Virus record (IMG/VR): IMGVR_UViG_3300013181_000001
Coordinates: 1 to 41,886 of that record
Strand: one strand, 5' to 3'
Length of the DNA stretch: 41,886 nucleotides
From: a virus
The position numbers were made by a program, and so were the translations under genes. The notes beneath the pieces are model-generated. The model did not search any database. It saw only the letters and a list, made by a program, of their open reading frames with translations, and was not told the origin of the DNA. Shown here piece by piece: positions 1-41,886 of the stretch. Every line of letters begins with the position of its first letter. Within the stretch, counting starts at the first letter, position 1.

Positions 1-6
1 GTCCAT
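1..6 (-). CDS. gp23: Start of major capsid protein gene gp23 (partial)
   Basis: Only the ATG and one further codon (Met-Asp) of this gene are inside the window; the rest lies beyond the left edge. The start is supported by a strong ribosome binding site, AAAGGAGAG, 6 bases upstream of the ATG, and by a late-promoter-like box at 37-44. The identity comes from gene order: in T4-like phages the gene after protease gp21 and scaffold gp22 is the major capsid protein gp23. No protein sequence is available to test this. Confidence 0.7.
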
Positions 7-36
7 AATTGCTCTCCTTTATATTACCTTATCAAA

Positions 37-44
37 TATTTATC
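37..44 (-). promoter_or_regulatory. T4-type late promoter box (GATAAATA) for gp23
   Basis: On the minus strand this reads GATAAATA, one base from the T4 late consensus TATAAATA that is used by the gp55 sigma factor with the gp45 clamp. It lies about 31 bases upstream of the gp23 ATG. It contains the TAA stop codon of gp22, so it uses no extra intergenic DNA. A separate late promoter for gp23 fits the large amount of capsid protein needed. Confidence 0.6.
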
Positions 45-1032
45 TTTTTACAGTTCGCGAAATAGCGCTTGCATAATGCTCCATAGTTGGATCAATTGCA
101 GACTGTTCCTCGGCTTCTTCAAGTGGCTCTTCGTCTACTGTTTCAGTTACGACGCTCTTAGAAGCAAAGTAAGTTTCTTTGACTACTTCTAATTTCTTAG
201 TGAAGTCATCGAGACTTTCATACTCAATACCTTCAGCCATAGACTGAAGTTTTTCTTGCTGTGTCACGGTTAAACCATCTCTTGCTTCAGAGATAGCTTT
301 CTCGATCTTCAACACTTCAATTTCTTCAGAAAGAGAGATCTTAGCAGCAACTGCTTCGTTTAACTCTTCTTCTAACTTTTCAGCCTTCTCAGAAGACTCA
401 GCAACGATGTCTAACTTCTCGTCAGTTACGTCGATGTTATGCTCTTCGAAAAGACCTTTTAAACCTGAAAGGAATGATTCAGCCATTTCCACTTTAATAG
501 CTGATTCAATTGCAACTTCGTTGTCTTTCATCCACTCTTCAGCAGCGTATGAAACATAGCTGTCTACTTTATCAGTAAGCTCAGTTTCTACTTCTTCTTT
601 AGCTTCAGAGAGTTTAGCTTCGAATTCTTCTTCGATTCTAGCAACTTCAGCTGCGACTTTTGCATTAACGGCAGCAGTGAAAACTGTTTCTGCTCTTTCC
701 TTGAACTCTTCAGACAACTCTTCGTCGCCGAAAATCTCATCAATGTCTTCCTTCATGCCCTTAATCGTAGCCATATTAGCTGCTGATTTGTTAGGAGCAT
801 TCTTTCCGAACATTGTAGAATAAGCTGAAGAAACGCCTTCCTTATTCATACCGCTTAACTTTTTAACCATATCGGCAACCATACCTGCACGTGTTAGCTT
901 AGGTGTGGCTTTATCGCCTTGATCCTTGTCGGCAGGTCGCTTACTACTCTTAGTAGATACAGGCTCTGCTACCATAGAAGGATCACCATGGCTGGCTTGA
1001 AACTCGTCAAGCTGTTCTGTTTTATCTGTCAT
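40..1032 (-). CDS. gp22: Prohead core scaffold protein (gp22-like)
   Basis: This 330-residue protein is the likely internal scaffold on which the gp23 shell assembles; the gp21 protease degrades the T4 homologue to peptides during head maturation. T4 gp22 is about 269 residues. The sequence is very acidic, rich in Glu, Ala and Lys, and has long predicted coiled-coil stretches (about residues 85-290), with no Cys, as expected for a scaffold. It ends in a short basic tail (SRTVKR). It lies between protease gp21 and the start of gp23, as in T4. A TATAAATA late promoter lies 36 bases upstream of the ATG. Identification rests on composition and position more than on conserved motifs. Confidence 0.87.
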   Translation of the reverse strand: MTDKTEQLDEFQASHGDPSMVAEPVSTKSSKRPADKDQGDKATPKLTRAGMVADMVKKLSGMNKEGVSSAYSTMFGKNAPNKSAANMATIKGMKEDIDEIFGDEELSEEFKERAETVFTAAVNAKVAAEVARIEEEFEAKLSEAKEEVETELTDKVDSYVSYAAEEWMKDNEVAIESAIKVEMAESFLSGLKGLFEEHNIDVTDEKLDIVAESSEKAEKLEEELNEAVAAKISLSEEIEVLKIEKAISEARDGLTVTQQEKLQSMAEGIEYESLDDFTKKLEVVKETYFASKSVVTETVDEEPLEEAEEQSAIDPTMEHYASAISRTVKR

Positions 1033-1067
1033 TTTTGACTCCTTTAATGAAATCTATGTTTCTATGA

Positions 1068-1075
1068 TATTTATA
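1068..1075 (-). promoter_or_regulatory. T4-type late promoter (TATAAATA) for gp22
   Basis: The minus strand has a perfect TATAAATA in the 49-base gap between the gp21 stop codon and the gp22 ATG, about 36 bases before the start. This is the exact T4 late -10 consensus. It would drive scaffold expression independently of readthrough from gp21. Confidence 0.75.
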
Positions 1076-1081
1076 TAAACT

Positions 1082-1741
1082 TTATTTTAGCGAATTAACG
1101 AAACGCTCGAAAAACTCAACTTTACGAGCTTGTAACTCGCGAGCCGATTTTCTACCAGTGTCTTTCACCTCTTCGATTGCCTCTTGAGCGATCCAGTTAC
1201 CGGTTGAAACATCAAAAACCCAATCAACACTCTCCATAACACCTCTTACGTAAGCATCAGGAGCTGAAGGATCAGCTACGATATCTGCAGCTGTAGCGAG
1301 TTGAAAGTCTCCTTGAACTTCCATCACGCCTTTCTTATTAGGCTTTAATGTACCCATCCCACGCGAGGAAACACCCAATTGAGCGCCTTCTTGCATAAGA
1401 CTTTTCACGATATTGCCATATGGCGTATCCATGATCTTTGCGCGACCAATATAATTATCACCATCTTCTTTAAGAGATGTAATCATATGTGATACACGTT
1501 CTAAATTGATTGTAGGTCCTTGAGGATGTCCAAGCTCACCATAAGCTCTTTTCTTCTCAACGCTCTCTTTAATATAGCGGCCTACTTCTTTGTCTAATAC
1601 ATCCTTAGAATAGACTCTGTTATTACGGTTAACAATGTTAGCTTGCATGAAAGGACCTTCAATAAAGAAGTCTTTTTTACCGTCCTCTCTTTCTTCAGCG
1701 ATAAGCTTAACGTCTTCGAATAGTTCTGTCATTAACTTCAT
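1082..1741 (-). CDS. gp21: Prohead core protein protease (gp21-like)
   Basis: This 219-residue serine protease (T4 gp21 family, peptidase S77; T4 gp21 is about 212 residues) processes scaffold and capsid proteins inside the prohead. The catalytic His is visible in GELGHP (His72) and the catalytic Ser in GVSSRG (Ser125 or Ser126), with the spacing typical of phage prohead proteases. The N-terminal part (EGPFMQANIVNRNNRVY) is the conserved substrate-binding strand region. Its ATG overlaps the stop codon of the preceding gene by one base (TAATG), which suggests translational coupling and supports this start over the Met four residues later. Confidence 0.94.
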   Translation of the reverse strand: MKLMTELFEDVKLIAEEREDGKKDFFIEGPFMQANIVNRNNRVYSKDVLDKEVGRYIKESVEKKRAYGELGHPQGPTINLERVSHMITSLKEDGDNYIGRAKIMDTPYGNIVKSLMQEGAQLGVSSRGMGTLKPNKKGVMEVQGDFQLATAADIVADPSAPDAYVRGVMESVDWVFDVSTGNWIAQEAIEEVKDTGRKSARELQARKVEFFERFVNSLK

Positions 1742-2256
1742 TATTCGTCTCCGCCAACACTAACTGCAAAGTCAACCATTCTAAGGAATGACTCTTGACT
1801 TTTGTTAAGATTCTCTGTAAACTTAACAGCATTGTCATCGCTAAGCATCTCAAATACTTGATCGATTGCTTGAGCAGTTACAGGATCTACTTCCATTTCT
1901 GTTTCGTCGTCAAATAAAACGAAACCTTCTTTGTTTGTTTTGACGATGTTTCTAATAGTATCGATAACAGCTTCTACAAGCTCATCTTCTTCTACATCGT
2001 CTTCTGCGAGAATTTCATCGATGACATCTTCAACGTTCTCATATACAGTTTCTTCTTCTTCTTTCTCCATATGAGTCTTTTTAGTTTTTGCAGCTCCACC
2101 TTTAGCAGGCTTTTGTTTGCGTGCATTAACAACGTCATCTGTACCTTTAGCTGGGTAGGGATTATCTTGCACTACGTGCTTGTCTTTAAAATCTTTCTCA
2201 CCCTGTGCTTTAGGCTGTGCGACTTCTCCTAGAATGTCTCTTAGTGATTTAGCCAT
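1741..2256 (-). CDS. gp68: Prohead core protein (gp68-like)
   Basis: This 171-residue protein lies between the acidic gp67-like protein and protease gp21, the T4 position of gp68, a minor prohead core protein (T4 gp68 is about 141 residues). It starts with a short helix (SLRDILGEV), then has a Lys/Pro/Asp-rich linker containing KHVVQDNPYP, then a highly acidic segment (EKEEEETVYENVEDVIDEILAED) and a helical C-terminal part. It abuts the previous gene (TAAATG). I see no enzymatic motif. The identity is mostly from position, size and charge, so moderate confidence. Confidence 0.52.
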   Translation of the reverse strand: MAKSLRDILGEVAQPKAQGEKDFKDKHVVQDNPYPAKGTDDVVNARKQKPAKGGAAKTKKTHMEKEEEETVYENVEDVIDEILAEDDVEEDELVEAVIDTIRNIVKTNKEGFVLFDDETEMEVDPVTAQAIDQVFEMLSDDNAVKFTENLNKSQESFLRMVDFAVSVGGDE

Positions 2257-2742
2257 TTAATCTTCCTCTGGTTCCTCTACCTCAACTTCTACGTCTTCGG
2301 CATTAGTTTCTGTTTCCACCTCAACCTCAGCAGGCTCTTCTACTTCAGGCTCCTCAACAGGTTCTTCAACCTCTGCTGGTTCCTCAAGCTCTTCCACTTC
2401 TGGTTCTTCAGGTTCTTCTACTGGCTCTTCTTCTACTTCTGGCTCATCTACTACTTCGTCTTCGATTTCATCTGCGACTTCAGCTTCTAACTCATCTTCA
2501 GTCTCATCATCTAAATCGTTGACTACATCTTCGATTTCATCTTCAGTAGGTTCTAATTCCAAATCTTCATCTGGAATTTCTGCATCAGCAGAATACTCGG
2601 CTGCTAAAGCTTCTCGCTTACCAGAAATAATATCTGCAGCCTTTTGCACCATTACATTATCGAATGCTTTTTGAACAGTAACCGGCTTATCGCCTATAGC
2701 ATTCTTAATGATATCATTTATGTCATACTCAGGTTGTGGCAT
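2257..2742 (-). CDS. gp67: Highly acidic prohead core protein (gp67-like)
   Basis: This 161-residue protein follows the portal gene, as T4 gp67 (Pip, prohead core protein, about 80 residues) does. Residues 1-50 form a helical head (VQKAFDNVMVQKAADIISGKREAL); the rest is almost entirely Glu, Asp, Val and Pro, with irregular EVEEPxEEPE-type repeats over about residues 75-160. T4 gp67 has the same plan, a short helix followed by an acidic tail, but its tail is much shorter. It probably packs inside the prohead and is cleaved by gp21. The start follows a GGAGAG ribosome binding site and a late-promoter-like box. Confidence 0.68.
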   Translation of the reverse strand: MPQPEYDINDIIKNAIGDKPVTVQKAFDNVMVQKAADIISGKREALAAEYSADAEIPDEDLELEPTEDEIEDVVNDLDDETEDELEAEVADEIEDEVVDEPEVEEEPVEEPEEPEVEELEEPAEVEEPVEEPEVEEPAEVEVETETNAEDVEVEVEEPEED

Positions 2743-2763
2743 AATCTCTCTCCATATATTTAT

Positions 2764-2771
2764 TATTTATG
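2764..2771 (-). promoter_or_regulatory. Late-promoter-like box (CATAAATA) before gp67
   Basis: The minus strand reads CATAAATA about 21 bases before the gp67 ATG, overlapping a second variant, AATAAATA, at 2757-2764. Both are one base from the T4 late consensus. The position between portal and prohead core genes suits a promoter for the core genes. Confidence 0.5.
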
Positions 2772-2777
2772 AACACT

Positions 2778-4322
2778 CTACTGCTCAAAAGTTTGTGGTC
2801 CATCCTCTTGATCTTGGTCCATATCGTCAAATTCGCCTTGTTCTTTCTCTGCCTCAAGTTCGGCATCAAGTAACTCAATCTCTTCCTCTGTAAATCTAAG
2901 CACGTTTCTACGTACCCAATCTTTAGAGAAGTACTTGCCTTCATGATTCTCAATATCATTAAGAGTCTGTAATCTCTCTCTGAGAATCTCAGTAGCTTTA
3001 AGCTCTGCAAAATGGTTATCTTCAACAAAACTATATTTAATGTCTTGTCTGAACTCTTGCCATTCGTCTAAAGTACAAATACCTTTTAATATTAATTGCT
3101 TTTCTAAAGCTTTATCAAATACCTGTGAGAACTTTAATCTCAATCTACGTACAAACTTACTAAACTTAAGTTCATCTCTTGAGATTTCAGAAGCTCTACC
3201 TAATGTAAATCCAGCCTCTGGCTCTAATCTAGAGATTGGAACATTTAAACTTCTAAATAACTTCTTCTTAAAGTATTCAACATCTTCCATCTCACCAAGA
3301 TTTTGTCCTCCTGGTAAAGATGTGATCTCCGTACCACGGCCTCCTTCTCTTCTAGGTAGCCAGTAGTCCTCTAACATGGTCATGAATTTGCGGTCGTCTC
3401 TAATTTCGCCCGAGGCAGCATCATACACCAATCTGTTCTTATGTTTAACCATCATGTCGCGCATATATTGCTCTGCCTTCATCTTTGGAAGGTTACCGAC
3501 ATCGATGTAAAAAATTCTTCTTTCTGGAGCTCTTGATACTCTGTAAATTACAGATGCATCTTCTAAAATCTGAAGCTGGTTTAGTGGCTTGATAGCTTTA
3601 TGTAGATGTGAGAGAACCATTTTATTATTCTCATCACTGATTCCTGATGTAACATGTACAATAGAATCTTTAGCTATTTTTATACCAGCTGTTCCTGTTG
3701 GTAAAGGATCAGGTGAAGCAGTCGATTTAGAGTTAAAACCTTTGTCATTATATACAAAGAACTCTTTCTTTACTTTTGTGACTACTACGCCACCTTTCTT
3801 TTCTTTCTTTACCTCTCGTACTTTTCTAATCTTACGAGGGTCAATATATCTTAGCTCAATTAATCCTGCATGTGGATCTTTTTCATCAATGATAGCATGA
3901 AAGTATACTCTACCATCAATATACCACTTCTTAAATAAATCATAAGCTGATTCATTAAGATTGAGCATTCTATATAAGTTATCCCACTCTTGTCTAATAG
4001 CGTCCTTGACTCTTTTAGTCGTGTCTAACTTATCTAGATTTAAATCGATTACCCTATCTAAAGGGTCATTTACAATTGCTTCATTAACAATATCATCAAT
4101 AGCTACATCAACTTCAGGTTGAAGTGCCATTTTTCTATAACGTGTAACAAGTTCAGCTTCGTTTTTAGCTGTACCTTCTAAGTCAACGTATTGTCCATAC
4201 GAACCACCGGTCGCAGTAATTGTGACCGCACCGTCATCCGTTGTGGGTGAAGTAAAAGAAACAGGCTCAACATTCGCCTGTCCATTCTTCCTTTTTATTT
4301 CAAAACCGAATAGTTCTGCCAT
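2778..4322 (-). CDS. gp20: Portal vertex protein (gp20)
   Basis: This 514-residue protein (T4 gp20 is about 524) forms the dodecameric portal through which DNA is packaged and to which the neck attaches. The family signature is visible: QPEVDVAIDDIVNEAIV at about residues 68-84, then KRVKDAIRQEWDNLYRMLN, the RIFYIDVGNLPKMKAEQYMRD region, the EDYWLPRREGGRGTEI motif, and SRLEPEAGFTLGRASEISRDELKFSKFV near the C-terminal third. The C-terminal end is acidic. A hairpin terminator lies between gp19 and this gene; the ATG is preceded by GAGGA. No late box is evident directly upstream. Confidence 0.96.
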   Translation of the reverse strand: MAELFGFEIKRKNGQANVEPVSFTSPTTDDGAVTITATGGSYGQYVDLEGTAKNEAELVTRYRKMALQPEVDVAIDDIVNEAIVNDPLDRVIDLNLDKLDTTKRVKDAIRQEWDNLYRMLNLNESAYDLFKKWYIDGRVYFHAIIDEKDPHAGLIELRYIDPRKIRKVREVKKEKKGGVVVTKVKKEFFVYNDKGFNSKSTASPDPLPTGTAGIKIAKDSIVHVTSGISDENNKMVLSHLHKAIKPLNQLQILEDASVIYRVSRAPERRIFYIDVGNLPKMKAEQYMRDMMVKHKNRLVYDAASGEIRDDRKFMTMLEDYWLPRREGGRGTEITSLPGGQNLGEMEDVEYFKKKLFRSLNVPISRLEPEAGFTLGRASEISRDELKFSKFVRRLRLKFSQVFDKALEKQLILKGICTLDEWQEFRQDIKYSFVEDNHFAELKATEILRERLQTLNDIENHEGKYFSKDWVRRNVLRFTEEEIELLDAELEAEKEQGEFDDMDQDQEDGPQTFEQ

Positions 4323-4348
4323 ATGGTCCTCACATAATGTTTAAAATA

Positions 4349-4369
4349 GAGGGGGGTTAATCCCCCCTC
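4349..4369 (-). terminator. Hairpin terminator between gp19 and gp20
   Basis: A perfect 8-base inverted repeat (GAGGGGGG / CCCCCCTC) with a 5-base loop lies 12 bases after the gp19 stop codon. On the minus strand it is followed by TATTTTAAAC, a short T-containing run, so it would end transcription coming from gp18-gp19. On the plus strand nothing T-rich follows. It is the strongest hairpin I see in the window and would separate abundant tail transcripts from the portal gene. Confidence 0.75.
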
Positions 4370-4381
4370 GGCTCAATTTAT

Positions 4382-4930
4382 TTAGGCAGTACCAGCACTA
4401 CCAGTCGCGCCAGAAACAGTCCAATAATCGTATTGGAATGTGCACTGGAACTCTTGAATCTGGTCAACTGTTTCCCAGTTAAGTTCAATCTCATTGATCT
4501 CAGCAGGGAAGATACCAACGAATTTATACTCTCTAATAGGTACACCTGTTTTAGAGAATTGAGTTACGGTTGCGTCAGCTTTATATTCTGAAGGAGACGA
4601 TCCACCGAAACCTCTTAAGTTATCTTCGTGCCCGTTGATTTCATTTGACCATTCTTCTAACGCATTTCTGATTAAGAAGTCTTCATCGTTGATGACCGTA
4701 ACAATCCAAGGATTGAAAATTCTGTCACCAGCAATTTTTAACTTACGTCCGAAGTATGGTACCTCAATTGTTCCTAATGTTGAGTTAGGGATCTGAGTTG
4801 CCTTAACCATGAAGGGTACTTTAATATCACCAGCACCATTGGCAGGATTATTAAATGAGACCCTGAATAACGAATTCCTAGCTCCGCCTAAGGCTAGCTG
4901 GGATCTAATTTCATTTACATTAAAAGCCAT
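4382..4930 (-). CDS. gp19: Tail tube protein (gp19)
   Basis: This 182-residue protein (T4 gp19 is about 163) is the subunit of the inner tail tube that carries DNA during ejection. The conserved N-terminal part is visible (RNSLFRVSFNNPA, then PFMVKATQIPNSTLGTIEVPYFGRKLKIAGDRIFNPWIVTV), followed by the C-terminal strand region with INEIELNWETVDQIQEFQCTFQYDYW. It follows the sheath gene after 21 bases and was probably cotranscribed with it from the promoter before gp18. A terminator follows it. Confidence 0.94.
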   Translation of the reverse strand: MAFNVNEIRSQLALGGARNSLFRVSFNNPANGAGDIKVPFMVKATQIPNSTLGTIEVPYFGRKLKIAGDRIFNPWIVTVINDEDFLIRNALEEWSNEINGHEDNLRGFGGSSPSEYKADATVTQFSKTGVPIREYKFVGIFPAEINEIELNWETVDQIQEFQCTFQYDYWTVSGATGSAGTA

Positions 4931-4951
4931 TTCTTATTCTCCTGCTCTTAG

Positions 4952-7018
4952 TTAAAATTTACCTACTACTTCTGAGAACTCTACACCAGTTCTAACTGCA
5001 ATGAAGTTGAGCTGGATAAAGTTGATAGCTCTTGCAGGTTTAATATAAATGTCACCTACAAACTCGTTCCTATCAATTACTTCGCCAGTGTTATTTGATT
5101 CGTCACAAACAACTCTGTAATCGAAGATACCTCTTCTTCCTTGGACATCTCTCAAGAAAGGCTCAACTAAGGATACAAATTGTGCTCTTGTAAACTCATC
5201 GTTAAACTCGAACAATGTAAACTTAGCAGCTGTTGATATAGCTTTCTCAAGTACAATGAACAATCTTCTAACATTGATTCTATCAAATGCTGAAGGCTTA
5301 GCAAGCAATGTCTTATCACCAAATAAGACTGTGCCTTGACCTGGGAACGCTACAACTGGGTTGATACCGTTCTTATAAAGAATGTCTCTGTATGCTTTCT
5401 TAGGATTGAATGCAAGCTTAACAACGTTCTTAATTTGGCCTCTATTGAAACCACCAGGTGAGAACCAAGGATCTCTTTGATCGTCAGTTCTAACTACTAG
5501 TCCAGCTACATCTCCATTTAATGGAATCCATCTGTAGATGTCGTTGTACTTATCGTACTGATATTTATAACCACTATCAAGCACGGCGTAAGAAGAAGAT
5601 GTAGTTGAGTTCCTGAATTCTACAATCTTAGCAGAAGGATCAGTTTCACCAATTAAATCTTCTTTCTGAGGTGAACCGAATACTACACAGTCTTTTCTAA
5701 CTTCAGCGATATTATCAATTAGATAGTTAAGTAATCCCGTACCATTTGTACCGTGACGTGACTTACCAGCAAGGATTAAAGAAACATCAATCTCTGCAGC
5801 ATCTTGATAAAGGTCGTAACCTTTAGCTAAGTCACCTAATGAGATAGCGCTCTCACCGTTACCGTCATTTCCGGCACTAAGTGTATATTTGTTTGCAAGC
5901 CCATCAGCGTCTGTAATAGCTACCATATTAGCAGCAGTATTAGAGAAGCTAGCTTGAGGAGCTTGGTTAATATAGAAGTAATTAGACATGCTGTTAATTA
6001 CATCTAAGTAATAATTTGAAGAACCGTCTTCTGTTTTAGCGTCAGTAGCTCTGGACATTGATTCCCACTTTTCAAGAATCTGACCAGGCACGCCAGTAAT
6101 TTCACCAGTTCTATCAACCGCTACAAGGTGAATCCCGTCATTAGATCCTCCGCGGTCTGCAACGTAATCTGTTGTTCCTGGAGCTGAATCAAATAGATCC
6201 CAGTACTTCCAGTTCTTATCAATTGTTGTTGCATTAAAGTTTGTTGAAAGAGTATACCTCTTAGTAAATGATACAGCTGCACTTCTTGTCATAACAAATG
6301 CATCGTCGCCGGCATTGTTAGCAAAAGTGTCACCTGAATCGTCTGCAATTGCAGAAACTTCTAAGTATTGCTCACCAATAGAAGAGTTACCTACTTTAAT
6401 TACAGAGCCTACTTGAATCTGAGCTACTACAGCATCTGCTGCTGTACTAACATCAGAGTTAGCTACTGTATTGTTTGCACCTTCGATTACTAGAGATGCA
6501 GTGTTAGATCCAACTTCGAATTGCAGAGTATGCAATGCTGTGTTAGTATTAAGGTTTGCTCCTCCACCAATGGTAATATCTTCTTGCCATGCATCAGCTG
6601 CAAAGCACATTTCTACTTGAAGTGCGTTTCCTAATTCACCAGCATACCTTGCAACCACATATGCGTTTGCATCAGTAGAAGATGAACCAGCATCCCACTC
6701 TTCTTCGTTCTTAATTAAAGAGTTACCACCTCCTGAATCGTCAGCGTTTCGAGCACCTGACGATAGTACACGAGAAACATAAAGTTTGTTTCCGTAAGCT
6801 AGGAAGTTAGCGGCAGTAAAGAATGTTTCGGCATTAGCGTTTGTCGGTTTACCGAATCTAGATGCTAACGTTACTTCGCTGTCAACCAGAATTCTCTGCT
6901 CGACGGGGCCCCATCGAAATACTCCAGCGATGGCACCTTCAGTAGTTGATACTGCAGGGACAACGGTGGTTAAATCGATTTCAGTAACATTTACACCAGG
7001 GCTGACTTGAAATCCCAT
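4952..7018 (-). CDS. gp18: Contractile tail sheath protein (gp18)
   Basis: This 688-residue protein (T4 gp18 is about 659) polymerises around the tube and contracts at infection. The N-terminal signature is clear (FQVSPGVNVTEIDLTTVVPAVSTTEGAIAGVFRWGPV). The conserved C-terminal domain contains YKNGINPVVAFPGQGTVLFGDKTL, AFDRINVRRLFIVLEKAI and DRNEFVGDIYIKPARAINFIQLNFIAVRTGVEF. The middle (about residues 100-400) is the variable outward-facing region. It starts a late transcript with the tail tube gene; a CATAAATA late box lies about 50 bases upstream. Confidence 0.97.
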   Translation of the reverse strand: MGFQVSPGVNVTEIDLTTVVPAVSTTEGAIAGVFRWGPVEQRILVDSEVTLASRFGKPTNANAETFFTAANFLAYGNKLYVSRVLSSGARNADDSGGGNSLIKNEEEWDAGSSSTDANAYVVARYAGELGNALQVEMCFAADAWQEDITIGGGANLNTNTALHTLQFEVGSNTASLVIEGANNTVANSDVSTAADAVVAQIQVGSVIKVGNSSIGEQYLEVSAIADDSGDTFANNAGDDAFVMTRSAAVSFTKRYTLSTNFNATTIDKNWKYWDLFDSAPGTTDYVADRGGSNDGIHLVAVDRTGEITGVPGQILEKWESMSRATDAKTEDGSSNYYLDVINSMSNYFYINQAPQASFSNTAANMVAITDADGLANKYTLSAGNDGNGESAISLGDLAKGYDLYQDAAEIDVSLILAGKSRHGTNGTGLLNYLIDNIAEVRKDCVVFGSPQKEDLIGETDPSAKIVEFRNSTTSSSYAVLDSGYKYQYDKYNDIYRWIPLNGDVAGLVVRTDDQRDPWFSPGGFNRGQIKNVVKLAFNPKKAYRDILYKNGINPVVAFPGQGTVLFGDKTLLAKPSAFDRINVRRLFIVLEKAISTAAKFTLFEFNDEFTRAQFVSLVEPFLRDVQGRRGIFDYRVVCDESNNTGEVIDRNEFVGDIYIKPARAINFIQLNFIAVRTGVEFSEVVGKF

Positions 7019-7068
7019 GTTATGTCTCCTTTTTATATGTCAATCTTGACGTCATAATCGTTCTAGTA

Positions 7069-7076
7069 TATTTATG
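7069..7076 (-). promoter_or_regulatory. Late-promoter-like box (CATAAATA) for gp18-gp19
   Basis: The minus strand reads CATAAATA in the 69-base gap between the gp17 stop and the gp18 ATG, about 50 bases before the start. One mismatch from the T4 late consensus. It would raise sheath and tube expression above that of terminase. Confidence 0.65.
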
Positions 7077-7087
7077 ATTTCCTGACG

Positions 7088-8719
7088 TTAGAAAACTCTT
7101 TCGCCAGTTTCCCAGTCAATAACCTCAAAGGGCTCTCTGTCAGACCATTCATTCCTGCCATCATCTATAATTCCAAAGGGTGCTAGATCCTCTTCAACAT
7201 ATTCTTGATGTTGTGTTTGAATCTGTTTACGAATGTCTGAGTTAGTCAATTCTTTCCAGTAATCTTGTACGGACAACCATCCATATAATACAAGACACAT
7301 GGCCAAGTCATCATGTTTCCCATCTTCGGCTGAAAAACTATCTGCTTTCTGTACGAAACTAGTTAGTTCTTCTAGTATTTTGTAATCATTAATTACAAGC
7401 TGGTCATTCTCAATTAATGTCTTTAGATTTAGGCAACCTACTCTTTTGACTTGCTTAGTAGTTCTTACACCGAAATACTGTCCAGTAGGTCCAAATCCAG
7501 ATGATAATACTTGTCCAGCTCTTCCTCTTGCAGAGGACATTAATACATTATCTATCTCTAATTCATTGTGTAATGCTTCTGCTATTGATAAACCAATATC
7601 ATTAGACTCAACAAGCATCCACGCATCATTATATTTCTTAGCAAATCCCGCTATAACCTCTGGGTAGGACATAGGAGATATAGTATTGTTCTGATATACA
7701 GCTACTACTTTAGTAGGCAGATCAGAAACATCTAATACACAAAAAGCAGAATAATCTTCATTCACACCTCTTGATGTATCAGCAATAATTACGTAATTAT
7801 GTTTCTCTTGTGGCTCTACATATATTCTTGTATGTTCATTCTGCCCTATTGGATTTAAATAAACAAGCCTTCTTAATACTGAAGGGCTAATAAGAGTGTT
7901 TGTAGAACCAATAAACTCACACTCAAATTCTATTCTAAATTGATCTTCTGACGTGTTACGAATCGTCTCTTCACGCCACTTTTCATCTCTACCTGGAACA
8001 TCTGACCAGTGTACATCTATTCTTTTATAGTTGTTATTTTCATTTTCACTATCTACCCATAATTTGTAAAACAGGTTTAGCCCGTTAGGTGTAGATGTAA
8101 TTAATACTTTAGATGTATTACCAGAAGAAATCGTAGGATATACAGAAGCGAAAAATTCTTCTTGTATATGAGTAGGTACGAATGCAAACTCGTCTAAGTA
8201 AATAAGGTTAAATGATCCACCTCTAATAGCTGATGCAGAGGTTGACGCAGCTAACATCTTAGACCCATTCTCCAGTTCGATATTACCTTTGTTCCATTCA
8301 ACAATACCTAACTGTAACCACCTAGGTAAATGCTCATACGCTAATTGTATGCGTCCTAAAATCTCTCTTGACTGAGCTGATTTATGAGCAAGAATCGCAA
8401 TAGAGAAGTCTTCATGGAACATTGTATACCATAATAGAACAGCTGCTACTGTAGTAGTCTTACCTGTCTGTCTAGGCATTTTACAAATAACAAAACGCTC
8501 ATCCTCTACTAACCGTACGATGTCTTTTTGAAAATCGTACATATTAAATGGAATTAGACCTTGATCTATGTTAACAATTTTTATATAATTCTCTATGAAG
8601 TAGAGTGGGGATTGACTACACTTAATAAACTCTTCTACTTGTTCAGCAGTAAACTCAACAGGTATGTTAGCTCTTTTAAGGTTAGGATTACCTAAGTAGT
8701 TTTCTCTATTCTGGGTCAT
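7088..8719 (-). CDS. gp17: Terminase large subunit (gp17)
   Basis: This 543-residue packaging motor (T4 gp17 is about 610) has an N-terminal ATPase and a C-terminal RNase H-like nuclease. ATPase motifs are visible: Walker A PRQTGKTT at residues 82-89, Walker B LIYLDE at 172-177, and the coupling motif ITSTPNG at 207-213. Nuclease acidic residues are in IIADTSRG (Asp314), MLVESND (Glu371) and GKHDDLAM (Asp470/Asp471). All required residues appear present. The start overlaps the end of gp16 by 14 bases, the usual arrangement for small/large terminase pairs. The difference from T4 length is mainly in the N-terminal and C-terminal extensions. Confidence 0.98.
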   Translation of the reverse strand: MTQNRENYLGNPNLKRANIPVEFTAEQVEEFIKCSQSPLYFIENYIKIVNIDQGLIPFNMYDFQKDIVRLVEDERFVICKMPRQTGKTTTVAAVLLWYTMFHEDFSIAILAHKSAQSREILGRIQLAYEHLPRWLQLGIVEWNKGNIELENGSKMLAASTSASAIRGGSFNLIYLDEFAFVPTHIQEEFFASVYPTISSGNTSKVLITSTPNGLNLFYKLWVDSENENNNYKRIDVHWSDVPGRDEKWREETIRNTSEDQFRIEFECEFIGSTNTLISPSVLRRLVYLNPIGQNEHTRIYVEPQEKHNYVIIADTSRGVNEDYSAFCVLDVSDLPTKVVAVYQNNTISPMSYPEVIAGFAKKYNDAWMLVESNDIGLSIAEALHNELEIDNVLMSSARGRAGQVLSSGFGPTGQYFGVRTTKQVKRVGCLNLKTLIENDQLVINDYKILEELTSFVQKADSFSAEDGKHDDLAMCLVLYGWLSVQDYWKELTNSDIRKQIQTQHQEYVEEDLAPFGIIDDGRNEWSDREPFEVIDWETGERVF

Positions 8720-9107
8720 TTATATTCTTCTTGATAAGCTTCTGTAACTCTCCTGTACTACCAACAAATAAATTATTATTTACAGTATTAGGAGATCTTC
8801 CACCTGCGTCGTTATTGACATCTTGTTTCTTTTTAGTCAAATCTAAAAGAGTCATATTAGCATCTGATAAAGTCTTAACTAAGTTAGCTACTACTTCATA
8901 TGCTCTAGGATGTTGTGATTGGTTAGCTACTTCTAATAATTCAGCTAAAGCATTTGAACCATGCTCAATCACTTGATATAAATTACCACGTGCGTATTCA
9001 AAGTCATTGTCTAGCTTACTTGCTTTAACAATATCTTTCGCTCTAGTAATATCTTTTTTAAGAGGCTCTAGTTCTAGAAACTCGCCAATTTTATCATCAT
9101 TATCCAT
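8706..9107 (-). CDS. gp16: Terminase small subunit (gp16)
   Basis: This 133-residue protein (T4 gp16 is about 164) is the DNA-recognition and regulatory partner of gp17. It is helical and charged, with central heptad-like segments (QVIEHGSNALAELLEVANQSQHPRAYEVVANLVKTL) matching the oligomerisation core of T4-type small terminases, then a Lys-rich segment (LTKKKQDVNND) and a C-terminal part that ends KLIKKNINDPE. Position between gp15 and gp17 and overlap with gp17 support the call. A GATAAATA late-like box lies at 9162-9169 inside gp15. Confidence 0.85.
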   Translation of the reverse strand: MDNDDKIGEFLELEPLKKDITRAKDIVKASKLDNDFEYARGNLYQVIEHGSNALAELLEVANQSQHPRAYEVVANLVKTLSDANMTLLDLTKKKQDVNNDAGGRSPNTVNNNLFVGSTGELQKLIKKNINDPE

Positions 9108-9927
9108 AGAACTCTTTATCTATAATATATCCATAATTATCGTTTGCCGTAATGCTATTAGTATTTATCGATACCGAGGCATTACTGGTTGGATTGCCGT
9201 TTGCATCTAAACCAGGTCTAATGGTTACTTTAGATGCTGGATCCTCACCATCAAGATTCCAGGTGTTGCCAGAAGGCTCAACGAAGAACTGAGTATTTGC
9301 AAGCTTGATAATACCTTGACGGTCTCTAACAGGTCCAAATACATACCCTTTTACAATAAATTCAAGTGTATGTATAAGAGATCTTCGTGATTCAAAATCA
9401 CCTTCATAAGTATCTTCTGTTGTTAAGCTTTGAAATACTACAGGGATATCCATTTTAACATCAGGCATATCATCTAGCAATTTTAACGTAGCAGTAAATT
9501 CAGGAGTAAAGTATGGCAATATTTGCTCTAATATCCTTACCCCGTCTTCTGCATTACGTACAAATATAGCTAATTGAAAGCCAATATCAAATGGAGTTGG
9601 TGTAAATGTAGATTGATATTTTCCATTTTCTTTATCTACATGGTATAATCTTTTAGTAGGTGCTAATCTTCTTTCTGGAGCATATGTAAAAGAAGTCATC
9701 TCAAATGACATTCTTGGAAGTGTAATACCTACTTGTCTATCTAAATTTGGGTTTTGGTCTAACATGGCCATATATTTTTCTCTAGGGCCATAAGCAATAG
9801 GAACTCTTATATTCTGGATCACTTCACCAGAATTATTTACTCTGTCTATTTCAAGGTCGTTAAATAAAGTACCAAAGTATATTACGTACTTTCTTATCGC
9901 ACCGTTGTAGAACTTTTCACCAAACAT
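9100..9927 (-). CDS. gp15: Tail sheath stabiliser / tail completion protein (gp15)
   Basis: This 275-residue protein (T4 gp15 is about 272) caps the tail and binds the last sheath and tube rings. The family N-terminus is clear: MFGEKFYNGAIRKYVIYFGTLFNDLEIDR, followed by IRVPIAYGPREKYMAML. The conserved PRMSFEMTSFTYAPERRL region and TLEFIVKGYVFGPVRD are also present. Its ATG overlaps the gp14 stop by one base (TAATG), and its 3' end overlaps gp16 by 8 bases, so the neck and terminase genes are translationally linked. Confidence 0.95.
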   Translation of the reverse strand: MFGEKFYNGAIRKYVIYFGTLFNDLEIDRVNNSGEVIQNIRVPIAYGPREKYMAMLDQNPNLDRQVGITLPRMSFEMTSFTYAPERRLAPTKRLYHVDKENGKYQSTFTPTPFDIGFQLAIFVRNAEDGVRILEQILPYFTPEFTATLKLLDDMPDVKMDIPVVFQSLTTEDTYEGDFESRRSLIHTLEFIVKGYVFGPVRDRQGIIKLANTQFFVEPSGNTWNLDGEDPASKVTIRPGLDANGNPTSNASVSINTNSITANDNYGYIIDKEFYG

Positions 9928-10676
9928 TAAAATTCACCTTCACTAAACGGGTTCCTATCACTGAAGTCAATAAACTCTAGTGCTTTATCTTGATACATTG
10001 TTGAATCATCTTCCTTATCAACAAGCTTTTTGTCATAGTTGTCGTTAATAATTTCTTGACCTTTTTCATCTGTTATTACTACGCCTGCTTCAGTTGATAG
10101 TTCAGCTGCATCAATAGCATATGCTTGCGAGTAGTCTGCTTCTACACCATCTATCTCAGCAATGCCAGTATCAATTCTTTCATCGCTATAAGAGAACTTC
10201 TCACAAACGATATCATATGTTTGTAAATCGCCTAACTGATAGAATATAGCTTCGTGCTGTACAAACTTAATCTCATATATTCCACCTCGCTCATCTTCTC
10301 CAGCACCTTTAATAAATGGTAACCAAATAAGATCTCCTTCACGAGGTCTTAAAATAGCTTCTGGGTCTAATTCTTCTAAGAATCTTCTTCTTGATACTGT
10401 TAGAGTCATTTGATCTCTTATCTCAAGACCAAACCTAGATAAGAAATCTCCTTCACCTTCAAAACCTTCAACGTTTCTAATATACATTTCTAGCTCGTAA
10501 GCATCATCGAACTTAGAAAGAACATCTTCGCCGAATAGATCGTCTGAATTGACAACTTCTCGAGGCAAGTAATAAGTACTGACACCGTATATTTTGATAG
10601 ACTCTAAAATTAAGTCTTCAATTAAACGTTGCTCTCCTGAAGCCTCGTAGTTTTGAAAGTACGTGTTTAACGCCAT
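9927..10676 (-). CDS. gp14: Neck protein (gp14)
   Basis: This 249-residue head-completion protein (T4 gp14 is about 256) forms part of the neck below the portal with gp13. Family features are seen at the N-terminus (LIEDLILESIKIYGVSTYYLPREVVNSDDLFGED) and in the middle (ILRPREGDLIWLPF). The C-terminal part is acidic and ends with DFSDRNPFSEGEF, a typical gp14 ending. It follows gp13 after 4 bases. Confidence 0.94.
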   Translation of the reverse strand: MALNTYFQNYEASGEQRLIEDLILESIKIYGVSTYYLPREVVNSDDLFGEDVLSKFDDAYELEMYIRNVEGFEGEGDFLSRFGLEIRDQMTLTVSRRRFLEELDPEAILRPREGDLIWLPFIKGAGEDERGGIYEIKFVQHEAIFYQLGDLQTYDIVCEKFSYSDERIDTGIAEIDGVEADYSQAYAIDAAELSTEAGVVITDEKGQEIINDNYDKKLVDKEDDSTMYQDKALEFIDFSDRNPFSEGEF

Positions 10677-10680
10677 TACC

Positions 10681-11427
10681 TTATCCTATCATATCTTCAA
10701 GGGGCAGGCTGTATGATGATAGCATCTCTTCTTCTAATTTTTGAATTTCAGCTAATGCATCATCTTGAATCTTTGCGCCGTTGTAAGTAACTCCTCCTGG
10801 CAACTGCAGTCCTTCAAACTTAGTTAAATTGGAACCCCATTGATATTTAATTTTAGCAGAAGCATAACTTTGCAGCCATCTGTCTTTCCATACATCAGTG
10901 TATGTTTCAGGGTCTACTATCTGATAGCATTCTGCAACGACATATTCGCCTGGTTCTAATTTTTCCCAATCCATATCAAGATATAATCTATTAGTGTGTC
11001 TGTTATATCTGATTGGCTGTCTACCAACTAATAGCTCTTCGATAAAACGAATATGTTGAAAGTTCATATAATAGGTAACAAGCGATTGATTAAATGAAGT
11101 TAAATCATATAAATCATTTAATGCTATCTGATATCTTATATTAAATAAGTTGTTTGTTGATAAGTTACTACCAATATCAAATATTTTAATTGCACCTATA
11201 ATATTGTCTGGTACGGTTATGTATCTATTTGTCTTATCATCAGCTGTAATAACATGCTTATAGAAAGTTTTTTCTGTACCATCAAAATGATAATCCCAAT
11301 AAAAAGACAAAGACTCATCTACACGATCATCAACTTGATCGTCCTCTACATTGATTTCTATAACTGGATATCCTAACTTACGTAGGCACCAATCTTTGAA
11401 TTCTGTTCTTGTAGTAGGCTGAGCCAT
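10681..11427 (-). CDS. gp13: Neck protein (gp13)
   Basis: This 248-residue neck protein joins head and tail together with gp14 (T4 gp13 is about 309, so this is a short form like those of marine T4-like phages). Features visible: TEFKDWCLRKLGYPVIEINVEDDQVDDRVDESLSFYWDYH at the start, a central QHIRFIEELLVGRQPIRYNRH segment, and WKDRWLQSYASAKIKYQWGSNLTKFEGLQLPGG in the C-terminal half. It is the first of the block gp13-gp17 and lies 4 bases after the adhesin block, with no visible promoter of its own. Confidence 0.91.
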   Translation of the reverse strand: MAQPTTRTEFKDWCLRKLGYPVIEINVEDDQVDDRVDESLSFYWDYHFDGTEKTFYKHVITADDKTNRYITVPDNIIGAIKIFDIGSNLSTNNLFNIRYQIALNDLYDLTSFNQSLVTYYMNFQHIRFIEELLVGRQPIRYNRHTNRLYLDMDWEKLEPGEYVVAECYQIVDPETYTDVWKDRWLQSYASAKIKYQWGSNLTKFEGLQLPGGVTYNGAKIQDDALAEIQKLEEEMLSSYSLPLEDMIG

Positions 11428-11431
11428 TTAA

Positions 11432-13555
11432 TTACCCCCAAACAACTGCGCCTGCGGCGTTGTAAATTTTTAATGTTCTTGAACTTCCATCAATTAAGTC
11501 AGCTGATACTGTAACGTCATTAAACGTTACATCAGATGATGTTGCAACTGCCTGTCCAATGTGTACACCTGTTGAGTTAGATGTAACACCAGTACCACCT
11601 GTAACAGCAAATGATCTTGAAGATGTAATATCACCTCCACCTGTCAAACCATTACCGGCTGTTAACGTTACAGCAGAGTGGTCAATATGCTCATTGGCTA
11701 CAAAGCCTGATAAGTCATCGTGAACAATTTGACTGTCAGCAGTAAATAAACCAGATGAGTTAGCAACAAGACCAGTTTGAGCATCGACTGCTAATGATCT
11801 AGTAGCAGCAATTGTACCACCGCCGCTTAAACCATTACCAGCTGTAATAGATACACCTGAGTGATCAATATGCTCATTAGCTACAAATCCTGATAAACTA
11901 TCATGGACAATTTCTGAATCGTTTGTAAATACACCATCACTGCTTACTGTGATACCTGTATTACCTACAACAGCCAACGATCTAGTTGCGGTTATATCAC
12001 CACCTCCAGATAATCCGTTACCTGCTGAAATTGATACACCTGAGTGATCAATGTGTTCGTTAGCTACAAAACCAGATAAGCTATCATGAACGATTTCGCT
12101 ATCGTTAGTAAATACACCAGATGAGTTAGCTGTTAAACCGGTATTAGCTTTTACTGCAAGTGAAGGTGTGCTTCCATCTCCACCTGCGTTAGATACAACA
12201 ACACTAGTACCTGAAACGTTTGATACATATGGTCCAGATGTATGAGTACCTAATACAACATCATGTTGTGTTGTATGAATATTATATTCTGTTCCGCCGG
12301 CTAATTTTTGAATCCATCTATCAGCTGATTCATCCCATAATAGTAAAGCGTTAGCTGAAGATCCTCTTTCTACTTCAATACCAGCATCAAGAGAAGGTGT
12401 TCCTGATTGATTAGATGCAACTGTAATAATGGCATCATTAACAACTAAGTTGTTTGTATCAATTGTTGTTGTTGTACCTTCAACTGTTAAGTTTCCAGAT
12501 ACCGTAATATTACCAAATGTTACTGAAGCAGTAGTACCTACAGCCTGTCCAATATGTACACCTGTTGAGTTAGATGTAACACCTGTACCTGCGTCTACAG
12601 CTACGGCTGTAGAGTTTACTGAGATACCATTTCCTGCACCAACAGCAAATGTTCTAGTAGCAGTAATATCACCACCACCAGTCAGACCATTACCAGCAGT
12701 CATTGTTACACCGCTGTGATCAATATGTTCGTTTGCTACAAAACCAGATAAGCTGTCGTGAACGATTTCTGAATCGTTAGTAAATACACCTGTGCTATTT
12801 GCAACAATACCTGTATTAGCTCTTACGTCTAATGAAGTAGAATTAGCTTCTAAACCAGCACCAGCTGCAATATTAAGGGTTCTGCTTGATGTAATATCAC
12901 CGCCGCCTGTTAAACCAGTACCAGCAACAACACTAACTGAGCTATGATCAATATGCTCATTGGCTACAAAGCCTGATAAGTCGTCGTGAACAATCTCACT
13001 ATCATTAGTGAATACACCATCACTGCTTACTGTAATACCAGTATTGCCTTCTACTGCGAATGTTCTTGTAGCTGCAATAGTACCACCACCGGTTAAACCG
13101 TTACCGGCAGTCATTGTTACACCACTGTGATCTATATGCTCGTTAGCAACGTATCCGGATAGGTTATGGATATCAATAGAGCTTTCATCAACATTTATAA
13201 ACCCAGTTGCGTTAACTGATACTAGATCACCAACTTTAACTAAGCCTGCAACAGTTGTATTTGCGTATCCAATTGTTGCATTGTATGTTGACCCATCACC
13301 TGTAGATAAAGTAAACGTTGAGTTAGATGATGTGTAGATATAATTCGATACACCACTAACACTAGCTGACTGCACATTGGTTACTAAACCTTTTGCATTA
13401 ACTGTGATTACTGGTATTGTAGTTGAATTACCCGTTGTGCCGGCCGATGCACCTGAAGCAGGTAAAGAAGAAGCATTAACAACACCAGTGCTGTTTGCTA
13501 TCTCTACACCGCCTACTTCAAGGCCGTTTTTTACTCTAAAATTTTGATTCGCCAT
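11432..13555 (-). CDS. Tail fibre-like protein with six EHIDHS repeats
   Basis: A 707-residue virion fibre-like protein, function inferred from composition. It begins MANQNFRVKNGLEVGG and has six copies of a module of about 45-80 residues that contains IVHDxLSGFVANEHIDHS followed by AGNGL[TS]GGGxIxATR (one copy lacks the IVHD start). Between copies three and four is a module (NLTVEGTTTTIDTNNLVVNDAI, then SLDAGIEVERGSSANALLLWDESADRWI) also found in the gene at 15305-16318. The C-terminus LKIYNAAGAVVWG resembles that of the fibre at 28676-31162. It is poor in charged residues and rich in Thr, Ser, Gly and Asn, as beta-structured phage fibres are. It is the last adhesin gene before gp13. Confidence 0.72.
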   Translation of the reverse strand: MANQNFRVKNGLEVGGVEIANSTGVVNASSLPASGASAGTTGNSTTIPVITVNAKGLVTNVQSASVSGVSNYIYTSSNSTFTLSTGDGSTYNATIGYANTTVAGLVKVGDLVSVNATGFINVDESSIDIHNLSGYVANEHIDHSGVTMTAGNGLTGGGTIAATRTFAVEGNTGITVSSDGVFTNDSEIVHDDLSGFVANEHIDHSSVSVVAGTGLTGGGDITSSRTLNIAAGAGLEANSTSLDVRANTGIVANSTGVFTNDSEIVHDSLSGFVANEHIDHSGVTMTAGNGLTGGGDITATRTFAVGAGNGISVNSTAVAVDAGTGVTSNSTGVHIGQAVGTTASVTFGNITVSGNLTVEGTTTTIDTNNLVVNDAIITVASNQSGTPSLDAGIEVERGSSANALLLWDESADRWIQKLAGGTEYNIHTTQHDVVLGTHTSGPYVSNVSGTSVVVSNAGGDGSTPSLAVKANTGLTANSSGVFTNDSEIVHDSLSGFVANEHIDHSGVSISAGNGLSGGGDITATRSLAVVGNTGITVSSDGVFTNDSEIVHDSLSGFVANEHIDHSGVSITAGNGLSGGGTIAATRSLAVDAQTGLVANSSGLFTADSQIVHDDLSGFVANEHIDHSAVTLTAGNGLTGGGDITSSRSFAVTGGTGVTSNSTGVHIGQAVATSSDVTFNDVTVSADLIDGSSRTLKIYNAAGAVVWG

Positions 13556-13574
13556 TTTGGTTCCCTATCCCCTA

Positions 13575-13988
13575 TTATGCATCCACATATTCTACATGAA
13601 ATTTGTAAGTTGTTGATGCATTAGTCGGCGCTGCTTGTATAAGAACATTAGCACCACTAATGCTTGATGTAAAGCTGCTCAAAGAACTATCACCTGAATG
13701 TACATCACCAAATTGAGTATCATACGTTGTTGAACCATCATGGTTAACTAAAAATTTAACTGTATGATAATCAGTCCCGCTTTTTGCAGTAATTGTTAAT
13801 TCTGCTGCTGAGTAATCACTTTTTGCAAACTCATGCAGCGTAAAAGTGCCTGTTGAGGTTCTAGTTTTATTTCCTCTCTTTCTACCACTAGTATTAACAG
13901 CAGCAGTAGATACAACCGCACCAGTATCTTCATCATAAGACATATGTCTGATAAGTTCTGCTAAATTAAAAGCTTTTGTTTTCGCCAT
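13575..13988 (-). CDS. Small virion-like protein, beta domain shared with upstream gene
   Basis: This 137-residue protein is not identified by name. A short helix (FNLAELIRHM) is followed by a beta-rich domain with AAELTITAKSGTDYHTVKFLVNHDGSTTYDTQFGDVHSG. The same domain forms the last 85 residues of the preceding gene (AKYIVQANTSDSFAASEALVIHDGTTAYLTEYGELQ), so the two probably arose by domain duplication. It starts 2 bases after that gene ends. Presumably a small tail or fibre decoration protein; biochemical function unknown. Confidence 0.6.
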   Translation of the reverse strand: MAKTKAFNLAELIRHMSYDEDTGAVVSTAAVNTSGRKRGNKTRTSTGTFTLHEFAKSDYSAAELTITAKSGTDYHTVKFLVNHDGSTTYDTQFGDVHSGDSSLSSFTSSISGANVLIQAAPTNASTTYKFHVEYVDA

Positions 13989-13990
13989 CT

Positions 13991-15046
13991 TTACACCTTA
14001 ATTGCTATTCGTTTGGTTTTAAATGTTGTACCACTACCTGTTGGTGTTACAACTAGTTCTACATCAGAACCGTTAACATTAGCGGACAAGTTATATAATT
14101 GATTGTTTGACTGTAACTCACCGTATTCTGTTAAGTAAGCAGTCGTACCATCATGTATAACTAATGCCTCACTAGCAGCAAACGAATCGCTAGTATTTGC
14201 CTGTACTATGTATTTAGCAGTTCTGTACGTTGCTTTGTTATAAGTATTGATTACAAGAGCCGATGTGCTTGATGAAGCATAACCAATTGCGTCGTCTAAA
14301 TCTCCGCCACTGCCAGCATATGATACTACTTCTAATACATCCGTTGCAACAGCGTTAGCTGTTAATACGATATGAGATGAGTTTGGTGTTGTATAATCAT
14401 CTGTTTGTACTAACTTAATACCGTTTAAAAATACTAGCTCTCTACCGTCAGTATATGTTAAAACTTTTGAGTTATCATCTGCACCTGTAAAAGCAGTCTG
14501 ATTAGCAGATACTGTATACTGATATTCAACTAATGTACTTGAGCCAGAGATTGTTACAACTTCAACTGTATCTCCACTCACTGCATTAGCAGTTAAAGTA
14601 ATTGCTGATGTATTTGTAGTAGCGTAGTCATCTCCTGATATTAACTTAATACCATTTAGATAAACGTCTTCTTGACCACCAGTATATGAAAGAACAACAC
14701 CATCACCATCTGCACCTTCTATTACAGTTGTATTAGATGAGATAGAATAGACGTAGTTCTTTATTGTTACGGATGAAGAGGAACCACCGCTCTGATTAGC
14801 GAATGATAGATTACCTGCACCATCAGTTACAATTACTTGGCCATTTGAGCCATCTGAAGCTGGATATGATACACCATTAACGGAAAGTTTAGTAGTGTTT
14901 GCACCGATTTCGAATACTACTGAACCATTTGAGGAATACATGATTCCATCAGTCATGTTCAGCGCTAATTCGCCGGTATCAATATTGGATGTGTTAGGCG
15001 CCTTTCCAGTAGTGGAAGTACGCTTAAGTAATAATTTTGCTGCCAT
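13991..15046 (-). CDS. Fibre-like protein with phage-fibre head and two tandem beta modules
   Basis: A 351-residue protein. Residues 1-55 match the short beta head found at the start of several phage fibre proteins (LLLKRTSTTGKAPNTSNIDTGELALN, then IMYSSNGSVVFEIG); the head resembles the N-terminal domain of the major tropism determinant, by pattern only. Residues about 95-245 hold two tandem modules of about 70 residues with the shared core LNGIKLxxxDDYxTxNxSxIxLTANAV. The last 85 residues equal the domain of the next gene (13575-13988). It is preceded by a small coiled-coil gene and paired hairpins. Likely a tail-attached accessory fibre. Confidence 0.65.
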   Translation of the reverse strand: MAAKLLLKRTSTTGKAPNTSNIDTGELALNMTDGIMYSSNGSVVFEIGANTTKLSVNGVSYPASDGSNGQVIVTDGAGNLSFANQSGGSSSSVTIKNYVYSISSNTTVIEGADGDGVVLSYTGGQEDVYLNGIKLISGDDYATTNTSAITLTANAVSGDTVEVVTISGSSTLVEYQYTVSANQTAFTGADDNSKVLTYTDGRELVFLNGIKLVQTDDYTTPNSSHIVLTANAVATDVLEVVSYAGSGGDLDDAIGYASSSTSALVINTYNKATYRTAKYIVQANTSDSFAASEALVIHDGTTAYLTEYGELQSNNQLYNLSANVNGSDVELVVTPTGSGTTFKTKRIAIKV

Positions 15047-15059
15047 GTGGCTACCTTAA

Positions 15060-15096
15060 CCTCTATTTAGAGGTGAGGAATCACTCTCCTCCTCAC
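15060..15096 (-). other. Paired inverted repeats between two fibre genes
   Basis: Two adjacent hairpins lie in the 55-base gap: GTGAGGA/TCCTCAC (15073-15096, loop 10) and CCTCT/AGAGG (15060-15073, loop 4). On the minus strand they are followed by TTAAGGTAGCC, with no T run, so they are not a clear terminator. They may be an mRNA structure that shields or spaces the start of the following gene. Confidence 0.45.
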
Positions 15097-15101
15097 ACTT
15101 G

Positions 15102-15284
15102 CTATTTTTTCTTTTGCTCAGTGTCAGAAGTATCTACTTCAATATCACCTTGCTCTTGTAATTCTGCAATCTTAGCATTTGCTAGTTGCAGTTGCGCTTT
15201 GAGACTGCAGACTTCTAAAATCTTAGTCTGCAGCTCAGAGTTAACTTGCGCGATATAATTCTTTACATAATCATCATTTTCCAT
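15102..15284 (-). CDS. Small coiled-coil protein upstream of fibre gene
   Basis: A 60-residue protein with a clear heptad pattern over about residues 10-48 (IAQVNSELQTKILEV, LKAQLQLANAKIAELQEQ) and an acidic to basic tail ending EQKKK. It has an AAAAGG ribosome binding site upstream. It is one of three short coiled-coil genes that each directly precede a fibre gene (the others are at 16335-16586 and 31162-31416). Function unknown; fibre trimerisation or assembly are possibilities from context only. Confidence 0.6.
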   Translation of the reverse strand: MENDDYVKNYIAQVNSELQTKILEVCSLKAQLQLANAKIAELQEQGDIEVDTSDTEQKKK

Positions 15285-15304
15285 AATATACCTTTTTAAA
15301 TTAT

Positions 15305-16318
15305 TTAGTAAGTTCCACCATCGATAATAGCTTCAATATAAGCTAAATCAGCTGATGTATACGTTGCAGTACCTGCAGGTTCAGTAGACACTCCTTCAAA
15401 GAATACAAACGCTTTATTAGAGTTTGATGTATCTCTGACAACACCAGAATAGTATTGAGTGTCACTTGAATCAAATGTCATATACCAACCAGCATCAACT
15501 AGGTCATCATCTGTACCTGTTTGATTGGCTGCTAATTTGATTAAGTTGTCATCAATAGTAACAGTTGTTGAACTTACTTGAGTTGTTGTACCTTCAACTA
15601 CGAGGTTACCACCAACATATAAGTTTTCAGCAATACCAACACCACCATCAACAATCAAGGCACCTGTGCCAGTTGAAGTTGAGCTAGTAGTATCATCGAT
15701 ATTAACTGCACCACCGAATGTACCTGCGCCAGATACGTTAGCAAAACCTGTAACTGTTGTGTTACCAGCTGCTAATGTATTATTAATAGTAGATGCACCT
15801 GCAACAGTTAATGTGCCATCTGTATCAATATTACCGGCTGAAGATATAACAGCATTAACAGTTGAATTACCAACTGTAATAGCGCCGTCAAATTGCGATG
15901 TTGTACCAACATGTAAGTCAGTTGTTACATTCGCGAAACCTGTAATTGTAGTATTACCTACACCAATTGTAGAAGTTGTTGTGCTTCCTCTACCTAAAAC
16001 TGTGGTTAAAGTAGACGTAACGTTGACATTAATAAGAGACGAGTTACCTGCGACTACTGCATCATCACCGCCAGTGATAATAATACTATCGTTTGATAGA
16101 ACAGTGTTGTCAACAGTTAATGTAACGATACCATGAGTGGCATTACCACTCTGTACCATATTATATTGGTCGCCTGATAATGTAAACGCATCGCCATTTG
16201 AATTAGCTGAATACAGCTTCTTTGCTGCAATATCAATCGCTAACTCACCTTCAGCCAGAGTTCCATTTGTAGGAAGTCCTGAACCTCGACGTAGTTTAAT
16301 TAATGCTTGTCTAGCCAT
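15305..16318 (-). CDS. Tail fibre-like protein with phage-fibre head
   Basis: A 337-residue protein. The N-terminal head LIKLRRGSGLPTNGTLAEGELAID followed by KKLYSANSNGDAFTL is the same type as at 13991-15046 and 17338-20301. The middle is a series of short repeats built on NTxxAAGNTTVTGFANVxGAGTFGGAV, like those in the fibre at 28676-31162. The module NLVVEGTTTQVSSTTVTIDDNL and LVDAGWYMTFDSSDTQY is shared with the 11432-13555 gene. It ends in IIDGGTY, an ending shared with two other proteins here. Thr/Ser/Gly/Asn rich with few charges. Probably a short tail fibre or fibre segment. Confidence 0.7.
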   Translation of the reverse strand: MARQALIKLRRGSGLPTNGTLAEGELAIDIAAKKLYSANSNGDAFTLSGDQYNMVQSGNATHGIVTLTVDNTVLSNDSIIITGGDDAVVAGNSSLINVNVTSTLTTVLGRGSTTTSTIGVGNTTITGFANVTTDLHVGTTSQFDGAITVGNSTVNAVISSAGNIDTDGTLTVAGASTINNTLAAGNTTVTGFANVSGAGTFGGAVNIDDTTSSTSTGTGALIVDGGVGIAENLYVGGNLVVEGTTTQVSSTTVTIDDNLIKLAANQTGTDDDLVDAGWYMTFDSSDTQYYSGVVRDTSNSNKAFVFFEGVSTEPAGTATYTSADLAYIEAIIDGGTY

Positions 16319-16334
16319 TTATAGCCCCTTTATA

Positions 16335-16586
16335 TTAACGGAAGGGCGAAGTTCGCCTCTTAATTTCCTGTAATTTCAATTTTTTATTGATGTTCTTATT
16401 ATTTATATTACTCAAGTCGTCGACAATATCACGTAAAACTTGAACTTCAGCAGTTAATTTTTGATTGCTCTCTGTTAAGTTATTAATAATATCCTGCTGG
16501 TTAAGTAGATATCTACTTAGAACTTTAATTTCAACATCATTTAAATTACCAGATATAGTACTGGGTTTCCAAAATTTCCAATTCAT
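16335..16586 (-). CDS. Small coiled-coil protein upstream of fibre gene
   Basis: An 83-residue protein that starts MNWKFWKPSTISGN, then has a heptad-rich stretch at about residues 22-65 (ILSRYLLNQQDI-like leucine spacing, with LTESNQKLTAEVQVLRDIVDDL), and a basic C-terminus (KKLKLQEIKRR). It starts 2 bases after the stop of the previous gene. A perfect TATAAATA box lies inside it at 16400-16407, upstream of the fibre gene it precedes. Function unknown. Confidence 0.6.
   Translation of the reverse strand: MNWKFWKPSTISGNLNDVEIKVLSRYLLNQQDIINNLTESNQKLTAEVQVLRDIVDDLSNINNKNINKKLKLQEIKRRTSPFR
16400..16407 (-). promoter_or_regulatory. T4-type late promoter (TATAAATA) inside small coiled-coil gene
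   Basis: The minus strand has a perfect TATAAATA about 80 bases before the ATG of the fibre gene at 15305-16318. It lies within the coding region of the small coiled-coil gene, so a chance match in AT-rich DNA is possible, but the sequence is the exact late consensus. Confidence 0.5.
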
Positions 16587-16588
16587 TA

Positions 16589-17338
16589 CTAATAAGTTCC
16601 TCCATCTAAATCACTAAAATCAACATCATTGTTAGAGACAATCATAACCTGACCATTTGATCCAGTTTTGAATGCCATAGTACTCGAGTTTGCTGCAGCC
16701 AAGACAGAATTAGCTGTAAAGCTAGTCACACCTGTACCACCGTCTTTCACTTCCAGAGGCGTGCTGAGACTTGTAATAGTAGAATCTATTAGGTTAGCAT
16801 TTGTTAATGTTGTACCTGTAAATCCTGTATTACCGGAGTATTTAGCTCCTGTTATAAAAATAGATTTGCCAGATGTTACTTGTGAAGGTATATTATCACT
16901 GATAAAATGTAACACACCGGCCTGGTAATCAAAATACCATTCATCATCATTTCCAGATCCTGTTTCAAATAATTGTGTTCCATTTGAAGCAGGGTTACCT
17001 GAACCAGCTGAATCAACATATACTTTTAATTGATATGTTGATCCGAAAGAAGTAGAAATCCAATTTAAAATATTTGACTTCCATGTTCTTCTCGCTGTTG
17101 CTGTTGTGTCTTCAGTCATCTCAAGCTCAGTATATATTGTTACATGAGAAGTATTTGAGCTTGGTTGAGTGCCAGGAATTTGTCCTGCATCATCCCAAAT
17201 GACTGAAGGTTTAATAATTAGATCTGAAACAATAGCTTCGTTAGCAGCTTTCTTTGCTGCATTAGTATCTGTTTTTGCTTTTCCGAAACCTATCTTCTTC
17301 CACAGTAGGTCGATTTTTTTACTATCAGCAATAGCCAT
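16589..17338 (-). CDS. Structural fibre-like protein with DGGTY end
   Basis: A 249-residue protein. Residues 1-55 form a Lys/Ala-rich helical start (IDLLWKKIGFGKAKTDTNAAKKAANEA) then KPSVIWDDAGQIPGTQP. Residues 70-170 are a beta-rich domain with TARRTWKSNILNWISTSFGSTYQLKVYVDS and YFDYQAGVLHFISDNIP. The end (VKDGGTGVTSFTANSVLAAANSSTMAFKTGSNGQVMIVSNNDVDFSDLDGGTY) contains the phage-fibre motif KDGGTG. Its start overlaps the previous stop (TAATG). Similar proteins occur in marine T4-like phages as virion proteins of unknown role; this is from general recollection, not from a search. Confidence 0.6.
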   Translation of the reverse strand: MAIADSKKIDLLWKKIGFGKAKTDTNAAKKAANEAIVSDLIIKPSVIWDDAGQIPGTQPSSNTSHVTIYTELEMTEDTTATARRTWKSNILNWISTSFGSTYQLKVYVDSAGSGNPASNGTQLFETGSGNDDEWYFDYQAGVLHFISDNIPSQVTSGKSIFITGAKYSGNTGFTGTTLTNANLIDSTITSLSTPLEVKDGGTGVTSFTANSVLAAANSSTMAFKTGSNGQVMIVSNNDVDFSDLDGGTY

Positions 17339-20301
17339 TATTCAATCTCCAACCTTGTAATACTTTGACCAGAGTGTAAACCAATACTAACCAATATCTG
17401 ATTATTATAAGAGCTTGTAGCGTTCTGATCACCTAATGTTAATGTAAATGTCTGATTGCTGTAGTTTGTATTTGCTTGTATTCTATCACCGGATGTAAAT
17501 GCACATCCATCTGAACCATTACCACCAGCAGTTGTATTAGCACCTGGGGTACCAGCTCCTGCATAAGTATCGCCTGCAGATAACCATCCGTTTGAATCAG
17601 ATGTATCGTCAATACTTGTATTAGGAGCTGCTACATGGAACGATGCGACGTTGCCTGTTAGTCTAACTGTAAAGTTAGCCATTGCTGTTCTCTTAAAAGC
17701 AAATCTAAAATACTGTGTACCAGATCTACCAGTATTTAGGTCAGGTCCAACTGGTAAATATGTAGAACTTAAATCTGTTGTATAGTGTTTTAAATCACCA
17801 TATCTAACTATTGCTTCATCTGTACCTGCTACAGTTACAGCACCTGACCAATTATTTGAAGCATAGTAATCTTGACCACTATTAAATGCTGGCGTGGCAC
17901 CAGACCAGCCAGTCACAATTCTTAATCCGTCTGTATCATATGTTGCACCAAGTGAATCAGATACAGCTATTTGATCTTCTCTTACTCCGGAAGAATGTCC
18001 ATTGTAAGCTTGAACTTTTGTATTTGCAAACTCAACAGTAGAGCCATTTCCGTTTACATTTCTCATATACATTTGGAAATAACTTACACATCTACCACCT
18101 GCATTAACATTGATAGTAAAGTCTTCTAATGTTACTGCTGAGCTCATACCTGTATTAGCTATCGGGTAGTTACTATTTAAACTTGAAGATGGTAATAATG
18201 CATACGTTTTTGTCTGGTTGTTAAATACATTTGAGTAATCATGTTCAACCATTGTACCATTTTGAACAGTAAATGGTGTTGAATCATCTCTATATGTTTG
18301 TCCTGCAACATTAGATACAGCAATACCTGATACATCTAATACTGCATCATTAGTATAATATGGTACGCCTGAAACATATGCTAATGTGCCAGCACTATTT
18401 TGAGTTAGTGAAGCAGAGGACATATTTAATACTGGTGTGCCTGTTAAATTGTCTTGAACAAATTCTAATACGCCTGTATTACCAGTAGTAGAATGAGATA
18501 GCTTATAAGTATGATTTCCTGTAGATAAACTACCCTTAGATATTCTTGCTCTAAATCCAGAATATAATCCTGGTGCATATCTTCTATTACCAGCTGATAC
18601 GCTTGCACCAACATTACTAAAGTTATAAAAATCTAATTCGTCTACAACAACTACAGAAGCATTTGATCCTGTATTATCAGAACTATCAAAATTAATTGTA
18701 CCGTCTACTGAGCCATCTACAATAGCTGATAGAGCACCTGCTGATGCGTCATAAACTACTTGTGAGTTAGCTTCACCAGATGTCTGAATAGTTCCTGATG
18801 TATATCTAGTTACTGAATCACCAACTGCCCATGTACCTTCAGATGTATTATTAATATAGCCTGATGCTAATCTTGGACTTGATCCAGTTGACCCTGTAGT
18901 TAAAGTAAATGATTTACCTGATAATCCTTCTGGTGCTGCAATACCTGTATCAAATATTTTGATTGTTCTTGTTGTACTATCCGGTACTGCGGATGGATCA
19001 GCGGTACTGTGGGTGTTAATGGACAATGAAACGGTATTAGTTCCTGTTCCTGTTCCTGAAGTGTACGTGTGAGATATTCTATCTCCTTGCGTGCCTCCAG
19101 CAACTGAAGTGTTTGAAATACTATCGCTGTTACCATCACCCCAATTAATAAAGAAAGTAGCAGTGATGTTGTTCGAGTTAGTTGTATCATTTTCTAAATA
19201 TATCGCCTGATTAATATTTGCTTCAGTAATGGTTGATCCGCCAGTACTAGCATCATATAGTTGAAATGCTGCTTCTGGGTCACCAGTAAATAAAGTAATA
19301 AGGTCAGTAGCAGTTACTGAAGCTACGTTACCTGCTCCTAACGCGTTTGTGTTTCTTGCATAAACTACAATATCAAAAGGTGAGTTAGTATTATCTGTAT
19401 AAGTATGTGATGGTGTGCTATCTGATGTAGCGTTTGTCCAAGAACCATCACCCCAATTGATATCAAAAGAATTTGGATTACCTGTTGTTGTAATTGTTAG
19501 AGTTGCAGTAAGAGGAGCTCCTCCTGTATTACCAGAATTACAAACTACTGAAACATCTCTTACATAAGTGTTCTGATGAATGTTATACATTACTTCATTC
19601 AGAATATCTATACCGTCAGCAATTTTAGTATTAGCATCTATATCCATTGCTGCGCCTTCACCGCCAGAACCTTTACCATTAGCAAAAGCTCCATCAGTCG
19701 CAGGACCGATAACAATACTATTACCGCCTAACTGTGCTTCAATATTATCTACATATTGTTTAGTAGCTAATTGAAGATTCGAAGTAGGATCAGTTGCAAC
19801 TGTTATCTGATTAGCGTATACTTGACGCCATTGATTAGTAGATGAGCCGAGATCGTATGAAACATTATCAGTAGGTACAATAGAAGTATTAACTGTAGCC
19901 TGTAAAGAAATAACATCTCCACCATCACCAAGTTGTAAGCTATCACCTCTAAGGATGATATCACCATTAACTGTTAGCGTGTTTGATACAGAAATATCTG
20001 TAGCTGATAATGTTGCTATTGTACCTGTATTAACAGTTACTGACTCTATATTAGCACTATTAGATACTAGAAGATCGACAGTATTAAGAATATCAACATA
20101 GCTACTTGAGTTAACAACAATAGCTTGATTAGCAGTTAGTACTCCAGGAAATCTTTGGCCACCGATAGCAATAGCACTATTAGCTTCATTACCAATAAAG
20201 AGTACATCACCATTAGATGTAAAAGCTAATTCACCAAATACAACGTTACCTGGAACTGTATCGGTTTGACTTCGTTTAATTCTGATTAATGCGTCTGACA
20301 C
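17338..20301 (-). CDS. Large fibre/adhesin with phage-fibre head and two PKD-like domains
   Basis: A 987-residue protein starting at GTG directly after the previous TAA; GGGG upstream acts as ribosome binding site. Residues 1-55 are a phage-fibre head (LIRIKRSQTDTVPGNVVFGELAFT, then DVLFIG). A fibre segment follows with YDLGSSTNQWRQVYANQI and the chaperone-like or fibre motif LATKQYVDN at 178-186. Residues about 250-335 and 340-450 look like two PKD/Ig-like domains, with NWGDG at 282-286 and 386-390 and HTY at 299-301 and 411-413. The remaining about 530 residues are Ser/Thr/Asn/Gly-rich beta sequence of unknown fold. Probably a receptor- or glycan-binding fibre. Confidence 0.68.
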   Translation of the reverse strand: MSDALIRIKRSQTDTVPGNVVFGELAFTSNGDVLFIGNEANSAIAIGGQRFPGVLTANQAIVVNSSSYVDILNTVDLLVSNSANIESVTVNTGTIATLSATDISVSNTLTVNGDIILRGDSLQLGDGGDVISLQATVNTSIVPTDNVSYDLGSSTNQWRQVYANQITVATDPTSNLQLATKQYVDNIEAQLGGNSIVIGPATDGAFANGKGSGGEGAAMDIDANTKIADGIDILNEVMYNIHQNTYVRDVSVVCNSGNTGGAPLTATLTITTTGNPNSFDINWGDGSWTNATSDSTPSHTYTDNTNSPFDIVVYARNTNALGAGNVASVTATDLITLFTGDPEAAFQLYDASTGGSTITEANINQAIYLENDTTNSNNITATFFINWGDGNSDSISNTSVAGGTQGDRISHTYTSGTGTGTNTVSLSINTHSTADPSAVPDSTTRTIKIFDTGIAAPEGLSGKSFTLTTGSTGSSPRLASGYINNTSEGTWAVGDSVTRYTSGTIQTSGEANSQVVYDASAGALSAIVDGSVDGTINFDSSDNTGSNASVVVVDELDFYNFSNVGASVSAGNRRYAPGLYSGFRARISKGSLSTGNHTYKLSHSTTGNTGVLEFVQDNLTGTPVLNMSSASLTQNSAGTLAYVSGVPYYTNDAVLDVSGIAVSNVAGQTYRDDSTPFTVQNGTMVEHDYSNVFNNQTKTYALLPSSSLNSNYPIANTGMSSAVTLEDFTINVNAGGRCVSYFQMYMRNVNGNGSTVEFANTKVQAYNGHSSGVREDQIAVSDSLGATYDTDGLRIVTGWSGATPAFNSGQDYYASNNWSGAVTVAGTDEAIVRYGDLKHYTTDLSSTYLPVGPDLNTGRSGTQYFRFAFKRTAMANFTVRLTGNVASFHVAAPNTSIDDTSDSNGWLSAGDTYAGAGTPGANTTAGGNGSDGCAFTSGDRIQANTNYSNQTFTLTLGDQNATSSYNNQILVSIGLHSGQSITRLEIE

Positions 20302-20523
20302 TTAGAAATCCCCGCCGCTATATTCTCCGCCGTCCATTGAAGATACCGCTGCTTGCGCTACAAAAGTATTAGAAGAAGCATCATAAGCTAATACATCGTT
20401 ATTAGCTACAGTACTATAATTAATATTTAGTCCAGAGATACCACTTGCCATTGAAACGGCACCTTGCGTTATCTTTGTTACTACAGGCTGTGATGTTGAT
20501 TTAACAGTTGCTTTAATTGCCAT
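20302..20523 (-). CDS. Small virion-like protein with DGGEY end
   Basis: A 73-residue protein starting MAIKATVKSTSQPVVTKITQGAVSM, with a central LNINYSTVANNDVLAYDASSNTFV and ending MDGGEYSGGDF. It overlaps its upstream neighbour by one base (TAATG) and abuts the GTG of the large fibre gene. The central segment resembles the NDVLxYDxxxxxFV stretches seen in phage fibre ends, so it may be a detached fibre tail. Role unknown. Confidence 0.55.
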   Translation of the reverse strand: MAIKATVKSTSQPVVTKITQGAVSMASGISGLNINYSTVANNDVLAYDASSNTFVAQAAVSSMDGGEYSGGDF

Positions 20524-20855
20524 TATCGTGTAATCTCCGGTGTTACTGTTGCAGTACCTTGAAGAACACGAGTAACAGTTCCTGTGTTACTTGTAACCTC
20601 AACATCATACATATATCTTCCAGGAGGTATTGCAGACGTTACAGTGTTGTTAGCAGATAGAGTAAGCTCACCAGTAGACGCACCAGTGACAGTTGATGTT
20701 AAAGAGTATGAAGTGTTAGAACTCCAGTGCTTTCTTATTTTACATTCAGATGTGTAATTGGATAGGTCAAAGACTTCGCCAGCAGAATTCGTACAAGATA
20801 TCTGTAAGCTTAAATCTGATCCTTGATCAATTACTATATTAGACTTAGTAGCCAT
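20523..20855 (-). CDS. Small Ig-like virion protein
   Basis: A 110-residue beta-rich protein: SNIVIDQGSDLSLQISCTNSAGEVFDLSNYTSECKIRKHWSS, then GELTLSANNTVTSAIPPGRYMYDVEVTSNTGTVTRVLQGTATVTPE. This is the pattern of small receptor- or baseplate-attached domains common in phages (similar to the N-terminal domain of siphophage baseplate proteins, by pattern). A perfect TATAAATA lies 15 bases upstream of its ATG, so it opens a late transcript that runs into the fibre genes. Confidence 0.6.
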   Translation of the reverse strand: MATKSNIVIDQGSDLSLQISCTNSAGEVFDLSNYTSECKIRKHWSSNTSYSLTSTVTGASTGELTLSANNTVTSAIPPGRYMYDVEVTSNTGTVTRVLQGTATVTPEITR

Positions 20856-20870
20856 GATTACCCCGTGATC

Positions 20871-20878
20871 TATTTATA
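20871..20878 (-). promoter_or_regulatory. T4-type late promoter (TATAAATA) for fibre gene set
   Basis: The minus strand has a perfect TATAAATA in the 51-base gap after the oxygenase gene, 15 bases before the ATG of the 110-residue protein. The leader would be very short. A small imperfect dyad (ATAACG AG CGTTAT, 20897-20910) lies just upstream and overlaps the oxygenase stop. Confidence 0.7.
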
Positions 20879-20906
20879 TTTATTTAGGCAATCGCGATAA
20901 CGAGCG

Positions 20907-21749
20907 TTATTCTTCTTCTAACTCTTCTTGGACCAGCTTCCACATATCATATTGTGGTATAATAGTAGATAAAGTAATTCTCCAGCTATTTGTACGAGCA
21001 CAATGCCAAGATGCTTTTTCTGCTTCTGAAGGATGTACATTGCCAACATCAAACTGCGGATGGGCTCTACCTTCACCTTCTGGTTGGCCGTGAGTTGAAA
21101 GAAAAGCTCCTGCTCGTGCTATCCATTCTCTGTCTTTATCTTTATATGTTATTATTTCACCTTCATGGTAAGTAATAAACTCACCGTCGCCGCCTAAGCT
21201 ATAATGTAATAATAAGTTATGTCCTGGCGCGTTGCCGTTATTATGCCATGGTATATATCCGCCTGGAGGGTAAATAGCACACAATGCTATAGAAGAACCT
21301 CCAAGAAAGTCATAAGATATTTTTCGTACTATCTCATGCAATTGCTGTTCTTGTGGGAGCTTTATATATTCAGGAACATTTTTTTCAAAGCACATTGCTC
21401 CTGTAAATACTTCTTTATTAGGCCATCCACAGGTGACACCTTCACTAGTAGGACCTTGGTCTTTAAGCCTCTTAATTTGAAGATCAAGATATTCTTGACC
21501 GCAAGGATCCATATAATTACCTAGTTCACGAAAATCATCAGGAAGCATATCCCAATCTGGAGCATGCTTATATGGCTCATCATACCCTTCTTTTTTTCTC
21601 GTTACAGGATCCTGTCTTTTATAATCCCACTCTAATCCTTTATTAATTATATCAGGTCTTTCTTCAATTAAGTACGTAGATCTTTTAGCTAACTCATCTA
21701 GTAACTCTATAAATTCGCTATTTCTTAAATTAAGTTCTTTCATTAACAT
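20907..21749 (-). CDS. 2-oxoglutarate/Fe(II) oxygenase, aspartyl/asparaginyl beta-hydroxylase-like
   Basis: A 280-residue enzyme with a double-stranded beta-helix C-terminal half typical of AspH/prolyl-hydroxylase-like oxygenases, which use Fe(II), O2 and 2-oxoglutarate to hydroxylate peptide side chains. Candidate iron ligands are His169 in IPWHNN and His249 in SWHCARTNSWRITLS; Arg257, eight residues on, would bind 2-oxoglutarate. No acidic residue two positions after His169 (it is Asn), as in AspH, which also lacks the carboxylate ligand. I chose ATG 21749 (AGGA 7 bases upstream) over an in-frame TTG at 21770; a Met at 21743 is also possible. Directly downstream of the glycosyltransferase. 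A target within the neighbouring repeat proteins is inference. Confidence 0.8.
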   Translation of the reverse strand: MLMKELNLRNSEFIELLDELAKRSTYLIEERPDIINKGLEWDYKRQDPVTRKKEGYDEPYKHAPDWDMLPDDFRELGNYMDPCGQEYLDLQIKRLKDQGPTSEGVTCGWPNKEVFTGAMCFEKNVPEYIKLPQEQQLHEIVRKISYDFLGGSSIALCAIYPPGGYIPWHNNGNAPGHNLLLHYSLGGDGEFITYHEGEIITYKDKDREWIARAGAFLSTHGQPEGEGRAHPQFDVGNVHPSEAEKASWHCARTNSWRITLSTIIPQYDMWKLVQEELEEE

Positions 21750-21753
21750 AATA

Positions 21754-22584
21754 TTATCCTGCTCTTTCAATGCCTCCTACTAAGCCATCCTTTGCCTCAT
21801 CCATTGCTGCTCTTGGAATAATTCTATGCTTAATAATTGGGTTAATAGTTTCTTCTTTTAAATTTTTATCGAACATGGCTAGATATTCATTATGGTTCCA
21901 TCTATACTGTTCAAGAGTATTATTTTCTACTTCTTGTATTTTTAACTCAGGCAAGATTTCCATATGAATTTTCCACCATGTAAATTGATCCCAGCCTCTG
22001 TTCATAGGAAAGTATTTTTGATTCTCAGGTAATGCCCACCACTCATCATTTCGATTGATACTTAACCAGTTATCCCACCATAACTCCATTGCTTTAATAG
22101 CATTAGGATGTTTATCATTATGCCACCACAGAAAAAATCCTCCATGATAACGTAAATGTTTTTCAGGATTATTATCTCTTATTTCTTGCTCACCTTCTTC
22201 TCTATAGATAGCGGTTGATGCTCCTGATTCAGGGTATATAACACCAAATGCTGTATCATGATCATCATCTAATAGATCCCACACTTTCTGAATTTCTTCG
22301 TTTTGAACTTCCATATCTGCATCAAGATAGCAAGTCTTTTCAAAGACGGTGTGCCTGAGTGCCCATAATTTAGTTCGTCTTTCATTAGGACAATCAGTTC
22401 TTATTTCAACTACTTGAGGATACATCTCAAACTCTTCTTTAAAGTCTTCATGACAAACTACCATGATTTTACAATCAGGGTAATATTCGTCTAAAGAATC
22501 AATTAAAGCTAGTGCGGATGATTTATAAAAGTGATGACAGGTAGCTACAATTAAAAAGCCTTTATCATGCTTCACTTGCGACAT
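21754..22584 (-). CDS. GT-A-type glycosyltransferase
   Basis: A 276-residue putative sugar transferase. The N-terminal Rossmann-like half begins FLIVATCHHFYKSSALALIDSL and has the pattern RRTKLWALRHTVFEKTCYLDADMEV, where DAD at residues 88-90 is the metal/nucleotide-sugar DxD motif, as in GT8-type and related GT-A enzymes. Downstream YHGGFFLWWHND and MNRGWDQFTWW fit the acceptor/nucleotide pocket. ATG 22584 is preferred (GAGAAAG upstream); ATG 22596 and a TTG at 22608 are alternatives. It overlaps the upstream gene by about 20 bases and lies 4 bases before the oxygenase, so the pair is probably co-expressed. The acceptor is unknown. Confidence 0.78.
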   Translation of the reverse strand: MSQVKHDKGFLIVATCHHFYKSSALALIDSLDEYYPDCKIMVVCHEDFKEEFEMYPQVVEIRTDCPNERRTKLWALRHTVFEKTCYLDADMEVQNEEIQKVWDLLDDDHDTAFGVIYPESGASTAIYREEGEQEIRDNNPEKHLRYHGGFFLWWHNDKHPNAIKAMELWWDNWLSINRNDEWWALPENQKYFPMNRGWDQFTWWKIHMEILPELKIQEVENNTLEQYRWNHNEYLAMFDKNLKEETINPIIKHRIIPRAAMDEAKDGLVGGIERAG

Positions 22585-22996
22585 TTTCTTTCTCATAATG
22601 ATCAACAATCATAGCAGCTGAGTAGGCATGAATCTCAGTGAAGTTTTTAGCCTTACGCAGCTTGCGTTTCAATTTAATATTTTTACTTGATTTGATTTCT
22701 TCAATTTCAAATGCTTGAAGTTTTTCTGTGAATAGAGCTTCTTGAAATCTTCTCTCTTCATTATCTCTTTCAGTAGCTTCTTTTTCTTGCCTTGCAGCTC
22801 TGAACTTAGCAATATCTTCATCAGTTGCTTTATCAATATCTTCTTCTGTATATTGATCCATGAGGATATTCCAAGTTTCTGTATCCTCTCTAGCAATAAG
22901 AATATCACTGCTACCATTTTCAAATTTTTCTCGTGCACGAACACGCTGTTTAGTTTGCGGGTCTTCCCACAAAGGATTCATAAAAGTTCTTGACAT
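22565..22996 (-). CDS. Small charged helical protein, unknown role
   Basis: A 143-residue protein that I do not recognise. It begins MSRTFMNPLWEDPQTKQRVRAREKFENG, then is almost wholly Glu/Lys/Arg-rich helix (ITEEDIDKATDEDIAKFRAARQEKEATERDNEERRF and similar) with a basic KRKLRKAKNF segment near residue 115. It sits directly after the repeat proteins and overlaps the glycosyltransferase. Its position and charge would fit a fibre-assembly chaperone or adaptor, but no motif proves this. A late-promoter box lies upstream. Confidence 0.65.
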   Translation of the reverse strand: MSRTFMNPLWEDPQTKQRVRAREKFENGSSDILIAREDTETWNILMDQYTEEDIDKATDEDIAKFRAARQEKEATERDNEERRFQEALFTEKLQAFEIEEIKSSKNIKLKRKLRKAKNFTEIHAYSAAMIVDHYEKENVASEA

Positions 22997-23033
22997 TACT
23001 TTGCCTCCATAATATATTATAATATCTTAAAAA

Positions 23034-23041
23034 TATTTATG
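23034..23041 (-). promoter_or_regulatory. Late-promoter-like box (CATAAATA) for the modification cassette
   Basis: The minus strand reads CATAAATA, 37 bases before the ATG of the 143-residue protein. The box contains the TAA stop codon of the second repeat protein (codons GCA TAA). It would drive the small helical protein, the glycosyltransferase and the oxygenase as one transcript. Confidence 0.62.
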
Positions 23042-26000
23042 CAACTCTTAACCACAGTTTTTTCGTAGCAACTGTAGTTGAAGTGTTTGTTACTGTATCA
23101 CCAGCATATTCTCTAGTAAATTGTTGAGTGTAGTTAGGACCGGTTGTTTCACGTGTATATTGAACAGTATATTGCGGGCCAGGATTGTCCCTAGTATATA
23201 GAGATGTATATTGAGGTCCTGGATTATCTCTTGTAAACTGTCCGCCTGTATATTGAGGACCGGTATTATTTCTTAAATAGTTTACAGCATAGTTAGGACC
23301 GGTAACATTTCTTGTATACTGCGGTCCAGGATTATCTCTGGTATATTGTGCTGAATATACTCTCTGATATTGACCTTGGAATTCACGAGCAAAAGATCTG
23401 CCGTACTGCACTGTATATTGAGCAGCATAGACTCTTTGATACTGTCCTTGGAATTCACGAGCAAAAGATCTAGCGTAGTTAATTAAATAGTTTGCTGAAT
23501 ATATTCTTGTATATTGCCCAGAGTAAGTTCTAGCAAATGATCTGCCATATTGTACTGTATATTGAGCAGCATATACTCTCTGATATTGAGCTGAGTAAGT
23601 TCTAGCAAATGACCTACCATATTGTACTGTATACTGTCCTTGGAAGAATCGTGTGTACTGTCCTGCAAACTGTCTCGTATAATTAACTGCATAGTTAACA
23701 GAATATACTCTTGTATATTGTCCGCTATAGACTCTTCCAAACGATCTGCTATAGTTTACAGCATAGTTAGCTGAGTACACTCTTGTATATTGACCACTAT
23801 AAACTCTTCCAAATGATCTAGAATAATTAACAGCATAGTTAGCTGAATAAACACGACCATATGAACCATAATATACTCTACCGTAGTTCACAGTATATTG
23901 AGCTGAATAGGTCCGACCATATGAACCATAATATACTCTACCATAGTTTACAGTATAACCGACAGAATATGAACCATAGTATATTCTGCCATAACTACCG
24001 TAGTATACTCTACCATACGATACACCATATGAACCGTAATAAACACGGCCGTATGAGCCGTAATAAACTCTACCATATGATCCGTAATATACTCTACCAT
24101 AGTTTACAGAATATGCTGGACCAGGTCTTGATCTAGCAAAGTTACTACCACCGTAGTTTGGACCAGGTCTAAATCTACCATAGAAGTCAAAGTATTGGAA
24201 GGGGCCGGTATATAATCCGTAATACATTCTACCGTATGATGCGCTCGCGTAATTACCGGAATAAACTCTCCCGTATGATACACCATATGCTGGACCAGGT
24301 CTTGATCTAGCATAGTTAGGACCGGGTCTTGATCTAGCGTATGCAGGACCAGGTCTTGATCTGCCGTAGTTTACTGTATAAGATGGGCCGGGTCTTGATC
24401 TAGCGTATGCTGGACCAGGTCTTGATCTGCCAAAAGACCTATAATACTGAACACCATAAGCTGGACCAGGTCTTGATCTAGCGTATGCAGGGCCGGGTCT
24501 TGATCTAGCATAAGAAACACCATAAGCAGGACCGGGTCTTGATCTAGCATAGTTAGGACCAGGTGTTGATCTAGCGTAGTTAACAGCGTAGTTTACAGCA
24601 TAGTTAGGTCCAGGACGAGCTCTAGTGTATTGAGGTCCTGGTGTCGCTCTTGTATAGTTTACAGCATAGTTAACCGCATAATTAGGACCAGGTCTGGCTC
24701 TAGTATATTGCGGTCCAGGATTAATTCTAGTATATTGAACAGCATAGTTAGGACCACTATATTGCCCGGTATATTGATCTCCAGTTACTGTTCTTGTATA
24801 TTGTACACTATATTGAACGGTATAATTAGGTCCAGGTGTTGCTCTAGCATACTGCGGACCAGGATTGTCCCTAGTATACTGAACTGTATATTGAACAGTA
24901 TAGTTCGGTCCAGGTGTGGCTCTAGTATATTGAGGTCCCGGAGTAGCTCTTGTATAGTTTACAGCGTATTGTACAGAGTATTGAGGTCCACCAACTGTTC
25001 TTGTATATTGAGGACCAGGATTATCTCTAGTATATTGAACTGAATATTGAACAGTATACTGATCACCTGCTACAGTTCTTGTATATTGAGGGCCAGGATT
25101 ATCTCTAGTATATTGTGCTGTGTATACTCTTTGGTATTGTCCTTCATACTCTCTAGTAAAGTTGCTTGCATAGTTAGCAAAATATTCTCTAGTAAAGTTT
25201 CTTGTATACTGCGCTGAATATATTCTACCAAACTGAACAGAATATTGATCTGAATAAACTCTTTGATACTGAACAGTATATTGAGCTGAATAAACTCTAC
25301 CGAAAGTTCCAGTATATTGTGATGTATATGTTGATGAGGATATTGTTGCTCGCGTATCAACAATACTATCACTTACTTGTGTCCATGTACCTGTACCAGG
25401 CGCTGCAGCCTGAAAAACATAAGTACCGACTCCTGTATCTACTATTCTATTTCTTAATCTTGATGTTAGAGTTTCAATTTCAGCATCTGACATTTCTCTA
25501 ATACCAGTTGCCCATTTAACAGGTCTTATAGTAGATGGTGCAGTATCACCTGTCTTTCTATATAAGTTATAGGTTGTGACATCAACACCGTCAGTAAATG
25601 AGTCTGTAAATGTTGATATAGTAGCCCATGTACCTCCAGCTGGAGCAGAAGTACCAACAAAATATTGACCGACTGCATAACTACTTGTGTTAGCAATCTT
25701 ACCCAAAGCTCTGGATATAATAGATGCGTTTAAGTTAGTATCAGTCTGTTCTTTAATGCCAGAATCCCATTCTAGCGGTCTTGTTAAACTTTCTGTTGCT
25801 GTGCCTTGATTTTGGCTAAATGTAGTTGTAATAGTTGATGTTGCGCCATCTGATGGGTGAGTTCCTACTGCATCATCCATATACACATCATCATGTGTTC
25901 CAACTGACGTTGTTCCTGAAATTGAATTATTTGTTGTTAAATCACCAACTAGAGCAGCATGTGTACTATTAGCTTCTGTTGCATATTTAACTAAGATCTT

Positions 26001-26105
26001 GTGAACAGCATAATCCATCTCTGCATCGGTCATTGTTTGTAGACCAGCAAAGTTAGTAGTGTTCGGTTGTCCCGAACTAGTTTTTATTTTTAATGGATTT
26101 GCCAC
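23037..26105 (-). CDS. Giant Tyr/Arg/Gly/Pro repeat adhesin-like protein B
   Basis: A 1022-residue protein starting at GTG (AAGGGGAT upstream). Residues 1-258 are a non-repeated head shared with the neighbour at 26135: DAEMDYAVHKIL, then AEIETLTSRLRNRI, with two copies of a PAGGTW-like module. Residues about 259-1000 are entirely repeats of three words: tetrads Y-x-x-[QN], octads such as YGRVYYGS, and nonads such as YTRDNPGPQ; about two dozen PGP triplets and repeated RSRPGP (residues 519-606) and GRVYYGS (669-748) blocks. The repeat region has no Lys or Cys that I can find; it is very Arg-rich. The end (AGDTVTN, then KKLWLRVA) is a cap conserved in the neighbour. Probably a virion adhesin; not matched to a known family. 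Confidence 0.78.
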   Translation of the reverse strand: MANPLKIKTSSGQPNTTNFAGLQTMTDAEMDYAVHKILVKYATEANSTHAALVGDLTTNNSISGTTSVGTHDDVYMDDAVGTHPSDGATSTITTTFSQNQGTATESLTRPLEWDSGIKEQTDTNLNASIISRALGKIANTSSYAVGQYFVGTSAPAGGTWATISTFTDSFTDGVDVTTYNLYRKTGDTAPSTIRPVKWATGIREMSDAEIETLTSRLRNRIVDTGVGTYVFQAAAPGTGTWTQVSDSIVDTRATISSSTYTSQYTGTFGRVYSAQYTVQYQRVYSDQYSVQFGRIYSAQYTRNFTREYFANYASNFTREYEGQYQRVYTAQYTRDNPGPQYTRTVAGDQYTVQYSVQYTRDNPGPQYTRTVGGPQYSVQYAVNYTRATPGPQYTRATPGPNYTVQYTVQYTRDNPGPQYARATPGPNYTVQYSVQYTRTVTGDQYTGQYSGPNYAVQYTRINPGPQYTRARPGPNYAVNYAVNYTRATPGPQYTRARPGPNYAVNYAVNYARSTPGPNYARSRPGPAYGVSYARSRPGPAYARSRPGPAYGVQYYRSFGRSRPGPAYARSRPGPSYTVNYGRSRPGPAYARSRPGPNYARSRPGPAYGVSYGRVYSGNYASASYGRMYYGLYTGPFQYFDFYGRFRPGPNYGGSNFARSRPGPAYSVNYGRVYYGSYGRVYYGSYGRVYYGSYGVSYGRVYYGSYGRIYYGSYSVGYTVNYGRVYYGSYGRTYSAQYTVNYGRVYYGSYGRVYSANYAVNYSRSFGRVYSGQYTRVYSANYAVNYSRSFGRVYSGQYTRVYSVNYAVNYTRQFAGQYTRFFQGQYTVQYGRSFARTYSAQYQRVYAAQYTVQYGRSFARTYSGQYTRIYSANYLINYARSFAREFQGQYQRVYAAQYTVQYGRSFAREFQGQYQRVYSAQYTRDNPGPQYTRNVTGPNYAVNYLRNNTGPQYTGGQFTRDNPGPQYTSLYTRDNPGPQYTVQYTRETTGPNYTQQFTREYAGDTVTNTSTTVATKKLWLRVA
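23103..25331 (-). repeat. Protein-level repeat array: tetrad/octad/nonad code (protein B)
   Basis: About 740 residues read as a string of words beginning with an aromatic residue: Y[TAS]V[QN] tetrads, octads with R at position 3 and an aromatic at position 5, and PGP nonads. DNA of the words is mostly synonymously diverged, but the RSRPGP stretch (about 24116-24551) reuses AGATCAAGA nearly every time, and a 29-base exact direct repeat occurs at 23854-23882 and 23914-23942, pointing to recent local expansion. Confidence 0.85.
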
Positions 26106-26131
26106 AGGTTCACTATCCCCTTATTTTTATT

Positions 26132-26139
26132 TATTTATG
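26132..26139 (-). promoter_or_regulatory. Late-promoter-like box (CATAAATA) for repeat protein B
   Basis: The minus strand reads CATAAATA about 26 bases before the GTG of protein B, overlapping AATAAATA at 26128-26135. It contains the TAA stop of the preceding repeat protein (GCA TAA), the same arrangement as at 23034-23041. Confidence 0.6.
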
Positions 26140-28660
26140 CAATTCTAATCCATAAGGTATATACTTGAGAGGATAAACTACTAGTTACTGTGTCACCAGC
26201 ATATTGTCCTGTATATTGTCCTGTGATTGTTCTTGCATAAACTCCTTGATATACCCTTGTGTACTGAGCAGAATATGTTCTATCAAACTGAACAGCATAT
26301 TGAGGGCCTGGCGTAGCTCTCGCAAATTGTACATCAAACGATCTTGTATATTGTCTGTTATATTGTCTATCATACTGCACTGTATATTGAGCAGCGTATA
26401 CTCTCTGATACTGTCCTAGATAAGTTCTAGTAAATTGTTCTGAACTTCCTGTCGCATAGTTAGTAGAAAAGACTCTTGTATATTGCGCACTGTAGTTAGC
26501 TGAAAATCTTCTTTCATATTGTACAGCATAGTTAGGTCCAGGATTGTCTCTTGTATAGTTTACAGCATAGTTTACTGAATATCTTCTAGTATAGTTACCG
26601 TCATAATTAGGACCGGGTGTTGATCTTGCATAATTTGGTCCAGTATTAACTCTTGCATACTGAACAGAATATTGAGGACCTGGTCTAACTCTTGCATATT
26701 GAACAGCATAGTTAGGACCGCCTCTCTGTCTTACATATACAGGCTCAGAATATGTCCATCTGCTTCGAGTATATTGTCCGTGATAGTTACCTGCAAATTG
26801 TCTAGCAAAAACAGGTGAAGAATATTGTACAGCATAACTACCTGTATATCTAATTTGTCCTCTTGCATAGTACGGTTGAGTATAGAATGCTTCACTATCA
26901 AAAACACCCGGCTGTCCTCTATAAAAAGTATGGTCTGGATCTCCGAGGAAACCTTCACCACCAGGATTGAAATAAACTAAACCTGCTAAAGGGCTAGGCG
27001 CTGGTGCCATTCTTTCACGTGTAAAGTTTCTACTATATTGAGCTACACCATACTGTGCTGTAAAAATTCTTGTATAGTTACCTTGATATTGAGGTCCAGG
27101 TCTTTGAGCGGCATAAACATCACCCATCGGTTCAAATACACCCTCACCTGAATAGTACCCCATTCTCCAATACCAACCAAAATATGTTCTGCCGTATTGT
27201 GGAGAAGAGAATGTTGACCCTGCCGTTGCTCGGGCATAACCGCCTGCAGCATATGATGGCCCAGGAGCGTTATACGGTGTTGTTCTTTCGTAGGTTCCTG
27301 AATATTCAGTTGCAATAACTACACTGTAATTACCAGAATACACTCTTGCATATGATCTAGAATAATTGCCGCCATACACTCTTGCAAATGATCTAGAATA
27401 ATTTGCTGAATAAACTCTACCATACTGAGCTGAATATATTCTTCCAAACGCTCTAGAATATTGAGGTCCGACTGTATCTCTAGCAAACGCCCTAGAATAA
27501 TTACCAGCATATATTCTTCCAAACGATCTAGAATAGTTAGGTCCAACTGTGTCTCTAGTATAAGCATTGTTAGAGGTGTATTGCGGTCCAGTTCTTTCAC
27601 GGGTATATGGTGTACCACCATAATTAACAGTATATTGAGGGCCGCCTACTTGTCTTGTATATTGAGGCCCAGGATTGTCTCTAGTATACTGAACAGAATA
27701 TTGTGCCCTTGTATACTGAGCTCTTGTATATTGAGCTCTATCATAATTAGTTAAATATTGACTAGAGTATATTCTAGTATATTGAACAGCATATTGAGGG
27801 CCAGGTGTTGCTCTCGCATAGCCTGGACCAGGTGTTTGTCTTGTAAACTGTCCTTGATCTTGTCTAGTAAATTGACCTGTATACTGAGATGATGATATAG
27901 CAGGAAATCTATCCGTTGCTGTGCCTCTTGATACCCAAGTACCACCAGCTGGAGCAGAAGCTCCTTGAGTTAATTTATAAGTGCCAATACCAGTAGCAAT
28001 AATTCTATTTCTAAATCTAGTCTCAAGTGATTTAATCTCAGTATCAGTCATCTCATGAATAGATGATGCACCTGTTAATTTCATTGGACGTACAGTGCTT
28101 GCTGATAAAGTATCAGATGTTTTACGCCATAGATTAAAAGTTACATCATAACCATCATCAGCATTATCATTGGTTACTTCGTCAGTAAAGTTACCTTTTG
28201 ATACCCAAGAACCTGAAATAGAAGGTGTTGAACTACTTAAATAGTATGTTCCTCTTTCAGCAAATGTAGAATTAGCAAGAGCCAATCTACCTAACATATG
28301 ATTAACTATACCGCCATTAATATCTGAGTCAGTAGAAGGTGAAAATGTTGAACCGTTACTGGTTAAGGGTATAGTTAGACTTTCAGAAACACTACCTGTG
28401 TTTTGATTAAATACAGTATTAGATGAAATAATTTCAGGTGAGGAGTGTCCGCCGACAGCTTCATCAGCTTTTTGATCTTGGAATTCACCAATATTAGTTC
28501 CTGTGCCACCTAAAAAGATGTCACCTACTTCATTTGTGCTTCCGGAAAATTCAGACAGTACTAATTGCGCAGCATAATCCATGTCACTACTTGACATAAG
28601 TTGGACGCCATCATTATAAACCCCGTTGGCGTGTTGGCGCATTTTTATGGGATTAGCCAT
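26135..28660 (-). CDS. Giant Tyr/Arg/Gly/Pro repeat adhesin-like protein A
   Basis: An 841-residue paralogue of the neighbour at 23037. I use ATG 28660 (MANPIKMRQ, AAAGGGG about 10 bases upstream), which aligns with MANPLKIK of the paralogue; the in-frame TTG at 28666 is less likely. Residues 1-256 are the shared head (SSSDMDYAAQLVL, then DTEIKSLETRFRNRI, PAGGTW). Residues about 259-820 hold the same word code, but more degenerate, and are interrupted by unique segments near residues 486-518 and 549-603 (GWYWRMGYYSGEGVFEPMGD and PAPSPLAGLVYFNPGGEG). The end AGDTVTS, then YTLWIRIA, matches the paralogue cap. Likely a virion adhesin with a distinct tip. Confidence 0.76.
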   Translation of the reverse strand: MANPIKMRQHANGVYNDGVQLMSSSDMDYAAQLVLSEFSGSTNEVGDIFLGGTGTNIGEFQDQKADEAVGGHSSPEIISSNTVFNQNTGSVSESLTIPLTSNGSTFSPSTDSDINGGIVNHMLGRLALANSTFAERGTYYLSSSTPSISGSWVSKGNFTDEVTNDNADDGYDVTFNLWRKTSDTLSASTVRPMKLTGASSIHEMTDTEIKSLETRFRNRIIATGIGTYKLTQGASAPAGGTWVSRGTATDRFPAISSSQYTGQFTRQDQGQFTRQTPGPGYARATPGPQYAVQYTRIYSSQYLTNYDRAQYTRAQYTRAQYSVQYTRDNPGPQYTRQVGGPQYTVNYGGTPYTRERTGPQYTSNNAYTRDTVGPNYSRSFGRIYAGNYSRAFARDTVGPQYSRAFGRIYSAQYGRVYSANYSRSFARVYGGNYSRSYARVYSGNYSVVIATEYSGTYERTTPYNAPGPSYAAGGYARATAGSTFSSPQYGRTYFGWYWRMGYYSGEGVFEPMGDVYAAQRPGPQYQGNYTRIFTAQYGVAQYSRNFTRERMAPAPSPLAGLVYFNPGGEGFLGDPDHTFYRGQPGVFDSEAFYTQPYYARGQIRYTGSYAVQYSSPVFARQFAGNYHGQYTRSRWTYSEPVYVRQRGGPNYAVQYARVRPGPQYSVQYARVNTGPNYARSTPGPNYDGNYTRRYSVNYAVNYTRDNPGPNYAVQYERRFSANYSAQYTRVFSTNYATGSSEQFTRTYLGQYQRVYAAQYTVQYDRQYNRQYTRSFDVQFARATPGPQYAVQFDRTYSAQYTRVYQGVYARTITGQYTGQYAGDTVTSSLSSQVYTLWIRIA
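26201..27889 (-). repeat. Protein-level repeat array: tetrad/octad/nonad code (protein A)
   Basis: About 560 residues with the same words as in protein B (YTRDNPGPQ-, YSRSFGR- and YAVQ-type), but fewer PGP triplets (about nine) and more substitutions such as VGPN, GGPQ and TGPN. Two unique, non-repeat segments lie in the middle (about 27107-27205 and 26852-27016). No long exact DNA repeats were noticed, in contrast to protein B. Confidence 0.8.
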
Positions 28661-28675
28661 AATCAATCAACCCCT

Positions 28676-31162
28676 TTACGCCGGCCAAGCTATTGTGCCA
28701 TTAGCGTAATATATCCTAAACGGGTTTGTGCCATCAGAAATATCGTCCCTGATTACTACCGTATTTGTTGTTACTGTTCCTGTTGAAATTTGAGTGTTTA
28801 CTGATGAGTTACCAGTTTTTACTGATACAGAATCTGTTAATACTGAATTAGCTCCAGATGCAGATGAACCAACTCTAACCGCTCCACCAGTAATATTAAT
28901 ACCGCCATTAGCTGTTATTGTACCTGAAATGTCAGCTGTTGTACTAGAAAGTGCCCACCTCTTAGCATTGCTACCTAACGCAACACCATTTGCACTAGGA
29001 ATAAATCCTACTGTTGAGTTACCAACAGGTGCGTATACTATTAAACTATCTGTGCCTAAGTTATCACCAATAACTGTATTACCATTTAAATTGGCTTGAG
29101 CAGATACTGATAACGATGTCATTGTAGCAACGTTTAGAGATAAAACCTGATCAGTCGCTAAAGATGTATCACCATCAACTGTTAAATTACCTCTAATAAC
29201 TACATTATTAGAAAACTCTGTATTAGGAGCAGCGAGCATTTGAGTATCAGTAATATATAATTCACCAGATACTAAGTTAGCTGATCCTTCTACTACAATT
29301 GTATTTGCAATTGTTGTCGCACCATCAACTTGTAAGGTATCACCGACGTTAGCAGTATCTAATGTTGTATGACCTGCTACATCTAATGTAGTACCAAATT
29401 GACCGGATGTGGTTGCATTTACAAATCCAGTTACTGTAGTATTACCAGCTGCTAGTGTTGTGCCTACTGATGCAGAAGTTGATACATTAATAAATCCAGT
29501 TACTGTAGTATTACCAGCAGCAAGAGTTTTACTTAATGTTGTAGCGCCAGATACCGCAAGCGTGTTGCTTAATGTAGCGGCGCCTGTAACAGCAATTGTA
29601 TTAGATAAAGTAGCTGCTCTAGTTACTGCTAGCTGTCCTGCAATCGTTGCGTTGTTACCGATATTTAATTTTTTAGCAGCTCTAATACCGCCTGCTGTCT
29701 TAATTGACGCATGAGTAGCGTTAGCATCAGTTGTTGATAATACTTCTGTATTACCTGAAATAGTAGCAACATTACCGAGTGTAGCTGCACCAGTTACATT
29801 TATTGTATTTGATAATGTAGCTGCGCCAGTTACTGCAATAGTATTCGATAATGTAGCTGCACCTGTAATAGCCATTGTATTACTAAATGTGCCAGCTCCA
29901 GTAACAGCCATAGTATTACCAAATGTGCCTGCGCCTGTAATATCAATTGTATTAGCACCAGTAATTGCACCAGTAATGTCAGCTTTTTTAGTTACCTGAA
30001 TACCACCAGCTGTTTCAATTGAACCAGCAGTACTATTTGCATCTGTTGTTGATGCTACAGTAACATTACCTGTTACATAAGCGCTCTTGCCGGTAAGTAA
30101 TCCACCAGCAGTATGTACAGCTGCATTAGTTGAATTTGCTTCTTGAGTAGATTGTACATAAACATTACCAGTAATATACCCGCTCTTACCTACTCTAATA
30201 CCGCCGTCAATATCAACAGAGGCAACAGTTGAGTTAGCCTCTTGAGTACTATCGAAATACGCGTTTCCTGTAACGGTAAGCGTGTTACTTGCATTAATAG
30301 TGTTACTATTAAGGTTCCATCTAGCATCTGTTAGACCCATTGTCAGGGCGTTTGACACAGGATTTACATTAGTATCTACCTCTGCCAGGACAGACATTGT
30401 ATCATCATTCGCACTACCAACTGTTACGTTAGCATTGAAATATGATTCATCTGAATCTACTGTTAAGCTGTTACCATCTATAGTAATTGATGTTGTTGAA
30501 CCGTCGTTATTTAAGTCAATTGCTGTAATAGTTGAATTGGCTTTGATGGTCCAATCATTAGCTGTCATTGTATAGTTGTCAGCTAATTCTGTATAATTGG
30601 TTGTGTTAACACTAATAGTTGAATTATTAGTTTGTAGCAATGTTCCATTAATATAGAAACTTGTTGCATTAGATGTTACGTTTGAAGATAGAGAGTTAAT
30701 CTCTACATTAGAACTAACTTTTAAATTTGTACCAGTAACATATGCGTTAGCTGGATTAACATTAATACCTGTACCTGTTACAAATACATGCTGGTTTGAA
30801 CCGTTAGCTGTACTTGAAATAGATAGGTGCAGATTATTATTAGCGTCACTAAAATTAGTATTAGAAATTACTTCTAAGTTAGCGCTATTCTCTACCTCAC
30901 CACCTCTAATGCTTGTATATACGGCTACGACATTAGATTGTAAAATACCACCTGTTGAATTTTCATAAGCAAGATTGTCATAGTTCCAAACATTAGAAGT
31001 TATAACAACGTTACCAGACGTTGCTGCGCCGATTGTGTTTTGCTGAGAGGTGACAACTGTCTCACTGAGATCAAAAACTAACTGATTAGTTCTCTCAACC
31101 CAAGAACCAAACGTATCTGTTTGGTATAAAATATTGGCACTTCTATATTTGGGATCAGCCAT
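28676..31162 (-). CDS. Tail fibre protein with tandem AxTLSNTxxVTG repeats
   Basis: An 828-residue fibre. N-terminal residues 1-60 include FGSWVERTNQLVFDLSETVVTSQQNTIG, a pattern common at the head of marine phage fibres. A long Asn/Thr/Val region follows, then EANSTxASxxxxGGIxxxK modules (four or more, about residues 300-400 and near 490), then about eight 12-residue repeats of the AATLSNTIAVTG type and the LAAGNTTVTGFxN motif also present at 15305-16318. A later part has FIPSANGVALGSNAKRWALSSTTADI, a typical tail-fibre beta module. It ends FRIYYANGTIAWPA, similar to the 11432-13555 gene. Start overlaps the previous stop (TAATG). Confidence 0.75.
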   Translation of the reverse strand: MADPKYRSANILYQTDTFGSWVERTNQLVFDLSETVVTSQQNTIGAATSGNVVITSNVWNYDNLAYENSTGGILQSNVVAVYTSIRGGEVENSANLEVISNTNFSDANNNLHLSISSTANGSNQHVFVTGTGINVNPANAYVTGTNLKVSSNVEINSLSSNVTSNATSFYINGTLLQTNNSTISVNTTNYTELADNYTMTANDWTIKANSTITAIDLNNDGSTTSITIDGNSLTVDSDESYFNANVTVGSANDDTMSVLAEVDTNVNPVSNALTMGLTDARWNLNSNTINASNTLTVTGNAYFDSTQEANSTVASVDIDGGIRVGKSGYITGNVYVQSTQEANSTNAAVHTAGGLLTGKSAYVTGNVTVASTTDANSTAGSIETAGGIQVTKKADITGAITGANTIDITGAGTFGNTMAVTGAGTFSNTMAITGAATLSNTIAVTGAATLSNTINVTGAATLGNVATISGNTEVLSTTDANATHASIKTAGGIRAAKKLNIGNNATIAGQLAVTRAATLSNTIAVTGAATLSNTLAVSGATTLSKTLAAGNTTVTGFINVSTSASVGTTLAAGNTTVTGFVNATTSGQFGTTLDVAGHTTLDTANVGDTLQVDGATTIANTIVVEGSANLVSGELYITDTQMLAAPNTEFSNNVVIRGNLTVDGDTSLATDQVLSLNVATMTSLSVSAQANLNGNTVIGDNLGTDSLIVYAPVGNSTVGFIPSANGVALGSNAKRWALSSTTADISGTITANGGINITGGAVRVGSSASGANSVLTDSVSVKTGNSSVNTQISTGTVTTNTVVIRDDISDGTNPFRIYYANGTIAWPA

Positions 31163-31416
31163 TATGCATTCCTATCGATTACTTTTTCTAACAATTGTGC
31201 TAATTTTTCTAACTGCTGACTATTATCTTTCATAATTGCATGCAGATTAGCTACTTGATGTTCTACTTTGTCTATTCTTTCTAAAGATCTTTTTCGTGCT
31301 TTTACAGCTTCAAGTTTAGCTCTATTAGTATTTATAATAGCTCCCGATGTCATGTCTTTAACCATAAACGGGACATTTGTTTTAACTATTCCAGAAGCTG
31401 GTGCGTCTTTTTTCAT
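31162..31416 (-). CDS. Small coiled-coil protein upstream of fibre gene
   Basis: An 84-residue protein. The N-terminal half (GIVKTNVPFMVKDMTSGAIINTNRAKLEAVKARKRSLERIDKVEH) is basic, followed by a heptad-rich helix (VEHQVANLHAIMKDNSQQLEKLAQLLEKVI). Its stop overlaps the ATG of the following fibre gene by one base. A TATAAATA match inside it at 31329-31336 lies about 167 bases before the fibre start; I regard that as weak. Function unknown. Confidence 0.6.
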   Translation of the reverse strand: MKKDAPASGIVKTNVPFMVKDMTSGAIINTNRAKLEAVKARKRSLERIDKVEHQVANLHAIMKDNSQQLEKLAQLLEKVIDRNA

Positions 31417-31418
31417 AA

Positions 31419-33527
31419 TTATCCTGAAAGAGCAATAGCTCTTATATCTGCTAATCTCGGTACAACGTTTGTTTGATCTGCTAGCATTACTACTTTAATC
31501 TGGAATGAAGATAAATCGTTAAATTCTGATCCTTCTGAATTAAAGTATACTAATCTATAACCGCCGTCCGAGCCTCCTAATGGGTATCTAAATGCTGATC
31601 TTACTTCATCAGCAGCTACTTTGAAAATATTTCCACTTGTAAAATCTTTTCCTGCTTCAAGAGGGTTAGCTAATATTAGCGTAGCACTAGAAACGCTCGC
31701 TACTCTACCCATAGCATAATCTTCTCTTAAGCCATCTGCTTGTTTAACTATAACAATATCACCAGCAGCAAAGTTCGACGCTACACCTGCACTACTACAA
31801 ACAACATTTGACTGGCTAGCAACAGTGCTAGCTGTTCCACTAATTTGTGTTGTAGAATCACAAGTTGGGCTTTGAGGTAAATTATAAACTAACTCTTTAA
31901 AGTCACGTCCACTTACTACTGAACTTTTAACAGCTTTCTGAGTATCAGTTTCAGTTAATAGTGTCCACTGCCTCTTAGTTGGTGAATCAGGATCAGCAGC
32001 TGCTCCAATACGTGCATAAACTTGGAAGTCAGTACTAATTGCTTGACCTGTTGCTCCCTCTGGTGTTCCAGGCTTATATCCTGTTAAGTAAACATTTAAG
32101 TCATCTGCGTCCATACCAGGAGCAAGATTAACAATACGTGATGTATATTTTGTATTAGCGCTACCAATTTGATATGATTTTTCATTTAATGTATTAGCAC
32201 TAATAATGTTTGTGTAATTCTGGAATGTACTTAAACCTTTCCTTGCATCAAATACCGGAGTAACAGCAGGGTTAGTTGTCTTTAAAGTATGAACTACTGA
32301 TAATGATTTTTGAATACCAGTTGTATTAGCTTCATTTGACTTACTAAAGATAGCAGCTTCAAACTGTCTAATACTATTATCAGCACCGTAAATAATTCTT
32401 TTTGTAGCGGTGTTTGCAATATCCGTAGACTTTCTATAAGTAAGATGACTTTCAATAAATGTAGCACCTACAGTTGTCTTATAAAAATGAGGTTTAAAGT
32501 AGCTCAATATTTTATTATCTACTGTATCAATTGTTGCTGTTGCACCTGATAAGCACCCTCTAATACTGTCACCAGCTTCAAATCTATGGCTTGTATTTGC
32601 AGCAGTAGAGTTTTTCAATCTAATTATTTCACCGGCTTGCTCTATCTCGTCTACACTCCCACATGGAGTAAATGCAACATTACCGTCTGAGATACCGATT
32701 TGAGGAGCTCCATCAATTGTCATAGATGTTGCACTTTCAATTGTAGCAATTTTTACAACATCTGATATTGCATTATTACCAGAGCTTCTGACTACAACAG
32801 TCTGTCCAGCCGCAAAAGATGAATCAAAGGCAGTCCCTACACCTGTTACTGTACTGTTTCCAGCAACCAATGTTACTGTACCATTTGAAAATGCGCTAGG
32901 AACTTTATAAACTTCTTCGTTAGTTTGCCAAACTCCAGCACCACCTGTTAGAGTTAAAAATTCATAGTCTCTGTTTACTTGAGTAATATTACCTACAGCT
33001 GATGTTGCAAAGTTAGATCTAAAAACATCAAATTTTAGATCTCTATCTAACTTCGGCAACCATGCACCTGATGCAGAAGCAAAGAACGCTCCGTCGCCCC
33101 AGTTTTCATTAATAGTAGTATTATACTGTACGTCTTGTCTTCCATTAATAGCCATCCAAATTTGTAGAGTAGGATATGCACCATCTGGCTTAACTGCAAT
33201 AGCATAAGTTTCGCCAACTTTAAGATATACAGCACCAGGGAAAATAACTCTTGTTGGTACAGACGCGTCAGATGATGTACCAATATGTTCTGGTTCTAAA
33301 TGAACTCTAGAATCAGGCAAAACAGTTCTTGTCGGAACACCGTTCTCACAGGCTCTAATATCAACTGTACATCCTAAAAACGGGTCTTTAGATTCAAAAT
33401 ATAAGTTTATTGAAGATAAAAACATGCCGTCAGCGTCAGGCGCCATAGTTGGCAACACTTTAAACGTTTGTGCTATAGGATCGTAACTTAAAGCACTTTT
33501 AATTGGATCTTTTGAGTTAATTGTCAT
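31419..33527 (-). CDS. Structural protein with DPxAQTF motif, partner of DUF4815-type protein
   Basis: A 702-residue virion protein. Residues about 12-190 hold YDPIAQTFKVLP, LSSINLYFESKDPFLGCTVDIRACENGVPTRTVLPDSRV and VIFPGAVYLKVGETYAIAVKPDG, a module that in many marine T4-like phages lies in the C-terminal part of the large DUF4815-type structural protein. Here it is encoded by a separate gene. The middle has FEAGDSIRGCLSGATATIDTV, the SGATA repeat also seen in gp8 and the baseplate gene at 40484. The end GGYRLVYFNSEGSEFNDLSSFQIKVVMLADQTNVVPRLADIRAIALSG fits a phage-virion end. Follows the 1450-residue gene after 14 bases. Confidence 0.68.
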   Translation of the reverse strand: MTINSKDPIKSALSYDPIAQTFKVLPTMAPDADGMFLSSINLYFESKDPFLGCTVDIRACENGVPTRTVLPDSRVHLEPEHIGTSSDASVPTRVIFPGAVYLKVGETYAIAVKPDGAYPTLQIWMAINGRQDVQYNTTINENWGDGAFFASASGAWLPKLDRDLKFDVFRSNFATSAVGNITQVNRDYEFLTLTGGAGVWQTNEEVYKVPSAFSNGTVTLVAGNSTVTGVGTAFDSSFAAGQTVVVRSSGNNAISDVVKIATIESATSMTIDGAPQIGISDGNVAFTPCGSVDEIEQAGEIIRLKNSTAANTSHRFEAGDSIRGCLSGATATIDTVDNKILSYFKPHFYKTTVGATFIESHLTYRKSTDIANTATKRIIYGADNSIRQFEAAIFSKSNEANTTGIQKSLSVVHTLKTTNPAVTPVFDARKGLSTFQNYTNIISANTLNEKSYQIGSANTKYTSRIVNLAPGMDADDLNVYLTGYKPGTPEGATGQAISTDFQVYARIGAAADPDSPTKRQWTLLTETDTQKAVKSSVVSGRDFKELVYNLPQSPTCDSTTQISGTASTVASQSNVVCSSAGVASNFAAGDIVIVKQADGLREDYAMGRVASVSSATLILANPLEAGKDFTSGNIFKVAADEVRSAFRYPLGGSDGGYRLVYFNSEGSEFNDLSSFQIKVVMLADQTNVVPRLADIRAIALSG

Positions 33528-33541
33528 AATTTGTCTTTACC

Positions 33542-36500
33542 TTACTTTAAATTTAAGTCCCACCACCAGGTGTCTTCCCAACCATAATAGTATCCGTCTT
33601 GAGGATTATATGAGCTTCCACCAGAACCAGTTATTGCTGTATTAGCTTGTGAACCATCTCCACCTGAAGTAGCTGTATTAGACTGATTACCATATGACGT
33701 ATGTACATCGTCACAGAAGTCGCCGTAACCATATGGGTAGTATAAGTTACCATATTCATCAGTTGTTGTATATTGAACTTGACCATTTGAGTTATAGTAA
33801 ACTGTGCCAGGTACATAAGTGTCAATATAGTTAATACAATCTATCTCTGTGCTTGTCTCAGTTGAAGTTTGAGTTGTTGATTCTGACCAAGGATCACCAT
33901 ATATTGTATTTAGGTCGAATGTAGGATTAATAGTTGTAATTGAAACTTCTTGCTTACTTACTGAGAAGTTATAAGCGTTGTAAACAACCTCACCCATTGA
34001 AGAAGCTTCTGCTAAGTTCTCAATGCTTGATTCGTCACAAACAACTAATTTTCTATCACCAACTAAGAATGTATCTTCTGGTAAGTCAAAGATTGCAAAA
34101 AGCTTTCCTCTACTATCTGTTGAGAGAGGATCTGCATAACCAAGTATAGGTACACAAAAAGGTGCTAGCCCGCAACCAATTGCAATATTACCGTCAGTAA
34201 ATTGTTTTCCAACTTTACCTGGCTTAATATACTGATTAATATCTTTCTTATCAAAGTAGAAATAGTGTCTTGTTAAAGGTCTAAAGCCCCATCCAAATAT
34301 TTTAACTCTTCTGGCTCTCATAAATGGTGAGAAGGAAACATCTTTAACAAAATCACCTAAGTGCTCAGTATTAGTTTGAGTACCAGTAGATAGCTGTTGC
34401 GATACTTCTTGATAAGTGTTTGTTGTTACTGTTGTAGTGACATCAGTAGTTGTAGTTGTTGTTTCTACTGTACCGTAGTCCCCACCGTAATAGTATCCAG
34501 GATAATATCCCCAACCATGGAAGCCACCATTATAGTGTCCCCAATAGCCGTCTCCATATCCGTAATACTCGTGATGATACCAGTCATGTCCCCAACCATA
34601 ATAACCTTCGTTTGTTACTTCAGTATCGGAAGTTGAAGTAGATACAGTATTAGATGTTGTTGACGATCCAATGTTATTTACATTAGTCATCGTTGTAGAA
34701 TAAATGTTATTAATATTATCTACAAGCTCTTGTACACCTACAGTATTATCGTTAACTACGTTTTTAGCAGGCAACCTGTTTGTATCGGTTGTACCATCAT
34801 AAGGAGGATCTAATTCAAGCTTACCATTAAACTTGTAGTAATTTTCAGTACAAGGTATAGCTGTTGTTGCTCCTCTTTGACCAATAACTTGTGTCTCGAT
34901 AGCAGGCATTACATATACGCCTCTACCTGAGGTTTGTGGATTTGTTACATTTAATACACTTGATGTGCTTTGTACTTCTAAGTCAGTCCAGTACTGATCA
35001 AACTGAGGAATAAATTCTCCAGAGACAGCATCAATACCCATTCTATGCTCACCAGACTTTAGATCAGCAATATCAAAGTTAAGAGCAGGGTCTACTAAAA
35101 TACCGTTTTTAAATCTATCAAGACCATTCTCATCTGTAACAACCATACTTTCTGTCTTCTGCTCAAGCAATGACAGAGAAGTATAATATTCCATATTCTT
35201 AAGACGCTTATCAATACCACCAATGTCTTTCATAGTATAACGTCTAGTGTTAATTGGTGTTATACTAATAGCGTTATTTTTTCTAACTTTATCTCTAGCT
35301 TCTTTTGAAGAAAGAGAAGGATAAGGTGGTACATAAACCTCAGCTACTACTAATCCGTTATCTGGATCAGTCGGAGGTACTGGTCTACTCGCTGGTACAC
35401 CAGGCTTGCTTGAAATAATACCCTGTTCAGAAACATAAACTTTATCAATTCTTCCTAGATAAAATTCAATATCTGAATTAAATTGTTCGTTTGGTGCAGC
35501 TAAGAATAATGTCTGATTAGGAAACGCTTCAGTAGCAGACGGGTTAACTGGTGATCCAACACCACCATCAGCATGAAGACCTGCTCCTGTAGCAGTTGCT
35601 GCAACCATTGGTCTACAGTCAAGTACGTTTCTTAAGTCAATAGAAAATCCTGACTGCTTACTATTATAAACTGGAATATCAGATGGATCAATAGCTGTTA
35701 CACCATCTGAATCAACATAACTGTCAACAGTATAGTAACCTGAACCACTTGCAGGAGTGGCTGTTTCAAAATGTTTAACTTTAATAAAAAGCTGCTGGTC
35801 TGCAGTCATTGAGAAAGACCCTTTAGCTTGAAGCGTTGAGAGTCCATAGAAGTTATCTTTTTGACCAGTCTCTAAAATCATTTGCGAAGTTACTTTATTA
35901 GAAGCATAAATTGTTTCAGTATTATTAGATGTATTCGCATATGATGGAGTTGCACCTGCTGGTACAAGATATACATCTTCAATCTCAACTACATCAGGCA
36001 GTCCTAATGACCAAGGACCTGAAGTGCCTTGAGGGTGAGTATTAGCTCTAATTTGTACCCAAGCGGTCTTTCTTGTCTTTTTAAGAGCAGCTGCGTTTGA
36101 TTTTTTACAGTTATGGATAATATCATACGACATTGCCGCTGTGTTAGATCCAGTAATGCCGCCAATATTAAATGTTACATTATTACCTGATACAGTTGCA
36201 GTGACGCTATCCATATCTAAAGGTACGCCTTCTGTTATATTAGCATTAGTATCAGTTGAATTAGGTACAATTAAAAAGTTACGCTTTTGATCTAGTGATA
36301 ATGTACCAGAGTAAGGTAACTCAAATTGAGGAGATAAAATAAGATTGTCTGTAGTTGCGTTAACTGACTTAGAATCTCTAAAAACAAAGTCACTATCACT
36401 TAAAGCTTTAATCCCGAGCTTACCAAGCGGGAATATATTCATTGAGTTATTAATTTCTCTAACTTTAGAACCGAATACATCAGCGTGAGCTTGTCCTGTT

Positions 36501-37894
36501 TGTTCTACAGACTTAACATCAGAGAATCTTTTACCTTCATTCATGGTTACATCAAACAGGTAAAGTCTATAGCCACCACCAGCTGTTCCACTTGTACCAG
36601 CATGGTATGTTAAGGCTTTAACTTTAGCTGTACCAACATAGCTACCACCAGATGCAGTTGCACCGTTAGCTGATGTTGAGACATTATTAGAAACAGCAAA
36701 GCAAGCCTTATCTAATAATTGTACAGTAGCGCCTTGGTGAGCATCAAAGTGCCCTCTCAATTCTGTTACAATAATATAATTACCCATATTAGTTGTAACA
36801 GTTGCGCCTTCAACGTTAGCAGACGTTGTTGACTTCTGTAATGCAAGTCTTGTTGTATTAAATTGTTCTGCTCTAAACCCGTTTACGTAATGTAATCCAG
36901 GTCCAACCATTACATTGAAGTGAGTTGTATTAGCAGTGATTGATTCAACATCAAAGTTATTTTTTCTTACTGAATAGTTGCCGCTCTCTTCTCTTGTTCT
37001 TTTTGCCATCTCAGTTGTAATAGAATCAAACTGAGTATCAAGTCTTTTAATTACTGGCAATCCATTTTGGAAATCAATAATAGATAAGAAGTCAGAGTTA
37101 GCATGTGCTCTATATGTTGGTAGAGATACTAAGAACGGATTTAATTTTAATCTATCTGCACCTGGAGCATTTTCGTTATTAAAGCCAGATGCATTATCTA
37201 ATAACGAACCATCACCATCAGAATTAACAATTGATTCGGAGACATCGAAACCAATTGAAACACCAGACGGAACAGTTCCATATTTACTTGCAAGTACTTG
37301 ACCAGCACTTACTTGTAAAAAGTGTCCTTTAGAATATACAACACCTTCAGTTGTTCTTACAGCGTATGCTTCACCAACAGCATTATTCACAGCTGAACCA
37401 GCTGCAGTTACAGATGTAATTTTAGTATTAGACTGATCATATAAGTCAATCTGCTCATCCGCATTAAACTTTTTAGCTTCGTTAGTGCCTGTTGTTGTAT
37501 AATGTATGTATAGAGTTGTAAGGTTAGGATCTTGAGAAACAAGACCATCAGCGTAAGCATTAACTGTAGCTACAACATTAGTTACAGCACCACGAGCTTC
37601 TAAACCTTTATATGTAGATGGATTAACTGGCTGACCGTCTACTTGTAGATCTAAAATCTTAACATAAGCAAACTTGTCGTCAAAAGTAATATTACAACCA
37701 TCAATAATGGTACCTTCTTTATAGATGTTATCCCCAAATCTACTTACTTGGGTCTGTAACATTGTCTGAAGTGTAGTTAATTCACGAGCTTGGACAGCAA
37801 CACCCGGTTTGAATAAAACACGGGTAAACTTCTTATCCTCGTCGAAATCGTCGTAATATGGGTCGATATTTAAATCTGTTGATAGCTTCGTCAT
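33542..37894 (-). CDS. DUF4815-type large structural protein with aromatic-rich inserts
   Basis: A 1450-residue virion protein; the N-terminus (DPYYDDFDEDKKFTRVLFKPGVAVQARELTTLQTMLQTQVSRFGDNIYKEGTIIDG) is the pattern I associate with DUF4815, a baseplate/tail structural family of marine T4-like phages. A later part shows DIGGIDKRLKNMEYYTSLSLLEQKTESM and FMRARRVKIFGWGFRPLTRHYFYFDKKDINQYI, both typical. Two odd stretches are present: about 45 residues of Tyr/Gly/His/Trp (HDWYHHEYYGYG type) and a Tyr/Gly/Thr-rich C-terminus that ends YYYGWEDTWWWDLNLK. It is the largest gene in the window. Exact location in the virion is not known from the sequence. Confidence 0.72.
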   Translation of the reverse strand: MTKLSTDLNIDPYYDDFDEDKKFTRVLFKPGVAVQARELTTLQTMLQTQVSRFGDNIYKEGTIIDGCNITFDDKFAYVKILDLQVDGQPVNPSTYKGLEARGAVTNVVATVNAYADGLVSQDPNLTTLYIHYTTTGTNEAKKFNADEQIDLYDQSNTKITSVTAAGSAVNNAVGEAYAVRTTEGVVYSKGHFLQVSAGQVLASKYGTVPSGVSIGFDVSESIVNSDGDGSLLDNASGFNNENAPGADRLKLNPFLVSLPTYRAHANSDFLSIIDFQNGLPVIKRLDTQFDSITTEMAKRTREESGNYSVRKNNFDVESITANTTHFNVMVGPGLHYVNGFRAEQFNTTRLALQKSTTSANVEGATVTTNMGNYIIVTELRGHFDAHQGATVQLLDKACFAVSNNVSTSANGATASGGSYVGTAKVKALTYHAGTSGTAGGGYRLYLFDVTMNEGKRFSDVKSVEQTGQAHADVFGSKVREINNSMNIFPLGKLGIKALSDSDFVFRDSKSVNATTDNLILSPQFELPYSGTLSLDQKRNFLIVPNSTDTNANITEGVPLDMDSVTATVSGNNVTFNIGGITGSNTAAMSYDIIHNCKKSNAAALKKTRKTAWVQIRANTHPQGTSGPWSLGLPDVVEIEDVYLVPAGATPSYANTSNNTETIYASNKVTSQMILETGQKDNFYGLSTLQAKGSFSMTADQQLFIKVKHFETATPASGSGYYTVDSYVDSDGVTAIDPSDIPVYNSKQSGFSIDLRNVLDCRPMVAATATGAGLHADGGVGSPVNPSATEAFPNQTLFLAAPNEQFNSDIEFYLGRIDKVYVSEQGIISSKPGVPASRPVPPTDPDNGLVVAEVYVPPYPSLSSKEARDKVRKNNAISITPINTRRYTMKDIGGIDKRLKNMEYYTSLSLLEQKTESMVVTDENGLDRFKNGILVDPALNFDIADLKSGEHRMGIDAVSGEFIPQFDQYWTDLEVQSTSSVLNVTNPQTSGRGVYVMPAIETQVIGQRGATTAIPCTENYYKFNGKLELDPPYDGTTDTNRLPAKNVVNDNTVGVQELVDNINNIYSTTMTNVNNIGSSTTSNTVSTSTSDTEVTNEGYYGWGHDWYHHEYYGYGDGYWGHYNGGFHGWGYYPGYYYGGDYGTVETTTTTTDVTTTVTTNTYQEVSQQLSTGTQTNTEHLGDFVKDVSFSPFMRARRVKIFGWGFRPLTRHYFYFDKKDINQYIKPGKVGKQFTDGNIAIGCGLAPFCVPILGYADPLSTDSRGKLFAIFDLPEDTFLVGDRKLVVCDESSIENLAEASSMGEVVYNAYNFSVSKQEVSITTINPTFDLNTIYGDPWSESTTQTSTETSTEIDCINYIDTYVPGTVYYNSNGQVQYTTTDEYGNLYYPYGYGDFCDDVHTSYGNQSNTATSGGDGSQANTAITGSGGSSYNPQDGYYYGWEDTWWWDLNLK

Positions 37895-37903
37895 CTATTT
37901 TTC

Positions 37904-40471
37904 CTAGAACTCTAATATAAGTTTATACGTCTCTGCCTGATTATTTGTCCTATCTACAGGCTCAATATTTTCAATGTAAATAATTTCACCAGAGCCATCT
38001 TTAATATCAGGATATTCTACGCCTGTTAATTTAGCTGTAGCCGCAGAATCTTTTCCTACTATGTATTTATCACCACCGACAATATCGGATATTAAAAATA
38101 CATTACGTTGATTAGTAATCTCTACTTCACCGTTAGGTTCTGCTGCAGTAAGAACAGAGAGTAAATAACCATTTGCTAACGAATTTTCTTGAGTTACTAA
38201 TTCGTCTTGAATAAATCCTTGTCCAGCTGTACCAGGATATGATATATTTGCCGTATATTTATGTGTTTGCCTGAATACAGATGTTGGTTGATCTACACCA
38301 CCAGTAGCTGTAGATATAACTGAATTACCAGCAACATTACCTGTTACTGTCTCTCCCCCTTGGAAGAACCCTCTAATATCTCTCATTGTAATCTCATTAG
38401 AGGATGCAGTTACAACTATAGCAGTTGCATTGGATGTAGAACCTGTTATCTTTTCATTAGCTGAAAAGTTAGTAGTACTACTTGAAAGAGTTAATGTTCC
38501 ATTTGCAAATAATGGATCTCTTAAAAGGCCTACTTGTCTGAAATCGTTATTAGAAACTAATAAGCCATTTTCAGTGTTTGAAATTGTTATACTAACACCA
38601 ATTCTATTTGCAAACAATTCATTGTTAACATCAGAACCATGTCCCCCTGGAGGAGACAATATAGCGGAAGCAGTAGCTGTATTTGTAATATAAGAGTTGG
38701 TTACTGCATTAGTTACAAATCCAGTATTACCTCTAATAGTAATATCTGCCCAAGTATATCCTGAGCCTGTATTAATAACATGAACATTAGCTACTGTATT
38801 AGCATTTAATGTACTTCTTACAATTGCTCTTGCAACTGCGCCTGTTCCATCACCTTGAATAACAACTTGCGGCCCGATCTCAAATTGAGAATCAGCTGCT
38901 AGTGCTGTTGATAATTCTGTAGCAAGTAAAACTCTTCGCTGATTAGCTGTTACAATATACTCATCAATGGTTGATATTTGACCAGCACCTGTGCCAGCTG
39001 CAACATAAAATGAGCTTCCTTTATAAAAATCTGTGTTTGATGATAAACTATCGCCAGTATAACTAACTGCAGCAATATTAGCAGTAGTACCAGTTGATGT
39101 TCCTGTAATCTCGTCCAGTTCATTAATGATTCCTTTACCTGCTGTTACGGTTATATGTGTTGTATTTGAATCAATAATAATAGCGTTAGCTGAAATAATC
39201 CTGTTAATTAAGTTAGCACTTGAACCAGCAGAAGTAAATGGTGTGTTAGTTACTGTAGCATTTCCTGATACACTCCCTGTTAATGTATCGCCGTTTGCAA
39301 ATGTTCCTGAAACGTTTGCAAGATATAAAACAGTTGAATTAGAGAATAATACATTAGCAGTACCACCGCTTGATGCAGTTACTGTTTCTCTAAAACTACC
39401 ATTAGCATATACACTTTGAATAGCAGCATGTGTATTAATTGACATTGTCATAGCTGCAGCTACAGTATCAGGATTAGAGCTATAACTCTTACCTCTATTT
39501 AAAACTGAAATACCTGTAATCTCACCAGAGCTTCCTACTGATGTAATATTTGCAGTTGCTGCTAAAGTTGCGTCGCCGCCAATAACAACTAATTCATCAT
39601 TGGTAGTATAATTTGTACCACCATCTGCAATTAATATAGTATCTAAAAATGATGTTGTTATTTCTTCTTTTGAAAATGCAGCAGTATTGCCGTTAAGTTG
39701 AATAATTGAACCAGTAGTACCAGCAATAGCTATTAACTTATTATCTCCTGCTACAGAATATTCTAAAACATATCCATTAGCATATGAGCTATAAGAAGTT
39801 CCTTCGTTAGTTACTTTAATAGCGTTTAATGCTCCTTCAACAGCATAAGTAGCTACATTTGAATCTTCGACAACTGGCATAAAATCAGCAGTAGCAAACT
39901 TATCCCAAGTTGCATCTGGAATAGTATACATATACTTCCACTGATAGCCATCTGAAGTAGTAATGTATATTTCATCGTTTGCTGATGTTTCTGATTTTTT
40001 AGGAGGCTGAGTTGATTTAGCGTTGTAGTTGTTATCGATACATTTAAATACGTCATGCGCATCTTCTAAAGCAACATGCACATAAAAAGCTTTACCATGT
40101 AAATCAACAGCACTGTGATCATACATTTCATATACTGTATCTGACGTCCAATCATATCTTTTAACCATATGAATGGCATCGCCATCTTCAACCTTCTTTC
40201 CGCCTATCACATTATCATAGACATTATAGAATGTTTCGTATAATGAATTTTCTGATACTGGAGGAGCGTCATCTGTTCCTGTTGTAGCAATTCTAGCTGT
40301 AGAATCGTCCGCAACAGGGTTGATTATTGCGCCGTTAGAATGCCTACCGCCCCACTCTTGATGTCTACCATAAAATAAGTATACAATAGTATTAGCAGGC
40401 TCAGTAAGAGACTCTTTAAATTGTTCTGCACTAAAGACATTAAAGTTTTTTGTTATTAAGTGATGGCTCAT
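37904..40471 (-). CDS. gp8: Baseplate wedge protein gp8 with large insertion
   Basis: An 855-residue protein whose ends match T4 gp8 (334 residues), a baseplate wedge subunit. N-terminal: NTIVYLFYGRHQEWG (about residues 27-41) corresponds to gp8 NTIFITFGRSEPW, and SDGYQWKYMYTIPDATWDKF (about 173-192) to GDGYVWEYLFEIPPD. C-terminal: DGSGEIIYIENIEPVDR, then ETYKLILEF matches SGEMIYMENRPPI and INILFTF. Between lie about 500 extra residues of repeated beta-hairpins with GxTLTGSxSGNAT and ITGSTSNATAIV-type motifs. The match is from memory of the T4 protein, not from a search. Confidence 0.8.
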   Translation of the reverse strand: MSHHLITKNFNVFSAEQFKESLTEPANTIVYLFYGRHQEWGGRHSNGAIINPVADDSTARIATTGTDDAPPVSENSLYETFYNVYDNVIGGKKVEDGDAIHMVKRYDWTSDTVYEMYDHSAVDLHGKAFYVHVALEDAHDVFKCIDNNYNAKSTQPPKKSETSANDEIYITTSDGYQWKYMYTIPDATWDKFATADFMPVVEDSNVATYAVEGALNAIKVTNEGTSYSSYANGYVLEYSVAGDNKLIAIAGTTGSIIQLNGNTAAFSKEEITTSFLDTILIADGGTNYTTNDELVVIGGDATLAATANITSVGSSGEITGISVLNRGKSYSSNPDTVAAAMTMSINTHAAIQSVYANGSFRETVTASSGGTANVLFSNSTVLYLANVSGTFANGDTLTGSVSGNATVTNTPFTSAGSSANLINRIISANAIIIDSNTTHITVTAGKGIINELDEITGTSTGTTANIAAVSYTGDSLSSNTDFYKGSSFYVAAGTGAGQISTIDEYIVTANQRRVLLATELSTALAADSQFEIGPQVVIQGDGTGAVARAIVRSTLNANTVANVHVINTGSGYTWADITIRGNTGFVTNAVTNSYITNTATASAILSPPGGHGSDVNNELFANRIGVSITISNTENGLLVSNNDFRQVGLLRDPLFANGTLTLSSSTTNFSANEKITGSTSNATAIVVTASSNEITMRDIRGFFQGGETVTGNVAGNSVISTATGGVDQPTSVFRQTHKYTANISYPGTAGQGFIQDELVTQENSLANGYLLSVLTAAEPNGEVEITNQRNVFLISDIVGGDKYIVGKDSAATAKLTGVEYPDIKDGSGEIIYIENIEPVDRTNNQAETYKLILEF

Positions 40472-40483
40472 TTATAAAATCCG

Positions 40484-41886
40484 TTAACTTGTACTAATTC
40501 TTACGCCCCGTTGATGACCGTCTTCATCTGCGGTCGTGGCTACACCAACTTGCAGGGCTTCAAATGATTGCGTTTTAACTACCTCGCCAAATAATTTGGT
40601 ACCGGCAACATGAAGAATGTCTGTTAATATATCCTTATATTTATTTAGCGATATTCCAGTCCTTACTACATAAGAATATTCCTGATAGTAGTTATTGTCG
40701 TGTAATTTGTTTATATCACTAATAAATGACTCTCTACTTCTCCAGAATCCAGGACCAATACCCATTTGTTCTACGTTTGCAGTACCTGCAACAATAAATG
40801 GTGTATTAGCGCTTGTTAATGTAAGAGTCCCTCCAGGTTCATAGCCGTAACCAGAGTTAAGAACTTCAATTCCGTCTGCTACTCCGTTAGCTGTAATAAC
40901 GTTAGCTGTAACACTTGCATTAAATCCTATCGGCGCTGTATTACCGTCATTTAATGCAAATAATACATTTGCTGTAGCTCCAGATGTTTGACCTGTAAGA
41001 GTTGCACCCGCAACAAATGACTGACCAAATCTCAATCTTCTAATATGAATTAGCTCTCTATTACCTAAGTCATCTGGTAATGTATATTTGTACTGTCCAG
41101 TCGCAATATCTGATTCATCTTCTTCTTCTACGCCCGTCTCAATACTATTAATAATTGAGCCAGTTGTTGTAGTAGTAAATGGAGCAGGTAAATAAGATGC
41201 ACCTGTTCCTGTCCCGTCGCTCATATTTGCATCAGCAGGTGTAATGTTTACTATTTTAATATGTGTGCTATTAGAAGTTGAAATTGTACCAGTTATAATT
41301 AAGCCGTTTGCTTGAGTCTGGGATACCCCTTCACCAATAGTAATTGCATCTCCATTCGCGTTAAGTGTTACTTGTCCATCATGCTGAACTAAAAAGCCGG
41401 GCTTAGATAAAACTTGTGTAATTCTTTCGCCTGCTTTAAATACACCGCTTCTATTATCAGCTACACAAATAATATCTCTTCTATTGTTACCAGCTACAAA
41501 CGGGTTATATGCTATAGCAACAGGATCTAAATTATAATTAGCACCTGGGTTGATACCTTTTAATGAAGCTATTTCTCCAATTGTAAAGTTTGCAAACGTT
41601 AAAGCATCCCAAAGAATAGTAGTTAAATCTGCATGACCAGATTTAGGGAAGCCATAACCGTAATCCATATTAACCGATAAACTTGCTCCTGAACCAGTAG
41701 ATGTATTAATTGTAACACCAGCTTGACTATCATATTCTGAACCAGGATCATTTATTAATACTGTATTACCAGTAAATCCGCCGCCACTATCAAGTGCTTG
41801 GAATGCTGCAGCGTTAGCAGTAACGTTAGCGCCACCGCCAGTAATAGTAACTGTATCAAGTAAAGTATATCCTGAACCAGCAGCTA
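40484..41886 (-). CDS. Baseplate protein, gp7-like by position (5' end missing)
   Basis: An open frame of about 467 codons that continues past the right edge. The Met at 41668 is internal: the frame upstream reads on without a stop and has the same style (GGGANVTANAAAFQALDSGGGFTG, then SEYDSQAGVTINTSTGSGAS). Visible parts: DYGYGFPKSGHADLTTILWDALTF, FVAGATLTGQTSGATANVLF, and the C-terminal NNYYQEYSYVVRTGISLNKYKDILTDILHVAGTKLFGEVV, a segment I associate with C-terminal domains of large baseplate proteins. Position immediately upstream of gp8 suggests gp7. I cannot confirm this without the missing N-terminal part, or distinguish it from gp6 or another wedge protein. Confidence 0.62.
   Translation of the reverse strand, partial: AAGSGYTLLDTVTITGGGANVTANAAAFQALDSGGGFTGNTVLINDPGSEYDSQAGVTINTSTGSGASLSVNMDYGYGFPKSGHADLTTILWDALTFANFTIGEIASLKGINPGANYNLDPVAIAYNPFVAGNNRRDIICVADNRSGVFKAGERITQVLSKPGFLVQHDGQVTLNANGDAITIGEGVSQTQANGLIITGTISTSNSTHIKIVNITPADANMSDGTGTGASYLPAPFTTTTTGSIINSIETGVEEEDESDIATGQYKYTLPDDLGNRELIHIRRLRFGQSFVAGATLTGQTSGATANVLFALNDGNTAPIGFNASVTANVITANGVADGIEVLNSGYGYEPGGTLTLTSANTPFIVAGTANVEQMGIGPGFWRSRESFISDINKLHDNNYYQEYSYVVRTGISLNKYKDILTDILHVAGTKLFGEVVKTQSFEALQVGVATTADEDGHQRGVRISTS

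Follow-up and report, generated by a model that had tools for sequence, protein, structure and literature searches.

What do two adjacent phage genes build when most of each protein consists of short words that begin with an aromatic residue? The window, by which we mean the whole stretch of 41,886 nucleotides analysed here, carries two such genes on its minus strand, one for a repeat protein that we call P_A and one for its paralogue P_B (Table 1). The best explanation, and one that we hold to be highly probable on the evidence of the sequences, is that a T4-like marine myovirus uses P_A and P_B for host recognition, each protein being predicted to form a hairpin stalk with a tip and to be modified by the products of a cassette of neighbouring genes.

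Genome context and distribution

The window comes from a T4-like myovirus. Genes for the portal, protease, scaffold, tube, sheath and terminase, together with gp13-, gp14- and gp15-like genes, lie on one side of the array genes, and the baseplate wedge and phrog_358 (the VrlC position) lie on the other. The array genes thereby sit between phrog_358 (31419-37894) and the gp13/gp14 region (Hc2/Ad2, 9927-11427). According to PMC7029224, this place in pelagimyophage genomes is named the host recognition cluster, and the cluster of pelagimyophages and cyanomyophages shares with the window both the position between VrlC and the neck genes and a content of tail fibres and glycosyltransferases. P_B is listed with a TTG start, and an ATG two codons after it fits the MANP with which homologues begin. 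Immediately ahead of the repeat proteins lies a gene (28676-31162) that is itself repetitive, with TGAATLSNT and VGNSTVNS words, and the genes preceding the repeat protein in the window, L002 and L008 end in a common tail motif (..YxANGTxxWPA or ..SNGSQLYP).

Table 1. Array genes, their parts and the neighbouring cassette genes, in window positions
Feature	Positions	Strand	Basis or remark
phrog_1084 / L-shaped tail fibre assembly-like protein, gene after cassette	20523..20855	minus	
2-oxoglutarate-oxygenase-like enzyme, 287 aa, WHNN..H..R	20907..21770	minus	model, fold match, invariant residues
Glycosyltransferase, GT-A type, DxD in YLDADM	21754..22608	minus	weak Pfam/glycogenin matches; invariant D96/D98
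Small conserved cassette protein, 143 aa, no known family	22565..22996	minus	present in every cassette
P_A, 1022-aa repeat protein, GTG start	23037..26105	minus	open frame; homologues with same N- and C-terminus
P_A N-terminal domain, residues 1-255, three tandem related modules	25341..26105	minus	AlphaFold pLDDT ~93; profile comparison
P_A array, residues 260-1000	23106-25328	minus	
P_A arm 1, residues 260-615	24261..25328	minus	word parse, slot map
P_A midpoint segment, putative tip, residues 616-645, YGRMYYGLYTGPFQYFDFYGRF	24171..24260	minus	relative position 0.506
P_A arm 2, residues 646-1000	23106..24170	minus	mirror of arm 1
P_A C-terminal strand, residues 1008-1022, ..ATKKLWLRVA	23040..23084	minus	pLDDT ~90; profile alignment, shuffle control
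P_B, 843-aa paralogue, listed TTG start	26135..28666	minus	open frame
P_B tetrad array, residues 262-822	26201..27883	minus	
P_B non-repetitive midpoint segment, ~residues 555-590	26897..27004	minus	relative position 0.54-0.56

Although the cassette is common in metagenomic phages, a search of 50,697 deposited phage records with the N-terminal domain of P_A returned one match, a 3347-aa hypothetical protein of Phage C48C1 (OQ984149, Kyanoviridae) whose N-terminal domain is 29.6% identical over 98%. The oxygenase search of the phage records returned C48C1 again, plus one uncultured phage over 35% of the length. The C48C1 protein, a homologue without annotated function, shares the N-terminal domain, the C-terminus and the cassette with P_A and differs from it in its arrays, which are made of YVGN and YTRTRxSx words and hold several inserted domains. 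Several array insertions in this protein (L001:5551-15591) are non-repeat, and one is partly tandem-duplicated (KTRHRSYLYYSTDTSTNQQFFEPRVDD twice). The structural protein of Synechococcus phage S-RIM2 (L021:7417-13155) has GNVTGNLTGNVTG period-4 repeats with V or L where the aromatic residue stands; it was rejected as a homologue, being built of VTGN-type repeats without the N-terminal domain, and is at most a looser analogue. The comparisons below draw on about 90 homologues, many of them related by descent, so that counts taken over them overstate their independence. No earlier description of the repeat or of the cassette was found in the open-access literature.

The arrays are made of three aromatic words

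A sequence-only reading of this locus had proposed that both arrays split nearly end to end into tetrads, octads and nonads beginning with Tyr or sometimes Phe, and our data show that these three words are real. They cover 80.5% of the P_A array, compared with a maximum of 19% in 500 shuffles and 25% when the aromatic positions were fixed, and 50.5% of the P_B array, for which the shuffle maxima were 17% (free) and 23% (aromatics fixed). "Nearly end to end" is apt for P_A and generous for P_B. A base period of four residues is borne out by the excess of aromatic pairs at lag 4 (113 seen against 35 expected in P_A, 62 against 21 in P_B), and the nonad is, as proposed, a tetrad plus five residues, with the PGP kink supplying the fifth. 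The mapped arrays agree with the span of 23103-27889 first assigned to them, and the absence of Lys and Cys claimed for the array of the larger protein extends to that of P_B, Cys being absent from the whole of both proteins. Rich in Y, R, G, S and Q, the arrays matched no known family in Pfam, PHROG or PDB sequences, as that reading had also held.

No two copies of a repeated peptide word in the tabulation for P_A and P_B are encoded by identical DNA, a sign that selection on the protein, and not very recent copying, maintains the words. Codon agreement among the repeated words of P_A is slightly above random choice (634 against 556 positions). Three divergent homologues (L071:4161-6470, L098:2296-6570 and L076:1-825) have five- or six-residue Tyr words of the YTGPxx type instead of tetrads and retain the N-terminal domain, the C-terminal strand and the cassette.

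Both ends of the array are predicted to meet in one domain

AlphaFold is confident about P_A only at residues 1-258 and 1008-1020. Profile comparison found modules 1, 2 and 3 of the N-terminal domain to be mutually related, and the C-termini of homologues read L-W-x-R-x-A, a strand that matches the final strand of module 2 (YNLYRKT, LWRKT) in the profile alignment. The profile score of module 2 against module 3 plus the C-terminus is 108.2, compared with 97.7 against module 3 alone and with a maximum of 98.5 when the C-terminus was replaced by 40 column shuffles. These scores place the array as a loop between the two final strands of module 3, the LWLRVA strand completing the module, and a chain inserted in this way must run out and return. 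The length of the array ranges from 41 to about 3,000 residues among homologues. AlphaFold leaves the arms unfolded (pLDDT ~30, no secondary structure and no helices predicted), so that its model lends no support to the arm pairing described below. When the P_A model was compared with known structures (Foldseek/VIA), the best matches were T4 gp11 (E 1.9; Z 2.6) and MPEG-1 (Z 3.5), both below a useful level.

The two arms mirror and complement each other

In arm 1 of P_A, tetrads and octads stand by the base and PGP nonads farther out (repeating 9+9+4+4), while arm 2 has octads and tetrads by the tip and PGP nonads by the base; in the slot map, the first 19 slots of arm 1 hold tetrads, followed by nonads, and arm 2 runs from nonads by the base to tetrads. 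More generally, stretches of PGP nonads or Arg octads in one arm lie opposite aromatic tetrads of the other. Nonad faces nonad in 9 slots of seven P_A-like proteins, against 46 expected, and in L025 tetrads and nonads alternate in five blocks. A second kind of complementarity is seen in L039, which has two-residue kinks at 20, 42, 64, 86, 108, 130 and 152 residues from the N-side base and at 25, 47, 69, 91, 113, 135 and 157 residues from the C-side base, a constant offset of 5. The types of these kinks run K K T T K K K on one side and T T K K T T T on the other, a K-type always facing a TS-type, and in five proteins all 15 of the facing kinks are of opposite type.

The same relation appears in the mirrored aromatic density of the two arms, for which the correlation reaches -0.93, -0.87, -0.84 and -0.80, with -0.68 for P_A and -0.41 for P_B. 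In the mirror register the correlation is negative in most of 18 long proteins, and it is much weaker in the translated register. New arrays gave a negative mirror correlation in 12 of 14 (median -0.39, compared with -0.05 for the translated control; Wilcoxon p 0.003). A parallel, translated register between the arms was rejected, the control correlations being near zero. The mirror signal is absent in C48C1, L061, L071, L098, L132 and L150, several of which carry extra inserted domains; those with several inserted domains (C48C1, L061 and L150) were scored with a simple midpoint split.

Insertions and deletions between close relatives come in mirrored pairs. L135 and L136, otherwise 98% identical, differ by 60 residues at 263 from one base and by 60 residues at 273 from the other, and further mirrored indels match in length at 28/28, 24/24, 20/20, 40/40, 44/44, 32/32 and 36/36. 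Between L024 and L188, two 27-residue nonad units in arm 1 correspond to two 24-residue tetrad units at the mirrored places in arm 2. In a count that took in contig fragments, 16 of 42 indels were matched (random placement gave a mean of 1.0 and a maximum of 8 in 2000), and among complete proteins with two GTW motifs, after merging of adjacent gaps, 16 of 17 were, under tolerances that we set ourselves and that differ between the two counts. Within repeats a gap can be located only to within a few tens of residues, and the exceptions are the L144/L148 pair and one L086/L162 indel, which are unpaired. The paired segments of L135 differ in sequence type, YTRARSSAYAGN in arm 1 and RNFIGEYAGNYA in arm 2. 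By analogy, paired indels of this kind would be the protein counterpart of compensatory changes in an RNA helix.

A variable segment at the midpoint

An automatic score placed the most irregular segment at 0.45-0.55 of the array in 23 of 38 non-redundant arrays (63 to 1,481 residues), and in a later set 12 of 21 new arrays had it there, with about 2 expected. A common tip motif, e.g. YILYYAGVVYG, lies at 0.47-0.49 in 12 proteins. The automatic score failed on P_A, for which the irregular segment was located from the slot map. Across 27 pairs of relatives, the two central deciles are the least conserved (identity 0.61 and 0.62), compared with 0.70-0.81 in the other deciles and 0.87 in the N-terminal domain, and in long proteins the central drop is steep (0.38/0.46 for L095/L101 against about 0.9). 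Such variability at the midpoint is the pattern that would be expected of a host-facing tip, for which receptor binding is a putative role. L028 (5480-6733) has two copies of the tip motif YQRFFAGFSGGFFTG, which lie at relative positions 0.30 and 0.66 of the array and so almost evenly to either side of its midpoint.

Other readings of the array

The sequence-only reading had likened the arrays to the low-complexity domain of FUS, that is, to disordered, multivalent aromatic and Arg domains that self-associate as a condensate or glue. A composition rich in Y, R, G, S and Q and the lack of an AlphaFold structure for the arms would suit such domains. Disorder, however, predicts no fixed midpoint, and the equal arms, mirrored kinks, complementary words and paired indels require an ordered, in-register and position-specific partner for each stretch, which leaves that reading without support and in our view very unlikely. 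The symmetry could also be historical, a relic of repeat duplication or gene conversion with no structural meaning, since tandem DNA repeats do exist. We consider this extremely improbable, because the arms are complementary and not copies, the tabulated words of P_A and P_B never share identical DNA, and the paired indels of L135 are of different sequence type, so that duplication does not explain them. A conventional linear trimeric shaft, a beta-helix like those of gp5 or gp37 with a tip at mid-position by chance, is brought to mind by the place of the gene among tail-fibre genes and by octads that recall the VxGxxxxx of T4 gp5 (PMC4576200). Such a shaft does not predict mirrored indels, and with the C-terminus a strand of the N-terminal domain, as the sequence comparison shows, both ends must meet; we give it only a slim chance of being correct.

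In the hairpin stalk that we propose, the partner of an arm may belong to the same chain or to a neighbour in an oligomer.

A four-gene cassette with two enzymes

The gene of P_A comes first in a cassette and is followed by those for the 143-aa protein, the glycosyltransferase and the 287-aa oxygenase-like enzyme. C48C1 has this set of four in unchanged order, as do the P_A-fetched viral contigs that reach far enough downstream. Among loci fetched with the N-terminal domain, all three partners are present in 55 of the 55 with enough downstream sequence, and among 80 loci fetched with the oxygenase, every locus with at least 5 kb upstream has the other three genes; the loci without partners have little upstream DNA or, in L033 and L034, hold a replication-region paralogue. 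These tallies count loci, many of them related, and not independent events.

The glycosyltransferase has a DxD motif, whose D96 and D98 are invariant in 8 sequences, and its matches to families are weak (Pfam GT2 and Nucleotid_trans below cut-off, glycogenin at E ~0.4). The oxygenase-like enzyme has no Pfam match and is modelled at pLDDT 91 as a double-stranded beta-helix, whose best structural matches are prolyl hydroxylases (PHD2 3oui, Z 10.2, rmsd 3.5 over 151 residues); AspH also ranks high in the Foldseek output. Invariant in 44 sequences are H176, N178, H256 and R264, the last of which stands 8 residues past H256, and we infer that it is the distal Arg for 2-oxoglutarate. The double-stranded beta-helix fold, the two His and the distal Arg are thus shared with PHD2, P4H, viral vCPH and AspH, whereas the metal triad HxD/E...H is replaced by HxN (H176, N178) plus H256, and we call the enzyme oxygenase-like because the carboxylate is the one element missing. 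AspH likewise lacks a metal-binding carboxylate.

Pro is not common to the arrays, and a simple prolyl hydroxylase of the PGP words was rejected as a general rule since many arrays are almost free of Pro. Tyr may be the universal target of modification, though Phe replaces it freely (one array has 3% Tyr and 26% Phe).

Several observations concern relatives of this enzyme. Paralogues with no glycosyltransferase or repeat protein alongside lie in the C48C1 replication region, adjoining a NifU-like gene (L106:10131-10805), and beside a peroxiredoxin-like gene (L033:2633-3289 and L034:4065-4721). The protein of the window has an insertion at about residues 226-245, ahead of the second metal His; it is missing from the seven homologues first aligned. 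The one close oxygenase match among genome contigs is encoded by L102, which belongs to a metagenome bin of Rhodobacteraceae, and is 43% identical to the protein of the window; L102 may be a phage contig, and it is too weak a basis for naming a host.

The two enzymes follow the gene of the repeat protein so strictly that they most likely modify that protein. They might instead act on host lipopolysaccharide or another target, with their adjacency reflecting only a shared host-recognition module. The excerpted text of PMC7029224 takes the cluster glycosyltransferases as modifiers of host lipopolysaccharide, interpreting pelagimyophage GT8 enzymes as O-chain modifiers, and does not describe the repeat architecture or the strict four-gene cassette. 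A host target would also be in keeping with the oxygenase paralogue of the replication region. Against it stand the constant order of the four genes in every testable locus fetched with the N-terminal domain and the complete cassette in all oxygenase-fetched loci with enough upstream DNA, and we judge a host target unlikely, while according it real weight.

Discussion

Taken together, the data suggest a stalk whose base would be the three-module N-terminal domain, closed by the C-terminal strand and seated on the baseplate or a fibre. From there the array would fold back into two antiparallel arms, the aromatic-rich tetrad stretch of one packing on the PGP nonad or Arg-octad stretch of the other, and the tip at the far end would bind a host receptor. 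With less certainty, the oxygenase-like enzyme may hydroxylate and the glycosyltransferase glycosylate the repeat protein, and the 143-aa protein may assist assembly. As a matter of arithmetic only, arms of fully extended beta strands (~0.33 nm per residue) would give P_A a stalk of about 120 nm, and a wound form would be much shorter.

The architecture of such a stalk is likely to be new and its probable role in host recognition ordinary. If correct, it would mean that a phage fibre can be built in a new way, as a stalk of tunable length from one folded-back chain, with a readable pairing code between the arms that makes length, register and tip exchange directly testable. Some of what counts as "unknown structural protein" in uncultured T4-like phages of marine and fresh waters would be explained as well, and the glycosyltransferases and hydroxylases of host-recognition modules would gain a concrete candidate target.

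Comparison with known systems

The T4 gp5 spike is made of three intertwined chains with VxGxxxxx octads (PMC4576200). Like gp5 and other interdigitated phage beta-helices, the arrays have octads and hydrophobic residues at fixed spacing; unlike them, they carry an aromatic residue every 4 residues and would return the chain to its start. Val makes up 7% of the array, the word profiles contain no VxG octad, and the autocorrelation is that of aromatics at lag 4.

In SMC, Rad50 and MukB proteins and in the dynein stalk, the termini lie at one end, two equal antiparallel arms run side by side, and a functional domain sits at the far end. At the level of sequence, P_A is predicted to resemble this architecture in its joined termini, equal arms and mid-chain tip; the fold-back arm of SMC is described in PMC5526789. 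The hairpin protein has no sequence relation to the SMC/Rad50 group and no ATPase, and the arms of SMC, Rad50, MukB and dynein are alpha-helical heptad coiled coils, whereas those of P_A, with PGP and Gly-rich tetrads and no predicted helices, are Gly/Thr/Pro-rich aromatic tetrads in two complementary word types. That such proteins are the single-chain analogue of a nucleic-acid hairpin, with complementary words, compensatory indels, a hypervariable receptor-binding tip and a hydroxylase and glycosyltransferase of their own, is a proposition for which we see the chances as evenly balanced.
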